Assembly: GCA_031277855.1 (NCBI GenBank)
Contig: JAITLO010000018.1
Span: 186,001 to 250,000 of the forward strand
Direction: 5' to 3'
Length of the DNA: 64,000 nucleotides
Source: Acidovorax sp.
Lineage (GTDB): Bacteria; Pseudomonadota; Gammaproteobacteria; Burkholderiales; Burkholderiaceae_C
A program made the position numbers and the translations under genes. Positions 1-64,000 of the stretch are shown here, in pieces; the stretch's first letter is position 1; the number at the start of each line of letters is the position of its first letter. Below the pieces are notes generated by a model. That model was given only the letters and a program-made list of their open reading frames with translations, had not been told where the DNA came from and did no database searches.

Positions 1-1835
1 TTGCAGGCCGCCAGCTCGGGCCGGCTGATGGGCAGCACATCGCCTGCGCGCAGCGTGCGGCCTGCATGGCCACCAAACTGGCCCAGTACAAAAGTGGACT
101 TGCTGCCCAGATAGTCGGGCACGTCGATGCCGCGCCGCACGGCCAGATAGCTGCGGCAGCCGCTGCTGGCCTTGCCTATGCGTAGCACCTGGCTGGCGCG
201 CACGGCAATGGGGCGCCACCAGGGCAAAGGGTCGCCGTTGTCCAGCGTGGCCAGTGCAGGGGCACCCGTCAGCGCAATCACGGCGTCGCCGTGGAATTTC
301 AGTGCAGGGCCTTGTAGCGTGCACTCCAGTCCGGCTGCAGCTTCGTGGTTGCCCACGATGCGATTGGCCAGGCGGAAGGCATAGTCGTCCATGGGGCCGG
401 ATGGGGGCACGCCAATGTCCCAATAGCCTGTGCGGCCGGGGTAGTCCTGCACCGTGGTGTAGGTGCCGGCTTCCAGCACCTCGATCACGGGCGAGGCATA
501 GGCGTAGCGGTCTAAAAAGCGTGTGGATACGGTGCCAGCCACAAACTCCGGGCTTTGCAAAATGCTGCGCAGATAGTCCAGATTGCTGGCACTGCCATGC
601 AGCTGGGTCAGCTCCAGTGCCATCAAGAGCTTGCGGCGGGCTTCCTCGCGGTCGGCGCCATGGGCAATGAGTTTAGCCAGCATGGGGTCGTAGTGGGGTG
701 AGACCTCGGTGCCAGTCTGCACCCAGGTGTCCACACGCACGCCTTCGGGAAACTGCACATGGCTCAGCACACCGGGCGCGGGTTGAAAGCCGCGTACTGG
801 GTTTTCAGCGTAAATGCGCACCTCAATGGCCGTACCTTCGGGCTGGGGCAGTGCATGGAAATCAGGGGGCTCGCCTGCGGCAATGCGCACCATCCATTCC
901 ACCAGGTCCAGGCCGGTAACGGCTTCGGTGATGGGGTGCTCTACCTGGAGCCGGGTGTTGACCTCCAGAAAGTAAAAAGCGTCACGCGCGCTGTCGTAGA
1001 TGAATTCCACGGTGCCGGCTGACACATAGTTCACGGCCTGGCCCAGCTTGACCGCGGCCTGCAGCAAGGCGGTACGGGTGGCGGGGGGCAGATGGGGGGC
1101 GGGGGTTTCCTCCACCACCTTCTGGTTGCGGCGTTGCACCGAGCAGTCGCGCTCGCCCAGGGCCACCACATGGCCCAGGCCGTCGCCAAAGATCTGCACC
1201 TCGATATGGCGGGCATCGGCCACAAATCGCTCCATGAACACGCCGCTGTCCTTGAAAAAGCTCTGGCCCAGGCGCTGCACGGATGCGTAGGCGTTCTCTA
1301 GTTCGCTCTCGTTGTCGCAGCGCGAGAGGCCTATGCCGCCGCCGCCGGCCGTGCTTTTGAGCATCACCGGATAGCCTATGCGCAGGGCTGCGTCCTTGGC
1401 CTCTTGCAGGCTGTGCAGCAGGCCTGTGCCGGGTGTGAGTGGCACCCCGGCCGCCTGGGCGATCTCGCGCGAACTGTGTTTGAGGCCGAAGCGCTGCAAC
1501 TGATCGGGCGTGGGGCCTATGAAGACGATGCCCGCTGCCGCGCATTGCTCGGCAAAGCCCTGGTTCTCGGACAAAAAACCATAGCCGGGAATCACCGCCT
1601 GGGCGCCGGTCTCATGCGCAATCTCCAGGATGCGCTCGCCACACAGATAACTTTCTGCTGGTGCACTGCTGCCGCCAGGGTTCAAGGCCACGGCCACATC
1701 GGCGGCGCTCACATGCAGGCTGTCGCGGTCTGCATCGGCATATACGGCCACGCAGCGTATGCCCATTTTTTTCAGGGTGTGCGCAATGCGCACGGCGATT
1801 TCGCCACGGTTGGCAATCAAAACGGTATGGAACAT
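1..1835 (-). CDS. uca: Urea carboxylase, partial (3' end beyond the left edge)
   Basis: Biotin-dependent carboxylase that makes allophanate from urea, bicarbonate and ATP in the cytoplasm. Reading leftward from the ATG at 1835 the protein opens with the biotin-carboxylase signature IANRGEIAVRI (residues 7-17). The glycine-rich ATP-grasp loop (GGGGIGLSR) is near residue 163 and the EVNTRLQVEH motif near 295. From about residue 455 it continues into a carboxyltransferase/KipA-like (AHS2) domain, beginning VIEVLEAGTYTTVQDYPGRT. That combination separates urea carboxylase from acetyl-CoA and pyruvate carboxylases. The biotinyl domain would lie beyond position 1. The gene follows the allophanate hydrolase on the same strand with a gap of about 73 bases, so the two are probably one operon. 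The open frame has no stop inside the window, so it is simply truncated by the edge. Confidence 0.93.
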   Translation of the reverse strand, partial: MFHTVLIANRGEIAVRIAHTLKKMGIRCVAVYADADRDSLHVSAADVAVALNPGGSSAPAESYLCGERILEIAHETGAQAVIPGYGFLSENQGFAEQCAAAGIVFIGPTPDQLQRFGLKHSSREIAQAAGVPLTPGTGLLHSLQEAKDAALRIGYPVMLKSTAGGGGIGLSRCDNESELENAYASVQRLGQSFFKDSGVFMERFVADARHIEVQIFGDGLGHVVALGERDCSVQRRNQKVVEETPAPHLPPATRTALLQAAVKLGQAVNYVSAGTVEFIYDSARDAFYFLEVNTRLQVEHPITEAVTGLDLVEWMVRIAAGEPPDFHALPQPEGTAIEVRIYAENPVRGFQPAPGVLSHVQFPEGVRVDTWVQTGTEVSPHYDPMLAKLIAHGADREEARRKLLMALELTQLHGSASNLDYLRSILQSPEFVAGTVSTRFLDRYAYASPVIEVLEAGTYTTVQDYPGRTGYWDIGVPPSGPMDDYAFRLANRIVGNHEAAAGLECTLQGPALKFHGDAVIALTGAPALATLDNGDPLPWWRPIAVRASQVLRIGKASSGCRSYLAVRRGIDVPDYLGSKSTFVLGQFGGHAGRTLRAGDVLPISRPELAAC

Positions 1836-1908
1836 GGCATGGACTCCAGGCAATGCAGCGGCCTGGCCTGCAGCACAGGCCGCTAGAAAAATGGAAGCGC
1901 AGGGGGCG

Positions 1909-3711
1909 TTAGCTGCGGGTCATATAAGCGCGCCAGCCTCCCAGTGCGGTGATGTCCTCGGCGCCTTGTGTGGCCCAGGGTTCGCAGACAAAGCCCTGCA
2001 CGCATCGGCCATCGCTCAGCTCCACACGGCCTATGCCCAAAGGGGAGGGGATGAGGGCGACGAAGCTGCCGTAGTGCGCCATGGGCATGCTCCACAACTC
2101 CACGGTAATAGAGGCCCCATTGCCGGTGCGCAGCAGGCCGGGTTTGGGGGGCACCGTGCCGGGCAGGGCGTAGAGACGGTAGGCGGCGCTGGTCTGCGTG
2201 CTTTCCTGCAATATGGCGCCACGCTCGGTCAGCTGCGTGTTCAAAGGCATGCCAGACAGGTGGGCACCCACCACAGCGATGGTGATGTGCTCAGGGTTGT
2301 CGGGCATGGCCGCCGGCACGGCCATGGTGGTGGGGAGTGATTGCTGCGAGGCGCCCCGCTTCCACGGCTGGGCAGCCTGCCATTGCCGGCCAAACGCCAG
2401 CAGCCTGGCCTCGTGCCAGGCTGGTGCAATCAAGGTAATGCCGGCGGGCAGGCCGTCGCCACGCATGCCGGCTGGCAGGGCCACCGCGCTCCAGTCCAGC
2501 AGGTTCACAAAATTGGTATAGCGCCCCATGCGGGCGTTCAGCGCCACCGGGTCGGCTTGCAGCTGTGCAATGGTGTAGATGCTGGGGGCTGTGGGCACGA
2601 TCAGGCCATCCAGCCCTTGCATCAGCGCCTCGGCCTGGCGGGCCAGTTCCATGCGGCGGTATTCGGCCTGGAAGGTGTCTGCGGCGCTGAAGTGTTCTGC
2701 CTTTTCGATGATGCTGCGCACCACGGGGTGCACCACTTCGGGGCGGGTTTGCAGCACAGAGGAGAGGGCTGCGTAGCGCTCGCCTACCCAAGGGCCTTCA
2801 TACAGCAGGGCAGCCACTTCGAACAGCGGTGTGAAGTCCATTGGCTGCAGCACCACCCCCATGTGTTCCAGCTGCTGCAAGGCCTGGGTGTACACCTGCT
2901 CGGCTTGTGTATCCCCAAACCATTCGGGGGAGCTGGGAATGCCCAGCACCGGCCTGGCTGGCCAAGGGCTGGGCCGTGCCGGCGCGCGGCGTGCGTAGGC
3001 ATCGTCGGCATCAAAACCTGCCATGGCTTGCAAGGCGGTATCGGCATCGTCCACGCTCAAGGCCAGCACGCTGATGCAGTCCAGCGAGCGGCAGGCCGGC
3101 ACCAGGCCACGGTTGCTGACCAGGCCGCGTGTGGGCTTGAGCCCCACCAGATTGTTGTGCCCTGCAGGCACCCGGCCCGAGCCGGCGGTGTCCGTGCCCA
3201 GGGCCAAAGGGACCAGGCCGCGCGCCACCACCGAGGCCGAGCCCGAGCTGGAGCCGCCGCTGATATAGGCAGGGTTGAAGGCATTGGGCACTGCGCCATA
3301 AGGGGAGCGGGTGCCCACCAGGCCGGTAGCGAACTGGTCGAGATTGGTTTTGCCCAGCACCACGGCACCTGCGGCCTCCAGACGCTCCACCACATGGGCG
3401 TTGTGCTCTGGCTGGTAGGCGAACTCCGGGCAGGCGCAACTGGTGGGCAGGTCCGCCACATCGATGTTGTCCTTGACCGCTATCGGCACGCCATAGAGCG
3501 GTAGTTGAGACAGCTCGCCACCTGCAGCGTCCAGTTGCTGGGCCAGCTGGGTCAAACGTGTTTGCAAGCCATGGGCTGATAGCAAAGAGATCCAGGCCGG
3601 ATCGTGGGCATCCAGGCAGGACAGCAAGGGGGTGAGTAACGCGGTGGTGCTGGCGCCTTGCGCATAGGCCGACTGCCAGTCGGCGAGGGTCCAGAAAGCG
3701 GTAGAGGTCAT
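1909..3711 (-). CDS. atzF: Allophanate hydrolase
   Basis: Amidase-signature enzyme (600 aa) that hydrolyses allophanate to ammonia and CO2, the second step of the urea carboxylase route. The catalytic triad elements are visible: Lys in AVKDNID near residue 80, the Ser-rich GGSSSGSAS loop near 152-160, and DTAGSGRVPA with the nucleophilic Ser just after it. A C-terminal domain of about 125 residues (from roughly residue 475, beginning ITIAVVGAHLSGMPLN) matches the second domain of AtzF/DUR1,2-type enzymes. The open frame extends upstream to 3876, but the start at 3711 (MTSTAFWTLADW) gives the expected family length and N-terminus. It lies directly upstream of urea carboxylase, so nitrogen from urea is probably recovered without a nickel urease here. 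Confidence 0.93.
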   Translation of the reverse strand: MTSTAFWTLADWQSAYAQGASTTALLTPLLSCLDAHDPAWISLLSAHGLQTRLTQLAQQLDAAGGELSQLPLYGVPIAVKDNIDVADLPTSCACPEFAYQPEHNAHVVERLEAAGAVVLGKTNLDQFATGLVGTRSPYGAVPNAFNPAYISGGSSSGSASVVARGLVPLALGTDTAGSGRVPAGHNNLVGLKPTRGLVSNRGLVPACRSLDCISVLALSVDDADTALQAMAGFDADDAYARRAPARPSPWPARPVLGIPSSPEWFGDTQAEQVYTQALQQLEHMGVVLQPMDFTPLFEVAALLYEGPWVGERYAALSSVLQTRPEVVHPVVRSIIEKAEHFSAADTFQAEYRRMELARQAEALMQGLDGLIVPTAPSIYTIAQLQADPVALNARMGRYTNFVNLLDWSAVALPAGMRGDGLPAGITLIAPAWHEARLLAFGRQWQAAQPWKRGASQQSLPTTMAVPAAMPDNPEHITIAVVGAHLSGMPLNTQLTERGAILQESTQTSAAYRLYALPGTVPPKPGLLRTGNGASITVELWSMPMAHYGSFVALIPSPLGIGRVELSDGRCVQGFVCEPWATQGAEDITALGGWRAYMTRS

Positions 3712-4116
3712 GGTGGCTCGGTCGGTTGATCGTTCTGGGCAAGGCGTGCGCTGTGGCGGGCACCGGCATTTCATTGCACCAATCCAGTGAGTACATGGGC
3801 CTGTGGTGGGACTGGCCCCCAGCGCTGCCCTTTGATCCGGGGCGGGCGTGGGGGGCGAAGGCCCGAGGGAAGTCATGAAATCAGGGACTTCAGAAAGAGC
3901 AGAGCAAACTTCATACCAGCGTCAGGAGCTGGCGATGGCTGCACGGAGCTGGGGCGTAGCGAGGGTTACCGGGCATTGGTTCGTCGGATTCGCGCAAGGA
4001 AAGCGGTGCATAGGCCCGGATGCAAGCCAACTTGGCCCATAATGCAGTCCTTTTCGGATTTCAGCGCGCAGCGTCTTGGTGCCCCAAAGCTCGGACGTCT
4101 TGCAGAATCCGTTTTG
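3712..4116. other. Intergenic region between the urea operon and tRNA-Leu
   Basis: About 400 bases with no credible gene. Short open frames cross it, but none has a ribosome site or a recognisable product. It must hold the leftward promoter of the urea-degradation operon and the rightward promoter of the tRNA-Leu gene; I could not assign either box with confidence. Confidence 0.5.
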
Positions 4117-4205
4117 GCCTCGGTGGTGAAATTGGTAGACACATCGGACTTAAAATCCGCCGCCTTTAAACGGGCGTACCGGTTCGATTCCGGTCCGAGG
4201 CACCA
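4117..4205 (+). tRNA. tRNA-Leu(TAA)
   Basis: The acceptor stem GCCTCGG (4117-4123) pairs with CCGAGGC (4195-4201), followed by discriminator A and an encoded CCA at 4203-4205. The anticodon loop reads TTAAAAT after GGAC, giving anticodon TAA for leucine. The long variable arm of a class II tRNA and the T-loop GGTTCGATTCC are present. Length with CCA is 89 bases. Confidence 0.96.
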
Positions 4206-4211
4206 ACAACG

Positions 4212-4247
4212 AAAAACCTGCCATGCGCATGCATGGCAGGTTTTTTT
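4212..4247 (+). terminator. Rho-independent terminator after tRNA-Leu
   Basis: A near-perfect inverted repeat (arm AACCTGCCATGC and its complement) followed by seven T residues, starting a few bases past the CCA end. Confidence 0.92.
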
Positions 4248-4428
4248 ATGCCCATTCCTGTCTGTGTGGGTTGGAGTGAAAACGGGTGCTAAAGCCCGTG
4301 GCTATTGCGCAGACAGCTATGTTTTCAGGATTCTTGCGATGGTCAGGGCTCCCATGGCGACAGGGCTGGAGAGGGCTTGCAGGCATAGTGAGGGCTTTGT
4401 GCCTCGCGTGCAGTCTAGGGAGTTCACC

Positions 4429-5427
4429 ATGCATTACCGTCGGCTGGGTCAAAGCAATCTGCAAGTCTCCAGGCTGTGTCTGGGGGCCATGATGTTTGGA
4501 GACCAGACAGAGGCCCGGGAGGCTGGAGAGATCGTGGCGCATGCCAAGGCACAAGGCGTGAATTTCATCGATACCGCCGATGTCTACACCCGGGGTGCGA
4601 GTGAACATATGCTGGGCCAGTTGCTGGCGGGGCAGCGCAATGACTGGGTCTTGGCCAGCAAGCTGGGCAACAAAATGGGCGATGCGCCCAACCAAGGCCA
4701 TTACTCGCGCAAATGGATGGTGCAGGAGGTGGAGGCCAGCCTGCAGCGCTTGCAGACCGATCACCTGGACATTCTTTATCTGCACCGCGACTACAACGGC
4801 ATGGACCTAGAAGAGCCCTTGCGTGCGCTGGACGATTTGGTGCGGGCTGGGAAGTTGCGCTATTGGGGAGTGTCCAATTTCCGGGCCTGGCGCATTGCAG
4901 AGCTGGTGCATGGCGCACGCCGCCTGAACATGGCCGGGCCTGTGGTGTGCCAGCCTTATTACAACCTGCTCAACCGCATGCCCGAGGTCGAGATCCTGCC
5001 AGCCTGCGAATTCCATGGCCTGGGTGTGGTGCCCTACAGCCCGGTGGCGCGTGGTGTGCTGACTGGCAAATATCTGCCGGGCCAGGCACCGGAGGCCGGC
5101 ACACGGGCGGGGAGGGGAGACCGGCGCATCCATGAAACCGAGTTCCGCGATGCGTCGTTGCAGATCGCCCAGCAGCTCAAGGCCCATGCCGAGGCCCGAG
5201 GGGTGAGCCTGGTGCAATGGGCCACGGCCTGGGTGCTGCAGCACCGGGCCGTGAGTGCGGTGATTGCGGGGCCGCGCACGCTGGCCCAGTGGCAGGACTA
5301 TCTGCCTGCGCAGGAGACCACAATCACGCCCGAAGAAGAGGCCATGGTGGATGCCTTGGTGGCGCCGGGCCATCCATCCACGCCGGGCTATACCGATCCG
5401 GCTTACCCTCTGCTGCCACGTCGCTGA
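4429..5427 (+). CDS. Aldo/keto reductase
   Basis: NAD(P)H-dependent oxidoreductase with a TIM-barrel fold, 332 aa. The catalytic tetrad can be read: Asp and Tyr in FIDTADVY (near residue 46-53), Lys in LASKLGN (near 74) and His in LYLHRDYN (near 118). The C-terminal cofactor region IAGPRTLAQW is typical. The reading frame runs open upstream through the tRNA gene to 3787, but MHYRRLGQSNLQVSRLCLG at 4429 is the standard family N-terminus. It stands alone between a tRNA and a convergent small membrane protein. The substrate cannot be predicted; family members act on diverse aldehydes and ketones. Confidence 0.9.
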   Translation: MHYRRLGQSNLQVSRLCLGAMMFGDQTEAREAGEIVAHAKAQGVNFIDTADVYTRGASEHMLGQLLAGQRNDWVLASKLGNKMGDAPNQGHYSRKWMVQEVEASLQRLQTDHLDILYLHRDYNGMDLEEPLRALDDLVRAGKLRYWGVSNFRAWRIAELVHGARRLNMAGPVVCQPYYNLLNRMPEVEILPACEFHGLGVVPYSPVARGVLTGKYLPGQAPEAGTRAGRGDRRIHETEFRDASLQIAQQLKAHAEARGVSLVQWATAWVLQHRAVSAVIAGPRTLAQWQDYLPAQETTITPEEEAMVDALVAPGHPSTPGYTDPAYPLLPRR

Positions 5428-5451
5428 GCCGAGAGAGGCGAGGTGCGCACG

Positions 5452-5476
5452 CAAAAAAGCCCGCAGGCTGCGGGCT
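5452..5476 (-). terminator. Terminator of the DUF3149 gene
   Basis: On the minus strand AAGCCCGCA, a short loop and TGCGGGCTT run into TTTTTTGC. The U-tract lies on the leftward side, so it serves the leftward DUF3149 gene rather than the aldo/keto reductase. Confidence 0.8.
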
Positions 5477-5508
5477 TGAGTGCAACAACGAAACGAGCGA
5501 GCTTCTGG

Positions 5509-5676
5509 TTATTTGTGTGTGGTGGGCTGCGCAGTCGGGTCGTGCGCGGTGGGGCCGGATTTGATCTTCCCCAGGAAGAGAATGGTGAAATACACGGCCA
5601 TGATCAGAATGATCACAATCACTGCCAGGCTCATCAGGCCATAGTCTGTGGAGAAAAGGTCAACCAGCATCTTCAT
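5509..5676 (-). CDS. Small single-pass membrane protein, DUF3149 type
   Basis: A 55-aa protein beginning MKMLVDLFSTDYGLMSL, followed by one strongly hydrophobic segment (VIVIILIMAVYFTILFL) and a short basic/polar tail. This architecture and N-terminus match the short betaproteobacterial proteins I know as DUF3149. An upstream ATG at 5712 is possible, but the start at 5676 has the conserved N-terminus and a GAAAGG element about eight bases upstream. No function is known; it is expected in the inner membrane. A clear terminator follows its stop. Confidence 0.75.
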   Translation of the reverse strand: MKMLVDLFSTDYGLMSLAVIVIILIMAVYFTILFLGKIKSGPTAHDPTAQPTTHK

Positions 5677-5878
5677 AGCAAAAGCCTTTCTGAATCGAGG
5701 GGATGTCAGCACTATCGCCCCGCGCGCGCAGGGCCGATTTGCGCCACGTCAACACCACGCGGTGTGCGTTTTGTGCTGGCGCAAGCAGTGAAGATTTCTC
5801 GTCCATTTCGCCGGCACAGCGCAGCGCAGGTGCAAAGCGGTGACAATGCGCAGCTTCAATCGCATTCGCCCCATTTGT

Positions 5879-6358
5879 ATGAGCGTCGTCATCGATATGG
5901 CTACTGCCACCCACAGCGTGCAGCTGGCTGTGGCCCCAGTGTTTTTGCTGACGGCGGTGGCCGGCATGATCGGCGCCGTGGCTGGGCGCCTGGCCCGCAT
6001 CATTGACCGTGCCCGCGTGGTGGAGGATCTGGTGCGGAGCAGCCAGGAAGCACAGACCATAGAGCGCGGACTGACCGAGCTTTTGTATCTGCGCCGGCGT
6101 GGGCATATTGCCAATGTCAGCATTGGCCTGCTGACGCTGTGCGGCTTTTTGATCGGCCTGACCATTGTCTTTTTGTTCCTGGGTCAGGCCTGGGGCGTGG
6201 AAGAGCAGCTGTTTGCCGTGATCAGCTTTTTGCTGGGCGTGCTGAGCTTTTTGGCAGCCCTGGGCGGCTTTATGTGGGAGACGGTGCTGGCCACCCAGTT
6301 GCTGAACTTCCATGTGCTGGAGATGCATGGCTCCGCACATCCTCCGGCGAAGTCCTGA
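5879..6358 (+). CDS. DUF2721-type inner-membrane protein
   Basis: About 159 aa with three hydrophobic segments: near the N-terminus (APVFLLTAVAGMIGAVAG), in the middle (IGLLTLCGFLIGLTIVFLFLG) and just after it (LFAVISFLLGVLSFLAALGG). The stretch LARIIDRARVVEDL between segments 1 and 2 is characteristic of DUF2721 proteins, as is the N-terminal ATHSVQLAVAPVFLL. The start is uncertain: 5840, 5879 and 5897 are all in frame, and 5879 leaves the usual short leader before the first segment. No biochemical role is known. Confidence 0.78.
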   Translation: MSVVIDMATATHSVQLAVAPVFLLTAVAGMIGAVAGRLARIIDRARVVEDLVRSSQEAQTIERGLTELLYLRRRGHIANVSIGLLTLCGFLIGLTIVFLFLGQAWGVEEQLFAVISFLLGVLSFLAALGGFMWETVLATQLLNFHVLEMHGSAHPPAKS

Positions 6359-6377
6359 GTTCAGGACGAAAAAATTG

Positions 6378-6422
6378 ATAGCTGCCGCAGCACACCAGTG
6401 CTGCTTGGGTAGCTATTTTTTT
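6378..6422. terminator. Bidirectional terminator between DUF2721 and argP genes
   Basis: ATAGCT...AGCTAT outer arms with an inner GCAGCAC/GTGCTGC stem, flanked by A-run on the left and T-run on the right. It sits between two convergent genes and can stop transcription from both sides. Confidence 0.75.
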
Positions 6423-6445
6423 GAGGGATTGGCCTCGTGGTGGAA

Positions 6446-7363
6446 TCAGTCCGTTGCCGCAGGCATGGGGTCCAGCCAGTTGCGTGCGGCCTGGATCATG
6501 CATTGGGTCAGCCGCTCCAGTCCGGCCTGGGCATTGCGGGCATGGGCCCAGTACAGGTCCACCACCATATCGCTGCCGGGGCACAGCTCGACCAGGGTGC
6601 CCGCATCCAGATAGCGCTGGATCAGAACCGTGGGCTGCATGCTCCAGCCCACGCTGGCTTCGCAGGCGCGCACAAAAGCATGGGCTGAGGGCAGCCAGTG
6701 GCGCGGCGGTGCCGTGCGTGAGGCCAGGCCTTGCTGCAGCAGCCATTTGTCCTGCATGCCGTCCTTGCGGCCATAGGCCAGCATGGGGGCCTCGGCCATG
6801 GCTTCCTTGGTGATGCCATCGGAGAAATGGCGGGCAATGAACTCCGGACTGGCTGCTGCCACATAGCGCATGCGGCCCAGCGGCCAGGTGTTGCAACCGG
6901 TGATGTGACTGGAAGATGCGGTGATGGCCGCCATCACCTCGCCTTCCTTGATGCGCTTGGCCGTGTGGTCCTGGTCGTCAATGCTGATGTCCAGCAGCTC
7001 GTTGCCGTCGCGCGTAAAAGCCTCCATGGCATCCACAAACCAGCTGTTGAGCGAGTCGGCATTCACGGCCAGCTTGAGCGTGGGGCGGGGCACCTGGCCT
7101 TCGGGTACCAGCTCGGGATTGTGGCGACGCAGCTCGTTTTCCAGCAGGGCCACCTGTTCCACATGCAGCACCAGGCGCCGGCCGGCCTCGGTGCCTGTAC
7201 AGGGCTGACCGCGCAACACCAGCACCTGGCCCACACGCTCTTCCAGCTGCTTGACGCGCTGTGAAATGGCGGAAGGGGTGACGTGCAGCTTGCGCGCGGC
7301 GCGGTCAAAGCTGCCCTCGCGCAGCACGGCGGCCAGGGCCTCGAGTCCAGCGTAGTCCAGCAT
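6446..7363 (-). CDS. argP: LysR-family regulator, ArgP/LysG type
   Basis: A 305-aa LysR-type transcription factor. The N-terminal winged helix-turn-helix covers roughly residues 4-60, with DRAARKLHVTPSAISQRVK as recognition region; a substrate-binding domain follows. The N-terminus MLDYAGLEALAAVLREGSF is typical of the ArgP (IciA)/LysG subgroup that senses basic amino acids. It is divergently transcribed from an ArgO/LysE-type exporter with 72 AT-rich bases between the starts, the classic arrangement for this pair. Effector identity (lysine or arginine) is inferred from the family only. Confidence 0.88.
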   Translation of the reverse strand: MLDYAGLEALAAVLREGSFDRAARKLHVTPSAISQRVKQLEERVGQVLVLRGQPCTGTEAGRRLVLHVEQVALLENELRRHNPELVPEGQVPRPTLKLAVNADSLNSWFVDAMEAFTRDGNELLDISIDDQDHTAKRIKEGEVMAAITASSSHITGCNTWPLGRMRYVAAASPEFIARHFSDGITKEAMAEAPMLAYGRKDGMQDKWLLQQGLASRTAPPRHWLPSAHAFVRACEASVGWSMQPTVLIQRYLDAGTLVELCPGSDMVVDLYWAHARNAQAGLERLTQCMIQAARNWLDPMPAATD

Positions 7364-7435
7364 TTAGATTAATTTAAGATTGTTCAGATAGTTTAATTTT
7401 ACTAAATCAAGTGCGCCACAGACAATCAAGGGGTT
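7364..7435. promoter_or_regulatory. Divergent argP-argO promoter/operator region
   Basis: 72 bases, distinctly AT-rich against the surroundings (TTAGATTAATTTAAGATTG and TTTAATTTTACTAAATC). As the only non-coding DNA between the regulator and its presumed target it should hold both promoters and the LysR-type T-N11-A binding sites. AAGGGG precedes the exporter ATG. Confidence 0.65.
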
Positions 7436-8080
7436 ATGGCACACAGCAACCTCTTCACAGCATGGCTGGCCGGCTTCACGGTCTGCCTCTCACTCATTGT
7501 CTCCATCGGTGCGCAGAATCTTTATGTGCTGCGCCAGGCGGTGCAGGAGCGCCATGTGCGCGCCTGTGTGGCCTGGTGTGTGTTCAGCGATGCGCTGCTG
7601 ATTGGCGTGGGTGTGGCGGGTATGGCGCGGCTGCTGGATCAGCGTCCGGACTGGGCTTACACCCTGGGTCTGGGAGGTGTGGTCTTTATGCTGGTCTACG
7701 GCCTGATGGCGCTGCGCAGGGCGGTTTGGGCCGGAGGCTCAACCCAGGCCGATATGGCAGGAGAGAGCCGACGCAGCCTGTGGCGCGTGGTGGGCACATT
7801 GGTGCTCATCACCTTGTTCAACCCCCATGTCTATCTGGACACGGTGTTGCTGGTGGGCTCTATCGGCGCACGCCAAGAGGGCGAGCTCAAGTGGTTTTTT
7901 GTGGCCGGTGCTGCCAGCGCCAGCATGGTCTGGTTTACCAGCCTGATGGCTCTGGGCCGGCGGCTGAAGCACTGGTTTGCCCAACCCCGGGCCTGGCGCC
8001 TGCTTGATGGCCTGACGGCTGCGATGATGCTGGGCCTGGCCCTGTGGGTGTGGCAGGGGCTGGATAGCGGCTTGGCTTGA
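7436..8080 (+). CDS. argO: LysE/ArgO-type basic amino acid exporter
   Basis: A 214-aa polytopic inner-membrane protein with about six hydrophobic segments. The N-terminal region contains the LysE-family signature SIGAQNLYVLRQA (near residues 23-36), and the middle has LFNPHVYLDTVLLVGS, with the conserved NPH-Y-LD motif. Expected to export arginine and/or lysine. It is divergent from the ArgP-type regulator, which supports induction by excess basic amino acid. The shine-dalgarno AAGGGG is about three bases from the ATG at 7436. Confidence 0.9.
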   Translation: MAHSNLFTAWLAGFTVCLSLIVSIGAQNLYVLRQAVQERHVRACVAWCVFSDALLIGVGVAGMARLLDQRPDWAYTLGLGGVVFMLVYGLMALRRAVWAGGSTQADMAGESRRSLWRVVGTLVLITLFNPHVYLDTVLLVGSIGARQEGELKWFFVAGAASASMVWFTSLMALGRRLKHWFAQPRAWRLLDGLTAAMMLGLALWVWQGLDSGLA

Positions 8081-8107
8081 GCCGGGGTTTGTCGAGCTGG
8101 GCCGGGT

Positions 8108-8425
8108 TCAGTCCAGCTTTGCCAGCACTTCCAGCAGTCCCCATTGGTTGGCCATGATCTGGTAGCAGGCTTCCTGGCCGGTTTTGCTGCTCTTTCCCTG
8201 GATGTAGACCACATTGCCTATCGCCTTGGCGTGTGACAGCGGCAATATCTTGTCGTAGTTGAACTTCTCGGCGATATCGCCGCGGAAGTTGATCAGGTGC
8301 TTGCCCAGATCTTCTCCGTGCTTTTTTTCAAACACTTCCAGGGTCTTGGGACGGGTGACTTCGTTCTGCCCCTCTGTGATGGCCTTGTCCAAAGAAGGGG
8401 TGGTGGGCGCTTCGGTATGGCTCAT
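8108..8425 (-). CDS. Conserved hypothetical protein
   Basis: I do not recognise this 105-aa protein. It begins MSHTEAPTTPSLDKA, is soluble-looking, has no signal peptide and no cysteine-rich motif, and has alternating charged and hydrophobic stretches (KTLEVFEKKHGEDLGKHL, then IAEKFNYDKILPLSHAKAIG). The frame extends upstream to 8473; the start at 8425 avoids an unlikely Cys/Pro-rich leader. It lies convergent to argO and stands alone. Codon use looks ordinary for the window, so I judge it a real gene. Confidence 0.65.
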   Translation of the reverse strand: MSHTEAPTTPSLDKAITEGQNEVTRPKTLEVFEKKHGEDLGKHLINFRGDIAEKFNYDKILPLSHAKAIGNVVYIQGKSSKTGQEACYQIMANQWGLLEVLAKLD

Positions 8426-8690
8426 GGATGGTGCGGTATCTGGTTGGAAAATCCCGGTTGCACAGCAAGGCACAACGGTTGTACATGCAGCGTCGCAGCA
8501 TCATGCCAGCCTGTATCGAGATGTGAAACAGGGCAGACCGCATACTGACAACAGGGTTGATCTGCGCTAAATGTACGCGTCAGGCCTGCATTACAGCGGG
8601 CTTTGGTGGCAGGCACCATGGGGTGTGCGACCAGCGTGGTCCGACAGCGACGGTCGGAGTGCATGCAGTGCCTGCGCGCTGCAGGCATGA

Positions 8691-8715
8691 AAAAGGCGCC
8701 GACCAGCGGCGCCTT
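8691..8715 (-). terminator. Terminator of the MetQ-like gene
   Basis: On the minus strand AAGGCGCC, a seven-base loop and GGCGCCTT are followed by TTTCAT, just beyond the leftward stop codon at 8739. Confidence 0.85.
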
Positions 8716-8738
8716 GGCAGTGCAGTGGCGTGGGCCGA

Positions 8739-9524
8739 TCAGAAGGCCGGAACGACTGCACCCTTGTATTTTTCCAGGATGAACTGCTTCACCTCGGCGC
8801 TGTGCAGGGCCTTGATCAGCTTGGCGATATTGGGATCGTTGGCGCGGTCCTTGCGTGCCGCAACAATATTGGTATAGGGCGAGTCCGCACCTTCGATGAA
8901 CAGCGCATCCTTGGTGGGGTTGAGCTTGGCTTCAATGGCGTAGTTGGTGTTGATCAACGCCAGGTCCACATCGCCCAGAGCGCGTGGCAGCAAGGGGGCT
9001 TCCAGTTCCTTGAACTTCAGCTTCTTCGGGTTCTTGACCACATCCAGCGCCGTTGCGGTGAGGCTGTTCGGGTCTTTCAGCGCAATCAGGCCTTGCTTGG
9101 CCAGCAGCAGCAGGGCACGGCCACCGTTGGAGGGGTCGTTGGGGATAGCCACGGTCGCGCCGTCCTTCAAGTCCTTGATGTTCTTGATCTTTTGGGAGTA
9201 GGCGCCAAAGGGCTCCACGTGGATCTTGCCGTTAGGCACCATTACCAAGGAGCTCTTGCGGTCCTTGTTGTAGCTGTCCAGATAGGGCTGGTGCTGGAAG
9301 AAGTTGGCATCCAGTTGCTTGTCTTCCACGGCGGCATTGGGCTGCACGTAGTCGCTGAATTCCTTGATCTGCAGGTCCAGGCCTTCAGCCTTGAGCTTGG
9401 GCTTGACGAAGTTCAGGATCTCGGCGTGGGGCACGGCGGTGGCGGCGACCTTCAGCACATCGGCGGCCTGGGCGGACAGGGCCAGGGCGGCAATGGCGAC
9501 GGCGGTAAATGTCTTCTTCAACAT
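8739..9524 (-). CDS. metQ: MetQ/NlpA-family methionine-type substrate-binding protein
   Basis: A 261-aa periplasmic binding protein. After an Ala-rich signal peptide (MLKKTFTAVAIAALALSAQA) the mature part starts ADVLKVAATAVPHAEILNF, the NlpA/MetQ hallmark. Further family segments are FFQHQPYLDSYN (near residue 77) and VAIPNDPSNGGRALLLL (near 127). Such proteins deliver D/L-methionine or related ligands to MetNI. No metN or metI is adjacent, and the signal peptide has no lipobox cysteine, so the protein is probably soluble rather than a lipoprotein. The ligand cannot be fixed from sequence. Confidence 0.9.
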   Translation of the reverse strand: MLKKTFTAVAIAALALSAQAADVLKVAATAVPHAEILNFVKPKLKAEGLDLQIKEFSDYVQPNAAVEDKQLDANFFQHQPYLDSYNKDRKSSLVMVPNGKIHVEPFGAYSQKIKNIKDLKDGATVAIPNDPSNGGRALLLLAKQGLIALKDPNSLTATALDVVKNPKKLKFKELEAPLLPRALGDVDLALINTNYAIEAKLNPTKDALFIEGADSPYTNIVAARKDRANDPNIAKLIKALHSAEVKQFILEKYKGAVVPAF

Positions 9525-9691
9525 GGTGGTCTGCGTTCCTTAGCAAGGGGACAATCGGCTACGGGGGCCGGCATGCGCACATGGCGATGTGACAGGCGCT
9601 GGCTGCGGGCTAGTCTAGTACGTCTGCTGCGCGCAAACAGCAGGTTTTTGGTTTTGGTTATAAAAAAAGTGGTTTTTATGCAAAATACGGC

Positions 9692-9705
9692 AGGAGGCAG
9701 CTGTG
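9692..9705 (+). promoter_or_regulatory. Strong ribosome binding site deciding a GTG start
   Basis: AGGAGG followed five bases later by GTG. It fixes the DUF3820 start at 9703, although no ATG is available there. Confidence 0.85.
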
Positions 9706-9957
9706 CAGCCTGAAGATCTCGAGGCGCTGGTGCACATGCGCATGCCTTTTGGCAAGCACAAAGACATGCTGCTGGCAGACCTGCCGGGCAACTATCTGGC
9801 CTGGTTTGCACGCGAGGGCTTTCCTGCAGGGCGGCTGGGCCAGTTGCTGGCGCTGATGCACGAGCTGGATCACAACGGTCTGTCGCATTTGCTCGAACCA
9901 CTGCGCCAGGGGCAGAGCGGGCAGGGTAGCAAGGGCAGCCAGGCTCGTGGTGCTTAA
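9703..9957 (+). CDS. DUF3820 family protein (quorum-sensing-regulated virulence-factor-like)
   Basis: An 84-aa protein with the compact motif MPFGKHKDMLLADLPGNYL (residues 14-32) followed by a helical region (GQLLALMHELDHNGLSHLL). MPFGK...LADLP..YL is the DUF3820 signature, a family named after a putative quorum-sensing-regulated virulence factor, with no established biochemical role. Translation starts at GTG behind a consensus AGGAGG. Its last four bases overlap the convergent LuxR gene. Confidence 0.8.
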   Translation: MQPEDLEALVHMRMPFGKHKDMLLADLPGNYLAWFAREGFPAGRLGQLLALMHELDHNGLSHLLEPLRQGQSGQGSKGSQARGA

Positions 9958-10790
9958 TCAGGGCCAGACGCTGCAGACCCCAGCTCTGCGGTGAACAGTG
10001 AAAACAGTTCGGAGGGGCTGCGCACATCCAGCTTGGCGTAGACGTGGCGTCGGTGGCTTTTGACGGTCTCGCTGGAGATATGCAATCGGTTGGCCATGGA
10101 CTGCAAGGAATGCCCCTGAAGGATCAGGCGAGCGACTTCGGCTTCGCGTGGCGATAGCAGCTGCTGGCCAAAGCGCTCCAGCGCATCGCGAAGCGGCGTG
10201 GCGTGTGCTGGGCTTGCAGGCGGCTGTGCTTCACCCCAAGGGGGGCAGCCACTGGCGTGGCGCTCCAAGATGGCGATCAGCCACGGGAGCATGGGGATCA
10301 GCGCATGGGATGCCGCAGCCGGATAGTGCTGGCTGGAGCCCAAGGACACGGAGAGCAAGCCGCCATCTGCGGGGCACACGAGTTGAAATTCGTCCTGCCC
10401 CACGGCCTCCCGGAAGTAGTTGGCGTAGTAGTCGGTCTGGCGGAAACGGTCTGGCGCCACATCGCTCAAGCGGTGCAGCCCTGGCCCCAGCCCGTTCTCA
10501 AACGCCTGGAAAAACGGGTCCAGGCGATACATGCCTTGGAGGTAGCGCGGGACGGGCGACTCAGCGCCTGGGGCCACCCAGTCGAACTCGGTCACCACCA
10601 TGGGTGCTTGCCGAGGAAAGTACCAGGCCACCAGGGCGTTCTCAAACGCCAGGTGCGTGCGCAGCAGCCGGAAAAAAGCGGGCCAGAAATCCACGCTCCC
10701 GCAACAGCGGGTGGCCTGGGCCGCTGCTTCGAACAGGGGGATTGGCGCTGTGCAGCTTGCACTGGCATCGGGTTCCCGGGAAAAGGGCAT
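9954..10790 (-). CDS. LuxR-family transcriptional regulator
   Basis: A 278-aa protein with a C-terminal LuxR/FixJ helix-turn-helix at about residues 210-270. Recognisable parts are LSPREAEVARLILQGHSLQSMANRLHIS and SSETVKSHRRHVYAKL (split here only for quotation). The N-terminal 200 residues look like a sensor domain, but I see no phosphorylatable receiver and none of the aromatic signature I would demand for an acyl-homoserine-lactone pocket. It starts 22 bases after the aminopeptidase stop, as third gene of an operon with that peptidase and a permease, and is probably the local regulator. Its signal is unknown. Confidence 0.85.
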   Translation of the reverse strand: MPFSREPDASASCTAPIPLFEAAAQATRCCGSVDFWPAFFRLLRTHLAFENALVAWYFPRQAPMVVTEFDWVAPGAESPVPRYLQGMYRLDPFFQAFENGLGPGLHRLSDVAPDRFRQTDYYANYFREAVGQDEFQLVCPADGGLLSVSLGSSQHYPAAASHALIPMLPWLIAILERHASGCPPWGEAQPPASPAHATPLRDALERFGQQLLSPREAEVARLILQGHSLQSMANRLHISSETVKSHRRHVYAKLDVRSPSELFSLFTAELGSAASGPD

Positions 10791-10812
10791 GCGTGGTTTG
10801 CCGTGCCAGGTG

Positions 10813-12012
10813 CTAGCGCGTCAGCAGCTGCAGCAGCTCGTGGTGCGGGATTGCGGGGCTGCGATGGCCGTCCAGGCCCACCATGGTGCGGCCTGCCAGC
10901 AGCGCATTGATGACGGCCTCCTCGGTGGCCTCCACCACTGCGGTATAGAGGGCATCCATATGGCCCCAGGGGAGAAACTGCATGGACTTCAGCACCGCGT
11001 CCGAGGCCGTGCCATCCGGGAAGCGGCTGTCCAGCGCTCCCGCATTCGCAGTGGAAAATGCCATGAACAAATCCCCGGAAAAATGTGAGCCGCAGGTGCC
11101 CGTGCGGGCGATGCCCAGGCCTACCCGCCGGGCCAGGGCTTTGCATTGTAGGGGGAGCAAAGGCGCATCGGTGGCCACGATGGCGATGCAGGAACCCGCT
11201 CCTGCGGGGGCAGCGGAGAAATGCGCTTCCAAGGGGTTGTCTGCGGACAGGGCAGCACCGACATCGACACCGCCTATGCGCAGCTCTCGCCGGGCGCCGA
11301 AGTTGGCCTGCAGAAAAACGCCCACCGTGAAACGGTGCGCTCCAAAGCTGACTTGTCGCGAGGCCGTGCCATTGCCTGCTTTGAAGGCATAGCAGTTCAT
11401 GCCGGTGCCGCCACCTGCCGACCCTTCGGGAACCGGGCCTGTACAGGCAGACTCCAGCGCCAAGGCTGCATGCTCGGGCAGGACATGCTGGCCGTTGATG
11501 TCGTTCAAATAGCCATCCCAGGTCTCGCCGACCACGGGCAACAGCCATTGCCGGCCCAGCGCTGGCTGCTTGCCCAGGACCCATTGCAAACCACCATGGT
11601 GGCAAGCACCTACGGAATGGGTGTTGGTGATCAGAATGGGCATGCCTAGGCTGCCGCTTTCTTCTATCCATGCGCTACCGGTCAGCTCACCGTTGCCATT
11701 GAGCGAATGCAGGCCTGCGGCGCAGGACTGGCCCAGCGCTTGCTGCCCGCGCGGCAGTATGGCCGTGACGCCGGTGCGGATGGCCTTGCCGTCTTTGCTC
11801 TCTCCCAGCAAGGTGACGCAGCCAAGCTCCACCCCCGGCACATCGGTGATGGCGTTCCATGCCCCTGTTGCACCCGCAAAGCGCAGGCCGATGTCGCGGG
11901 CACGTGGCGCAGGGTGCGCCAGCGGTGCATGTCCAAGCAAGGGTGTCAGTGCCGTATCCGTACAGTGCATGCGCAAGCTCCTATCAGAGAGAGTGGTCTG
12001 CGCCATCTTCAT
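10813..12012 (-). CDS. P1-family (DmpA/BapA-like) aminopeptidase
   Basis: About 399 aa. Family features are ITDVPGVELGCVTL near the N-terminus, NGNGELTGSAWIEESG, ITNTHSVG, and GGGTGMNCYAFKAGNGTASR in the middle, where DmpA-type enzymes self-cleave to expose the nucleophilic residue. These are N-terminal-nucleophile peptidases acting on N-terminal residues of peptides, including D-residues and beta-peptides in some members. The exact cleavage bond cannot be fixed by eye. The ATG at 12012 overlaps the permease stop as ATGA, a typical translational-coupling junction, so I prefer it to the upstream in-frame start at 12144. Confidence 0.85.
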   Translation of the reverse strand: MKMAQTTLSDRSLRMHCTDTALTPLLGHAPLAHPAPRARDIGLRFAGATGAWNAITDVPGVELGCVTLLGESKDGKAIRTGVTAILPRGQQALGQSCAAGLHSLNGNGELTGSAWIEESGSLGMPILITNTHSVGACHHGGLQWVLGKQPALGRQWLLPVVGETWDGYLNDINGQHVLPEHAALALESACTGPVPEGSAGGGTGMNCYAFKAGNGTASRQVSFGAHRFTVGVFLQANFGARRELRIGGVDVGAALSADNPLEAHFSAAPAGAGSCIAIVATDAPLLPLQCKALARRVGLGIARTGTCGSHFSGDLFMAFSTANAGALDSRFPDGTASDAVLKSMQFLPWGHMDALYTAVVEATEEAVINALLAGRTMVGLDGHRSPAIPHHELLQLLTR

Positions 12013-13448
12013 GGGCGCAGCGGGCGCTGCCCCCGGGCCATGCCCACGAGCAAGGCCAGGAAAGGCAGCGCCGCCAGCACCAGGCTCACGGCCACACTGC
12101 CGCCGGTGAGCAAGGTGAAGTTGGAGAGCACCAGCACAGCGCAACCGAGCAGGCCGACAAATGCCAGCGCCGGGGCGATGCGGCTGCGGAATCGGCGCCC
12201 TCCGGCCAGCTCGCGGTGGCGTGAGAAAAACACATAGACAGCCGCCGATGTCGCAGAGAGCAGCAACACCATGCCCACCGTGGCAACGCCCGCCATGGAG
12301 CCAAACACGCTGACCAGAGGGTCCAGATGCAAGGCGGCGAAGATGGCCAAGATGACAGCAGCCGTTAGCGTCTGGACGATGGAGGACAGATGGGGTGACT
12401 CATGCCGCGCATGCACGCGCCCCAGGGCTTCGGGCAAAAGCCGTTTGCGTGACAGCACATACTGGTAGCGCGCCAGCACGTTGTGAAACGAAAGCACGCA
12501 GGCAAACAAGCTGGAGATCAGCAGCACATTCACGATATCGCGGCCCACCATGCCCAGATAGGCCTGGGCACTGTCCAGCAGCAGATTTCCTTTGCCAGCC
12601 AGCGTGTTGTTGGCAACCTCCTTGATGTGGTCGGCCCCTTGCGCGATGACCAGTGCCCAGCAAGCCACGGCATAAAAGCTGCCCAGCAGCAGGACCGACC
12701 AATAGGTTGCGCGGGGAATGGTACGCGCCGGGTCATGGGCCTCGTCCCGAAAGACGGCCGTGGCCTCAAAGCCGATAAAGCCCGTGAGTCCGAACAGCAC
12801 GGCCACACCGAGTGAGCCGTGGAGGAACACCGAGGGCTTGAACGATTCCACGTTGACGCCAGCAGCGCCTCCTGTGGCAAAAATCATGGCGCTCATGGCC
12901 AGCACGACCAGGACTTCACAGGCCAGTGCAATGCCCAGCACCCTGGCGCTCAGATTGATATGCCGGTATCCGAGGCAGGCCACCACCGCCAGCGTCAAAA
13001 AGGCATAAACAGGCCAGGGTATATCGGGGCCGCCGTAGGTTTTGACAGTGTCATTCACTGCCCAACCCATATAGCCATAAATGCCGACTTGAATCGCCGT
13101 GTAGGTGATCAGCGCGACCAGGGCAATGCCCATGCCGGCGCGCTCTCCCAGGCCTTTGCTGACATAGGAGAAGAAAGCACCAGCCTCGCTGACATGCGGC
13201 GTCATGGCCACAAAGCCAATGGAAAACAGCAGCAGCACGGCCGAGGCAATCACAAAACCCATGGGTGCGCCTGGGCCATTGCCCAGACCGATACCGAGTG
13301 GAATATTCCCGCCAATCACGGTCAATGGAGCTGCTGCGGCAAGCACCATGAATGCAACGCCTGCGACGCCCAGATTCCCTTGCAGTTTGCCTGTGGCGGG
13401 AGCTGGGGCGAGATCTTGTGCCACACCAGTGGGGTGACTTGCTGTCAT
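12009..13448 (-). CDS. APC-superfamily amino acid permease
   Basis: A 479-aa inner-membrane transporter with about 12 hydrophobic segments. The first (GVAFMVLAAAAPLTVIGGNI) contains the APC-type unwound-helix motif. The FGLTGFIGFEATAVFRDEAHDPARTIPRA segment (in two parts: FGLTGFIGFEATAVF and EAHDPARTIPRA, about residue 225-260) is a hallmark of the amino-acid/polyamine/organocation family. The start at 13448 is preceded by a consensus AAAGGAGG at ideal distance. It is first in an operon with an aminopeptidase and a LuxR regulator, suggesting uptake of an amino acid or short peptide-like amide processed by that peptidase. Substrate unknown. Confidence 0.88.
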   Translation of the reverse strand: MTASHPTGVAQDLAPAPATGKLQGNLGVAGVAFMVLAAAAPLTVIGGNIPLGIGLGNGPGAPMGFVIASAVLLLFSIGFVAMTPHVSEAGAFFSYVSKGLGERAGMGIALVALITYTAIQVGIYGYMGWAVNDTVKTYGGPDIPWPVYAFLTLAVVACLGYRHINLSARVLGIALACEVLVVLAMSAMIFATGGAAGVNVESFKPSVFLHGSLGVAVLFGLTGFIGFEATAVFRDEAHDPARTIPRATYWSVLLLGSFYAVACWALVIAQGADHIKEVANNTLAGKGNLLLDSAQAYLGMVGRDIVNVLLISSLFACVLSFHNVLARYQYVLSRKRLLPEALGRVHARHESPHLSSIVQTLTAAVILAIFAALHLDPLVSVFGSMAGVATVGMVLLLSATSAAVYVFFSRHRELAGGRRFRSRIAPALAFVGLLGCAVLVLSNFTLLTGGSVAVSLVLAALPFLALLVGMARGQRPLRP

Positions 13449-13702
13449 GGAGCCTCCTTTGTGTTGGGTCAACATGAAACCTGTTGAACACCATACAAAG
13501 CAGAATCCGTTCCAGACAGAGGATTTTCGGGTACCCGAATCCGGTGATGCAGTGGCAGAAGGTGGTGGTGGGTGTGTTGGTGCTTGCTATGAATGCCTGT
13601 TTGCCTGGCGAAGACGGCTGCACAGTGCACCCGGTGTTGGCGGGGAAATAGAAAAATGGGGCGAATGAAGAATGGCAGCCCCGGTTCGGCCACGACCATG
13701 AA
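13449..13702. other. Intergenic region upstream of the permease operon
   Basis: About 250 bases without a credible gene. It should contain the leftward promoter of the permease-peptidase-LuxR operon. I see no clear operator repeat. Confidence 0.45.
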
Positions 13703-13737
13703 GAACGCCCCGCAGCGCGTGGCGCATGCGGGGCGTT
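13703..13737 (-). terminator. Putative terminator of the Ala/Pro-rich protein gene
   Basis: AACGCCCCGCA (13704-13714) and its complement TGCGGGGCGTT (13727-13737) form an 11-bp stem. Only a weak T-rich tail (TTCTTC on the minus strand) follows. Confidence 0.6.
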
Positions 13738-13786
13738 GGAAAGCCGGTGCGCCAGCCTCAGCGCCAGCGCTTTTCAGGCCAGGTTT

Positions 13787-14257
13787 TTACTTGGAGGCTG
13801 CGTGGGCAGCAGCGGCCTTGGCCTTGGCGTCATCCAGCTTTTTCTGCAGTTCGGCGGCTTCAGCTTCCGCTGCCTTGGCTTCTGCGGCGGCCTTGGCCTT
13901 GGCTTCTGCATCCTTGTCGGCAGGGCCACTCATGGCGCCGGCAATGGCATTGCCGGCCATGGTGCCAGCCACAGCACCGACGGCCGCACCTGCCATGGTG
14001 CCCATCATGCTGGAGCCAGCCGGGGCTGCTGCCGCGGCGGGCGCTGCCGCAGGTGCTGCGGCCGTAGCAGGTGCGGGCGTGGTGCTCTTGGCAGCGGGGG
14101 CGGCAGGTGTGGCCGGCTTGGCAGGCGCGCTACCGATGCTGGCAGGGCGCACGCTCTTGCCGCCGCCCATGCGCTTGGCCTGTGCCAGCGTGGGCACAGA
14201 CAGCGCTGCAACGGCCAGGGCGATCACGGAAACAGTGGAACGGTACGAAGTCTTCAC
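13787..14257 (-). CDS. Ala/Pro-rich exported protein with glycine-zipper segment
   Basis: About 156 aa. A signal peptide (KTSYRSTVSVIALAVAALSVPTLAQA) precedes mature AKRMGGGKSVRPASIG. Then comes a low-complexity Ala/Pro/Thr region, a glycine-zipper-like hydrophobic stretch (GTMAGAAVGAVAGTMAGNAI) and a highly charged Ala/Lys/Glu helix likely to form a coiled coil. The RMGGGKS start of the mature part resembles the N-terminus of exported Tim44-domain proteins of Burkholderiales, but no Tim44 domain follows. The start is uncertain: GTG at 14257 gives a normal signal peptide and TTG at 14269 adds four residues. No function can be assigned; an envelope role is inferred. Confidence 0.65.
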   Translation of the reverse strand: MKTSYRSTVSVIALAVAALSVPTLAQAKRMGGGKSVRPASIGSAPAKPATPAAPAAKSTTPAPATAAAPAAAPAAAAAPAGSSMMGTMAGAAVGAVAGTMAGNAIAGAMSGPADKDAEAKAKAAAEAKAAEAEAAELQKKLDDAKAKAAAAHAASK

Positions 14258-14554
14258 GAGGAAATCCAATCAAAGTGGTCCGGCAATGCCAAGCTGCCGA
14301 GCCTGTACGTGCTGGCACAGGCCTGGGGGATATGCAGGGTGGTGAGGGCGTCCCGAAGGGGCAGCGCAGAGGCTGGCTTCAGAACAAGACGAGACGGCGC
14401 GAGGAGTAGGGTGTTATAGGGCCGCAGCTGTCATTCTAAATGTATCGCAAGCCACAGGCGCAGCGGGTGCTTTTTTGCAGTGAACTCCAGGGAAATGTCC
14501 GGTACATATGCAGATGTAGCTATGGTTTTCAAGGTGGAGCGGCTGTGCAGATGT
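14258..14554. other. Intergenic region
   Basis: About 300 bases with no supported gene. It holds the promoter of the leftward Ala/Pro-rich protein gene; I see no repeat or RNA gene in it. Confidence 0.4.
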
Positions 14555-14583
14555 AAAAAAACCGCCCACAAAAGGGGCGGTTT
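14555..14583 (-). terminator. Terminator of the FMN reductase gene
   Basis: AAACCGCCC and GGGCGGTTT pair around a short loop. The U-tract (TTTTTT on the minus strand) is on the leftward side, about 20 bases past the stop at 14604. Confidence 0.88.
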
Positions 14584-14603
14584 GGCGCGCGCTGAGGCGC
14601 GGG

Positions 14604-15161
14604 TCAGCGCGCTTGGTGCAGCTGTACCCAGGCCAGGAACTTGTCCATGTACTTGCTCAAGAACTCCTTGCTGGCGCTGCCTACCTGGCCGTTGGCGTCA
14701 ATCAGGCCCTCGGTCCAGCGGATAAAGCCTTCGGGCTGCTGCATGGTGGGCATGTCGGTGAAGACAAACACATTGCGCAAATGCTGCTGCGCCATGCTGG
14801 TGGCCGGGCCGCCGGGCGAGGTGCCGATGATGGCTGCGGGAATACCGCCCCAGGCCGAGTCACCGTAGGGGCGGCTTGCGCCGTCAATGGCATTTTTGAG
14901 CACAGCAGGCACGGAGCGGTTGTGCTCGGGCGTCACAAACAGCAGGCCATTGCAGCCGCGCACCTTGGCCTTGAATTCTTCAAAGGGTTGGGCTGCCGGT
15001 GTGCCATCAAAGTCGCGGTTGTACAGCGGCAGCATGGCGATATCGAGGAACTCGAAGTCGGCCCGGCCCTTGGCCAGATGCACCAAGCCTTGTGCCAACT
15101 GCCGGTTGATGGATTGCTTGCTGTTGCTGCCAACGATCACGCCAATTTTCAATGTGCTCAT
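14604..15161 (-). CDS. NAD(P)H-dependent FMN reductase
   Basis: A 185-aa flavodoxin-fold protein. The FMN phosphate loop GVIVGSNSKQSINRQLA is at residues 7-23. The second flavin-binding segment FVTPEHNRSVPAVLKNAID is near residue 80-100, followed by GIPAAIIGTSPGG. These are the hallmarks of the NADPH-dependent FMN reductase (ChrR/SsuE/azoreductase-like) family. The ATG at 15161 gives the usual MSTLKIGVIVGS start; upstream extension to 15302 is not supported. Probably a cytoplasmic flavin or quinone reductase; the physiological acceptor is unknown. It is monocistronic with its own terminator. Confidence 0.88.
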   Translation of the reverse strand: MSTLKIGVIVGSNSKQSINRQLAQGLVHLAKGRADFEFLDIAMLPLYNRDFDGTPAAQPFEEFKAKVRGCNGLLFVTPEHNRSVPAVLKNAIDGASRPYGDSAWGGIPAAIIGTSPGGPATSMAQQHLRNVFVFTDMPTMQQPEGFIRWTEGLIDANGQVGSASKEFLSKYMDKFLAWVQLHQAR

Positions 15162-15427
15162 GGGGAAAACCTTTGCAGAGAGGTGTGAAAAGACCTTGTC
15201 CAGTCTAGCGAGGGTCTGTGACACAAGGTGTCGGATAGTTCCTAAGAACAAAGGCGCATGCTGCTGCCTGTCCATCTCGGGTTCTCTGGCCCCATAACGC
15301 AAAAAAGATATCCTGATCTGTAAAAGCGGATACCTTTTATATGCAAAATTGAATAGTGAAACTCCGCAGTAACAGCATCAACGGCTTTGCCTCACAGGCA
15401 GGCCATCTCTTCTGTCTCCCATCTCCT

Positions 15428-16504
15428 ATGCGTTCCCTTTGTGCTTTTTTTGTCCCCACGGCAGTTGCCCTGGGCGGTGTGGTTGCCATGGCATCGGCCC
15501 AGGCGGCAGATCCCATGAAAGTGGGCTTTATGTACATAGGCCCGGCCGGCGGCGCGGGCTGGTCGCATGCCCATGAGCTGGCCCGCCAGGAAGTACAGAA
15601 AAAATTCGGCAACAAGGTGGAAACCATTTTTGTCGAGAACGTGGCCGAAAACGATGCCGAGCGCGTGACCCGTGACCTGGCAGCGCAAGGCGCCAAGGTG
15701 ATTTTTGGCGGTGCCTTTCCCTTCATGAACGGCATGCACCGCGTGGCGCGCGACTTTCCCAAGGTGGCTTTCGAGCATGCCACCGGCTTCAAGGGCGCAC
15801 CCAATCTGGGCCTGTACGACATTCGCACCTATGAAGGCGCCTGCCTGAACGGCACCATCGCCGGCCATATGAGCAAGAGCAACACCATCGGTGTGGTGGC
15901 GCCGGTGCCCATCCCTGAAATTGTGCGCAACATCAATGCCTTCACGCTGTGCGCACGCGCCGTCAACCCCAAGGTGCAAACGCGGCTGCTGTGGGTGAAC
16001 ACCTTCTACGATCCGCCCAAGGAAGCCGAAGCCGCCAAGACCCTGATCAACCAGGGCGCAGACGTGCTGATGCAAAACACCGACTCTCCCGCACCGCTGC
16101 AGGTGGCCAAGGAGCGCGGCGCTTACGGTTTTGGCTGGGATACCGATATGAGCCAGTGGGGAGGTGCCCAGCAACTGGCCGCAGCCCGTCTGGACTGGAG
16201 CGGCTACTACAGCAAGGTGGTGGGCGAGGTGCTGGCTGGTACCTGGAAGCCGGGCAATGTGTGGCTGGGCATGAAGGATGGCGCCATCCATTACGACCAT
16301 TTCAGCGCCAAGCTGCCGGCCAATGTGCGCAAGGCCGTGGAGCAGCGCGGCAAGGACATCGCTTCGGGCAAGCAGCCCGTGTTCGCCGGCACCGTGCGTG
16401 ACCAAAGCGGCAAGGTGCGCATCAGCGGAGCCGAGCTGCCCGATGCCGACAAGCTGCAGATGAACTGGCTGGTGGAAGGCGTGATCGGCAATTTGCCGCG
16501 TTGA
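15428..16504 (+). CDS. BMP-family (PnrA-like) ABC substrate-binding protein
   Basis: About 358 aa. A signal peptide ending ASAQA precedes the mature start ADPMKVGFMYIGPAGGAGWSHAH. Segments such as GGAFPFMNGMHRVARDFP, TYEGACLNGTIAGHMSK and GYYSKVVGEVLAGTW are typical of the BMP/Med family, whose members bind nucleosides and related purine ligands for ABC import. The start at 15428 (MRSLCAFF) gives a normal signal peptide; a GTG at 15356 would add 24 residues. The next gene is a phosphoribosyltransferase, which fits nucleobase or nucleoside salvage. No ABC ATPase or permease is adjacent. Confidence 0.85.
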   Translation: MRSLCAFFVPTAVALGGVVAMASAQAADPMKVGFMYIGPAGGAGWSHAHELARQEVQKKFGNKVETIFVENVAENDAERVTRDLAAQGAKVIFGGAFPFMNGMHRVARDFPKVAFEHATGFKGAPNLGLYDIRTYEGACLNGTIAGHMSKSNTIGVVAPVPIPEIVRNINAFTLCARAVNPKVQTRLLWVNTFYDPPKEAEAAKTLINQGADVLMQNTDSPAPLQVAKERGAYGFGWDTDMSQWGGAQQLAAARLDWSGYYSKVVGEVLAGTWKPGNVWLGMKDGAIHYDHFSAKLPANVRKAVEQRGKDIASGKQPVFAGTVRDQSGKVRISGAELPDADKLQMNWLVEGVIGNLPR

Positions 16505-16562
16505 CCTGTGCACTGGTGCACCGCCCGGTGCACCACATTCCGTGTTTTCTTTTGCCCCGATC

Positions 16563-17282
16563 ATGAGTCTCTCTTCTCAAGACCTGTTGCCGTCTTACGC
16601 GGCGCACTGGCGCTCGGCCGCAGCGTCGCGCGCGCTGCCAGGCGCAGGCCCTGTTTTCTCTCGCAGCTACACCGTGCCCTTGTCCGATGGCAGCACGCTG
16701 GAGCTGCCGTTGCGCGTGCTGCCTACGGGAGACAAGGCGATTGCGCTGCTGATGTCCAACCAGACCAGCTTCACCGTGGAAGACGCGCTGGCGCCGCTGA
16801 TGACGCAGGCCGCAGCCAGCCTGCAGCCCGAGGTGATTGCCGCCGTGCCCACCATGGGCCTGGACTATGCGCGCCTGGTGGCGCGTGGCCTTGGCATGGC
16901 CGATTACGTGGCCCTGGGCCATTCGCGCAAGTTTTGGTATGACGAGGATTTGAGCGAAGCCGCCACCTCGGGCACCAGCACCAAGGGCAAGCGTGTTTAC
17001 CTGGACCCGGCCCTGGTCGAGCGTGTGCGCGGCAAGCGCGTGGTGTTGGTGGATGATGTGATCAACACCGGCGTCAGCGCGCTATCGGCCATACGCCTTT
17101 TGGAACGCGCCGGCGCCCAGGTGGTGGGCCTGACCGTGGTGCTGAGCGAAGGCCACCAATGGCGCAAGGTGCTGGCCGAACTGGGCCCGCAATGGCAAGC
17201 GCGCGTGAAGGCGCTGGGCCATATTCCCATGTTTGAGGCTGCCGCTGGTGGCGGCTGGAAGCCCATGGCAGACACGCTCTGA
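16563..17282 (+). CDS. Phosphoribosyltransferase (PRTase type I)
   Basis: A 239-aa cytoplasmic protein. The PRPP-binding motif VVLVDDVINTGVSALSA lies near residues 160-176, the acidic-acidic-TG signature of type I phosphoribosyltransferases. The segment AAVPTMGLDYARLVARGLG near residue 95-113 fits the purine-type fold. It follows the BMP-type binding protein gene by about 58 bases on the same strand, suggesting that an imported nucleobase is converted to a nucleotide. The base specificity (adenine, guanine/xanthine or other) is not determinable by eye. Confidence 0.82.
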   Translation: MSLSSQDLLPSYAAHWRSAAASRALPGAGPVFSRSYTVPLSDGSTLELPLRVLPTGDKAIALLMSNQTSFTVEDALAPLMTQAAASLQPEVIAAVPTMGLDYARLVARGLGMADYVALGHSRKFWYDEDLSEAATSGTSTKGKRVYLDPALVERVRGKRVVLVDDVINTGVSALSAIRLLERAGAQVVGLTVVLSEGHQWRKVLAELGPQWQARVKALGHIPMFEAAAGGGWKPMADTL

Positions 17283-17299
17283 GCGCTGCCGCTCCAATC

Positions 17300-17334
17300 A
17301 AAAAGGCTGGTCGCTTACGCGGCCAGCCTTTTTG
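17300..17334. terminator. Bidirectional terminator between PRTase and serB genes
   Basis: AAAAAGGCTGG and CCAGCCTTTTT flank a 13-base loop. Runs of A on the left and T on the right allow use from both convergent genes. Confidence 0.9.
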
Positions 17335-17352
17335 CATGTGGGAGCTTGGGGC

Positions 17353-18066
17353 TTACTGCAATACTTCCAGCAGCCGGTCCAGGCCACCCTGGTTGATGCA
17401 GACCTTGGCCTCGGCCCGCACGCGTGGCTTGGCGTGGTAGGCCACGGACAGGCCGGCCGCCTGCATCATGGGGATGTCGTTGCTGCCGTCGCCCACGGCA
17501 ATGCATTGGCTAGGCTCGATACCCAGCAGCGACGCCACTTCCAGCAGGGTGCGGCGTTTTTCGGCACCGTCGCAGATATCGCCCCAGGGCTGTTCCACCA
17601 GGCCGCCGGTGAGCACCCCGCCCTCCATCTCCAGCACATTGGCGCGCACAAAGTCGATGCCCAGCAGGCTGCGCACATGTTCGGCAAAGTAGGTAAAGCC
17701 GCCGGAGACCAGCAACACCTTCAGGCCTGCAGCCTGTGCGGCCTGCACCAGCTCCTTGGCGCCGGGCGACAGCTGCAGTCGCTCGGCCAGCACGCGGGCC
17801 ATGTCGGCCTCGGTCACACCGGCGAGCTTGCCCACGCGCTGGCGCAGGCTGTCCTTGAAGTCCGCAATCTCGCCGCGCATGGTGGCTTCGGTGATGGCGG
17901 CCACCTCGGCCTTTTTGCCCGTGGCGTCGGCAATCTCATCGATGCACTCGATGGTGATCAGCGTCGAGTCCATATCGAACGCAATCAGCCGGTAGTCGCT
18001 GAGCTTTTGCGGTGCGTGGGTGTTCTGTATCGTCAGGCCGGGGGCAAATTCGGTGGCAGCGCTCAT
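17353..18066 (-). CDS. serB: Phosphoserine phosphatase
   Basis: A 237-aa HAD-superfamily enzyme for the last step of serine biosynthesis. The nucleophile motif FDMDSTLITIECIDEIAD is near residue 30-47, motif II LLVSGGFTYF near 120, and motif IV VGDGSNDIPMM near 190; all catalytic residues are present. It lacks the N-terminal ACT-like extension of longer SerB proteins. It is the last gene of a leftward run after mfd, a membrane protein and a hydrolase, and ends at a strong terminator. Confidence 0.95.
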   Translation of the reverse strand: MSAATEFAPGLTIQNTHAPQKLSDYRLIAFDMDSTLITIECIDEIADATGKKAEVAAITEATMRGEIADFKDSLRQRVGKLAGVTEADMARVLAERLQLSPGAKELVQAAQAAGLKVLLVSGGFTYFAEHVRSLLGIDFVRANVLEMEGGVLTGGLVEQPWGDICDGAEKRRTLLEVASLLGIEPSQCIAVGDGSNDIPMMQAAGLSVAYHAKPRVRAEAKVCINQGGLDRLLEVLQ

Positions 18067-18138
18067 GGGGAAACAGGGCAGTTGGATGCGGAAGGAGGCG
18101 GTGTGGCGCAGGCCATGGGGCGCGGCGCAGGGGCTGCA

Positions 18139-18930
18139 TTATCCCTCGCTGTGGCGGGTGGTGGCGGTGCGCAGCAGCTGGGTGATGCGTTGCTGCAGCG
18201 CCGCCGCCTGCTCGGCTTGCTGCTGCAGCCACAGGTGCAGGCGGTGGTCGGCGCCGGGCAGGCGCACGATGTCCAGACTGGCCGCAGCGCTGGCGCTGTC
18301 GGCATAGAGCTGTTGCACCGCTGGCGGTATGACCTGCTCATGCTCGCCCCAGACCAGCAGCACATGGCCGCGAAAGCGGCGCAGGGCGGCAAAGGCGGGC
18401 GAGGCCGCAAAGTCGGTGCTGGTGCGCAGCGTGTGCTGAAAAGCCGGGCCAAAGGGCTGGTCTTCTGCCGCGCTGACATAGGCTGCAGGGCAGTACAGAA
18501 TCAGCGCTTGCGGCTGCAGCACATCCAGCAGGCAGCAGGCCGTATGGCCGCCCATGCTGGAGGCCATCAGCGCTGCGGGCCGCTGCAGGCCCAGGGCCGT
18601 GACCACGCTGCGGGCCTGGGCCTGCCGGTCGCTCAGGCTGGAGCCCAACAGGCTGCCGCCGGTGGTGCCGTGGCCTATATGGTCGAATGCCGCGCTGCTC
18701 CAGCCCGCAGCGGCCAGCGGTGCGAGCAGATAGTCCATGCGGCGGTGGTCGGTCTGGCCACCACCATGCAGCGACAGCAGGCGCGGTGGTTGTTGGGGGG
18801 CTTGGCTCAGCACACTGCCGTGGAGCAGAGCGGGGCCATGCGCAACGGTCAAAGTGCTGCGCAGCACGGAGGCCCCACTTTTGATAGCGCCTGTCGCTGA
18901 TGGGGCCTGCATATCAGTGGGTTTTTCCAT
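18139..18930 (-). CDS. Alpha/beta-hydrolase family protein
   Basis: About 263 aa. The oxyanion-region motif LLSLHGGGQTDHRRMDYL precedes DHIGHGTTGG and the nucleophile elbow ASSMGGHTACCLL (Ser near residue 125). The acid is likely in LLVWGEHEQVIPP and the catalytic His in GADHRLH. The start is ambiguous: ATG at 18930 overlaps the preceding gene by 17 bases, while ATG at 18912 lies just after its stop. The tight junction with the membrane protein gene implies translational coupling. The substrate is unknown. Confidence 0.8.
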   Translation of the reverse strand: MEKPTDMQAPSATGAIKSGASVLRSTLTVAHGPALLHGSVLSQAPQQPPRLLSLHGGGQTDHRRMDYLLAPLAAAGWSSAAFDHIGHGTTGGSLLGSSLSDRQAQARSVVTALGLQRPAALMASSMGGHTACCLLDVLQPQALILYCPAAYVSAAEDQPFGPAFQHTLRTSTDFAASPAFAALRRFRGHVLLVWGEHEQVIPPAVQQLYADSASAAASLDIVRLPGADHRLHLWLQQQAEQAAALQQRITQLLRTATTRHSEG

Positions 18931-19585
18931 AAAGATATAAGTCGTCGGACCAGGTGGCCAGCCATTGCGGGCGGTAGGCCACGCAGATGGCACAGGCCAT
19001 GCCGGTGACCACGGCATCGCCCCAGGCCATCAGCCAGCGGGCGATTGCTGACAGGTCTTCGTTGACGCCGGGCAACTCGTGGCCCATGGCGGCCGAGAGC
19101 ATGCTGGCCATAAACAGGCTGAGCACGGTGCCGACAAATCCACGGCCAAAGATGTAGACAAAGACCCGGGTGCCCAGCAGCCGGCGCAGCAGCCCGCCCC
19201 ACAGCACGCCCAGTGTGGCGGGCAGCATGCCGTGCCAGACCACCAGGCGCAGCGCCTCGGCCGCGTCCAGTCCGGGCGAGAGCAGCCAGGCAAGGGCGCC
19301 CACCAGGGCCAACGTGGGCATGGCCAGCGGCCAGCCCAGCATCAGCATGACCAGGCAGGCACCGGACCATTGCAGCTGCAGCGGCATTTTGTGCAGCGTG
19401 GGCAGGGCCCACAGCCAGGGCAGTACCACCAGGGTGAAGAGCAGCGGCGTCCACAGCGGCGAGGCCAGGCGCGGGGCATCGCGCCCGGGCAGTTGGCGGT
19501 CCACCAACTGCTGCCAGGGGCGCATGGTGGCAGCCACGCCCAGGGCGATCAGGGCCACCACGGTTTCCAGAGCGGCTTCAAACAT
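18914..19585 (-). CDS. Polytopic membrane protein, CbiM-like/COG3235 type
   Basis: A 223-aa protein with about six hydrophobic segments, including WTPLLFTLVVLPWLWALP, LVMLMLGWPLAMPTLALVG and a histidine-containing VVWHGMLPATLGVL. It resembles the uncharacterised proteins often annotated as energy-coupling-factor transporter permease (CbiM-like). The assignment rests on general pattern, not a diagnostic motif. It starts 33 bases after mfd and overlaps the downstream hydrolase gene, so all are likely co-transcribed. Confidence 0.6.
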   Translation of the reverse strand: MFEAALETVVALIALGVAATMRPWQQLVDRQLPGRDAPRLASPLWTPLLFTLVVLPWLWALPTLHKMPLQLQWSGACLVMLMLGWPLAMPTLALVGALAWLLSPGLDAAEALRLVVWHGMLPATLGVLWGGLLRRLLGTRVFVYIFGRGFVGTVLSLFMASMLSAAMGHELPGVNEDLSAIARWLMAWGDAVVTGMACAICVAYRPQWLATWSDDLYLYGKTH

Positions 19586-19618
19586 GCGGTGTCTCTTTGC
19601 AGTGGCTGCGGTGGGGGA

Positions 19619-22600
19619 TCAGGCTGCAGCGCCCGCTTCGGCGCGCAGCGGCTGGCCCAGACTCTTCAGTACATCGCGCACCAGTTGGGCGCGGGCCTTG
19701 GGGTCTTCCAGCGTGCGTTCTATGCGCAGCTTGTCGTTGCCGGCCAGCTTGATGTGCTTGTTCTTCTGGATCAGGTGAATGATCTGCATGGGGTCTATCG
19801 GCGGGTTGGGCTTGAAGGTGATGCTGATCACGCCGGGCGCCGCATCCACCTTGAGCACGCCATAGGGCTCGGAGAGCACGCGCAGGCGGTGGGTGTCGAT
19901 GAGGGTCTGGGCCTGGGCGGGCAGCTTGCCAAAGCGGTCGACGATTTCCTCCAGCAGATTGTCGATCTGGTCGGTGGTCTTGGCTGTGGCCAGCTTTTTG
20001 TAGAAGGACAGGCGCAGGTGCACATCGCCGCAGTAGTCATTGGGCAGCAGGGCGGGGGCGTGCAGATTGATGTCGGTGGAGGCGGACAGCGGAGAGAGCA
20101 GGTCGGGCTCTTTGCCGTTTTTCAGGCTGCGCACGGCCTCGGCCAGCATCTCGTTGTAGAGCTGGAAGCCGATCTCCATCATGTTGCCGCTCTGGTTTTC
20201 GCCCAGCACCTCGCCGGCACCGCGGATTTCCAGGTCATGCATGGCCAGGTAAAAGCCGCTGCCCAGCTCTTCCATTTGCTGTATGGCCTCCAGGCGCTGT
20301 TGGGCCTGTTTGGTCAGGCTGTCCAGGTCGGGCACCATCAAATAGGCATAGGCCTGGTGGTGGCTGCGGCCCACACGGCCACGCAGCTGGTGCAACTGGG
20401 CCAGGCCGAATTTGTCGGCCCGGCTCATCACAATGGTGTTGGCCGTGGGCACGTCGATGCCGGTTTCGATGATGGTGGAGCACAGCAAGATGTTGAAGCG
20501 CTGGGCCACAAAGTCGCGCATCACGCGCTCCAGCTCGCGCTCGGGCATCTGGCCGTGGGCTACGGCAATGCGCGCCTCGGGCAGGATTTCTTCCAGCTTT
20601 TGGCGGCGGTTTTCAATGGTCTCCACCTCGTTGTGCAGAAAGTAGACTTGGCCGCCGCGCTTCAATTCACGCAGCACGGCCTCGCGGATCACGCCATTGC
20701 TCTCGCTGCGCACAAAGGTCTTGATGGCCAGGCGGCGCTGGGGTGCGGTGGCAATCACGCTCAGATCGCGCAGGCCTTCCAGTGCCATGCCCATGGTGCG
20801 GGGAATGGGGGTGGCGGTGAGCGTGAGCACATCGACCTCGGCGCGCATGGCCTTCATGGCCTCTTTGTGGCGCACGCCAAAGCGGTGCTCCTCGTCGATG
20901 ATGAGCAGGCCCAGGTTGTGGAATTTGGTCTTCTCGGACAGCAGCTTGTGCGTGCCCACCACAATGTCCACCGAACCGTCTTCAATGCCCTTGAGGGCGG
21001 CGTTGATCTCCTTGGTGGAGCGAAAACGGCTCATCTCCGCCACCTTGACCGGCCATTTGGAAAAACGGTCCACCAGGGTCTGGTAATGCTGCTCGGCCAG
21101 CAGCGTGGTGGGCGCCAGAAACGCCACCTGCTTGCCACCCATGGCGGCCACAAAGGCGGCACGCAGCGCCACCTCGGTCTTGCCAAAGCCCACATCGCCA
21201 CAGACCAGGCGGTCCATGGGCTGGGGGCTGATCATGTCGTGCACCACTGCGTGGATGGCGGCCTTTTGGTCGGCGGTTTCTTCAAAGCCGAAGTCCTGGG
21301 CGAACTGCTCGTAATCCTGGGCGCTGTAGCGGAAGGCATGGCCTTGGCGTGCGGCGCGGCGGGCGTAGATGTTGAGCAGCTCGGCCGCCGCATCGCGCAC
21401 CTGCTCGGCCGCCTTGCGCTTGGCCTTTTCCCACTGGCCGCTGCCCAGGCTGTGCAGAGGCGCGGATTCGGGCGTCACGCCGGTGTAGCGGCTGATCTGG
21501 TGCAACTGGCTGACGGGCACGTACAGCACCGCATCCTTGGCGTATTCCAGGTGCAAAAACTCCTGCAGCGCCGGTGTGCCATCGGGGTTTTTCTGGCCCA
21601 CGTCCATGTTGATCAGGCCGTGATAGCGGCCAATGCCGTGCTGGGCATGGACGACGGGATCACCCACTTTGAGCTCGGACAGGTCTTTGATCAGCGCATC
21701 GACATCGCTGACCTGCTCCTGCTTTTTGCGCCGGCGTGTGCTGCCCGTGGTTTCGAACAACTCGGTCTCGGTGACGAAATCAATACCTTCTTCCACCCAG
21801 GCAAAGCCCTGGGCCAGATTGGAGGTGGCAATGCCCAGGTGCTCGCCGGTGTCGCCCTGGAACTCGGCCAGCGAATCAAAAGCCGGCGGGTTGACGCCCG
21901 AGGCACGCAGAAAATCCAGCAGGCTTTCGCGGCGACCATCGCTTTCGGCCAGCACCAGCACGCGGCGGGCTGCCTGGGCAATATGGGCTTGCAAGCGGGA
22001 CAGCGGTTCTTCGGCGCCGCGCACCACGGCCAGCGGTGGCAGTTGCTGGAAGACGGCGCTGTCGGCCACATCGTCCACACCGGGGCGCAAGGCCAGCTGG
22101 GGATAGGGCTTGGCCGTGGTGTAGAACTGCTCGGCATTCAGGAACAGGGTTTCCGGCGGCAGGGCAGGGCGCTCGGGGTCGCCCTGCACCAGGCGAAAAC
22201 GCTCGCGGGTGTCGGTCCAAAAGCGCTGAAATGCCGGCTCCAGATCGCCATGCAGCACCAGGGTGGCGTCATCACCCAGGTAGTCGAAGACGGTGGCCGT
22301 CTCGTCAAAGAACAGCGGCAGGTAGTACTCGATACCGGCGGTGGCCACGCCGTTGCCCATGTCCTTGTAGATGCGGCTGCGCGTGGGGTCGCCCTCCAGC
22401 AGCTCGCGCCAGCGGTGGCGGAACTTGGCGCGCGCGTCCTCGTCCATGGGGAATTCGCGCCCGGGCAGCAGGCGGACCTCGGGCACGGGGTAGAGGCTGC
22501 GCTGGCTGTCGGGGTCAAAAGTGCGTATGGAGTCGATCTCGTTGTCGAACAGGTCGACCCGGTAGGGCACGGGCGAGCCCATGGGGAACAGGTCGATCAG

Positions 22601-23110
22601 GCCGCCGCGCACCGCGTATTCGCCGTGGCTGACCACCTGGGAGACATGCTGGTAGCCGGCCAGGGTCAGCTGGGCCTTGAGCTTGGCCTCATCCAGCTTC
22701 TGGCCTTGTTTGAAGTGAAAGGTGTAGCCGGCCAGGAAAGCGGGCGGTGCCAGCCGGTACAAGGCCGTGGTGGCGGGCACCAGCACCACGTCGGCGCCAT
22801 GCTCATGGTCACGGCTGCGAATGCGCCACAGCGTGGCCAGGCGCTCGCTGATCAGGTCCTGGTGGGGCGAGAAGGTGTCGTAGGGCAGGGTTTCCCAGTC
22901 GGGGAACAGGGCGCAGCGCAGCTCGGGGGCGAAAAATGCCATCTCGTCGATCAGCCGCTGGGCGTCACCCGCATCGGCGGTGACGATGGCGGTGATGCGG
23001 CCCGCCGCCTTTTCCCGCTGGGCCAGATGGGCCAGTTGCAGTGCATCGGCACTGCCCACGGGGCGGGGGAGGGTGAAGCGTTTACCGGGCGAGAGAGAAG
23101 GCAGTTGCAT
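19619..23110 (-). CDS. mfd: Transcription-repair coupling factor
   Basis: About 1163 aa, the full length for Mfd, a DNA translocase that removes stalled RNA polymerase and recruits UvrA. The N-terminal UvrB-like region includes LFPDWETLPYDTFSPHQDL. The RNA-polymerase-interaction domain contains GDPVVHAQHGIGRYHGL. The translocase has Walker A GDVGFGKTEVALRAAF (near residue 640), a DEEHRFG box (near 735) and TATPIPRT; it is followed by RGRVGRSHHQAYAYLM. The start at 23110 (MQLPSLSPGKRF) is the usual family start; 23155 would add 15 residues. It is divergent from ispD. Confidence 0.97.
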   Translation of the reverse strand: MQLPSLSPGKRFTLPRPVGSADALQLAHLAQREKAAGRITAIVTADAGDAQRLIDEMAFFAPELRCALFPDWETLPYDTFSPHQDLISERLATLWRIRSRDHEHGADVVLVPATTALYRLAPPAFLAGYTFHFKQGQKLDEAKLKAQLTLAGYQHVSQVVSHGEYAVRGGLIDLFPMGSPVPYRVDLFDNEIDSIRTFDPDSQRSLYPVPEVRLLPGREFPMDEDARAKFRHRWRELLEGDPTRSRIYKDMGNGVATAGIEYYLPLFFDETATVFDYLGDDATLVLHGDLEPAFQRFWTDTRERFRLVQGDPERPALPPETLFLNAEQFYTTAKPYPQLALRPGVDDVADSAVFQQLPPLAVVRGAEEPLSRLQAHIAQAARRVLVLAESDGRRESLLDFLRASGVNPPAFDSLAEFQGDTGEHLGIATSNLAQGFAWVEEGIDFVTETELFETTGSTRRRKKQEQVSDVDALIKDLSELKVGDPVVHAQHGIGRYHGLINMDVGQKNPDGTPALQEFLHLEYAKDAVLYVPVSQLHQISRYTGVTPESAPLHSLGSGQWEKAKRKAAEQVRDAAAELLNIYARRAARQGHAFRYSAQDYEQFAQDFGFEETADQKAAIHAVVHDMISPQPMDRLVCGDVGFGKTEVALRAAFVAAMGGKQVAFLAPTTLLAEQHYQTLVDRFSKWPVKVAEMSRFRSTKEINAALKGIEDGSVDIVVGTHKLLSEKTKFHNLGLLIIDEEHRFGVRHKEAMKAMRAEVDVLTLTATPIPRTMGMALEGLRDLSVIATAPQRRLAIKTFVRSESNGVIREAVLRELKRGGQVYFLHNEVETIENRRQKLEEILPEARIAVAHGQMPERELERVMRDFVAQRFNILLCSTIIETGIDVPTANTIVMSRADKFGLAQLHQLRGRVGRSHHQAYAYLMVPDLDSLTKQAQQRLEAIQQMEELGSGFYLAMHDLEIRGAGEVLGENQSGNMMEIGFQLYNEMLAEAVRSLKNGKEPDLLSPLSASTDINLHAPALLPNDYCGDVHLRLSFYKKLATAKTTDQIDNLLEEIVDRFGKLPAQAQTLIDTHRLRVLSEPYGVLKVDAAPGVISITFKPNPPIDPMQIIHLIQKNKHIKLAGNDKLRIERTLEDPKARAQLVRDVLKSLGQPLRAEAGAAA

Positions 23111-23199
23111 GGGGGAGAAGGGGCGGTGCATGCACGCAGCAGCGCCGTTAACCACAGAGAAGTCCGCGACAGGGAATTCCCGATTCTAGAATGCCGACC

Positions 23200-24027
23200 A
23201 TGACCGACTTGCTTGCTCCTTCCGCTGTCCCCCATCCGCCCCATGGCCTTACGGGGCGTTTTTGGGGGCTGGTGCCTTGTGCTGGCATGGGATTGCGGGC
23301 GATTGCCCCGGGCAGCCCGGCGCCCGAGTTGCCCAAGCAATACCAGTTGGTGGCGGGGCAGCCCATGGTGCTGCACACGCTGGCGGCCTTTGCCGGCACG
23401 GCCGGCCTGGCGGGCACGCTGGTGGCCGTGGCCCCTGGCGATGTGTTTTTACAGAACCACCCGGTGGCGGGCTGTTCGGTCGTGCCCTGCGGCGGTGCGA
23501 CCCGCGCCGACACGGTGCAGGGCGGGCTCAAGGCCTTGCTGGCCATGGGAGCGGCCCAGCATGACTGGGTGCTGGTGCATGATGCGGCGCGCTGTCTGAT
23601 CACGCCGCAGCAAATTCGCACGCTGATCGAGGCCTGCCAGGACGATGCCGTGGGCGGCCTGTTGGCGCACAAGCTGCCGGATACGCTGAAAACCGCTGTC
23701 ACCGGCCCTTCGGGTGTGCGTGTGGCGGCCACGGTGGACCGTAGCGACAAATGGCTGGCGCAGACACCGCAGATGTTCCGCATAGGCCCGCTGCTGGATG
23801 CCTTGGGTCGCAGCGGCTCGGCGGTGACCGATGAGGCCAGCGCCATGGAGGCCATGGGACTGCGGCCCAAGCTGGTGCCCGGTGGGGCGCAAAATTTCAA
23901 GGTGACCTATCCGGACGACTTTGCGCTGGCTGCGGCGGTGCTGTCGCAGCGCAAGCAGGGCGCCACCACGGAGCGCTTTCAGGGCCGGCGTGAGCCGCCG
24001 GCGGTCCAGGGTAATCCGTTTTTCTGA
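23200..24027 (+). CDS. ispD: 2-C-methyl-D-erythritol 4-phosphate cytidylyltransferase
   Basis: About 275 aa. It makes CDP-methylerythritol in the MEP isoprenoid pathway. Landmarks are [11 protein letters not shown]...[11 protein letters not shown] in the CTP-binding N-terminal region, [26 protein letters not shown] and [18 protein letters not shown]. The N-terminal loop between the glycine-rich part and PKQY is somewhat long, as in other betaproteobacteria. Starts at 23191 and 23200 are both possible. It lies directly upstream of ispF. Confidence 0.93.
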
Positions 24028-24077
24028 ATCAAGCTTTATTTAGGCAGTTGGTGCTTGTGCCACCTGCGGAGAGTGCT

Positions 24078-24557
24078 ATGAATTTTCGTATTGGTGAAGG
24101 CTGGGACACCCATGCCCTGGTGCCGGGGCGCAAGCTCATCATCGGCGGGGTGGAGATTCCCCATGTGACCGGCCTGCTGGGCCACTCGGATGCCGATGTG
24201 CTGCTGCATGCCATTACCGACGCCTTGCTGGGCGGCGCCGCTCTGGGGGACATAGGCCGGCATTTTCCGGACACCGATCCCGAGTTCAAGGGCGCCGATT
24301 CGGTGCGCTTGCTGGCCGAGGCCGCACGGCGTGTGCGTGCGGCGGGCTGGGAGATTGGCAATGTGGACAGCACCGTGGTGGCCCAGGCGCCCAAGCTGGC
24401 GCCGCATATTCCGGCCATGCGCGAGCGCATTGCCCAGGCCCTGGGCGTGGCGCTGGACCAGGTGAATGTGAAGGCCAAGACGGCCGAGAAGCTGGGGCCT
24501 GTGGGCCAGCTGCAGGCCATGGAGGCGCGTGCAGCCGCGCTGTTGTTCCGCAGCTGA
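24078..24557 (+). CDS. ispF: 2-C-methyl-D-erythritol 2,4-cyclodiphosphate synthase
   Basis: A 159-aa MEP-pathway enzyme that cyclises CDP-methylerythritol 2-phosphate with release of CMP. It has the metal-binding GEGWDTHAL (usual GxGxDxH), the [19 protein letters not shown] motif and [17 protein letters not shown], with [11 protein letters not shown] near the C-terminus. The length matches the family. It follows ispD by 50 bases on the same strand. Confidence 0.96.
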
Positions 24558-24632
24558 GGGCCTGCAGTACAGCCTAGCCTGCCCCGCGAAGTGGCCGGCT
24601 GGCTGGTTCAGCCGTTCGCTCAGTTGTCCAGC

Positions 24633-26159
24633 TCAGTCGTCCAGCAGGTCTTCCTCGAGGCGGCGGTCTGCGCTGTGGGCACGCGGAGGGAGTTGGCGCT
24701 TGATCAAGGGGCGCTGCAGACGCTGGGGGGCATCGGCTTCCGAGGCATGGACGGCGCACTGCAGCTGCACATGGGCTGCCAGGCCGCCGCCCTGTGCATT
24801 GGACAGCGATAGCGCGCCGCCCATGCGCTGCACGGTTTTGTCCACGATGGACAGGCCCAGGCCTGCGCCAGCGGCGGCCGTGCGGGCGGAATCGCCGCGG
24901 AAGAAGGGCTGGATCAGCGTGGACAGCTGCTCGGGCGGTACGCCGGTGCCGTGGTCGCGCAGGCGTATGACGACCCAGTCTTCGCGCTGTTTGAAGCTGA
25001 TGTCGACCAAGGTGGTGTCGGTGTCCGGCGTCTTGCCGTAGCGGCGCGCGTTTTCCAGCAGGTTGGAGATGACGCGGGCCAGCTCCACCTCGTCGGCCAG
25101 CACATAGACGTCTTCGGGCACGGACATATTGATCTGCAGCTCGCGGTGGTCTTGCACCGCATAAACGCAGGACGACACCACGGCATGCAGGTTGACGGTG
25201 GACAGGGTCACATGGTCGGGACGGGCGTAGTCCAGGAATTTGTCTATGGTGGCGTCGAGCTGCACGATGTCGGCCACCATGTGGTCGCGCGCGACGTCGT
25301 CGGTGACGCTCATTTCGGTCTCCAGGCGCAGACGGGCCAGCGGCGTGCGCAGGTCGTGCGAGATGCCCGCCAGCATCACGGCGCGCTCCTGCTCCAGCTT
25401 GGCGAGCTTTTGCGCCATGCGGTTGAAGCCGATGTTGACCTCGCGGATTTCGCTGGTCACGGCCTGCTCGTCGAGCTGGCTGGCTTCGAAATCCCCGTCG
25501 CGCACGCGGTTGGCGGCATCGCTGAGCTGCTTGAGCGGCTGGTTGATCAGACGCGCAATCACGGCGGCGCCGGCCAGCGAGAGGATGCCGGCCGTGATCA
25601 GCCACACCAGCCAAGTGCGGCCACCGGCCGGGCTGAAGCGTGAGCGGTCCATCAGCAGCCAGTTGCGGTCGCCGTTGATGGAAAAGCCCACCCACAGCCC
25701 GGGTTCGCCGTTGACGCTGCGGGCCACAATGGTGCCCGGGCCCAGGCGATGGGTCAGCTCCTCGGTCAGCCGCAGGCTCAGCGGCGTGTGGTCCATCGCT
25801 TCGTAATGATCGTCAGGCTCGCGCGGCAAAATGCGCACGCCTTCCTGGTCGGCCATGGTCTTGATCAGCGAGATGCGGTTGATGGCGTCGGAGTGCACCA
25901 GGGCGGCGCGGCTGAGGTTGACCAGTGAGGCCACCTGCTGCGCGGTGTGCAGGGTACGGGGCTCGAACTCGAAAGCCCGCAGCGTCTGCAGCCAGGCCAG
26001 AATGCAGCCGACCAACAGCAGGGCCAGCAGAAAAAAGGTGCGCCAGAACAGATTCAGCCCCATGCGCGAGCGCGCAGCTCCTGCAGAAGGGCGGTGTTCC
26101 GTGCTGCCAGCGGCCGCAGAGGCGCTGGAGGAGGAAGGGCTGGCGGTAAAAGCACGCAT
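24633..26159 (-). CDS. EnvZ-type sensor histidine kinase
   Basis: About 508 aa. Transmembrane segment 1 (FWRTFFLLALLLVGCILAW) is near residues 33-55 and segment 2 (WLVWLITAGILSLAGAAVIA) near 178-198, with a periplasmic sensor region between. A HAMP domain follows, then the H-box MLAGISHDLRTPLARL (His near residue 268), the N-box LLENARRYG and the G-boxes RDHGTGVPP and GAGLGLSIV. An acidic C-terminal tail (RRLEEDLLDD) ends the protein. The start at 26159 (MRAFTAS) is chosen; 26237 would add 26 residues. It is the partner of the adjacent OmpR-type regulator, so probably senses osmotic or envelope conditions. Confidence 0.92.
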   Translation of the reverse strand: MRAFTASPSSSSASAAAGSTEHRPSAGAARSRMGLNLFWRTFFLLALLLVGCILAWLQTLRAFEFEPRTLHTAQQVASLVNLSRAALVHSDAINRISLIKTMADQEGVRILPREPDDHYEAMDHTPLSLRLTEELTHRLGPGTIVARSVNGEPGLWVGFSINGDRNWLLMDRSRFSPAGGRTWLVWLITAGILSLAGAAVIARLINQPLKQLSDAANRVRDGDFEASQLDEQAVTSEIREVNIGFNRMAQKLAKLEQERAVMLAGISHDLRTPLARLRLETEMSVTDDVARDHMVADIVQLDATIDKFLDYARPDHVTLSTVNLHAVVSSCVYAVQDHRELQINMSVPEDVYVLADEVELARVISNLLENARRYGKTPDTDTTLVDISFKQREDWVVIRLRDHGTGVPPEQLSTLIQPFFRGDSARTAAAGAGLGLSIVDKTVQRMGGALSLSNAQGGGLAAHVQLQCAVHASEADAPQRLQRPLIKRQLPPRAHSADRRLEEDLLDD

Positions 26160-26255
26160 GATCAGAAAGCCTTCGTCGGGCCGTGGCGACGCCAGCCACC
26201 GCGGGTCGCGCGGTGACTGGCAGCCGGTATCGGACAACGGTCTATCTTACTGGGC

Positions 26256-26987
26256 TCAATTCGCCCCATCTGGTACGAAGACGTAACCTACGCCCCAGAC
26301 TGTTTGGATGTAGCGGGGTGCCGCCGCATCTTCTTCGATCAGCTTGCGCAGGCGAGACACCTGCACGTCCAGGCTGCGGTCAAATGGCTCGAATTCGCGA
26401 CCACGCGCCAGCAAGGCCAGCTTTTCACGCGACAAGGGCTGGCGCGGGTGGCGCACCAAGGCCTTGAGCATGGCGAATTCGCCCGTGGTCAGTGCCAGTT
26501 CTTCGCCATTCTTTTGCAGCACACGGGTGCCCAGGTCGAAGGTGAAGGGGCCGAAATTGACCACCTCGTTGTCACCCGAAGGTGCGCCCGGGGCTTCCAC
26601 CGGCGGGCGGCGGCGCAGCACGGCATGGATGCGGGCCAGCAGCTCACGGGGGTTGAAGGGCTTGCCCAGGTAATCATCTGCACCGACTTCCAGGCCGACG
26701 ATGCGGTCCACATCCTCGCCCTTGGCGGTCAGCATGATGATGGGGGTGCGGTCGTTGGCCGAGCGCAGGCGGCGGCAGATGGACAGGCCATCTTCGCCGG
26801 GCATCATCAGGTCGAGCACGATCAGGTCGACGGTCTCTCGCAGCAAGATGCGGTTCAGCGCCTTGCCGTCTTCGGCGATCATGATCTCAAAGCCCTCTTG
26901 GGTGAGATAACGGCGCAGCAGATCACGGATGCGGGCATCGTCATCCACCACAAGAATCTTGTCGGTACGGTTGTTCGTAGAGGCCAT
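26256..26987 (-). CDS. ompR: OmpR-family response regulator
   Basis: A 242-aa regulator. The receiver domain has the acidic pocket VVDDDARIRDLL, the phospho-acceptor Asp59 in LIVLDLMMPGEDG, and Lys in YLGKPFNPRELL. A winged-helix DNA-binding domain follows (LTTGEFAMLKALVRHP ... DVQVSRLRKLIEED ... VWGVGYVFVPDG). The segment order and wording are very close to OmpR. It is followed by the EnvZ-type kinase about 96 bases downstream, and its start at 26987 leaves a 233-base divergent region before the SIMPL gene. Confidence 0.93.
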   Translation of the reverse strand: MASTNNRTDKILVVDDDARIRDLLRRYLTQEGFEIMIAEDGKALNRILLRETVDLIVLDLMMPGEDGLSICRRLRSANDRTPIIMLTAKGEDVDRIVGLEVGADDYLGKPFNPRELLARIHAVLRRRPPVEAPGAPSGDNEVVNFGPFTFDLGTRVLQKNGEELALTTGEFAMLKALVRHPRQPLSREKLALLARGREFEPFDRSLDVQVSRLRKLIEEDAAAPRYIQTVWGVGYVFVPDGAN

Positions 26988-27220
26988 GGGTATCCCTAGT
27001 CCTAGTCCAATTTGTAACAGAGCCAATTTTGACCATCTTGGAGCCTCAAAAACCGTTTTTTGGCGGCACCCTGACTAAGTGTTACAAGTGTTGCCCTACA
27101 GAGCAAGTGTGGTTTGACGTAACGCAGGGACTCCCGCTTGACGGTGGTATGGTCGGCGAATACCGCAGTGCAGCACAGAAAGTGCCTGTCAAAAACGTAT
27201 TTTTCCTTGGAGGAGTGGTG

Positions 27221-27961
27221 ATGCAACGTAAAGCAGTATGTCGTGGCATGGGTGTGGCATTGGCCTTGGTGGCCGGCGTGTGGAGTGTCAGTGCCATGGC
27301 GCAGACCGTGGTGCAGGCCGCGCCACAGAATGTGGTGCAACTCTCGGCATCGGGCTCGGTGGAAGTCACGCAGGACTTGCTGATGCTCACCTTGACCGCT
27401 ACCGAAGAAGGCAGCAATGCCGCTGCCGTGCAAAAACGCTTGCAGCAGGTGGTGGATGCGGCGCTGGCCACGGTCCGCCCCCAGGTGAAAAGCGATGCCA
27501 TGGAGGTGCGTACCCAGGGCTTCACGGTGGCGCCGCGTACCAGCAGCAAGGATGGCAAGCTGACGGGCTGGCAAGGGCGGGCGCAGCTGGTGCTGGAAGG
27601 CAAGGACTTTGACCGCATCACCAGCCAGGCCACCAAGGTGCAGGGCATGCAGGTGAGCCAGGTGGCGTTTGGCCTGTCCAAGGAGGGCCGTGCCAAGGTG
27701 GAGGGCGAAGCCCAGCAGCAGGCCATCAGCCAGTTCCAGGCCAAGGCGGCCAGTCTGAGCAAGGCCTTTGGTTTCCGCAGCTATAGCCTGCGGGAGGTGT
27801 CGGTGAACAGCAATGAAATCGGCATGCGCCCCTATATGGCGCAGGGCGCCATGTTCAAGTCTGCCATGGCCGCAGATGCCGGTGAGGCTGCGCCCCTGGC
27901 TGTGGAAGCCGGCAAGACCCAGGTGGAAGTGCAGGTTTCGGGGTCGGTGCAGTTGCAGTGA
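27221..27961 (+). CDS. SIMPL-domain (DUF541) exported protein
   Basis: A 246-aa protein with a signal peptide (MQRKAVCRGMGVALALVAGVWSVSAMA). The mature part shows the DUF541 pattern VVQLSASGSVEVTQDLLMLTL, GFTVAPRTSSKDGKLTGW and GMQVSQVAFGLS. The family is periplasmic or outer-membrane associated and linked to oxidative stress in some bacteria; the mechanism is unknown. A GGAGGAG ribosome site precedes ATG 27221. A copy of the dispersed GC-rich repeat begins seven bases after its stop. Confidence 0.87.
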   Translation: MQRKAVCRGMGVALALVAGVWSVSAMAQTVVQAAPQNVVQLSASGSVEVTQDLLMLTLTATEEGSNAAAVQKRLQQVVDAALATVRPQVKSDAMEVRTQGFTVAPRTSSKDGKLTGWQGRAQLVLEGKDFDRITSQATKVQGMQVSQVAFGLSKEGRAKVEGEAQQQAISQFQAKAASLSKAFGFRSYSLREVSVNSNEIGMRPYMAQGAMFKSAMAADAGEAAPLAVEAGKTQVEVQVSGSVQLQ

Positions 27962-27967
27962 TTTGAT

Positions 27968-28196
27968 CCCCCTGAGTCGCCTGCGGCGCCTTCCCCCCGC
28001 TCTTCGCTCGCTGCGCTCGCGGGCAGGGGGACGACACCAGCGCGGCGGGCGGCCCTTGCGCGGTGTCTCTGGGATGGGGCACGCCAGTTTTATAGGGTTT
28101 GGGTACGCCGAAGTCTTTGCTGCACCATGGAGACCCATGGGCGTAGCGGGGCGACCCTTGCGTGGTGTCTCTGGCTTGGGGCGCACCAGTTTTATA
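27968..28196 (+). repeat. Dispersed GC-rich repeat, copy A, with a duplicated 3' half
   Basis: It begins CCCCCTGAGTCGCCTGCGGC and runs through CTTCCCCC...GGGGGACGACACC and GCGGCCCTTGCGCGGTGTC to GCCAGTTTTATA at 28094. A second, degraded copy of the 3' half (GCGGGGCGACCCTTGCG to GCACCAGTTTTATA) occupies about 28146-28196. Related copies are at 34479-34560 and, inverted, at 57959-58063. Confidence 0.8.
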
Positions 28197-28240
28197 CGGC
28201 CTGGGCATTGCATACCTGTTTTGGCCATCCATTGCGCATG

Positions 28241-28272
28241 AAAAAAGCCCTGGGCAGAGGTCGCAGGGCTTT
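28241..28272 (-). terminator. Terminator of the 3-hydroxybutyrate dehydrogenase gene
   Basis: On the minus strand AAAGCCCTG, a loop and CAGGGCTTT run into TTTCATG. It lies about 20 bases past the stop at 28294. Confidence 0.85.
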
Positions 28273-28293
28273 GGGCTTTAAAGGGCAGGGGGC

Positions 28294-29076
28294 TTATTGC
28301 GCAGCCCAGCCGCCATCCATATTCCAGGCCACGCCGCGCACATTGTTGGCGGCGGGGGAGCAGAAGAACACGGCCAGCTCGCCCAGTTCCTCGGGAGTGG
28401 TGAACTGCATGGAGGGCTCTTTTTCACCCAGCAGCTGCTTGGTGGCTTCGGCGTTCGAGATGCCCTGGGCCTGGGCCTTGGCATCGACTTGCTTTTGCAC
28501 CAGAGGCGTCAGCACCCAGCCGGGGCAGATCGCATTGCAGGTGACGCCGGTGGTGGCGTTTTCCAGGGCGGTGACCTTGGTCAGGCCCACGATGCCGTGC
28601 TTGGCGGCCACATAGGCCGACTTCTGGGCCGAGCCCACCAGGCCGTGGACGGAGGCCACGTTGATGATGCGGCCCCAGTTGGCCTTTTGCATGGCGGGCA
28701 AGGCCAGGCGCGTGGTGTGGAAAGCGCTGCTGAGGTTGATGGCAATGATGGCATTCCACTTGTCCACCGGGAAATCCTGCACATTGGCCACATGCTGGAT
28801 GCCGGCGTTGTTGACCAGAATGTCCACCTGGCCGAACTCCTTGGTAGCGAAGGCCATCATGGCCTCGATGTCTTCGGCTTTGCTCATGTCGGCGCCATGG
28901 TGGGCCACGCGCACGCCATGGGCTTTGCCGGCTTCACGCACGGCGGCCATGGGGCCTTCGGTTTCGCCAAAGCCATTGAGCACCACATGGGCGCCTTGCC
29001 GTGCCAGCGCCTGGGCAATTCCCAGGCCGATTCCGCTGGTGGAGCCCGTCACCAGTGCGGTTTTTCCTTTGAGCAT
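28294..29076 (-). CDS. bdhA: 3-hydroxybutyrate dehydrogenase
   Basis: A 260-aa short-chain dehydrogenase interconverting 3-hydroxybutyrate and acetoacetate with NAD, in polyhydroxybutyrate turnover. The nucleotide motif TGSTSGIGLGIAQ is at residues 9-21, NNAGIQHV near 88, and the catalytic YVAAK near 152-156. Family-specific segments are NVASVHGLVGSAQKSAYVAAKHGI, quoted only to mark the region around residue 140-160 (SVHGLVGSAQKSAY), and ICPGWVLTPLVQKQ. The length equals that of known enzymes. It is divergent from an alpha/beta hydrolase with 69 bases between the starts. Confidence 0.92.
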   Translation of the reverse strand: MLKGKTALVTGSTSGIGLGIAQALARQGAHVVLNGFGETEGPMAAVREAGKAHGVRVAHHGADMSKAEDIEAMMAFATKEFGQVDILVNNAGIQHVANVQDFPVDKWNAIIAINLSSAFHTTRLALPAMQKANWGRIINVASVHGLVGSAQKSAYVAAKHGIVGLTKVTALENATTGVTCNAICPGWVLTPLVQKQVDAKAQAQGISNAEATKQLLGEKEPSMQFTTPEELGELAVFFCSPAANNVRGVAWNMDGGWAAQ

Positions 29077-29145
29077 GAAGCACCTCCGAATCTATTACGA
29101 TGATCAAACTTCCATTATGGGGTGCGCCTCGGAAAGTCCGTTTGC

Positions 29146-30078
29146 ATGATTGAACCTACGCTGAACTACGTAACCTGCCCCGGCGCTGCCCAGCAGGCAT
29201 CCACAGGCTCCGTACGCAGCGACCACCGCATGGCGTATTGGGAATGGAATGCCACGGGCAACCCCGCACACCCGCATGTGGTGGTGTGTGTGCACGGGCT
29301 GACGCGGCAAGGGAGGGACTTTGATGTGCTGGCCAGGGCGCTTGCGTCCCATGCGCGCGTGATTTGCCCGGATGTGGCCGGACGTGGCCAGAGCGAATGG
29401 CTGGCCGATCCGCTGCATTACGCCGTGCCACAGTACGCCATGGATATGTTGCTGCTGCTCCAGCAACTGCAGCAGCAAGGCCCTATCACCACGCTGGACT
29501 GGGTGGGTACCAGCATGGGTGGGCTCATAGGTATGGGTCTGGCAGGCCAGCCCCAGCTGCCGCTGCCGGCGCCGATTCGCCGCCTGGTGCTCAATGATGT
29601 GGGCCCCTCGCTGGAGTGGGCGGCCTTGCAGCGCATTGCCAGCTATGTGGGGCAGCCGGTGCATTTCGACAATCTGGAGCAGGCAGCTGCCTCGCTGCGC
29701 GTGATTTCAGCCGGTTTTGGTCCGCATACCGATGCCCAATGGCTGGCGCTGACAGCGCCCATGCTCAAGCCCTTGCCAGAAGGGGGATTGGGTTTGCACT
29801 ACGACCCCGCCATTGGTGTGGCGCTGCGTGCCATGACCGAGCAAGATGCGGCCCGGGGCGAGGCCCTGATTTGGCAGCTGTATGACCAGATCAAGGCCAA
29901 GACGCTGTTGCTGCATGGTGCGCAATCCGATCTGTTGACGGCGGCCACGGCACAGGCCATGCAGCAGCGTGGTCCCCGGGCGCAATGTGTCACGCTTGAA
30001 AATGTGGGACATGCCCCCACCTTGGTCGCAGCCGATCAGGTTCAGGTCGTGCGAGATTTTGTATTGGGCAGGGAATGA
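29146..30078 (+). CDS. Alpha/beta-hydrolase
   Basis: A 310-aa hydrolase. HVVVCVHGLTRQGRDFD carries the oxyanion loop; the nucleophile elbow is GTSMGGLIGM (Ser near residue 125), the acid is likely Asp in LLLHGAQSDLLT, and the catalytic His is in NVGHAP near the C-terminus. The start at 29146 (MIEPTLNYV) is preferred over 29122. The divergent 3-hydroxybutyrate dehydrogenase makes an ester or oligomer of hydroxybutyrate a conceivable substrate, but the family is too broad to decide. relA follows 46 bases downstream. Confidence 0.82.
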   Translation: MIEPTLNYVTCPGAAQQASTGSVRSDHRMAYWEWNATGNPAHPHVVVCVHGLTRQGRDFDVLARALASHARVICPDVAGRGQSEWLADPLHYAVPQYAMDMLLLLQQLQQQGPITTLDWVGTSMGGLIGMGLAGQPQLPLPAPIRRLVLNDVGPSLEWAALQRIASYVGQPVHFDNLEQAAASLRVISAGFGPHTDAQWLALTAPMLKPLPEGGLGLHYDPAIGVALRAMTEQDAARGEALIWQLYDQIKAKTLLLHGAQSDLLTAATAQAMQQRGPRAQCVTLENVGHAPTLVAADQVQVVRDFVLGRE

Positions 30079-30124
30079 CACAAGAACAACAACTGCAAGG
30101 CCGGGCCGGTCAGGAGGGGCGCTG

Positions 30125-32368
30125 ATGCGAAGCGTGACCTCTTTGCCGCCCACTACCGTGGAGGCAGGCTCGCCCACCGGGGGGCTGGTGCCTATGACGC
30201 CAGCGCTGATCGCGGCGGCCGCGCAATCCATGCCGGACCAGGCCAACGCCCTGGTGCGTGCCCGCGCTTTTGCCGAGCCCTTGCTGTCTGGCGAGGTGCT
30301 GGGCACGGGTGAAAACACCCTGGCCCATGCCGATGCCGTGGCGGCCATTTTGTATGGCATTGGCGGCTCGGAGACCATGCAGGCTGCGGTCTATCTGGTC
30401 TATGCCAGCTTGCATCTGAACAAGCCGCAAGAGGTGCTGACCAAGGCTTTTGGTGCCAACTTTGCCCTGCTGGCGGTGGAAACCACCAAGCTGATGCAGG
30501 TCCAGCAGCAGGCGCGCGATGCCAGCAGCGCCCTGCGTGTGGACGATCCGGCCACCCAGGCCGAAACCGTGCGCAAGATGCTGCTGGGTTTCTCGCGCGA
30601 TGTGCGCGTGGTGCTGCTGCGCCTGGCTTCGCGCCTGCAGACGCTGCGCTATTACGCGGCCAGCAAATGCCCGGTTTCGCCCGCACTGGCGCGTGAGGCG
30701 CTGCATGTGTTTGCGCCCCTGGCCAATCGCCTGGGCATCTGGCAGCTCAAATGGGAGCTGGAGGATCTGTCCTTTCGCTTTCTGGAGCCCGACACCTACC
30801 GCCAGATCGCCAAGAACCTGGACGAAAAACGGGCCGAGCGCGAGATCTACATGGAGCAGCTGCGCACGCGGCTGGAGTCCGAGCTGCGTGCCTACAGCAT
30901 CAGCGCCACGGTGCAGGGGCGGCCCAAGCATATCTACAGCATCGTCAAAAAGATGCGGGGCAAGTCGCTGAACTTTGACCAGGTGTTCGACATCCGCGCG
31001 CTGCGTGTGGTGGTGCCCAATGTCAAGGACTGCTACACCGCCTTGTCCTGGGTGCATGAGCATTTCGAGCCCATAGAGTCGGAGTTTGACGACTACATCG
31101 CCAAGCCCAAACCCAATGGCTACCAGTCGCTGCACACCGTGGTGCGCGATGCGCAGGGGCGGGCCATTGAAATCCAGATTCGCACCCAGGCCATGCACGA
31201 CCATGCCGAGCATGGCGTGGCCGCGCACTGGGCCTACAAAGAGGCCGGCACCAAGGGCTATGCCGGCGTGTCGGCCACCAGCGAGTACGACGCCAAGATC
31301 GCCGTGCTGCGCCAGCTGCTGGCCTGGGGCAAGGACTTGTCTGAGGGACCGGCCCACCGCAATCTGTTTGACGACCGCATCTATGTGCTCACGCCTGATG
31401 CGGCCGTGATCGAGCTGCCCCAGGGGGCCACGCCGGTGGACTTTGCCTACTCGGTGCACACCAGCCTGGGCCACCGCTGCCGCGGTGCGCGGGTCGATGG
31501 CGCCATGGTGCCGCTGAACACGCCGCTGCAAAGCGGCCAGACCGTGGAGATCACCACCGTCAAGGAAGGTCGCCCCTCGCGCGACTGGCTCAACTCCGAC
31601 CTGGGCTATCTCACCAGCAACCGGGCCAAGGCCAAGGTGCGGGCCTGGTTCAATGCTCAGGCCACGCACGAGACCGTGACCCGTGGCCGCGAGGCCGTGG
31701 AAAAACTGCTGCAGCGCGAGGGCAAGACCGCCATCAAGCTCGACGAGCTGGCGGTGCAGCTGGGCTTCAAGTCGGCCGACGCCATGTTTGAAGTGGTGGG
31801 CAAGGACGAGTATTCACTGCGCAACATCGAGATCGTGCTGCGTCCGCCACCCGAGCCCGTGGCCGCCGAGGAAGACATTCAGCAGGTGGTGCGCAAGCCG
31901 CGCAGCGAATCGCAAAAAGGCGGTGTGCTGGTGGTGGGCGTGGATTCGCTGATGACCCAGCTGGCCAAGTGCTGCAAGCCTGCGCCACCGGACGATATCC
32001 GCGGCTTTGTCACGCGTGGCAAGGGCGTCAGCGTGCACCGCTGTGACTGCAGCAACTTCCGCGAAATGGCCGCACGCTATGAGGAGCGGGTCATCGATGT
32101 GGCCTGGGGTCAACCCAAGGCAGCGGTCAGCTCGGCGGTTTACCCGGTGGATGTGGCGGTGGAAGCTTCGGACCGCCAGGGCCTGCTGCGGGATATCTCG
32201 GAAGTCTTCGCCCGTGAAAAAACCAATGTGATCGGGGTGCAGACCCAGTCCATCAAGGGCACGGCCTGGATGACGTTCACCGTGGAGGTCTCCGACTCGG
32301 TGCGGCTGAACAAGGTGCTGGGCATTGTTTCCGGTGTGCCTGGCGTGCGTTCTGCCAGAAGACGTTGA
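30125..32368 (+). CDS. relA: GTP pyrophosphokinase RelA (synthetase-only)
   Basis: A 747-aa ribosome-associated (p)ppGpp synthetase. The N-terminal HD-like region (about residues 55-200) has lost the HD pair: HADAVAAILYGIGG is followed by AAVYLVYASLHLNKP, with no His-Asp and no Glu-Asp. The synthetase domain (about 275-375) has VFDIRALRVVV, EFDDYIAKPKPNGYQSLHTV and QIRTQAMHDHAEHG; EFDD is the RelA-type rather than SpoT-type (RxKD) signature. A TGS domain (IYVLTPDAAVIELPQGATP, about 415-475) and a C-terminal ACT domain (DRQGLLRDISEVF) complete it. The frame is open upstream to 29969; ATG 30125 fits the family. Confidence 0.94.
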   Translation: MRSVTSLPPTTVEAGSPTGGLVPMTPALIAAAAQSMPDQANALVRARAFAEPLLSGEVLGTGENTLAHADAVAAILYGIGGSETMQAAVYLVYASLHLNKPQEVLTKAFGANFALLAVETTKLMQVQQQARDASSALRVDDPATQAETVRKMLLGFSRDVRVVLLRLASRLQTLRYYAASKCPVSPALAREALHVFAPLANRLGIWQLKWELEDLSFRFLEPDTYRQIAKNLDEKRAEREIYMEQLRTRLESELRAYSISATVQGRPKHIYSIVKKMRGKSLNFDQVFDIRALRVVVPNVKDCYTALSWVHEHFEPIESEFDDYIAKPKPNGYQSLHTVVRDAQGRAIEIQIRTQAMHDHAEHGVAAHWAYKEAGTKGYAGVSATSEYDAKIAVLRQLLAWGKDLSEGPAHRNLFDDRIYVLTPDAAVIELPQGATPVDFAYSVHTSLGHRCRGARVDGAMVPLNTPLQSGQTVEITTVKEGRPSRDWLNSDLGYLTSNRAKAKVRAWFNAQATHETVTRGREAVEKLLQREGKTAIKLDELAVQLGFKSADAMFEVVGKDEYSLRNIEIVLRPPPEPVAAEEDIQQVVRKPRSESQKGGVLVVGVDSLMTQLAKCCKPAPPDDIRGFVTRGKGVSVHRCDCSNFREMAARYEERVIDVAWGQPKAAVSSAVYPVDVAVEASDRQGLLRDISEVFAREKTNVIGVQTQSIKGTAWMTFTVEVSDSVRLNKVLGIVSGVPGVRSARRR

Positions 32369-32402
32369 AAACCGTGCTAGAATCGCGTTCTCGAACAAAC
32401 AC

Positions 32403-32479
32403 AGGCGCGTAGCTCAGCTGGTTAGAGCACCACCTTGACATGGTGGGGGTCGTTGGTTCGAGTCCAATCGCGCCTACCA
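32403..32479 (+). tRNA. tRNA-Val(GAC), copy 1
   Basis: The acceptor stem AGGCGCG (32403-32409) pairs with CGCGCCT (32469-32475), followed by A and encoded CCA. The anticodon arm CCACC-TTGACAT-GGTGG gives anticodon GAC (valine). The T-loop GGTTCGAGTCC is present. It starts 34 bases after the relA stop, and TAGAAT at 32378 is a candidate -10 box. The 77-base sequence is identical to the tRNA at 40133. Confidence 0.96.
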
Positions 32480-32485
32480 AAAACA

Positions 32486-32519
32486 AAAAGCCTTCCATTG
32501 AAAGATGGAAGGCTTTTTT
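32486..32519 (+). terminator. Terminator after tRNA-Val copy 1
   Basis: AAAAGCCTTCCAT and ATGGAAGGCTTTT form a 13-bp stem ending in six T residues, immediately 3' of the tRNA. Confidence 0.92.
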
Positions 32520-32688
32520 GTTGTGTGCTTTTTTGTGCAGGCATGGGGCGCGGCTGCCAGAGCCCGGCTCCTGAAAGCGTAGCGCCGAGCGCCTATACTG
32601 CGGCTGCTTTCATGCCCTGGCGGTAGGCACTACGCAGGTGGTGCGCGCAGGGTGCTCTGTTTTTCATAGTTTTCAGAACCACGCATAC

Positions 32689-34221
32689 ATGGCTTCCAGC
32701 CCATCGCAGCGCGATTACAGCGCGCCCTGTCCTGGCTGCGGCGCGCCCGTGCATTTCACCAGCGCGCAAGCGGCATTTGCCGTGTGCACCTATTGCCGCA
32801 GCACGGTGGCACGGCGTGGTGAGGTGCTGGAGCGCGTGGGCAAGATGGCCGAAGTCTTTGAGGACTACAGCCCCTTGCAGATTGGTGCCTCCGGCCAGGC
32901 ACCGGACCCCAGCGGCGTCGCCATGCCCTTTACCGTGGTGGGGCGTTTGCAGATGCGCAGCGATGCCGGTGCCTGGAATGAATGGGTGCTGGACTTTCAG
33001 GGCGGCGAGCCGGGCTGGCTGAGCGAGGACAACGGCAGCTGGGTGCTGTCTCGCCCCTGGAAGCCCCAGGGCCTGCAGCTGAAGAATTTTGTGGCCCGCG
33101 ATTGGAAGCTGGGCCGTGCGGTGCAGGTGGGGGCGGACGAATTCACCGTCACCAGCGTGCAAAACGCCCAGGTGGCCGCAGCCCAGGGGCAACTGGCCGA
33201 GCTGCCGCAGTTGGGGCGCAGCTTCAAGTTGGTGGAGTTGCGTGACACCCAGGAACGGGTGTGGTCCGTGGACTTCAGCAGCAAGCAGCCCAGCTGCAGC
33301 CTGGGCATGGGCGTGCAACTGGAGTCGCTGCAGATGCAGGGCCTGCGCGAGGCCGCAGCCCTGCAGCGCGAGCAGGGCCAGCATTTCAACTGCCCGCGCT
33401 GTGCGGCGGCTCTGGAGCTGCGCTTTGACAGCACCAAGACCCTGGGCTGCCCCAGTTGCGGCAGTCTGGTGGATTTGTCGGCCGGCCTGGGCCAGGCATT
33501 GCAGTACGCCGAGCAGCGCCGCCGGGTAAAGCCCCAGATTCCCCTGGGTAGCGAAGGCCAGCTTGAAGGGGCTGTCTGGCAGGTGGTGGGCTTTCAGCGG
33601 CGCACCGGCCGCACGCTGGATGAAGAGGACGATGAGACCTTCACCTGGGATGAATACCTGATCTACCACCGCAAGGCAGGCTTTGCCTTTTTGGTGGACA
33701 GCGAAGATGGCTGGAGCCTGGCGCGCGTCATCAATGGCGTACCCAAGCTCTCCAAGACCGGTGGCACGGCCACGTATTTGCGCCGCCAGTACGCGCGCGA
33801 GTCCACCTACCAGGCTGAAACCAACTATGCCGAGGGCGAGTTTTACTGGCCGGTACGCCAGGGGCAGACCACCCGCAATGTGGACTATGTAAACCAGGGC
33901 AAGCGCTCTTCGCTGGCACAGGAAACCGACCAAGGCGAAATCACCTGGACGCATGGCCAGCAGATGTCGGCCGAGACCCTTGCCCAGGCCTTTGGCGTGG
34001 GCAAGCTCAAGGACCGGTCGCAGGCTGGCCCGCTGTCCGGCAGCAAGTTCAGCCTGGGCACCATCTTGTTCTGGCTGTTTGTGCTGCTGTTCCTGCTGCC
34101 GTTTCTGCGGGCCTGTATTTCCAGCCCGGACTGTGACCCGCGCACCGATCCCAATTGCACCTATAGCCGCTCCAGCAGCGGCTCCTACGGCGGCTTCACC
34201 TCGGGTGGCAGCCACAAATAA
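32689..34221 (+). CDS. Zinc-ribbon DUF4178-type protein with C-terminal membrane segment
   Basis: A 510-aa protein. An N-terminal zinc ribbon (CPGCGAP...CTYCRS, residues 10-42) is followed by two SH3-like beta-rich DUF4178-type segments (first near residues 60-140, second near 290-400 with FTWDEYLIYHRKAGFAFLV). A second zinc ribbon between them has CPRCAAA and CPSCGS. A hydrophobic segment (TILFWLFVLLFLLPFLRAC) near residue 455-473 precedes a short Ser/Gly-rich tail ending GGFTSGGSHK. It is the first gene of a cluster with a DUF350 protein, a spermidine-synthase-like enzyme and a flavoprotein. The family has no known activity. Confidence 0.8.
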   Translation: MASSPSQRDYSAPCPGCGAPVHFTSAQAAFAVCTYCRSTVARRGEVLERVGKMAEVFEDYSPLQIGASGQAPDPSGVAMPFTVVGRLQMRSDAGAWNEWVLDFQGGEPGWLSEDNGSWVLSRPWKPQGLQLKNFVARDWKLGRAVQVGADEFTVTSVQNAQVAAAQGQLAELPQLGRSFKLVELRDTQERVWSVDFSSKQPSCSLGMGVQLESLQMQGLREAAALQREQGQHFNCPRCAAALELRFDSTKTLGCPSCGSLVDLSAGLGQALQYAEQRRRVKPQIPLGSEGQLEGAVWQVVGFQRRTGRTLDEEDDETFTWDEYLIYHRKAGFAFLVDSEDGWSLARVINGVPKLSKTGGTATYLRRQYARESTYQAETNYAEGEFYWPVRQGQTTRNVDYVNQGKRSSLAQETDQGEITWTHGQQMSAETLAQAFGVGKLKDRSQAGPLSGSKFSLGTILFWLFVLLFLLPFLRACISSPDCDPRTDPNCTYSRSSSGSYGGFTSGGSHK

Positions 34222-34257
34222 ACCCCTGCATCCGCAGGCAGACAAGGAGAACTTGCC

Positions 34258-34476
34258 ATGCACTTCGACTGGTTCAATCCCCAGGCTTTTTTCGGCTCCA
34301 TCATCTATGCGCTGGTGGGCGTGGTGGTGTTTTGGCTGTGCTTCATCATCATCGACAAGATCACGCCCGTGGACATGTGGGCCGAGATTGTGGAAAAGCA
34401 CAACAAGGCCCTGGCCATGGTGGTGGCTGCCATGTGTTTGGGCATCAGCATCATCGTTGCGGCTGCGATTCATTGA
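34258..34476 (+). CDS. DUF350 inner-membrane protein
   Basis: A 72-aa protein with two hydrophobic segments (SIIYALVGVVVFWLCFIII and ALAMVVAAMCLGISIIVAAAI) and the motif KITPVDMWAEIVEKHNKALA between them, the DUF350 signature. E. coli YjfL carries this domain beside the glutathionylspermidine-synthase-like YjfC, a polyamine link that recurs here. It starts 36 bases after the DUF4178 gene behind an AAGGAG element. A copy of the dispersed repeat begins two bases after its stop. Role unknown; probably an accessory membrane subunit. Confidence 0.85.
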   Translation: MHFDWFNPQAFFGSIIYALVGVVVFWLCFIIIDKITPVDMWAEIVEKHNKALAMVVAAMCLGISIIVAAAIH

Positions 34477-34478
34477 CG

Positions 34479-34560
34479 CCCCCTGAGGCGCTGCGCGCCT
34501 TCCCCCACTGGGGGACGACAGCCTCGCGGCGGGGCGGCCCTTGCTCGCTGTCTGCTGGCG
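34479..34560 (+). repeat. Dispersed GC-rich repeat, copy B (short)
   Basis: CCCCCTGAGGCGCTGCGCGC, then CTTCCCCCACTGGGGGACGAC and GCGGGGCGGCCCTTGC, ending near 34560 without the AGTTTTATA terminus seen in copies A and C. It starts two bases after the DUF350 stop codon, in gene-sense orientation. A separate hairpin (CCCTCGCCCC TTC GGGGAGAGGG) lies at about 34641-34663. Confidence 0.78.
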
Positions 34561-34721
34561 AAAGAGGGCTTGGCAAGCAGTCGAGGAAAAGCGCTGTCAA
34601 GGCGCGCTGGTTTTGTGTGCTGTGCCATGGGCTTTACTCCCTCGCCCCTTCGGGGAGAGGGAGGGGGTGAGGGGCTGTCAGCACGAGGCGGTTCTGGTGC
34701 GGAGCGAGATGGAAAGAGTCC

Positions 34722-36281
34722 ATGGAAGATGTGGTGAATGTGAAGGCTGAAACCCAGCGCGCGGGGGCGGGGGCCAGGCCTTTGGATGTGGCGCTGCTGG
34801 CCAGCGTGTTTGTGATTGCGGCCTGCGGCCTGCTGTATGAGCTGGCGGCGGGGGCACTGGCGTCCTATTTGCTGGGCGACTCGGTGCTGCAGTTCTCCAC
34901 CATCATCGGCACCTATTTGTTTGCCATGGGCATTGGCTCCTGGCTGTCGCGCTATTTTGAAGACCAGTTGCCGGCGCATTTTCTGCGCGTGGAGCTGTTG
35001 GTGGCCTTGATTGGCGGGGCGCTGCCGGCAGCCTTGTTCTTGGCCAATGCCTATGTGCCGGGGGCGTTTCGCTTTTTGCTTTATGGCATGGTGCTGCTGG
35101 TAGGCACGCTGGTGGGGCTGGAGATTCCGCTGGTGATGCGCATCTTGAAGCGCAATGCCTCGCTCAAGGACCTGGTCTCGCAGGTGCTCACCTTCGACTA
35201 TTTGGGTGCGCTGGCCGTGTCGCTGGCGTTTCCGCTGGTGCTGGTGCCGCAGCTGGGCCTGGTGCGCACCGGCCTGTTGTTCGGTTTTATGAATGCGGCC
35301 GTGGCCGTGTGGGCGCTGTGGCTGTTTCGCTACGAGCTGCGCAATTTCCGCGCCCATGCCTGGAGTTGCGCGGCCGTGCTGCTGGCGCTGGGGGCGGGCA
35401 TTGCCGGGGCCGAGCAGCTGACGCGCATGGCGGACGACCATTTCTACCAGGACCGCATCGTGCTCAGCAGCAGCACCTCTTACCAGCGCATCGTGGTCAC
35501 CCAGGGCCGCCAGGGCGCGCGCCTGTATCTCAACGGCAATTTGCAGTTTGCGCAAAGCGATGAGTACCGCTACCACGAAGCCCTGGTACACCCCGCCATG
35601 GCAGCACATGGTGCTCCCAAAAAGATTGCGGTGCTGGGTGGTGGTGACGGTATGGCCGTGCGCGAGGTGCTGAAGTATCCCGGTGTGCAGGCCGTCACCT
35701 TGGTGGAACTGGACCCGGCCATGACGGATCTGTTTGCCCACAACCCCTTGATGACGGCATTGAATGGCGGCGCGCTGAACGACCCGCGCGTGTCCATCGT
35801 CAACACCGATGCTTTCCAGTGGCTGCAGCAAACCGCCGAGGTGTTTGACGTGGTCATCGTGGACTTTCCCGATCCCACCAACTTCGCCATTGGCAAGTTG
35901 TTCACCAACAGCTTTTATGCGCTGCTGAACCAGCGCCTGGCCGCCAGCGGCTATGCCGTGGTGCAGACTACCTCGCCGCTGATTGCGCGCCAGAGTTTCT
36001 GGACCGTGGTGCAGACGATTGAGTCCGTGGGGTTGAGCGCCACGCCTTACCACGTGCATGTGCCCAGCTTTGGCGAATGGGGCTTTGTGCTGGCCAGTCG
36101 CCGGCCCTGGCGCATGCCGCAGGCGCTGCCGGAGGGCCTGCGTTTTCTGACCCTGCCCACGCTGGCGCAGATGGTGAATTTCCCGCTGGACATGGACCGC
36201 GTGCCGGCCGAGGTGAACCGCCTCTCCAACCAGGTGCTGGTGCATACCTACGAGCAGGAATGGGGCAAGGTGGCGCATTGA
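34722..36281 (+). CDS. Membrane-anchored spermidine-synthase-like aminopropyltransferase
   Basis: A 519-aa protein. The N-terminal 230 residues hold about seven transmembrane segments (for example VALLASVFVIAACGLLYELA and GMVLLVGTLVGLEIPLVMRI). The C-terminal half is a spermidine-synthase fold: LYLNGNLQFAQSDEYRYHEAL (substrate YHE), VLGGGDGMAVREVLKYP (SAM-binding GGGDG, near residue 305), and VIVDFPDPTN, where the catalytic Asp is kept but the usual serine/threonine-Asp-Pro reads FPDP. Such fusions transfer an aminopropyl group from decarboxylated SAM or make polyamine-like compounds at the membrane. No SAM decarboxylase gene is in the window. The product is an inference. Confidence 0.85.
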   Translation: MEDVVNVKAETQRAGAGARPLDVALLASVFVIAACGLLYELAAGALASYLLGDSVLQFSTIIGTYLFAMGIGSWLSRYFEDQLPAHFLRVELLVALIGGALPAALFLANAYVPGAFRFLLYGMVLLVGTLVGLEIPLVMRILKRNASLKDLVSQVLTFDYLGALAVSLAFPLVLVPQLGLVRTGLLFGFMNAAVAVWALWLFRYELRNFRAHAWSCAAVLLALGAGIAGAEQLTRMADDHFYQDRIVLSSSTSYQRIVVTQGRQGARLYLNGNLQFAQSDEYRYHEALVHPAMAAHGAPKKIAVLGGGDGMAVREVLKYPGVQAVTLVELDPAMTDLFAHNPLMTALNGGALNDPRVSIVNTDAFQWLQQTAEVFDVVIVDFPDPTNFAIGKLFTNSFYALLNQRLAASGYAVVQTTSPLIARQSFWTVVQTIESVGLSATPYHVHVPSFGEWGFVLASRRPWRMPQALPEGLRFLTLPTLAQMVNFPLDMDRVPAEVNRLSNQVLVHTYEQEWGKVAH

Positions 36282-36289
36282 GCTGGGAT

Positions 36290-38026
36290 GTGAACCCCGT
36301 GCTGCAACGCCGCCAATGGATGCAGGCCATGGGGGCCGGCACGCTGGCCCTGGCGGGTTGCACGCCTTCTGCTCCCAAGTTGCAAGACCTGGCCGGCGGC
36401 TACATCGGCAATGCCATGGAGCGCGGTCACAGCCTGCGGCCGTTTTGGCAGCGCCTGGCCCAGGGGCTGGAGCTGCCCGCACCTGCCGTGGTGGAGCGTG
36501 TGCCGGTGGTGATAGCAGGCGGCGGTATTGCCGGCCTGGCGGCCGCGCGGGTGCTGGACCAGCAAGGCGTGGCCGCCGTGCTGCTGGACACCCAGGACGC
36601 CATGGGTGGCAACAGCCGGGGCGGCAGCGTGGCAGGTGTGCCTTGCCCGCTGGGCGCGCACTATCTGCCGCTGCCCAGCAACGACGCGCCCGAGGTGCAG
36701 GACTGGCTACAGGAGCTGGGCCTGCGCAGCCGCGTGGCCGGGCGCTGGCAGTACGACGAGCGCCATCTTTGTCACAGCCCGCAGGAGCGCCACTACCGCA
36801 ACGGCCAGTGGAGCGAAGGCCTGCTGCCCGTGGACGGTGTGGGCTCGCGCACGCTGCAGCAATACCAACAATGGGAGCAGCTGGTGCGCGCCGCATCGGC
36901 GGCTGCACGCTTTTCGCTGCCGGCAGCGCGCTGCTGGCAGGGCGGTGCGCTGGCCGCATCGCATGCAGCCTTGGATGGGCAGCGCTTTGATCGGTGGCTG
37001 GCCAGCCAGGGCATAGATGACCCCTATTTGCTGTGGTACCTCGACTACTGCTGCCGCGACGATTTTGGTGCCGGCATTGCCCGCGTCTCGGCCTGGGCCG
37101 GCGTGCACTACTTTGCCAGCCGGCGCGGCTTTCATGCGCCGCGCCGCAGCGGCGATGCGCCACAGGGCGAAGAGGGCAGCGACCAGGTGCTGACCTGGGC
37201 CCAGGGCAATGGCTGGCTGGTGCAGCAACTGCTGCAGCGCCTGGGCCATGTGCAGCAGCGCACCGGCTGCAGCGTGCTGGCCATCACCGTGCAGCGCCAC
37301 GGTGTGCAGGTGGATGCTTATGACCATGCGGCCCAGCAGCATGTGCGCTGGCTGGCCGCACGTTGCGTGGTGGCCCTGCCCAGCTGGATTGCCGCACGCG
37401 TGCTGCGCAACGCTCCGGGCTTTGTGCAGGCCCTGGCGGGCCGGCTGGATTGGGCACCCTGGCTGGTGGCCAATCTGCACCTGGACCGCCCTTTGGCGGA
37501 CTACCCTGGAGCTGAACCCGCCTGGGACAATGTGCTCTACCAAGACCCGAATGCCGGTGGCCTGGGCTATGTAGACGCCGGCCATCAACGCCTGGACCGG
37601 CTGCGCCGCCAGCCCACGGTGCTGAGCTACTACCAGGCCCTGGGCGACTGGCCAGATGGGCGCCAGCAGCTGCAGCAAGCCTGGACTTTTTGGCGCGACC
37701 GCATTGTGGCCAGCCTGGGCCAGCCCCATGCCGATTTGCTGGCCCGCGTCACGCGCATGGAAATCACCCGCTACGGCCATGCCATGGCCATCCCTCGGCC
37801 GGGAGATCAGCAATTTCTCAGCCAAATCGCCTTGCAAAGCAGTGGCGGCGAGCATAGGCAGCTCTGGAATGGAGAGCGCGTGCAGCGCCTGCCGCTGGCG
37901 CAATCCGAGCGCCTGGTGTTTGCCCACAGCGACTGGGCGGGCTACTCGGTGCTGGAAGAGGCCTTTGTCCGCGGCCACCATGCCGGCCTGTGGGCCTTGC
38001 AAAGCTCGCACACCTCACACACCTGA
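36290..38026 (+). CDS. Tat-exported lipoprotein flavin oxidoreductase (amine-oxidase-like)
   Basis: About 578 aa. The N-terminus QRRQWMQAMGAGTLALAGC combines a twin-arginine motif with a lipobox (LAGC), predicting export of a folded cofactor protein and lipid anchoring. The FAD dinucleotide motif VVIAGGGIAGLAAARVL is near residue 68-84, followed by DAMGGNSRGG, as in flavin amine oxidases and desaturases. A C-terminal GYSVLEEAFVRGHHAG segment fits the second FAD contact. The start is uncertain: GTG 36290 is chosen, TTG 36278 overlaps the upstream stop, and ATG 36317 would lose the RR pair. It immediately follows the aminopropyltransferase gene, so a polyamine is a plausible substrate (inference). 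Confidence 0.75.
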   Translation: MNPVLQRRQWMQAMGAGTLALAGCTPSAPKLQDLAGGYIGNAMERGHSLRPFWQRLAQGLELPAPAVVERVPVVIAGGGIAGLAAARVLDQQGVAAVLLDTQDAMGGNSRGGSVAGVPCPLGAHYLPLPSNDAPEVQDWLQELGLRSRVAGRWQYDERHLCHSPQERHYRNGQWSEGLLPVDGVGSRTLQQYQQWEQLVRAASAAARFSLPAARCWQGGALAASHAALDGQRFDRWLASQGIDDPYLLWYLDYCCRDDFGAGIARVSAWAGVHYFASRRGFHAPRRSGDAPQGEEGSDQVLTWAQGNGWLVQQLLQRLGHVQQRTGCSVLAITVQRHGVQVDAYDHAAQQHVRWLAARCVVALPSWIAARVLRNAPGFVQALAGRLDWAPWLVANLHLDRPLADYPGAEPAWDNVLYQDPNAGGLGYVDAGHQRLDRLRRQPTVLSYYQALGDWPDGRQQLQQAWTFWRDRIVASLGQPHADLLARVTRMEITRYGHAMAIPRPGDQQFLSQIALQSSGGEHRQLWNGERVQRLPLAQSERLVFAHSDWAGYSVLEEAFVRGHHAGLWALQSSHTSHT

Positions 38027-38208
38027 GCGGGGGCCGGCTCGCTTGCGCCGGGCTCGCTCAGGCAAAGGGAGGTGGGTGCTTGACTTGCATCAAAAACGGC
38101 CTCTTGTGCGAATGACTTGGGCACTCAGCCTACAAGCGCTGGCTGGTGCCGGGGGCAATGTCAGGGGCCTGAGGGCATGGTTTGCCCCCGCTTTGCAAGG
38201 AATACTTT

Positions 38209-38772
38209 ATGGCTCGAAATCCGCTGTCCACCCTTCTTCATCGCACCTGGTGGGTGCTGCTGCTGCGCGGCCTGGTGGCCATTGCATTTGGTGTGCTGAC
38301 CTTTGCCCAGCCCGGGGTTTCGCTGGTGGCGCTGATGCTGACCTTTGGCGTTTTTACCTTTGCCGACGGTGTGCTGGGCATGTACGCGGCCATCCGTGGC
38401 CGGGGCCTGAGCGGCCATTGGTGGGTGCTGCTGCTGTGGGGCCTGGTGGGCGTGGTGGTGGGGGTGTTGACCGTGGTGGCACCCGCCGTGACAGCCCTGG
38501 TGATGACGATTTACATCGCCGCCTGGGCCTTGGTCTCCGGTGTGATGCAAATCATTGCGGCCCTGCGTCTGCGCAAGGAAATCCGGGGGGAGTGGCTGCT
38601 GGTGCTGGGCGGCGCCCTGTCGGTGTTGTTCGGCGGTTTTGTGCTGGCCCAGCCCGGGGCCGGCATGATGGCCATGCTGTGGGTACTGGCCCTGTATGCG
38701 GTGGTGCTGGGCCTGCTCATGGTCTTGCTGGCCTTCAAGGTCAAAAAAGGGGTGCGCATGCTCGAGGTCTGA
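38209..38772 (+). CDS. HdeD/DUF308 family membrane protein
   Basis: A 187-aa protein with six hydrophobic segments arranged as three repeated hairpins (WWVLLLRGLVAIAFGVL, WWVLLLWGLVGVVVGVL, EWLLVLGGALSVLFGGF). The internal repetition with W-x-LLL-G at each start is the HdeD pattern. HdeD affects acid resistance at high density in E. coli; the role here is unknown. ATG 38209 (MARNPLSTLLHRTWW) is the chosen start. Confidence 0.87.
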   Translation: MARNPLSTLLHRTWWVLLLRGLVAIAFGVLTFAQPGVSLVALMLTFGVFTFADGVLGMYAAIRGRGLSGHWWVLLLWGLVGVVVGVLTVVAPAVTALVMTIYIAAWALVSGVMQIIAALRLRKEIRGEWLLVLGGALSVLFGGFVLAQPGAGMMAMLWVLALYAVVLGLLMVLLAFKVKKGVRMLEV

Positions 38773-39067
38773 GCGCGGCAACGACCAGCGACCAGGGTGG
38801 AGCGCATTGCGCTTTCACCTGCGGCTCGTGCTCTGTTCGCAGTTTTTTGCCACTGCCGCGCTGGGTCGCGGCAGTGCTGTTTCTGGCGCAGCTGAGGGCT
38901 TTAGCTGCGACGGCGGCCTTGGGCCTTCACCGCCTCTGCGGCCTGCCTTGTTTGGGCGTGCGGAGCAGGGGCGCCGGACTGGGATTGCAGGCCCTGAATC
39001 ACCAGATGGGCAATCAGCGCTGCTGCGTCCTCATAGTCTCGCGCAGCCAATCACAGTGCCAGCTGTT

Positions 39068-39985
39068 TCACACCCCGAGTAAGCGCAAATCCAGCTGACC
39101 TTGCTGCAGGGGCGGGCACCAGTAGTAGCTGCCGGTGCGGGGCTGCGAGAACTGGAACAGGGCGTCGGCCAGGCCATCGTCCAGACCCAGCATGCGGCGC
39201 CACTGCACCTCAAACGCATCCAGTGAATGGCCAAAGGCCGCAAACATCAGGCCCATGCGGTCTTTGCCATCGGCAGCGCTCTCCCACCACGGCATGGAGC
39301 GGCGCAGCACAAAGGCTTCGGGGCTGAAGCTTTCCTGGGCCGTGCGTTTGACATGGGCCGATTCCGGCGCTTCGTCCAACTCCTCGTTGTCGCTGAGTCG
39401 CCGACCTATCGCATGGTCACGTGCCTGGGGCGGCAGCGCATGAAAGGCGGGCATGTTGTGCTCCCACTGCTGTAGTGCCAGAAAACTGGAGCCATGCAGT
39501 CCCATGGTGCTGCAATGCAGGCAGGCAGCGGCGACGGCCTGCGCATCCACCGGGTTTTCGGTGCCATCCTCATAGCCTGTCAGGTCGCGGCCATAGCCGT
39601 TGGGGCCATGGCCGTGGCGGAAGGCGTCGACCACACGCTCCAACGCAAAAGCCGGTGCCAACAGCTCCACCAGGCGGCGGGTGGACAGCAGCAGCTCGCC
39701 GCGCTCCTCGCCGCGCAGCCACAGGCACAGGGCAGAGTCAGTGTGCTCGGAATGTGCAGGTGCCACGCCCAGCAGCGCAGGAAAGGGGCGCAGGCCGGGC
39801 ACTTCGCTGGCCAGGGCTTGCACCAGGGCCGGGCCGATGGCCACCACCGTGTGCAGGCCATCGGCATGCACACGCAGCTGACTCAGTGCAGTATGCAAGG
39901 CAGGGGCATTGCCGCGTACAGAGAAAAACACATACCGGCCCACCGTGGGTAGCGGAGCCAAGATTCCGGGTTGGGTAAATTGCAT
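39068..39985 (-). CDS. DyP-type heme peroxidase (YfeX-like)
   Basis: A 305-aa protein, the length of YfeX. The catalytic GxxDG motif is GYEDGTENP (Asp near residue 145). The proximal heme His is likely in SAHVKRT (near 217) and the distal Arg in VLRRSMPWW (near 233). The C-terminus DALFQFSQPRTGSYYWCPP is typical of the family. No Tat signal is present, so it is cytoplasmic unless loaded into a shell; no encapsulin gene is nearby. The frame is open far upstream, through the tRNA; ATG 39985 (MQFTQPGILAPLP) is the family start. Confidence 0.9.
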   Translation of the reverse strand: MQFTQPGILAPLPTVGRYVFFSVRGNAPALHTALSQLRVHADGLHTVVAIGPALVQALASEVPGLRPFPALLGVAPAHSEHTDSALCLWLRGEERGELLLSTRRLVELLAPAFALERVVDAFRHGHGPNGYGRDLTGYEDGTENPVDAQAVAAACLHCSTMGLHGSSFLALQQWEHNMPAFHALPPQARDHAIGRRLSDNEELDEAPESAHVKRTAQESFSPEAFVLRRSMPWWESAADGKDRMGLMFAAFGHSLDAFEVQWRRMLGLDDGLADALFQFSQPRTGSYYWCPPLQQGQLDLRLLGV

Positions 39986-40132
39986 AGTTCTGACAAAAAA
40001 AGCAGCGGACATTGTGGATGCGTCTGTGGTGGATGGTGGTTGAGGAGGAGGAAGCCAGAGCGCTGCGGACAAAAAATGTGCGACGAGCGCAAAAGCCTCA
40101 AATAGGCCTGCTACAATTGCAGCTTCAACGAC

Positions 40133-40209
40133 AGGCGCGTAGCTCAGCTGGTTAGAGCACCACCTTGACATGGTGGGGGTCGTTGGTTCGAGTCCAATCG
40201 CGCCTACCA
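40133..40209 (+). tRNA. tRNA-Val(GAC), copy 2
   Basis: Identical over all 77 bases to the tRNA at 32403, with the same direct orientation, anticodon GAC and encoded CCA. TACAAT at 40112 is a candidate -10 box, separate from the copy 1 promoter, so each copy is transcribed on its own. Confidence 0.96.
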
Positions 40210-40245
40210 AACATCAGGCAAGCACCACCAGAGCTTGTTGCAGAC

Positions 40246-40272
40246 AATGCCCGCTTTATAGCGGGCATTTTT
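40246..40272 (+). terminator. Terminator after tRNA-Val copy 2
   Basis: ATGCCCGC and GCGGGCAT around a TTTATA loop, followed by TTTT. It is unrelated in sequence to the terminator of copy 1. Confidence 0.88.
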
Positions 40273-40579
40273 GTTTTTGCCGTACGAAAAAAATACATCC
40301 GCAGTGTGGTGACGGCAGAGCGGCGCTTATCCACTCTGTTTCCAATGGGCGGGACTGCCCCCTCAGACCTCGCAGCTCGAGCCGCATGCACAGAGCGATC
40401 GCTCGTTTTGGGGTGTCCGTAGTTTTTGCAGATTTTTTCCATTCACGGGGCTGATGCGCTGGACTCCGAAGGCCGTGGCCATAGGCTTTGTCCACTGGGG
40501 CGGCATCAGACGACAGCTTATGTGAGGAGAGGACTACATAAGGACGGGGAATAAGTAAAGCCTTCTCGGATTCGGCGTG
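40273..40579. other. Intergenic region upstream of the exoprotein operon
   Basis: About 300 bases of mixed composition with no supported gene. It should contain the operon promoter. The only feature I can support is the GTTACGATTT leader element just downstream. Confidence 0.45.
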
Positions 40580-40589
40580 GTTACGATTT
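40580..40589 (+). promoter_or_regulatory. Conserved leader 10-mer of tpsA1
   Basis: GTTACGATTT lies 45 bases before the tpsA1 ATG. The same 10-mer occurs 45 bases before the tpsA2 ATG (45966), inside leaders that otherwise differ. Function unknown: possibly a promoter element, a regulator site or a remnant of the duplication. Confidence 0.45.
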
Positions 40590-40624
40590 CTTGTGATTTC
40601 TGCACTTTGAAACAGGAAAATCGC

Positions 40625-42237
40625 ATGAACCACATCTACCGCACCATCTGGAGCCATGCACAGCAATGCGTGGTGGTGGTTCCCGAGACAGCTTCTGTAT
40701 CAGGTTCCGCATCGGGTGGGGCACAGTCCGAAGTGGCTTCCGTGGCGCCAGTGGGCTGGATCGCCAGGCTCAGCGTGCTGGTTGCGGCCCTTGCCGGTGT
40801 GGGCGTGGTCATGGCCCAGGCTCTGCCTACGGGCGGGCAGGTGGTTGCAGGCAGTGGGCAGATCAGCCAAAGCGGCACGCAGCTCACCGTCAACCAGGGC
40901 TCGGATCGCCTGGTCACCAACTGGCAAAGCTTCAATATCGGCGCAGGCCACAGCGTGCAGTTCAACCAGCCCTCGGCCAGTGCTGTGGCGCTGAACCGGG
41001 TACTGGGTGCGGATGTGAGCTCCATCCAGGGCGCCTGGCGGGCCAATGGCCAGGTCTTCTTGCTCAATCCCAATGGCGTGGTCTTCAGCCCCACGGCCCA
41101 GGTGAATGTGGGTGGGCTGGTGGCCAGCACGCTCAAGCTCAGCGATGAAGACTTTATGGCAGGGCGCTACCAGCTCAGTGGCAACAGCACCCAGGCCATC
41201 ATCAACCAGGGAAAGATTGAAGCGACCCAGGGTGGCCATGTGGCCCTGGTGGCGGCCCGCATCGTCAACGATGGGCAGATCAAGGCCCCTGGCGGCAATG
41301 TGCTGCTGGGTGCAGGCCAGGCCGTGACGCTGGACTTTGGTGGTCCGGTGCAGATGCAAGTGAGCCAGGGTGCGCTGAATGCGCAGATTGCCAACGGCGG
41401 CGCCATTGTGGTGGAGGGCGGTCATGTGCTGCTCAGCGCCAAGGCAGCGGCCAACCTGGGCAATGCAGTGGTGAACCAGACCGGGTTGATAGAGGCCGGC
41501 AGCCTGCATGCCCAGGGCGGCAGCATCAGGCTGAGTGCCGAAGGCGGAGCCATTGTGCAGACCGGCCAGCTCAAGGCCGATGGCCAAAGCGGTGGGCAGA
41601 TCGAAGCCAGCGGCCGGGCCATTGTCGATGCAGGCCAGTGGAGTGCCCAGGGCAATATCGGCAGCGGAGGCAAGGGCGGCAGCATTGCGCTGCAGGCCAG
41701 CCAGAGCCTGGAGCAGACCGCCGCGGCCCAGCTCAACGCCAGCGGAACGCAAGGCGGTGGCAGCGTGCGCATCAATGGTGGCGCCAGCGCCTATCTCTCG
41801 GGCAGCAGCAAAGCCGACAGCAGCCACAGCGGTGCGGGCGGTGATGTATCGGCCACGGCCGACAAACTCATTCTGGCGGGCGCCCAACTCAGTGCCAATG
41901 GTGCCCAAGGCGGCGGCCGAGTGCGTGTGGGCGGTGGCTGGCAAGGGGGCGATGCCGACATCCGCAATGCCGCTAGCACCACGGTGACGGCCAGCAGTCA
42001 GCTCAGCGCCAATGCCACGGGCCGAGGAAACGGCGGCACGGTGGTGGTGTGGTCCGAAGAGGGCACGGGCGTGGCCGCCAAGATAGAGGCCAAGGGCGGA
42101 GCCTTGGGCGGCCATGGTGGCAAGGTGGAGGCATCGAGCAAGGGTGCGCTGGCGTTTGCGGCCCAGGTGGATGTGACGGCGGCCAAGGGCCAGGCCGGCC
42201 AGGTGCTGCTGGACCCCAAGAACATCACCATCAGCAA
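40625..42237 (+). repeat. Duplicated 5' block, copy 1 (tpsA1)
   Basis: It matches 46011-47623 almost base for base at a constant offset of 5386 bases with no net indel, covering the ESPR, TPS domain and the start of the stalk. Differences are scattered and mostly silent, apart from a short patch near 40725-40745. Confidence 0.9.
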
Positions 42238-45200
42238 CGATCCTGGCAATCCAGGCTTTGCGGTCACGCCTTTGACCTATAACAACCCGCAAGCGGGCGA
42301 TGGACACGGCAATGCGGGTGCGGTGGAGCTGAGCAATGGTCGGATTGTGGTGGCCTCTTCCAAGGACAACACTGTGGCCAGCGGTGCGGGTGCTGTTCGC
42401 CTGTATCAAACAGACGGTACTTTGATCTCGATACTGACCGGATCACAAGCCAATGACTCGGTAGGAAGTGCAGGCATCACGCTGCTGAGTGACGGCAACT
42501 ATGTGGTGGCCAGTCCCAACTGGGCCAATGGCACGGCGGCCAAGGCCGGCGCCGTCACCTGGGGCAGCGCCGCGGTTGGGGGCAGCGGCTCGGTCAGCAG
42601 CAGCAACAGCTTGGTTGGCAGTCAGGCCAACAGCTTGGTTGGCTCCAATGAAACTGCGGGCAAAACCAGCGGGGTCGTAGCGCTCAGTGATGGTCGCTAT
42701 GCGGTGCTGAGCTCCAATTGGGTCAACGGCACGGCCACCCGGGCCGGTGCGGTGACCTGGGTCCACGACGCAGCCCATAGAAGCGGTGTGGTTGGCAGCG
42801 GCAACAGCCTGGTCGGCACCAAAACCGATGACGCTGTGGGTGTAGGCGGGATCACCGCGCTGGGCAATGGCAACTATGTGGTCACCAGCCACCGTTGGGG
42901 CAATGGCACGGCCGCCCGATCCGGTGCGGTGACCTGGGTCGATGGTGCTGCCGGTATTACCGGAGAGTTGGACAGCGGCAATAGCCTGGTGGGTAGCCAG
43001 CAAGGTGATTACGTGGGCTACCAAGGCGTACAGGTGCTGAGCAATGGCAACTATGTGGTCATCAGCAGCAACTGGGCTAATGGAGCGGTCAAGGGGGCGG
43101 GGGCTGTCACCTGGGGTGATGGCCTGGGTGGTACCAATGGCGCGGTGAGCAGCAGCAACAGCTTGGTCGGCAGCCGGGCCAGTGACAGTGTGGGAACACG
43201 CGGGGTCATTGCGCTGAGCAATGGCAACTATGTGGTGGGCAGCAGCGAGTGGGCCAATGGCACGCAAGCCAGAGCCGGTGCAGTGACCTGGGGTAATGGC
43301 AACGGAGGCACTGCGGGCCTGGTGAGCAGCCTCAACAGTCTGGTGGGCACCCAGGCCAGTGATGCCGTGGGTCTCTCCGTCATGGCATTGAGCAATGGCA
43401 ACTATGTGGTGATCAGTCAAGACTGGGCCAATGGCGCAGCCAGCAAAGCCGGGGCCGTGACCTGGGGCAATGGCCAGGGAGGTACCAACGGTGCCGTCAG
43501 CAGTAGCAACAGCCTGGTGGGAAGCCGCAAGGATGATCGTGTTGGCTATGGGGGCAGGCAGCCTATTGCAGCAGACAACTTCAACATGGTGGGCGTCACC
43601 GCGCTGGCCAATGGCAACTACCTCGTGAACAGCGCCTACTGGGCCAATGGAACGGCCAGCAATGCCGGTGCCGTGACCTGGGCCAATGGCAGCGGGGGCA
43701 CGACCGGCCTGGTGAACAGCAGCAACAGCCTGGTGGGTACGCAGGTCAATGACTATGTGGGGGCGAATGGCATTGCCGTGTTGAGCAATGGCAACTATGT
43801 GGTGGTGAGCAGCGAGTGGGCCAATGGTACGGCCAGCAATGCCGGGGCTGTGACCTGGGGCAGTGCCGACGTTGGTGTGCATGGCGAGGTAGGCAGCCAC
43901 AACAGCCTGGTGGGCAGCAACAAAGACGATAAGGTGGGCTATATCTCCACCATAGACAGCAAACATTACCCGCAGCACAGAGGCATTACGGTGCTGGCCA
44001 ATGGCAACTATGTGGTGCACAGCGAGGCCTGGCGCAACGGCACGGCCAGCAATGCCGGAGCGGTGACCTGGGTGGATGGCAGCAAAGGCATCACCGGTGC
44101 TGTCAGCAGCAGCAACAGCCTGGTGGGAGGGCAAAGTGGCGATAACGTGGGCTACAAAGGCATCACGGAGCTCAGCAATGGCAACTATGTGGTCAACAGC
44201 GACCGCTGGGCCAATGGTGCAGCCAAGAGCGCAGGGGCGGTGACCTGGGTCAGCGGCACACAAGGTCTCACGGGCCTGGTGGGCAGCCACAACAGCCTGG
44301 TGGGCAGCCAGGCCAATGATGCCGTGGGGTTTACAGGCATCACGGCCCTGAACAACGGCAACTATGTGGTCGCCAGTCGTGGATGGAACAACGGAACGAT
44401 CAGCAGCGCCGGTGCCGTGACCTGGGGCAATGGCATCACTGGCACTACAGGCATAGTCAGCAGCAGCAACAGCCTGGTGGGTAGTCACGTCAACGACAAG
44501 GTGGGCAGCGGTGGCATCAAGGCCCTGCGCAACGGTGACTATGCGGTGTTGAGCCCCAACTGGGCCAATGGCGCAATCACAAGGGCAGGTGCCATCACCC
44601 TGGGCCTGGGTTTTGCAGGAGTGAAGGGCGTTATCGACAGCGGCAACAGTCTGGTGGGCACACAGGCCAATGACGCCATGGGCAATGGCCAGTTTCTGAA
44701 CTTGGGCAATGGCTCTATTTTGGTGGCTTCACCCGACTATCGCGCCAATCAGGGGCGGGTCGATATTCTGTGGCACGGTCAGTCCACCCCCCTGCTATAT
44801 ACGCTGGACCCCGGTGCCCACTACCAGCTCAACACCGGTTTGTTGGCGGCATTGCTGGGCACGGGAGCCCAGGTCACGCTGCAGGCCAATACCGATATCC
44901 ACCTGCGTGATGCCCTGGATGTGGTGGCCGCTGCAGGCAAGGGTGGAAATCTGACGTTGCAGGCCGGCCGCTCCATCCAACTTGATGCCGACCTGCGCAC
45001 TGGTAACGGCGATCTCACCCTGGTGGCCAATGACACGGCAGCCAGCGGTGTGGTCGATGCCCATCGCGATGCGGGTGCTGGTCACATCACCCAGGCCGCT
45101 GGCACCGCCATCGATGCAGGCTCGGGCACGGTGAACTTGCAAATACGCGATGGCCAAGGCATTGGCAAGGCCGAGGCTGGCCTGATCACCTTGTCCAAGG

Positions 45201-45883
45201 TGCTGGCAGGCGATTTGCAAATTGACAGCCAGTCGCTGGCCGCGACCTTGACGGCACAAAACAAGGTCTATGACGGCAATGAGGTCGCCGCTGCCACGGC
45301 GCATGTCACGGGCCTGGTGTTCCAGGCGGACAGCAACCTCCGTCTTGCGCCCATGGCCGCACGATTCAGCGATAAAAACGCGGGCCAGAACAAGGCCGTG
45401 ACGGTGGGGGCCTTGCAAGTCACGGGCTTTAACGGTCAGCAGATGAGCACCTTGCACAGCGACGGCCAGGTGCTGACGCCCACAGCCACGGCCAGCATCA
45501 CACCAAGAGCGCTGGACTTCACAGCCACCAAGCAAGCCGATGGCAGCAGCCGTTTTGACGCCTCGCAAATCAGCCTGGGGAATGTGGTTCAGGGCGACCA
45601 GGTGCTGTTGTCTGGCAGTGCTGATGTGGCTTCGCCCAATGCGGGACGCTACAAGGCTTTTGCGGTAAACGCCTTGCAGCTGAGCAATGGCAACTACAGC
45701 GTGTATGGCGGGCAGGTGCAGGTGACGATCCTGGGTCAGCCGTTGTTACCAGGCCCTGCTTGGTCGGTCAGCGAGCTGCTCCAGCAGGAAGAACGGGACT
45801 TGTCTGCGCCGCAGCAGGTAGCAATGGATTTGACCGTGCTGGGGGCCAAGGCCCCCGCCCAACAGCTGCAGCAGTTGAACTAA
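40625..45883 (+). CDS. Two-partner-secretion exoprotein 1 (filamentous-haemagglutinin-like)
   Basis: A 1752-aa secreted adhesin candidate. An extended signal peptide (ESPR) MNHIYRTIWSHAQQC precedes the signal core and cleavage after VVMAQA. The TPS domain (about residues 70-310) starts LPTGGQVVAGSGQISQSG and holds SFNIGAGHSVQFNQP and FLLNPNGVVFSP. After a beta-helix-like region, 12 repeats of about 60 residues span 615-1355. They are built on LSNGNYVV, W-x-NG(T/A), AGAVTW and SSSNSLVG, and eight have an N-G-T sequon. A YDG/MBG-like domain follows (NKVYDGNEVAAAT, then ALDFTATKQADGSSRF), and the tail is DLTVLGAKAPAQQLQQLN. I see no Cys after residue 15. It heads an operon with a paralogue, TpsB and a glycosyltransferase. 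Confidence 0.92.
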   Translation: MNHIYRTIWSHAQQCVVVVPETASVSGSASGGAQSEVASVAPVGWIARLSVLVAALAGVGVVMAQALPTGGQVVAGSGQISQSGTQLTVNQGSDRLVTNWQSFNIGAGHSVQFNQPSASAVALNRVLGADVSSIQGAWRANGQVFLLNPNGVVFSPTAQVNVGGLVASTLKLSDEDFMAGRYQLSGNSTQAIINQGKIEATQGGHVALVAARIVNDGQIKAPGGNVLLGAGQAVTLDFGGPVQMQVSQGALNAQIANGGAIVVEGGHVLLSAKAAANLGNAVVNQTGLIEAGSLHAQGGSIRLSAEGGAIVQTGQLKADGQSGGQIEASGRAIVDAGQWSAQGNIGSGGKGGSIALQASQSLEQTAAAQLNASGTQGGGSVRINGGASAYLSGSSKADSSHSGAGGDVSATADKLILAGAQLSANGAQGGGRVRVGGGWQGGDADIRNAASTTVTASSQLSANATGRGNGGTVVVWSEEGTGVAAKIEAKGGALGGHGGKVEASSKGALAFAAQVDVTAAKGQAGQVLLDPKNITISNDPGNPGFAVTPLTYNNPQAGDGHGNAGAVELSNGRIVVASSKDNTVASGAGAVRLYQTDGTLISILTGSQANDSVGSAGITLLSDGNYVVASPNWANGTAAKAGAVTWGSAAVGGSGSVSSSNSLVGSQANSLVGSNETAGKTSGVVALSDGRYAVLSSNWVNGTATRAGAVTWVHDAAHRSGVVGSGNSLVGTKTDDAVGVGGITALGNGNYVVTSHRWGNGTAARSGAVTWVDGAAGITGELDSGNSLVGSQQGDYVGYQGVQVLSNGNYVVISSNWANGAVKGAGAVTWGDGLGGTNGAVSSSNSLVGSRASDSVGTRGVIALSNGNYVVGSSEWANGTQARAGAVTWGNGNGGTAGLVSSLNSLVGTQASDAVGLSVMALSNGNYVVISQDWANGAASKAGAVTWGNGQGGTNGAVSSSNSLVGSRKDDRVGYGGRQPIAADNFNMVGVTALANGNYLVNSAYWANGTASNAGAVTWANGSGGTTGLVNSSNSLVGTQVNDYVGANGIAVLSNGNYVVVSSEWANGTASNAGAVTWGSADVGVHGEVGSHNSLVGSNKDDKVGYISTIDSKHYPQHRGITVLANGNYVVHSEAWRNGTASNAGAVTWVDGSKGITGAVSSSNSLVGGQSGDNVGYKGITELSNGNYVVNSDRWANGAAKSAGAVTWVSGTQGLTGLVGSHNSLVGSQANDAVGFTGITALNNGNYVVASRGWNNGTISSAGAVTWGNGITGTTGIVSSSNSLVGSHVNDKVGSGGIKALRNGDYAVLSPNWANGAITRAGAITLGLGFAGVKGVIDSGNSLVGTQANDAMGNGQFLNLGNGSILVASPDYRANQGRVDILWHGQSTPLLYTLDPGAHYQLNTGLLAALLGTGAQVTLQANTDIHLRDALDVVAAAGKGGNLTLQAGRSIQLDADLRTGNGDLTLVANDTAASGVVDAHRDAGAGHITQAAGTAIDAGSGTVNLQIRDGQGIGKAEAGLITLSKVLAGDLQIDSQSLAATLTAQNKVYDGNEVAAATAHVTGLVFQADSNLRLAPMAARFSDKNAGQNKAVTVGALQVTGFNGQQMSTLHSDGQVLTPTATASITPRALDFTATKQADGSSRFDASQISLGNVVQGDQVLLSGSADVASPNAGRYKAFAVNALQLSNGNYSVYGGQVQVTILGQPLLPGPAWSVSELLQQEERDLSAPQQVAMDLTVLGAKAPAQQLQQLN
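42470..44690 (+). repeat. Array of 12 coding repeats in exoprotein 1
   Basis: Units of about 174-230 bases. Conserved core residues are NGNYVV, W-x-NG(T/A), AGAVTW, G-x-VSSSNSLVG and a D-x-VG turn. Two units carry insertions (near 43560 and 43950). The repeat resembles the family I recall as DUF5649, but that name should be verified. Confidence 0.85.
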
Positions 45884-45965
45884 GGGGCGAGGAAGACGAC
45901 AGTGGATGTGAGGTGTGGACTACAGGAGTACGAGAAGAAAGAGCGGTAGATATAGATAAACGGTT

Positions 45966-45975
45966 GTTACGATTT
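45966..45975 (+). promoter_or_regulatory. Conserved leader 10-mer of tpsA2
   Basis: GTTACGATTT again 45 bases before the ATG, in the 127-base spacer between the two exoprotein genes. The rest of the spacer is AT-richer than the coding DNA on either side. Confidence 0.45.
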
Positions 45976-46010
45976 TTTCCAATTGATTCAATTCAACATG
46001 GGGAAGTCGC

Positions 46011-47623
46011 ATGAACCACATCTACCGCACCATCTGGAGCCATGCACAGCAATGCGTGGTGGTGGTTCCCGAGACAGCTTCTGTATCAGGTTCCGCATCG
46101 GGTGGAGCACAGTCTGTATCGGCTCCCGTGGTGCCAGTGGGCTGGATTGCCAGGCTCAGCGTGCTGGTGGCGGCCCTTGCCGGTGCGGGCGTGGTCATGG
46201 CCCAGGCTCTGCCCACGGGTGGGCAGGTGGTTGCAGGCAGTGGGCAGATCAGCCAAAGCGGTACGCAGCTCACCGTCAACCAGGGCTCGGATCGCCTGGT
46301 CACCAACTGGCAAAGCTTCAACATCGGCGCTGGCCACAGCGTGCAGTTCAACCAGCCCTCGGCCAGTGCCGTGGCGCTGAACCGGGTGTTGGGTGCGGAT
46401 GTGAGCTCCATCCAGGGCGCCTTGCGGGCCAATGGCCAGGTCTTCCTGCTCAACCCCAATGGTGTGGTCTTCAGCCCCACGGCCCAGGTGAATGTGGGTG
46501 GGCTGGTAGCCAGTACGCTCAAGCTCAGCGATCAAGACTTTATGGCCGGGCGCTACCAGCTCAGTGGCAACAGCACCCAGGCCATCATCAACCAGGGAAA
46601 GATTGAAGCGACCCAGGGTGGCCATGTGGCCCTGGTGGCGGCCCGCATCGTCAACGACGGGCAGATCAAGGCCCCTGGCGGCAATGTGCTGCTGGGTGCA
46701 GGCCAGGCCGTGACCCTGGACTTTGGTGGTCCGGTGCAGATGCAAGTGAGCCAGGGTGCGCTGAATGCGCAGATTGCCAACGGCGGCGCCATTGTGGTGG
46801 AGGGCGGCCATGTGCTGCTCAGCGCCAAGGCGGCGGCCAACCTGGGCAATGCGGTGGTGAACCAGACCGGGCTGATAGAGGCCACCAGCCTGCATGCCCA
46901 GGGCGGCAGCATCAGGCTGAGTGCCGAAGGCGGAGCCATTGTGCAGACCGGCCAACTCAAGGCCAACGGCCAGGCTGGTGGGCACATCGAAGCCAGCGGC
47001 CGGGCCATTGTCGATGCGGGCCAGTGGAGTGCCCAGGGCAATATCGGCAGCGGTGGCAAGGGCGGCAGCATTGCGCTGCAGGCCAGCCAGAGCCTGGAGC
47101 AGACCGCAGCGGCCCAGCTCAACGCCAGCGGAGCGCAAGGCGGTGGCAGCGTGCGCATCGATGGTGGCGCCAGCGCCTATCTCTCGGGCAGCAGCAAAGC
47201 CGACAGCAGCCACGGTGGTGTGGGTGGCGATGTCTCAGCCACGGCCGACAAACTCATTTTGGCGGGCGCCCAACTCAGCGCCAATGGCGCCCAAGGCGGC
47301 GGCCGCGTGCGTGTGGGCGGTGGCTGGCAAGGGGGCGATGCCGATATCCGCAATGCGGCCAGCACCACGGTGACGGCCAGCAGCCAGCTCAGCGCCAATG
47401 CCACGGGCCAAGGAAACGGCGGCACGGTGGTGGTGTGGTCGGAAGAAGGCACGGGCGTGGCCGCCAAGATAGAGGCCAAGGGCGGAGCCTTGGGCGGCCA
47501 TGGCGGCAAGGTGGAGGCATCGAGCAAGGGTGCGCTGGCGTTTGCGGCCCAGGTGAATGTGACGGCGGCCAAGGGCCAGGCCGGTCAGGTGTTGTTAGAC
47601 CCCAAGAACATCACCATCAGCAA
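46011..47623 (+). repeat. Duplicated 5' block, copy 2 (tpsA2)
   Basis: Partner of 40625-42237, with the same offset of 5386 throughout. The homology ends sharply where the proteins read ISNDPGNPG versus ISNGADSPS. Confidence 0.9.
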
Positions 47624-50600
47624 CGGGGCCGACAGCCCTAGCTACACGGTCACGCCGCTGACCTATACCAACCCGCAGGCGGGTGACAGTCACGGCAGTG
47701 CGGGCGCCGTGGAGCTCAGCAACGGCAATATTGTGGTGGCCTCGCCCGAAGACAGCACCATCGTCGCTAAGGCCGGAGCCGTGCGCCTTTACAAGGTGGA
47801 TGGCACCTTGATTTCCACGCTCACGGGGGGGCAGGCAGGCGACCGTGTAGGGGAGGCGGCTGGCTATTTTTTGTCAGGTTCCACTCCGGTGATTCCTGTG
47901 GGTAATGGCAATTTTTTGGTGCATAGCGGTAACTGGGCCAATGGCACGGCAGCCCCGAAAGCGGGCGCCGTCACCTGGGGTAGTGGCACGGGGGGGGTTA
48001 GCGGCGTGGTCAGCAGCAGCAACAGTCTGGTGGGCAGCCAGGCCGATGACCAAGTGGGCTACCACGGGATTACGGTGCTCAGCAATGGCAACTATGTTGT
48101 CGCAAGCCCCGAGTGGGCCAATGGTGCGTTAACCAGGGCTGGTGCTGTGACCTGGGGCGGCGGGAACATCGGTGTCAGCGGGGAAGTCAGCAGCAGCAAC
48201 AGCCTGGTCGGTCAAGCGAATGACCAGGTGGGGCGGTGGTTTCGTGATAGTGGCATCCAGGCGCTGAGCAATGGCAACTATGTGGTTGTGAGTACCCTTT
48301 GGAACAATGGGACCGCCTCTGAGGCAGGTGCTGTGACCTGGGGCAGTGGTACGGCAGGGGTCACAGGCGAGGTCAGCAGCAGCAACAGCCTGGTGGGTAC
48401 GCAAGAACGGGACAGGGTGGGCAGCTACCGCATCACAGAGCTTGCCAATGGCCACTATGTGGTGGGCAGCCAATTCTGGGCCAATGGCACTGAGGAACAA
48501 GCAGGTGCTGTGACTTGGGGCAGCGGAACGGCCGGTGTCAGCGGCGAGGTCAACAGCAGCAACAGCTTGGTTGGTACTCAAACCTATGACCAACTAGGCT
48601 CTCAAGGCGTTCGAGCGCTGAGCAATGGCAACTATGTGGTGGGTAGCTCCAACTGGGCCAATGGCACGGCTGTCTGGGCCGGGGCCGTAACCTGGGGTAA
48701 TGGCCAGGGAGGCACCAGTGGCGCTGTCAGCAGCAGCAACAGCCTGGTGGGCACGCAGGCCAATGATCGCGTGGGCAGTGGCAGTATCACCGAGCTCGCC
48801 AATGGCAACTATGTGGTCGGTAGCTCCAACTGGGCCAATGGCACAGCCACCCAGGCAGGCGCCGTGACCTGGGTCAGCAGCTCGGGCAGCAAGAGTGGTG
48901 TGGTCAGCAGCAGCAACAGCCTGGTGGGCACGCAGGCCAACGATAACGTGGGCAGTGACGGCATCACGGTGCTGGGCAATGGCAACTATGTGGTGAGGAG
49001 CTCCAACTGGGCCAATGGCACGGCTGCCCAGGCTGGCGCTGTGACCTGGGGCAGTGGCACGGCAGGGGCCAAGGGCGTGGTCGGCAGCAGCAACAGCCTG
49101 GTGGGTAGCCAAATCAAGGACCAAGTGGGTGGAAATTGGATTCAAGAGCTTGTCCATGGCAATTACGTGGTGGTGAGTTACGACTGGGCCAATGGCACGG
49201 CCACAAGGGCGGGCGCTGTGACCTGGGGCAGTGGCACGGCAGGGGTCACAGGCGTGGTCAGCAGCAGCAACAGCCTGGTGGGCACGCAAACCAACGACTA
49301 TGTGGGCAGCAACGGTGTTCACGCGCTGAGCAATGGCAACTATGTGGTGGTAGGTTTTGAGTGGAACAATGGTACGGTGGTAAAAGCCGGCGCCGTGACC
49401 TGGGGTGATGGCGCTACCGGTATCAGCGGCGTAGTCAGCAGCAGCAACAGTATGGTGGGCACGCAAGCCAACGACTATGTGGGCAGGGGCGGCATCACGG
49501 TGCTGGGTAATGGCAACTATGTGGTGGACAGCCAATACTGGGCCAACGGCACGGCCACCAAGGCAGGTGCCGTGACCTGGGGCAGTGGTACGGTCGGCGT
49601 CAGTGGCGAGATTAGCAGCAGCAACAGCCTGGTGGGAACGCAAGCCAATGATGGCATGGGGGGCTGGTGGGGCCGTGTCATGGCGCTGGGCAATGGCGAC
49701 TATGTGGTGAAAAGCTCCAACTGGGCCAATGGCACGGCACAAAATGCAGGCGCGGTGACCTGGGTCGATGGGGCCAAGAAGATTACCGGCGTAGTCAGCA
49801 GCAGCAACAGCCTGGTCGGCACGCAGGCCAACGATTCCGTAGGCAGTGGCGGTATTACGGTGCTGGACAATGGCAACTATGTGGTGGCGAGTTCCAACTG
49901 GGCCAATGGCACGGCGGCGGCGGCGGGGGCTGTGACCTGGGTCAGCAGCTCGGGCAGCAAGAGTGGTGTGGTCAGCAGCAGCAACAGCCTGGTGGGCGCG
50001 CAAACCAATGATTCCGTAGGCAGCGGCGGCATCACAGCACTTGCCAATGGCGACTATGTGGTGAGCAGCTCCAACTGGGCCAATGGCACGGCTGCGGCGG
50101 CGGGAGCTGTGACCTGGGTCAGCAGTTCGGGCAGCAAGAGTGGTGTACTCAGCAGCAGCAACAGCTTGCTTGGCACATACACAGGCGACCAACTGGGGTC
50201 TGGTGGTTCACCGGGCATAGCTGGTGTGCGAGTGCTGAGCAATGGCGCTGTTTTGGTGACTTCATCGCGCTACCAATCCAATCAGGGACGTGTTGATATT
50301 TTGTCTTCTGGGCAGCCCAGCCCTTTGCTGTATGCATTGGACCCCAGCGCCAACTACAACCTCAATGTAGACACCCTGGCCAATCTGCTGGCTACGGGCG
50401 CCCAGGTCACGCTGCAGGCGAATACCAATATCAGCCTGCTCGATGCCTTGAAGGTAAACAGCGCCAAGGGGGGCGACCTGACGCTGCAGGCGGGTCGCTC
50501 TATCTTGCTCAATGCCGATGTGCACACCGGCAATGGCAATCTCACCCTGGTGGCCAATGACACGGCGGCCAGCGGCGTGGTGGATGCCCACCGAGACAAG

Positions 50601-51911
50601 GGGCCTGGGAACATCGTTCAGGAGAGCGGCACCACCATTGATGCAGGCACAGGTACTGTGAAGCTGCAGGTGCGGGACGGCAAAGGCATTGCCAATGCAG
50701 AGGCCGGCATCATTCTGTTGTCCAAGGTGCGGGCGGGGGATTTGCAGATCGATAGCCATAAGCTGAGCGCCACTTTGTGGGCGAAGAACAAGGTCTATGA
50801 CGGTCTGGTGGGCGCCGATGCATGGGCCGCTTTACAGGGGCTGGATTTCCACAACGACAGCAATCTGCGCAGAGCGCCTGATGTTTTCCAGTTCGCCGAC
50901 AAGAACGTGGGGCAGAACAAGGTTGTGACTACAACGCCTTTGCGGATCACGGGCTTTAACGGGACACAAAGCAGCACGCTGTACCGCGATGGTCAGGTGC
51001 TGGCCCCCACGGGGACGGCAGACATTACGCAACGCCTGCTCACCGTCACGGCTACGGCCGCCAACAAGGTCTACGACGGCAACGCCTTGGCCGCTGCCAC
51101 GCTGGCGGGAAACTACCTTGCCGGTGATGACGTGAGTTTTGCCCACAGCGGTGGCAACTTTGACAGCAAGAACGCCGGCATGGGCAAGACCGTGACCGTG
51201 GGCGGCATCACTCTGGCCGGGGCCGATGCGGGTAACTACCGCTTCAACACCACGGCCACCACCCAGGCTGACATCACCCTTCGTGCGCTGAATGTGGCGG
51301 CCACGGCCGCCAGCAAGGTCTATGACGGCAACACCTTGGCCCAGCTGAGTTTTAGCGACGACCGCATTGCCGGTGATGTGCTCACCCTGGCAGGCAACGG
51401 CAACTTTGACGACAAGAACGCCGGCACAGGCAAGACCGTGACCGTGGGCGGCATCACCCTGGCCGGTGCCGATGCAGGCAACTACAGCTTCAACACCACG
51501 GCCACCACCCAGGCCGACATTACGCCCCGGGCATTGGACTTCACGGCCAGCAAGCAGGCCGATGGCAGCAGCCGTTTTGATGCCTCGCAAATCAGCCTGG
51601 GGAATGTGATTCAGGGCGACCAGGTGCTGCTGTCTGGCAGCGCGGATGTGGCATCGCCCGATGTCGGCCGCTACAGGGCTTTCACCGTGAACGCATTGCA
51701 ATCGAGCAACGGTAACTACAGCACACAGGGTGGGCAGGTACTGGCCACGATTGTGGCGCAGCAATTACCCCTAGACCCAAGTCCCCTCTGGAGAGCAAGT
51801 GATGTGCTCCAGCAGGAGGAACGAGACTTTCCTGAGCCTCCGCAAAACGCACTGGATTTGACCGTGCTGGGGGCCAAGGCGCCCAGCCAACAACTACGGC
51901 AACTGCACTGA
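46011..51911 (+). CDS. Two-partner-secretion exoprotein 2 (paralogue)
   Basis: A 1966-aa paralogue with the identical ESPR and near-identical TPS domain. The repeat region (about residues 625-1413) has 13 units; 12 of them carry N-G-T at the W-x-N-G-T position, and one reads NGAL. The C-terminal part has three NKVYDG/SKVYDG-type YDG domains against one in exoprotein 1; two of these share GITLAGADAGNY, so the region has been expanded by internal duplication. The last domain (ALDFTASKQADGSSRF) and tail (LDLTVLGAKAPSQQLRQLH) match exoprotein 1. No Cys follows residue 15. It is followed after ten bases by the TpsB gene. Confidence 0.92.
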   Translation: MNHIYRTIWSHAQQCVVVVPETASVSGSASGGAQSVSAPVVPVGWIARLSVLVAALAGAGVVMAQALPTGGQVVAGSGQISQSGTQLTVNQGSDRLVTNWQSFNIGAGHSVQFNQPSASAVALNRVLGADVSSIQGALRANGQVFLLNPNGVVFSPTAQVNVGGLVASTLKLSDQDFMAGRYQLSGNSTQAIINQGKIEATQGGHVALVAARIVNDGQIKAPGGNVLLGAGQAVTLDFGGPVQMQVSQGALNAQIANGGAIVVEGGHVLLSAKAAANLGNAVVNQTGLIEATSLHAQGGSIRLSAEGGAIVQTGQLKANGQAGGHIEASGRAIVDAGQWSAQGNIGSGGKGGSIALQASQSLEQTAAAQLNASGAQGGGSVRIDGGASAYLSGSSKADSSHGGVGGDVSATADKLILAGAQLSANGAQGGGRVRVGGGWQGGDADIRNAASTTVTASSQLSANATGQGNGGTVVVWSEEGTGVAAKIEAKGGALGGHGGKVEASSKGALAFAAQVNVTAAKGQAGQVLLDPKNITISNGADSPSYTVTPLTYTNPQAGDSHGSAGAVELSNGNIVVASPEDSTIVAKAGAVRLYKVDGTLISTLTGGQAGDRVGEAAGYFLSGSTPVIPVGNGNFLVHSGNWANGTAAPKAGAVTWGSGTGGVSGVVSSSNSLVGSQADDQVGYHGITVLSNGNYVVASPEWANGALTRAGAVTWGGGNIGVSGEVSSSNSLVGQANDQVGRWFRDSGIQALSNGNYVVVSTLWNNGTASEAGAVTWGSGTAGVTGEVSSSNSLVGTQERDRVGSYRITELANGHYVVGSQFWANGTEEQAGAVTWGSGTAGVSGEVNSSNSLVGTQTYDQLGSQGVRALSNGNYVVGSSNWANGTAVWAGAVTWGNGQGGTSGAVSSSNSLVGTQANDRVGSGSITELANGNYVVGSSNWANGTATQAGAVTWVSSSGSKSGVVSSSNSLVGTQANDNVGSDGITVLGNGNYVVRSSNWANGTAAQAGAVTWGSGTAGAKGVVGSSNSLVGSQIKDQVGGNWIQELVHGNYVVVSYDWANGTATRAGAVTWGSGTAGVTGVVSSSNSLVGTQTNDYVGSNGVHALSNGNYVVVGFEWNNGTVVKAGAVTWGDGATGISGVVSSSNSMVGTQANDYVGRGGITVLGNGNYVVDSQYWANGTATKAGAVTWGSGTVGVSGEISSSNSLVGTQANDGMGGWWGRVMALGNGDYVVKSSNWANGTAQNAGAVTWVDGAKKITGVVSSSNSLVGTQANDSVGSGGITVLDNGNYVVASSNWANGTAAAAGAVTWVSSSGSKSGVVSSSNSLVGAQTNDSVGSGGITALANGDYVVSSSNWANGTAAAAGAVTWVSSSGSKSGVLSSSNSLLGTYTGDQLGSGGSPGIAGVRVLSNGAVLVTSSRYQSNQGRVDILSSGQPSPLLYALDPSANYNLNVDTLANLLATGAQVTLQANTNISLLDALKVNSAKGGDLTLQAGRSILLNADVHTGNGNLTLVANDTAASGVVDAHRDKGPGNIVQESGTTIDAGTGTVKLQVRDGKGIANAEAGIILLSKVRAGDLQIDSHKLSATLWAKNKVYDGLVGADAWAALQGLDFHNDSNLRRAPDVFQFADKNVGQNKVVTTTPLRITGFNGTQSSTLYRDGQVLAPTGTADITQRLLTVTATAANKVYDGNALAAATLAGNYLAGDDVSFAHSGGNFDSKNAGMGKTVTVGGITLAGADAGNYRFNTTATTQADITLRALNVAATAASKVYDGNTLAQLSFSDDRIAGDVLTLAGNGNFDDKNAGTGKTVTVGGITLAGADAGNYSFNTTATTQADITPRALDFTASKQADGSSRFDASQISLGNVIQGDQVLLSGSADVASPDVGRYRAFTVNALQSSNGNYSTQGGQVLATIVAQQLPLDPSPLWRASDVLQQEERDFPEPPQNALDLTVLGAKAPSQQLRQLH
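47880..50250 (+). repeat. Array of 13 coding repeats in exoprotein 2
   Basis: Same unit as in exoprotein 1, more uniform in length (about 170-190 bases). The last few units are very alike (SSNWANGTAAAAGAVTWVSS occurs twice in succession), pointing to recent unit duplication. Confidence 0.87.
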
Positions 51912-51921
51912 GGTCGAACGC

Positions 51922-53637
51922 ATGCTCTTTGAAAAAAATCGCTCACGCTTGGAGTCCTTGGTGTCACCTCATACAGTTCGTCAAAGTTGTTTTTTAGGGT
52001 TTGTGGGTTGGATGGGGCTTTTGCTGCCGGTGCAAGCCCAGCATGTACGCCCGCCGGATGCGGGCCGGCTGCTGCAGGAAAACCGGCCCGCGCCTGCCCC
52101 TCCTTCGGCAGCGCCGGTGCTGCCTGGGACTTTGCAAAGCGATGGCAGTGCAGATGCCGTGCCGGCTGCGGGGCCGCGTGTGGTGCTGCGTGAGGTGCGT
52201 GTGCAAGAGGTACCCGGTGTGGACATGGCGCGGTTGCGGGCGGCCACAGGTTTGGACCAGGTAGCGGGTCAGGCGCTGGACTTGAACGGCCTGCGCGCGC
52301 TGGCGCAACAGGTGACGCACTATCTGCAGGAGCAGGGCTATCTCGTGGCCAGAGCATGGCTGCCGGAGCAAGACCTCTCCAGCGGTGTGCTGCAAATCCA
52401 GGTGCTGGAGGGCCGCTATGGCCAGGCCCTGGCCCAGGGTAGTGACAGCGCCGTGGCTGCTGCTGCCCAACGTTGGCTGGCGCCCATGCCACATGGCCAG
52501 GTGGTGACCCGGCCGCAGCTGCACCGCAGCCTGCTGCTGTTGACGGATTTGCCCGGTATCAGCACGCGCTCGGTGCTGCGCCCCGGTGCCGAGGTTGGCG
52601 AGGCCGACTTGCTGCTGGAGGTGGAGCCCACCGAACGTTGGAAGGGCCGGGTGGCTTTGGACAACTATGGCAACCGCTATTCCGGCCGTGAGCGTTTGAG
52701 CGCAGGTGTGGAGTTGCAGCCTGGCCTGGTGCTGGGAGACCAGGCCAGCATCGATGTGCTGGGCACGCGCGAAAAGACCTGGCAGGCCGCTGCCAGCTAC
52801 AGCCTGCCGCTGGGTATTGATGGCTGGCGGCTGCAGACCCAACTCAGCCGCACCGACTACCAGTTGGGCAAGGAGTTTTCGGCGCTGGATGCACATGGCA
52901 CAGCCGATACCTTCTTCCTGGGGGCGAGCTATCCGCTGCTGCGCACGCAATACGCCAACATCCGCACCTCCATGGGCTGGCAATACCGCAGATTGCGCGA
53001 TTACCGCGATGCGCTGCACAACGCCGAACGCAAAAACGCCAAGGCCGTGGTGCTGAGCCTGAGTGGCGATTGGATCGAGCCCCATGCCGTGAGCTGGGGC
53101 AGCCTCAGCCTGCATGCTGGCGACCTCCAGCTGCGCGATGAGCAGCGGGCGATCGATAGCCTCACCGCCCGTACGGCCGGCCGCTACAACCGCCTGAATC
53201 TGGATGCGGCACGGATTCAATCCGTGCTCAGCGACTGGAGCGTATATGGACGCGTTTCCGCGCAATGGGCGAACAAAAACCTGGATGGCTCCGAAAAAAT
53301 GACCCTGGGCGGCAGCACCGGGGTGCGTGGCTGGCCCACGGGAGAGGCCATGGGTGACCGGGGCTGGCTGGCCCAGTTGGAGCTGCGCTGGCAACTGGCA
53401 CCGGCCTGGCAGCCCTATGTGTTTGTGGATGGGGGCTCGGTCCACCTGAACAAATCGCCCTGGTGGGTGGGGCATAACTCCCGCTCCATCTATGGCCGTG
53501 GCTTGGGCGTGCGCTATGACGCCAAGCCCATCAAGGTGGATCTGTCCGTGGCACGGCGCAATGGATCGTCCGCCTCGCAGTCCGAACCCGATGCCAGCCG
53601 TACGCGGGTGTGGTTGAGCGCCTCCTACCAGTTCTGA
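51922..53637 (+). CDS. TpsB outer-membrane transporter (FhaC/ShlB/HecB family)
   Basis: A 571-aa protein. A signal peptide ends at LLLPVQA. The N-terminal part has a Pro-rich linker, then two POTRA domains: VVLREVRVQEVPGVDMARL (about residue 90) and GVLQIQVLEGRYG with the following helix (about 155-230). A 16-strand-barrel-type C-terminus follows, with the TpsB motif GVRGWPTGEAMGDRG near residue 470, the VRG-x tip that sits in the pore. It ends in SASYQF with a terminal Phe, as outer-membrane proteins do. It presumably secretes both upstream exoproteins. Its GAGGT ribosome site overlaps the tpsA2 stop. Confidence 0.93.
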   Translation: MLFEKNRSRLESLVSPHTVRQSCFLGFVGWMGLLLPVQAQHVRPPDAGRLLQENRPAPAPPSAAPVLPGTLQSDGSADAVPAAGPRVVLREVRVQEVPGVDMARLRAATGLDQVAGQALDLNGLRALAQQVTHYLQEQGYLVARAWLPEQDLSSGVLQIQVLEGRYGQALAQGSDSAVAAAAQRWLAPMPHGQVVTRPQLHRSLLLLTDLPGISTRSVLRPGAEVGEADLLLEVEPTERWKGRVALDNYGNRYSGRERLSAGVELQPGLVLGDQASIDVLGTREKTWQAAASYSLPLGIDGWRLQTQLSRTDYQLGKEFSALDAHGTADTFFLGASYPLLRTQYANIRTSMGWQYRRLRDYRDALHNAERKNAKAVVLSLSGDWIEPHAVSWGSLSLHAGDLQLRDEQRAIDSLTARTAGRYNRLNLDAARIQSVLSDWSVYGRVSAQWANKNLDGSEKMTLGGSTGVRGWPTGEAMGDRGWLAQLELRWQLAPAWQPYVFVDGGSVHLNKSPWWVGHNSRSIYGRGLGVRYDAKPIKVDLSVARRNGSSASQSEPDASRTRVWLSASYQF

Positions 53638-53736
53638 ACACAGGCCCTGAGAGTGGCACTGCGCACTCTCGGGGACACAAGGCATAGCAGGGAAACCGCC
53701 TGCTTTGCCGTGACAACGGCTTTTCTTGGACAGCTT

Positions 53737-55725
53737 ATGAGTGAAATCGATGCAGCAGTCATGCAGTCGCTCCGGCAGCAGCTGCAGGCCCCACATGACA
53801 CGGAAAAATTGCAGCAATTCGTGCAGCAGCTCACGGCCTTGCATGGCCCGAGAATGGAATACCTGTGCGGGGAGGGCTTGCTGTCTGCAGGCAAGCCCGG
53901 TCTGGCCCTGCCTTATCTGGCGCAGGCGGCGCGCACATTGCGCCAAGACCCTCTGGTGGCACACAACCATGCGGAGGCCTTGCGCCAGCTGGGGCAGGAC
54001 GAGGCAGCAGCCCTGGAGTTCCAGCGGACGATAGGGCTGCAGCCCAAATTTTTGCCGTCCCGTCGTGCGCTGATCGATCTGCTGGAGCAGGTCCTGGTGC
54101 GCATACAGGCTTCGGGAGACCCTCAGATGGCCGCGCTGCAAGTCCAGGGGCTGTCGTCGCTGCTCAATGACACCGGCAATATTTTGCTGGAGCAGGGGCA
54201 GGGGTTTCTGGCCATGGAGCTGTACCGGCGCGCTGTTTTCCATACTCCCCACTCTGCTGCAGCGCTCAGCAATCTGGGCAATGTGCTGCACATGGATGGG
54301 CAGCTGGAACAGGCCGAGCGCTGCTGCCGGCAGGCGCTGGAGATCAACCCCCAGCTGGCATCGGCCTGGAACAACCTGGGCAATGTGCTGGCCGAGCAAG
54401 AACTGGAGCAGCAAGCGGCGGAGTGCTATGACAAGGCCATCGCCCTGGACAGCAATCTCAAAGACCAGGCCGAGCACAACAAATGGGGCGGCACGCTGTT
54501 CAATCTGTTGCACAGCGACCGCTATAGCGATGCCGAAGTGTTTCGCCGTCACCGGAACTGGGGGCTGCGGCATGCATTGGCACGCATCGAAGAGCTACAG
54601 ACGCCGGCACTGGAATGGCGCCCCGGCACACCGATCACGGTGGGCTATCTGTCTGCCGATTTCCGCTCGCATGCCATGCGCCACTACCTGGAGCCCTTGC
54701 TGGCAGGCCATGACCGCTCCAGAGTGAAGGTGGTGTGCTACGCGCAAAGCCCGGTGGTGGACGAGTACACCCAGCAGCTCATGGGATACGGCCATCTGTG
54801 GCGGCCCATACATGATTTGAATGATGCCCAGCTGTGTGCCTTGATCCGCAGCGACGGCGTGCATATCTTGGTCGACTGCCTGGGTCACACCCAGGGCAGC
54901 CGCATCACTGCTTTGGCGAGCAAACCGGCACCCGTGTTGATGAGCTATCTGGGCTACCTGGGAACGACGGGGTTGCCGGCCATGGACTTTCGCATCACCG
55001 ATGACTGGATGGACCCGCCTGGCATGACCGAGCGCTACCACACCGAGCAGTTGCTGCGGGTGCCGGGCGGATCGGTGGGCTATTTGCCGCACCAGCATTC
55101 CCCCGAGGTGAATCGCCTGCCGGCGCTGGAAAAAGGCCACATCACTTTTGGCTCGCTCAACAAGCTTAAAAAGCTCAATCTGGGCGTGGTCAAGCTGTGG
55201 GCCCGTGTCTTGCGCGCAGTGCCTGGCAGCCGCTTGCTGCTGAAGACCAAGCAATTGGCAGATCCGCGCTCAGCCGGCCGGGTGCTGGGCCTGTTTGAAG
55301 CCCATGGCATAGAGGCGGCGCGCATCGAGCTGCAGCCTGCCACCAGCAACCATTTGCAGGCCTATCACCACATCGATATCGCTCTGGACCCCTTTCCCTT
55401 TGGAGGCGGTGCCACCAGCTGCGATGCCTTGTGGATGGGCGTTCCGGTGGTGACCATGCCCGGCCGCCGCAGCGCCAGCCGGCTCACGCACTGCATCTTG
55501 CACAGCCTGGGCTGTGAGCAATGGTCTGCGGTGGACGAGGATGCCTATGTGGCCTGTGCGGTGGAACTGGCCAGCCATGCCGAGCACCTGGACGAAATCA
55601 GGCAGCAGTTGCGCAGCCATATGCAGGCCTCGCCCATGATGCGTCCGCAGACCATCGCCTCTCGGTTTGAGCGCCTGTACGAGCAAGCGCTGTCTATGCC
55701 GAAAACCGCCCGCCTGCAGGCCTAA
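53737..55725 (+). CDS. TPR-containing GT41 (O-GlcNAc-transferase-like) glycosyltransferase
   Basis: A 662-aa cytoplasmic protein. TPR-like repeats at about residues 60-260 include AALSNLGNVLHMDGQLEQAE and ASAWNNLGNVLAEQELEQQA. The catalytic half opens with VGYLSADFRSHAMRHYLEPL, as in OGT/SPINDLY. It continues with LVDCLGHTQGSR, YLGYLGTTG, ITFGSLNKLKKLNL (the nucleotide-sugar-contact Lys region) and DPFPFGGGATSCDALWMGVP. This is the GT41 fold and motif order. HMW1C of Haemophilus, also GT41, N-glycosylates a TPS adhesin in the cytoplasm. It is the last gene after the two exoproteins and TpsB, so the exoproteins are the likely acceptors (inference). It ends overlapping moeA by four bases, tail to tail. 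Confidence 0.9.
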   Translation: MSEIDAAVMQSLRQQLQAPHDTEKLQQFVQQLTALHGPRMEYLCGEGLLSAGKPGLALPYLAQAARTLRQDPLVAHNHAEALRQLGQDEAAALEFQRTIGLQPKFLPSRRALIDLLEQVLVRIQASGDPQMAALQVQGLSSLLNDTGNILLEQGQGFLAMELYRRAVFHTPHSAAALSNLGNVLHMDGQLEQAERCCRQALEINPQLASAWNNLGNVLAEQELEQQAAECYDKAIALDSNLKDQAEHNKWGGTLFNLLHSDRYSDAEVFRRHRNWGLRHALARIEELQTPALEWRPGTPITVGYLSADFRSHAMRHYLEPLLAGHDRSRVKVVCYAQSPVVDEYTQQLMGYGHLWRPIHDLNDAQLCALIRSDGVHILVDCLGHTQGSRITALASKPAPVLMSYLGYLGTTGLPAMDFRITDDWMDPPGMTERYHTEQLLRVPGGSVGYLPHQHSPEVNRLPALEKGHITFGSLNKLKKLNLGVVKLWARVLRAVPGSRLLLKTKQLADPRSAGRVLGLFEAHGIEAARIELQPATSNHLQAYHHIDIALDPFPFGGGATSCDALWMGVPVVTMPGRRSASRLTHCILHSLGCEQWSAVDEDAYVACAVELASHAEHLDEIRQQLRSHMQASPMMRPQTIASRFERLYEQALSMPKTARLQA

Positions 55726-57032
55726 AACACACCGTGCAAGGGCAGTGCGTCCACCAGCGTGCCGGCCTCTAGATCACCTTGCGCATGGGGCAGCCACAGC
55801 AAGGCGTCGGCCTGCACCAGGCTGCTGAGCATGGCCGAGCTTTGGTTGCCGGTGGGCAGGGCCTGCACCACGCCTTGGGCGTTACGGGTCAGCGTGGCCC
55901 GCACAAACTCTGTGCGGCCCGCGCGTTTGCGCAGCGGTGCGGCCAGCGGCACTTGCAGCAGCGCCGGCATGGCCAGTGATGCCTCCATGCCCATGGTTTG
56001 CAGCAGGGCAGGGCGGGCCAGCAATAAAAAGCTGAGCAGGGCTGCTACCGGGTTGCCGGGCAGGCCCAGCAGCAGTGCACCGGGTTGGCCATGTGTGCCT
56101 CGCATGCGGCCGGCCGCCAGCGGGCGGCCGGGGCGCATGGCAATACGCAAAAAGGCGACGTCGCCCAGCTCGGCCAGCATGGTCTGGGTGTGGTCGGCAT
56201 CGCCGCTGCTGACACCGCCGCTGGTGAGAACCACGTCGGCCTGGGCGGCTTGCAGCAAGGTGGCGCGCAGGGCGGCAGGCGCATCGGGTACGGCGCCCAG
56301 GTCTTGTACCTCGCAGCCCAGTTGCTGCAGGGCGGCCGCCAGCGCAAAGCGGTTGCTGTCGTAAATGGCGCCGCTGCGGGGCGCATCACCGGGTTGCAGA
56401 ATCTCGTCGCCGGTGGAAAACAAGGCCACACGCAGACGGCGGCGCACGCTGACCTGGGGCAGACCCAGGCCGGCGAGCAGACCCAGCTCGGCCGGGCTCA
56501 GGCGGGTGCCTGCAGCCAGGGCCGTGGCACCGGCTGCCAGCTCTTCACCGCGCTGGCGGCAGTTGGCACCGGCGCGCAGGGCGGCAGCCGTAAAGCGTAC
56601 TTGCTGCGCCGTGGCATCGACCTGGCAATGCTCAAAGGGCACAACGGTGTCCATCCCCGGCGGCATCATGGCGCCGGTCATGATGCGCAACGCCTGGCCT
56701 GCGGGCAGCGCGCCCTGCCAGGGCTGGCCGGCCAGCACGGTGCCGGCAATGGGCAGGCTGAGGTCGCCATGGCCATCGGTGTTGGCATCACGGCCCGCCA
56801 GCAGGCTGCCGGCAAAGGCATAGCCATCCATGGCAGCGTTATCGTGCGGGGGCACATCAACCGGTGAGATGACGGCCTGCGCCAGCACGCGGCCCAGGGC
56901 CTGGTGCAGCGGCAGGGTTTGCGTTTCAGTCACGGGCTGGACCAGTTTGCGCAGCAGGGCCTGGACCTGGTCCACACGCATGGCACCGGGCTGGGCGTCG
57001 ATCTCGGAAAGCAATTGGGCAACAGAGGACAT
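55722..57032 (-). CDS. moeA: Molybdopterin molybdotransferase
   Basis: A 436-aa protein that inserts molybdate into adenylylated molybdopterin. Landmarks are ISPVDVPPHDNAAMDGYAF (about residues 55-73), IMTGAMMPPGMDTVVPFEH, FSTGDEILQPGD, IYDSNRFALAA, LTSGGVSSGDADHT and LLGLPGNPVAALLSF. Its ATG overlaps the mobA stop by one base (TGATG), so the two are translationally coupled. Confidence 0.95.
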   Translation of the reverse strand: MSSVAQLLSEIDAQPGAMRVDQVQALLRKLVQPVTETQTLPLHQALGRVLAQAVISPVDVPPHDNAAMDGYAFAGSLLAGRDANTDGHGDLSLPIAGTVLAGQPWQGALPAGQALRIMTGAMMPPGMDTVVPFEHCQVDATAQQVRFTAAALRAGANCRQRGEELAAGATALAAGTRLSPAELGLLAGLGLPQVSVRRRLRVALFSTGDEILQPGDAPRSGAIYDSNRFALAAALQQLGCEVQDLGAVPDAPAALRATLLQAAQADVVLTSGGVSSGDADHTQTMLAELGDVAFLRIAMRPGRPLAAGRMRGTHGQPGALLLGLPGNPVAALLSFLLLARPALLQTMGMEASLAMPALLQVPLAAPLRKRAGRTEFVRATLTRNAQGVVQALPTGNQSSAMLSSLVQADALLWLPHAQGDLEAGTLVDALPLHGVF

Positions 57033-57703
57033 CAGCCGTTCTCCGGATCTGTGGGCAGCGGGGACAGGGCTTGCAGGGCCTGCAACTCCGCCAGCGTGTT
57101 GGCATTGGCAAAGGCCAGCGGGTCATCGCCGGCCTGGTCAAAGCGCGCCTGGGCCAGGGGGTGCAGGGCAGTCCAGCGGTCAATCTTGCGGCCGCCTTCG
57201 CTGACAAAGCGCTGCAGGCTGGGGAGCAGGCTGCGGTGTATCAGGCAAAAAGCCGGCTGGGCGCGCACCTGCACCTGCACCTCCAACTGGCTTGCATCGC
57301 TTGCTTCACTATCGGGAGCAAGTGCCACGGCTAGCGGTGCGCCTGCGGCATGGGCGGCCGCCGCCATGCGCACGGCCAGATCGGCCGGAAAGCGCGGCGT
57401 GTCGCAAGGCACGGCCAGCAGCCAGGGCGTGGGGCAGTGCAGCAGCCCGGCCAGAAAACCGGCCAGAGGGCCTGGATAGTCGGCCTCGGTATCGGCCACC
57501 ACAGGCACGCCCCAGCTGCGGTAGGTATCCAGATGGCGGTTGGCATTGAGCAGCAGGCCTCCCACCTGGGGCGCCAGACGCTGCAGCGCATGGCGGGCCA
57601 GCGGCAGGCCGGAAAAAGGCTGCAAGCCCTTGTCCACCCCGCCCATGCGGCTGCCGCGCCCGCCAGCCAGTACCAGACCTGTGATATCGGAAGATGCAAT
57701 CAT
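57032..57703 (-). CDS. mobA: Molybdenum cofactor guanylyltransferase
   Basis: A 223-aa enzyme that links GMP to Mo-molybdopterin to make the MGD cofactor. The N-terminal nucleotide motif LVLAGGRGSRMGGVDKGLQ is at residues 10-28, with DYPGPLAGFLAGL near 80 and LAVPCDTPRFP near 97. It lies between moaA and moeA on the same strand. Confidence 0.93.
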   Translation of the reverse strand: MIASSDITGLVLAGGRGSRMGGVDKGLQPFSGLPLARHALQRLAPQVGGLLLNANRHLDTYRSWGVPVVADTEADYPGPLAGFLAGLLHCPTPWLLAVPCDTPRFPADLAVRMAAAAHAAGAPLAVALAPDSEASDASQLEVQVQVRAQPAFCLIHRSLLPSLQRFVSEGGRKIDRWTALHPLAQARFDQAGDDPLAFANANTLAELQALQALSPLPTDPENG

Positions 57704-57958
57704 TTCTCAAAAAACATAGCTGCTTACGCAGGCGCGGTGCGCTTGAGAAGCGTGAAGACGCCAAGTGTAGCGGCGCTGCTGTGCACCGTGCTGGTTGGTT
57801 CCTCTCTCACCCTTGCGGTGCAAGAGTGAAGTCCGAGTGCTGCGTATAGAACCAACTGGCCCATGCGATAGGCACCGTGCAAGGGCCTACGCCGGAATGC
57901 AGATGCTGTCCCCATAGGGAGAGCTGTGATCCACTCCAGACCCATCTGTGTCCAAGTT
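57704..57958. other. Intergenic region between moaA repeat and mobA
   Basis: About 250 bases without a supported gene, followed by the inverted repeat copy C. It should hold the leftward promoter of mobA-moeA. Confidence 0.4.
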
Positions 57959-58063
57959 GTATAAAACTGGCGCCGCCCACGCCAGTGGCAGCCAGCAAGG
58001 GCCGCCCCGCAGCCAAGGCTGCCGTCCCCCTGGGGGGAAGGCGCCGCAGGCGACTCAGGGGGG
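57959..58063 (-). repeat. Dispersed GC-rich repeat, copy C
   Basis: Read on the minus strand it starts CCCCCCTGAGTCGCCTGCGG, continues CTTCCCCCCAGGGGGACGG and GGGGCGGCCCTTGC, and ends GCGCCAGTTTTATAC. It shares both ends with copy A. It begins five bases past the moaA stop, in the same sense as moaA. Confidence 0.82.
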
Positions 58064-58068
58064 AGCCG

Positions 58069-59214
58069 CTACCCCCCGATATAACTCATCTCAATCCGCC
58101 GCCCCGGCGTGGCCGCAGCCACATCCGGTGGCAGCTGGCTGCGCAGCTCGGAATAGCGGTCGCTGCGGCCCTGCCAGATGGCGGCGATGGCGGCCGAAAG
58201 CTGGGCGTCATCCGCATCGTTGCGCAGCAGCTGGCGCAGGTCCCAGCCCTGGTTGGCAAACAAGCAGGTATAGAGCTGGCCTTCGGTGGACAGGCGCAGG
58301 CGGTTGCAGTCACCGCAGAAAGCATGGGTGACGCTGCTGATCACGCCCACCTCGCCCAGGGCTGGGTCATGCAGGCCATCGCTGCCCGCATAGCCCCAGC
58401 GCTGCGCGGTTTCGCCGGGGGAGCTGGCCGACAGCGGCACCAGCGGCAGCTCGCGCTGCAGCAGGGCAATGACCTCGGCAGAGGGCAGGACCTCGTCCAT
58501 GCGCCAGCCATTGGTGGCGCCCACATCCATGTATTCGATAAAGCGCAGCGTCACGCCCGTGCCGCGAAAGTGGCGGGCCATGGGCAGGATCTGGTCCTCA
58601 TTGGTGCCGCGCTTGACCACCATATTCACCTTGATGCGCGTGAGCCCGGCCTCGCGTGCGGCCTCAATCCCGTCCAGCACGGCGGCCACGGGAAAGTCCA
58701 CATCGTTCATGCGGCGGAACACGGTGTCATCCAGCCCGTCCAGGCTGATGGTCACGCGGTGCAGGCCTGCATCCTTCAGGGCCTGGGCCTTGCGGCGCAG
58801 CAGCGATCCATTGGTGGTCAGCGTCAAGTCCAGAGGCTGGCCGTCGGGGGTGCGCAGCTGGGCCAGCTGGGCGATCAGGGCCTCCACATTCTTGCGCAGC
58901 AACGGCTCGCCGCCCGTGAGGCGCAGCTTGCGCACACCATGCAGGGCGAACTGCCGGGCCAGGCGGGTGATTTCCTCAAAAGACAACAAGGATGCATGCG
59001 GCAGGTAGTACTGGTAGTCCTTGTCGAAAATCTCCTTGGGCATGCAATAGGCACAGCGGAAATTGCAGCGGTCGGTCACGCTGATGCGCAAATCATGCAA
59101 GGCACGGCCGAGTGCGTCCCGCAGCACGCCAGTAGGCGCAGCTGCGGCAGCAGAAAGCGGGGGCTGCAACGGAGCGGGGCGCTGCGGCAGTACGGGAATC
59201 ACTCGGTCGACCAT
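58069..59214 (-). CDS. moaA: GTP 3',8-cyclase
   Basis: A 381-aa radical SAM enzyme for the first step of molybdenum cofactor synthesis. The SAM cluster motif is [10 protein letters not shown] (near residues 52-61), with [11 protein letters not shown] downstream. The second cluster cysteines are in [20 protein letters not shown], and the protein ends in Gly-Gly (MSYIGG), as functional MoaA does. The start is ATG 59214; a TTG at 59220 is in frame. It is followed immediately by repeat copy C. Confidence 0.95.
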
Positions 59215-59351
59215 ATGCAAGCAATTGTGCCCGCAAGCCGGTATGCCTTGCGTGGGCTAGGGCATGGACCGGGTGAGCTCCTGTCTCTCACGCTGTGCAA
59301 CTGACGCCGCCCTGCTGGCGACATTCCTCTGTCAGCAGCGCCTCAAGGTGC

Positions 59352-60137
59352 TCAAACACACCGTCCACCATCGACCTCGATGCACACCCCGTTGATAAAA
59401 GACGCTTCGTCGCTGGCCAGATAGAGCGCGGCATTGGCCACGTCCAGTGCGGTGGAAAAACGCCCCAGCGGAATCGTGGCCAAGAACTTGGCGCGGCGGG
59501 CCTCGTCCACCGGGCCGCCTGCAAATTCGGCGGCCAGGCCGGTGTCGGGGTTGAACACGGGGTTGATGCAGTTCACTCGGATGTTGTCCGGTCCCAGCTC
59601 GGCCGCCATGGATTTGCTGGTGGTGATCACCGCGCCCTTGGAGCCGTTGTACCAGGTCAGTCCCGGCCGGGGGCGCAGGCCGGCGGTGGATGCGATATTG
59701 ATAAAGCTGCCACCGCTGGCGCTGCCGTCAGCTTGCGGCGGGTTGTTGCGCATGGCTGGCACGCCGTGCATGGCAGAGAGGTAAATGCTTTTCACATTCA
59801 CGGCATACACCCGGTCAAACTCCTCCTCGCTCACCTCCAGCATGGGGCGGTTGCGGTGGGTCCAGCCGGCGTTGTTGATGAACACATCCAGCCGGCCGTA
59901 GTACTGCAGCGTACCGGCCACCAGGGCCTGCACATCGGCGCTGCGCGTCATATCGGCCTGGATGAACTGGGCCTCGCCCCCAGTGGCGCGAATGCTGGCG
60001 GCCACAGCCTCGCCCTTGGCAGCGTCGATGTCGTTGACGATGAGACGCGCGCCTTCGGCGGCCAGCCGCCGCGCAATGCCTTCTCCAATGCCGCTGCCGG
60101 CGCCGGTGACGATGGTGGATTTGCCTTCTGCACGCAT
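59352..60137 (-). CDS. Short-chain dehydrogenase/reductase
   Basis: A 261-aa Rossmann-fold oxidoreductase. The cofactor motif TGAGSGIGEGIARR is near residues 11-24, NNAGWTHRNRP near 88, and the catalytic YNGSK near 160-164. An acidic residue after the second strand (VNDID) points to NAD rather than NADP. The start at 60137 has an AGGAG element upstream. It sits alone, divergent from the MarR-type operon. Substrate unknown. Confidence 0.87.
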   Translation of the reverse strand: MRAEGKSTIVTGAGSGIGEGIARRLAAEGARLIVNDIDAAKGEAVAASIRATGGEAQFIQADMTRSADVQALVAGTLQYYGRLDVFINNAGWTHRNRPMLEVSEEEFDRVYAVNVKSIYLSAMHGVPAMRNNPPQADGSASGGSFINIASTAGLRPRPGLTWYNGSKGAVITTSKSMAAELGPDNIRVNCINPVFNPDTGLAAEFAGGPVDEARRAKFLATIPLGRFSTALDVANAALYLASDEASFINGVCIEVDGGRCV

Positions 60138-60382
60138 ACGGGAGCACTCCTGAAGTAATGGGGTTTGCAAACCATTATGGGAAGTGCCTTGCCCCAGGGT
60201 GCTGCTTGCAGGCGACAGCTCAGGGAAAACACGGCGCGGTATTTTGTACCTGAAATTGGCTGCTAATGCATGCTGTGTATGCGGTATTTGCTATCAAAAG
60301 ATGAAATGGTTACGGAAGGAACGATGTCCATGACGACAGCAAGGACGCGACAGCTTGCATAGAAATCGAATACATTGCCGCG

Positions 60383-60402
60383 TCAATTATTGATTAGTCA
60401 AT
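60383..60402. promoter_or_regulatory. Overlapping palindromes, candidate MarR operator
   Basis: TCAATTATTGA (60383-60393) and ATTGATTAGTCAAT (60389-60402) are two perfect inverted repeats that overlap, ending 16 bases before the MarR-family start. Their AT-richness and position fit the autorepressor site of the operon. Confidence 0.6.
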
Positions 60403-60418
60403 TAATTCTCTGAGCGCC

Positions 60419-60964
60419 ATGGACACCGATTTCGCCACCTCTGCTGACGCCGAACCTGCATTGCCCCTGCCGCCGTCGGATTTCTACAGCCCTGGTAGCT
60501 ACACGCCCATGGAAAGCGCTGGCTTTTTGATGCGCCGCGTACTCAGCTCCATCTTGCAGCAGGCCGACGGCCAACTGGCCCAGCATGACCTGACCTATGT
60601 GCAATGGCTGCCGCTGTACAAGCTGCTGCTGTGCAGCGAGAACAACACCAGTACCAGCCTGGCGCGTGACCTGGGCATGGACCCGGCATCCATCACCCGC
60701 GCACTGGACCGCATCGAGGCCAAGGGCCTGCTGCGACGTGTGCGCTCCACGGCCGATCGGCGCTGCGTGCACCTGGAGCTCACCGAGCAAGGGCGTGCCG
60801 TGGCCAGCGAGGTGCCGGCCGTGCTGACCGGTGTGCTCAACGCCCATCTGGCCGGCTTCAGCCACGACGAATGCCGGCAACTGCTGCACATGCTGCAGCG
60901 CATGTTGCGCAACGGCGAGGCCCTGCGCCCGGCGACCGTGGCAGACCCTCCGGCTGGAAGCTGA
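60419..60964 (+). CDS. MarR-family transcriptional regulator
   Basis: A 181-aa winged-helix repressor. The recognition region is TSLARDLGMDPASITRALDR (about residues 80-99), followed by the wing RVRSTADRRCVHLELTEQG, the MarR DRR signature. It is the first gene before a NodT-type outer-membrane protein, an EmrA-type adaptor and an EmrB-type pump, so it probably represses this efflux operon and responds to a phenolic or drug ligand (family knowledge). Confidence 0.91.
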   Translation: MDTDFATSADAEPALPLPPSDFYSPGSYTPMESAGFLMRRVLSSILQQADGQLAQHDLTYVQWLPLYKLLLCSENNTSTSLARDLGMDPASITRALDRIEAKGLLRRVRSTADRRCVHLELTEQGRAVASEVPAVLTGVLNAHLAGFSHDECRQLLHMLQRMLRNGEALRPATVADPPAGS

Positions 60965-61024
60965 GGCACTGCCGCCTGGCATGCATCCATTTCTTGTTTG
61001 CCCTTTTTGCTTTTCTTTTTCACC

Positions 61025-62479
61025 ATGCAAGCATTTCCACGTTTGACTCCCCGTCCCTGGCAGGGCGCTTTGCTGGCGCTGGCGCTGGCTGGCTGCGCCT
61101 CCCAAGGCCCAGCCCATGCGCCCTTGGCAAGTTTGACGCCCGACCAGCTCGGCCTGCACAGCACGGCGCCTGGTGCCGATGCAACCACACTGCCCTCGGC
61201 GCAGTGGTGGCTTGCGCTGGGCGATGCCCAACTGAACCAGCTGATCGCCCAGGCCTTGCAGGACAGCCCCAGCCTGGCAGCCAGCCAGGCCCGGCTGGAC
61301 AAGGCCATGGCCCTGGCCACGGCCAGCAGCACGGCCACCGATGTGCGCGGCAGCATCACGGCCGACGCCACGCGCCAGCGCTATACCGCCAATGGCATGA
61401 TCCCAGCCCCCATTGCCGGCAACATCTACAACAGCGCTAATCTGAACGCCGGCCTGTCGTGGACGCCGGACTTCTTTGGCAAATACGGCGCCGAGCTGCA
61501 AGCCGCACTGGGCCAGGCCCGTGCAGCCCAGGCTGACCGTGCGGCCGCAGCCACCCAGCTGGCAGGCCAGGTGGCGCGCAGCTATGTGGCCCTGGCGCGC
61601 TTGCTGGCCCAGCGCGAGGTCGCCGAGCGCACGCTGGCACAGCGCCAATCCATGCTGAACCTGAGCCAACAGCGCACAGCCGCCGGGCTGGACAGCCAGG
61701 TGGAGTTGACCCAGGCCCAGGCCGGCCTGCCCGATGCCCGCACCCAGCTGGAAATCCTGGACGAGCAAATCACGCTGGCGCGCCGCACCATTGCCGTGCT
61801 GTGTGCCCAGGCACCCGATACCCAGCAGCAACTGGCCCCTCAACTGGCACGGTTGAAGCTGCAGGCTGTGCCCACGGTGCTGGGGGCGGACTTGCTGGGC
61901 CGCCGCCCCGATGTGGTAGCCGCGCGCTGGCATGTGGAAGCCGCCAGCCACGGCATAGACAGCGCCAAGGCGGACTTCTACCCCGATGTCAACCTCACCG
62001 CTTTTGTGGGCCTGTCGGCACTGGGTTTTGACAATCTGTTCAAGAGCAGCTCGCGCCAGCTGGGAGTGACGCCTGCGCTCAGCCTGCCGATTTTTGATGG
62101 CAAGCGCCTGCGCGCCCAGCTGCGCGGCAAGCAGGCCGATCTGGACGCCGCCATTGCCCAGTACAACGGCGCGCTGCTGCAGGCGGTGAAGGAGGCGGGC
62201 GACGGCATTGCATCGGCCCAATCCCTGCAACGCCAGCAGCAGTTGCAAGCCGAGTCGCTGGCCAAGGCCGAGCGCGCCTATGACTTTGCCGTGCAGCGCT
62301 ACCAGGCAGGCCTGACGGGCCAGGTGGTGGTGCTGAATACCGAAACCCAGGTGATTGCCCAGCGCCGTCTGGCTGTGGACCTGCGCGCCCGTGAGCTCGA
62401 TACCCGCATCGTGCTGATGCAGGCCCTGGGCGGAGGCTGGCAGGACGACACCGCCAGCCTGCAGCTGAGCCAACGCTGA
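61025..62479 (+). CDS. NodT-family outer-membrane efflux lipoprotein
   Basis: A 484-aa TolC-like channel subunit. The lipoprotein signal ends LLALALAGCASQ (lipobox LAGC). Two repeated outer-membrane-factor halves are visible: WWLALGDAQLNQLIAQAL with SWTPDFFGKYGAEL in the first, and RRPDVVAARWHVEAAS with SLPIFDGKRLRAQL in the second. It forms the outer-membrane exit of a tripartite pump with the downstream EmrA/EmrB-type proteins. Confidence 0.92.
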   Translation: MQAFPRLTPRPWQGALLALALAGCASQGPAHAPLASLTPDQLGLHSTAPGADATTLPSAQWWLALGDAQLNQLIAQALQDSPSLAASQARLDKAMALATASSTATDVRGSITADATRQRYTANGMIPAPIAGNIYNSANLNAGLSWTPDFFGKYGAELQAALGQARAAQADRAAAATQLAGQVARSYVALARLLAQREVAERTLAQRQSMLNLSQQRTAAGLDSQVELTQAQAGLPDARTQLEILDEQITLARRTIAVLCAQAPDTQQQLAPQLARLKLQAVPTVLGADLLGRRPDVVAARWHVEAASHGIDSAKADFYPDVNLTAFVGLSALGFDNLFKSSSRQLGVTPALSLPIFDGKRLRAQLRGKQADLDAAIAQYNGALLQAVKEAGDGIASAQSLQRQQQLQAESLAKAERAYDFAVQRYQAGLTGQVVVLNTETQVIAQRRLAVDLRARELDTRIVLMQALGGGWQDDTASLQLSQR

Positions 62480-62575
62480 ACCGCCGCTGCCATAACTTTC
62501 CCGGGTGGGTAGCTTGTGGAGCAACTCCACCCCGGGCGCAAAACCATTGATTGACATAACAAAGCGCCAAATACC

Positions 62576-63895
62576 ATGACCGATACGAGCAAGACTTCTC
62601 CCGCTGCGGCAGCCCCTTCCGCTAACCCCCAAGGCCGTCGCAAGGGTCTGACCGTTGTGGCCGCTGCCGTGACTGTGGCCGCCATTGCCTGGGGCGGCTG
62701 GCACTGGATGGTGGCCCGCAACTACCAGACCACGGACAACGCCTATGTGGCCGGCAATGTGGTGCAGATCACGCCCCAGGTGGGTGGCACCGTCATCCGT
62801 ATCGGCGCCGACGACACCGACTATGTGAAGTCCGGCCAGGTGCTGGTGCAGCTGGATGCGGCCGATGCACTGGTGGCCCTGTCACAGGCCGAATCCCAGC
62901 TGGCACAGACCGTGCGCCAGGTGCGCACGCTGTATGCCAACAACGCTCCGCTGGCAGCCCAGGTGGCCCAGCGCGAGGCTGATCTGCTGCGCCTGCAGGC
63001 CGACCTGACCAAGGCCAAGGACGATGTGGAGCGCCGCCGTCCTCTCACCGCCACCGGCGCCGTGGGCAAGGAGGAGTTTGACCATGCCCAGGCCGTGCTG
63101 AAAACCGCCAGCAATGCGGTGGTGGCTGCCGATGCCGCCGTGCGCGCCGCCAAGGCGCAGCTGGTCGCGGCCGAGGCACAGACCCAGGGCAGCACGGCCG
63201 AAGCCCACCCCAGCGTGCTGGCTGCGGCCGCCAAGGTGCGCGAGGCCTATCTGGCCTTGCAGCGCACCCGTTTGCTGGCACCGGTGGAAGGCTATGTGGC
63301 CAAGCGCGGCGTGCAACTGGGCCAGCGTGTGGCCGCAGGTGCGCCTTTGATGACGGTGGTGGGCCTGCATGCGCTGTGGGTGGATGCCAACTTCAAGGAA
63401 AGCCAGCTGGCCCAGCTGCGCATAGGCCAAAAGGCCGAGCTCACGGCCGATGTGTATGGCGACAAAACCGTCTACCACGGCACCGTGGTGGGCCTGGGGG
63501 CTGGCACGGGGGCGGCTTTTTCGCTGCTGCCGGCGCAAAATGCCACCGGTAACTGGATCAAGGTGGTGCAGCGTGTGCCGGTGCGCATCAGCCTGGCACC
63601 TGAAGATTTGGCCCAGCACCCGCTGCGCGTGGGTCTGTCCATGGAGGTGAAGGTGGAGGTGCGTGACCAGAGCGGCAGCGCACTGGCGGAGACACCGCGC
63701 ACCGAGCCCGTGGCCCAGACTGCGGTGTATGACACAGGCATGCCCCAGGCAGAAGAGCGCATTGCCCGCCTCATCGCCGGCCAAAGCCTGCCCGCGTTGA
63801 CGCAGCTGCCCGAGCCGGTTGCTGTACAGGCAGCTGCGCAGGCACCAGCCGCTGCATCGCCCGTGGCCGCCCCGGCACCCCAGGCCGCTCAATAA
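62576..63895 (+). CDS. emrA: EmrA/HlyD-type membrane fusion protein
   Basis: A 439-aa periplasmic adaptor. One N-terminal transmembrane anchor (LTVVAAAVTVAAIAWGGWHW, about residues 24-43) is followed by NYQTTDNAYVAGNVVQITPQ (lipoyl half-motif), a long helical hairpin, and LLAPVEGYVAKRGVQLGQRV (second half). VDANFKESQLAQLRIGQ is the standard EmrA beta-barrel segment. The C-terminal 40 residues are an unusual Ala/Pro-rich tail. It bridges the inner-membrane pump and NodT protein. Confidence 0.93.
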   Translation: MTDTSKTSPAAAAPSANPQGRRKGLTVVAAAVTVAAIAWGGWHWMVARNYQTTDNAYVAGNVVQITPQVGGTVIRIGADDTDYVKSGQVLVQLDAADALVALSQAESQLAQTVRQVRTLYANNAPLAAQVAQREADLLRLQADLTKAKDDVERRRPLTATGAVGKEEFDHAQAVLKTASNAVVAADAAVRAAKAQLVAAEAQTQGSTAEAHPSVLAAAAKVREAYLALQRTRLLAPVEGYVAKRGVQLGQRVAAGAPLMTVVGLHALWVDANFKESQLAQLRIGQKAELTADVYGDKTVYHGTVVGLGAGTGAAFSLLPAQNATGNWIKVVQRVPVRISLAPEDLAQHPLRVGLSMEVKVEVRDQSGSALAETPRTEPVAQTAVYDTGMPQAEERIARLIAGQSLPALTQLPEPVAVQAAAQAPAAASPVAAPAPQAAQ

Positions 63896-63926
63896 GCCGC
63901 AGTCTGTAAACCGGAGCGTACGGCGT

Positions 63927-64000
63927 ATGACCTCTTCGACCACGGCGGCAGCGGGCGAGCCGCCCCTGCCACCTACCCCTGCTGCACCGCCGGTCATGCC
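63927..64000 (+). CDS. emrB: EmrB-type MFS drug transporter, N-terminal fragment
   Basis: The first 24 codons only, an open frame from ATG 63927 to the right edge: a Thr/Ala/Pro-rich leader (MTSSTTAAAGEPPLPPTP). A GGAG element lies 11 bases upstream. The identity is inferred from its position after the EmrA-type gene; the diagnostic membrane segments lie outside the window. Confidence 0.65.
   Translation, partial: MTSSTTAAAGEPPLPPTPAAPPVM

Follow-up and report, generated by a model that had tools for sequence, protein, structure and literature searches.

A two-partner secretion locus of Acidovorax sp. with a TPR-type GT41 glycosyltransferase as a possible third partner

Two classes of glycosylating enzymes, the N-glycosyltransferases (NGT) and the bacterial autotransporter heptosyltransferases (BAHT), have been counted for type V secreted proteins (PMC8151025), and HMW1C and HMW2C are described as glycosylating partners in two-partner secretion (TPS), where further TpsA proteins are also glycosylated (PMC5422565). 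Gene rows that combine TPS genes with HMW1C-like enzymes have been described as well, Burkholderia among them (PMC3983070). A locus of Acidovorax sp., in which a GT41 gene of another build follows tpsB, raises the question whether an enzyme of the SPINDLY/OGT type, which adds sugars within the cells of plants and animals, can take this place and glycosylate exoproteins before their export. We addressed this question in a window of 64,000 nt, that is, the whole stretch of DNA analysed (GCA_031277855.1, JAITLO010000018.1 positions 186,001 to 250,000; genome label G000), and in related genomes.

The gene row and its exoproteins

The genes tpsA1, tpsA2, tpsB and the GT41 gene lie on a single strand (+) with gaps of 127, 10 and 99 bases (Table 1), which confirms the row of two tpsA, tpsB and GT41 described in the original prediction, including its exact 10- and 99-base junctions. 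According to Pfam, both TpsA proteins carry ESPR, the TPS domain, DUF5650 stretches (12 in TpsA1, 13 in TpsA2) and YDG, and TpsB carries POTRA_2 and ShlB, a combination that identifies type Vb two-partner secretion. The start of tpsA1 was placed at the ATG at 40625 (an alternative in-frame GTG lies at 40577), where the sequence MNHIYRTIW equals the start of tpsA2, and that of the GT41 gene at the ATG at 53737 (alternative in-frame GTG at 53653). A tRNA-Val gene (40133-40209) lies upstream of the row, and moeA and mobA follow the GT41 gene in convergent orientation, the end of moeA (55722-57032, minus strand) overlapping the GT41 gene end by 4 bases. Promoter-like and terminator-like sites across the region showed no excess over shuffles.

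Table 1 Coordinates of the row and of its predicted parts within the window
Feature	Position	Strand	Description
tpsA1	40625..45883	+	exoprotein, 1752 aa; ESPR signal, TPS domain, DUF5650 array, YDG
DUF5650 repeat array, TpsA1	42485..44686	+	period mostly 59 aa; W-A-N-G-T/A and V-S-S-S-N-S in repeats
tpsA2	46011..51911	+	exoprotein, 1966 aa; layout as tpsA1, 3 YDG stretches
DUF5650 repeat array, TpsA2	47898..50201	+	
tpsB	51922..53637	+	outer-membrane translocator, 571 aa; POTRA_2 and ShlB barrel
tpsB-GT41 gap, 99 bases	53638..53736	+	G035 counterpart: 98 bases
TPR-type GT41 glycosyltransferase	53737..55725	+	662 aa counted from ATG
TPR superhelix of GT41 enzyme	53800..54507	+	model helices, residues 22-257
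GT-B catalytic domain of GT41 enzyme	54607..55701	+	H312, K479, K503, A542, F555 (ATG numbering)

The DNA of tpsA1 and tpsA2 is 94.2% identical over 1744 bases, a stretch that opens 10 bases ahead of the start and takes in the signal and the TPS domain (96.7% over 520 codons for the N-terminal protein), and identity falls to 54-70% in the repeat blocks. This pattern fits passengers that diverged while recent copying or gene conversion preserved the similarity of the export head. The counterpart locus in a second species of the genus (G035) has a single tpsA, which may be the ancestral state or the product of a recombination deletion. When the three exoproteins are aligned, TpsA2 and the G035 TpsA are 84-94% identical in columns 1501-1900, TpsA1 being mostly 60-74% identical to either one there (part of this stretch has few aligned columns); in columns 1901-2000, G035 is only 23-27% identical to both, versus 77% between TpsA1 and TpsA2. 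The service of two paralogous exoproteins by one TpsB, which had been put forward as a notable trait, is plausible because the TPS domains are near-identical, but the second tpsA looks like a tandem copy and G035 manages with one.

A model of the DUF5650 repeats built from two rows reached a mean pLDDT of only 28.9, so nothing about their fold was drawn from it. The repeat profile gave a single weak match in the PDB (E 0.49), Pfam at E up to 10 returned DUF5650 plus only two sub-cut-off matches on the repeats, and a search of the open-access literature for DUF5650 gave no paper. A resemblance to FG-GAP propeller blades, which we had presumed, is unsupported.

The row resembles the HMW1A/HMW1B/HMW1C and EtpA/EtpB/EtpC systems in its one-strand tpsA-tpsB-GT41 order with the GT41 gene behind tpsB, and in an exoprotein with an extended signal and a TPS domain. 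In contrast to these systems, the window has two tpsA genes, their products contain DUF5650 repeats, and the enzyme combines TPR with an OGT/SPY-type GT-B domain and has neither HMW1C_N nor HMw1_D2. HMW-type surface tethering involves two Cys close to the TpsA C-terminus, within its final 20 residues (PMC3983070); this pair is absent from both exoproteins, which have one Cys each, elsewhere.

Class and donor pocket of the enzyme

Pfam assigned TPR and Glyco_transf_41 to the enzyme, and its nearest PDB sequences over the whole length were SPINDLY, TtOGT and OGT. The catalytic domain matched SPINDLY best (8e-76), then TtOGT (4e-66), human OGT (about 2e-40) and XcOGT (1e-32), and HMW1C-like proteins came last among the PDB sequence matches (1e-8). 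An AlphaFold2 model from a 35-row alignment (mean pLDDT 90.3) returned SPINDLY chains on top in Foldseek, followed by TtOGT, aligned over its length (TM 0.89 on target, 3.1 A), and OGT, with no HMW1C entry among the best 50 of 1654 matches. HMW1C_N (PF18071) and HMw1_D2 (PF18254) were absent from the enzyme in Pfam at E up to 0.001, and both were detected in a control, the HMW1C-like protein of locus L277. The NGTferase model NCBIfam NF049992 scored 31.7 bits versus a cut-off of 1000, a threshold that other HMW1C-like proteins of the order also fall short of: it was passed in 1 of 300 genomes, and six HMW1C-like rows score about 500-700 bits. With a TPR superhelix, a GT-B domain and the catalytic Lys and His, the enzyme belongs to the TPR-type GT41 proteins (SPY/OGT group). 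Its layout is shared by hOGT, TtOGT and XcOGT (the window enzyme lacks the intervening domain of hOGT) and by SPINDLY, a plant protein O-fucosyltransferase (7Y4I/8DTI) that is the top natural PDB match in both sequence and fold.

Trees of the enzyme (FastTree, 182 rows; IQ-TREE, 48 rows) joined it with its G035 counterpart as a pair (support 100/100) and these two with the enzymes of L053 and L054 as a clade (100/100) among TPR-type enzymes, outside the HMW1C-like rows when unconstrained. Such a tree had been proposed as a check; it places the enzyme among the TPR-type rows as expected, but a constraint that forces the window, G035 and three HMW1C-like rows into one clade is not rejected (p-AU 0.17), the HMW1C stem being very long. 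As this long stem attaches uncertainly, we judged kinship to HMW1C from domains and similarity. By similarity, Pfam domains and predicted fold, the architecture is that of SPINDLY/OGT and not of HMW1C, and the tree agrees, though by itself it does not decide against kinship with HMW1C; the TPR-plus-catalytic layout, as opposed to the HMW1C layout, had been foreseen from the sequence and is borne out by Pfam domains, PDB similarity and predicted fold.

SPY and OGT are separated by the residue pairs K689/L866, A731/R904 and Y744/C917, with mixed signature patterns in an intermediate group that is partly prokaryotic (PMC10027727). The alignment places K503, A542 and F555 of the window enzyme at these positions, so that two of the three SPINDLY residues (K689 and A731) are kept, Y744 is replaced by F555, and L866, R904 and C917 of O-GlcNAc transferase are not matched. 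The catalytic residues have their equivalents (H495 in H312, K665 in K479), while T747/T748, important for SPY activity, correspond to Gly/Ala and I722/L723 of SPY fall opposite an alignment gap. Pocket size has been argued to depend on the position of Y744, and ApHMW1C, which uses UDP-glucose, has F517 (PMC9715652); F555 matches this F517 and the F of six HMW1C-like rows. Given these mixed pocket residues, with F replacing the C of OGT and the Y of SPY, GlcNAc is unlikely as the donor judging by the alignment, and the likeness to OGT proposed at the outset thus extends to the layout but not to O-GlcNAc chemistry. GDP-fucose is uncertain as a donor, because GDP-mannose dehydratase (GMD; cut-off 415) is above the cut-off in G000 (597.9 bits) and not in G035 (best 67.4 bits), with the same enzyme in both. 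F555, together with the missing above-cut-off GMD of G035, makes SPINDLY-type fucosylation less likely as the default assumption.

Candidate acceptor sites in the repeats

N-sequons numbered 21 in TpsA1 (shuffled 21.6, sd 4.2) and 30 in TpsA2 (shuffled 26.2, sd 4.5), versus 31 in the G035 TpsA (shuffled 21.0, sd 4.0); overall sequon enrichment as proof of N-glycosylation was rejected since TpsA1 and TpsA2 stand at shuffle level. Of the W-x-N-G motifs, 27 of 40 in TpsAs linked to the enzyme and 11 of 37 in unlinked ones have Ser or Thr as the next residue. In an exploratory comparison, we further aligned DUF5650 repeats over 61 columns, anchored at W-x-[ND]-[GK] and with second-filter failures dropped. 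Between the 32 enzyme-linked and 16 unlinked repeats, of which 8 unlinked ones come from one protein and those within a lineage are not independent, Ser/Thr is much commoner in the linked set at three columns (26/32 vs 2/16, 32/32 vs 5/16 and 23/32 vs 1/16), where unlinked repeats have mostly Ala/Gly; at two other columns the linked set has fewer Ser/Thr (3/32 vs 12/16 and 1/32 vs 7/16). Owing to this dependence, the columns are candidates and not sites.

The same motif invites a reading that we consider improbable, namely that an enzyme built like SPINDLY modifies Asn in N-X-S/T like HMW1C, with W-A-N-G-T as the sequon. The surplus of S/T after W-x-N-G in linked TpsAs, also in the aligned repeats (26/32 vs 2/16), agrees with it, as do the match of F555 to F517 of the glucosyltransferase ApHMW1C and to the six HMW1C-like rows and the p-AU of 0.17 for a joint clade of window and G035 with three HMW1C-like rows, which is thus not rejected. 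However, the enzyme has neither of the two HMW1C domains that were present in the L277 control, its NGTferase score is far below the cut-off, total sequons in TpsA1 and TpsA2 do not exceed shuffles (G035 does), and TPR-type GT41 enzymes are described as modifying Ser/Thr (PMC10027727, PMC9715652).

Linkage of enzyme and secretion genes, and what it may mean

GT41 genes occur in 23 and TpsB genes in 34 of 53 genus genomes. Among the 31 GT41 loci of the genus, two (G000 and G035) have TpsB within 10 kb and 29 are not TPS-linked, and a syntenic row was found in 1 of 52 other genus species, namely in G035, where synteny extends over both flanks, including a tRNA-Val pair and moeA. Between the window and G035, TpsB is 86.7%, GT41 86.5% and TpsA 67-68% identical, and dS reaches 0.5 for tpsB and 0.8 for GT41. 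The dN/dS values are 0.105 for the enzyme, which is under purifying selection, 0.144 for TpsB and 0.383 for the TpsA2 C-terminus. For G043, which comes after G035 in MoeA similarity (79%), the alignment on the moeA side begins at window position 55732, and nothing aligns with the TPS row within the 19.9 kb examined. One GT41 gene and two TpsB genes were found in the G000 genome (4.77 Mb, 49 contigs, 95.5% complete), giving a chance of about 4e-5 for a same-strand GT41 gene within 200 bases of TpsB; these odds and the conserved row of G035 argue that the adjacency is not accidental.

A family search with the enzyme at E up to 1e-60, scoring two candidates per genome, found at least 114 rows, spread over 89 of 399 genomes. 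Neighbourhoods were examined in 79 stretches, representing the best 95 of the 114 rows (the window's included) minus four second rows, and in G035, with two extensions bringing the stretches scanned to 82; TpsB was present in 7 of these 80 neighbourhoods, some of which end at contig ends: in G035, in genus g104 (L067, L069, L107) and in genus g95 (L092, L127, L132). L067 and L069 have a tpsB-GT41 tandem (gaps of 9 and 43 bases), and g95 has two GT41 genes, one divergent from tpsB. The TPS-linked enzymes of both genera fall into two further clades, B1 and B2, each with support 1.0. As to one clade for the TPS-linked enzymes, the window enzyme plus B1 was rejected (p-AU 0.0004), but B1 joined to the window clade of four, which includes the unlinked L053 and L054, was not (p 0.53), so that one gain followed by losses may apply to these two groups. 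TPS linkage changes at least 3 times on the 48-row tree. As linked enzymes fall in other clades in two more genera, GT41 enzymes and TPS genes were probably brought together on two or three occasions, to judge from these trees.

Linkage is rare. The nearest enzymes beyond the genus (48% and 45%) have no TPS gene in the stretches examined, one contig ending just past the gene. In named genomes, a query with the single enzyme found no relative and one with an alignment gave 80 loci, some of them TPR-only matches; a GT41 catalytic domain was present in 35 loci, and neither tpsA nor tpsB occurred in the flanks examined of any of these. No GT41 gene lies near DUF5650 loci in 8 stretches from 6 genomes of other genera, and 1 of 10 fetched HMW1C-like loci of the order sits in a TPS row (L277). 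All relatives in a plasmid search (45 records) were below 60% identity. The conserved linkage on which the original prediction was to be judged appears in G035, the one case among 52 other genus species, and, with other clades, in two more genera.

The enzyme might instead target another cytoplasmic or surface protein, its position behind tpsB being due to chance or co-regulation, and related enzymes indeed adjoin unrelated genes (TldD-like, Ser/Thr kinase) and most GT41 loci examined have no TPS link. We hold this to be unlikely in view of the low placement odds, the retention of the row in G035 despite the divergence of both genes and the recurrence of TPS pairing in two genera whose enzymes belong to other GT41 clades. 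The least probable reading sees in the enzyme a TPR protein that serves the exoproteins as a chaperone or holdase and transfers sugar weakly or not at all. The modelled superhelix, the partly altered donor contacts (T747/T748 to G/A) and the additional chaperone role proposed for HMW1C (PMC3983070) might suggest this, but the enzyme retains its GT-B fold together with the catalytic Lys and His, and dN/dS is 0.105 across its whole length.

The best reading is a three-partner TPS system with a TPR-type GT41 enzyme that belongs to neither of the two classes counted for type V secretion. Because a SPINDLY-like enzyme is encoded directly behind TpsB and two repeat exoproteins, these exoproteins are its likely substrate. 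We give an even chance to the proposal that in this type Vb locus the cytoplasmic enzyme adds single sugars to TpsA1 and TpsA2 ahead of Sec export and of passage through TpsB. The donor would be a small hexose instead of GlcNAc, and the acceptors would be Ser/Thr of the repeats, candidates being the Thr in W-A-N-G-T and the run of Ser that precedes N-S-L-V-G. TpsB would recognise the near-identical TPS domains and carry both exoproteins across the outer membrane. This proposal builds on the row, the domain layouts, the enzyme type, the conservation of the row and of the catalytic His and Lys, and purifying selection, all read from the sequence. Against it stand the rarity of the linkage (2/31 loci in the genus, 7/80 in the family, 0/35 in named genomes), the change of T747/T748 to Gly/Ala and the two repeat columns in which Ser/Thr is rarer in linked TpsAs.

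A parallel exists in BAHT enzymes such as Aah and TibC, a family described as unrelated to HMW1C, by which type V passengers are glycosylated in the cytoplasm on Ser/Thr (PMC8151025). Few SPINDLY-like enzymes, bacterial ones included, are described as characterised (PMC10027727), and among the matches listed in the open-access literature, no title or abstract opening mentioned a TPS row with a GT41 enzyme of the TPR type. The odds appear balanced that the enzymes represent a further cytoplasmic glycosyltransferase class for type V, descended from SPINDLY/OGT, recruited to TPS two or three times in one family and placing a non-GlcNAc hexose on repeat passengers. If true, a further enzyme class would join the two counted for type V secreted proteins that receive their sugars in the cytoplasm (PMC8151025), and the locus suggests a new route of sugar-coating giant surface or secreted proteins before export.

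TPS loci with TPR-type GT41 genes in two other genera

Within the family, TPR-type GT41 genes were found near TPS genes in stretches of two other genera (L067, L069 and L107 from g104; L092, L127 and L132 from g95), and five of these six carry two GT41 genes of different clades, B1 and B2. In the alignment, the position of the catalytic His is occupied by Gln in all five B2 enzymes. A protein with a PLP...RRR tail, which we take to resemble a PEP-CTERM signal, is encoded near the TPS/GT41 genes in L069, L092 and L107; a Pfam search with two L107 proteins returned zero matches.

Other TPS rows and tandem GT41 frames

Stretch L277 (genome G620), from the same bacterial order as the window, has tpsB, tpsA and an N-glycosyltransferase (NGT) gene on one strand (8808-18360), and the domain search classed this enzyme as HMW1C-like. 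Three tpsA-like genes, one with DUF5650 repeats, form a row in L164 (G151; 3-13270), and GT41 was absent from this fetched stretch. In L063, L065, L061 and L074-L076, very long open frames each carry the GT41 catalytic segment three or four times in tandem.

Repeated sequences in the window

Two tRNA-Val genes lie ~7.7 kb apart, and both are also present in the syntenic G035, another species of the genus.

tRNA-Val genes in the window
Feature	Position	Strand
tRNA-Val (gac)	32403-32479	same as second copy
tRNA-Val (gac)	40133-40209	same as first copy

Over their 5′ thirds (40615-42357 vs 46001-47743), tpsA1 and tpsA2 align with 94.2% identity, whereas the remainder of both genes has diverged; this pattern is a sign of gene conversion or recent copying.
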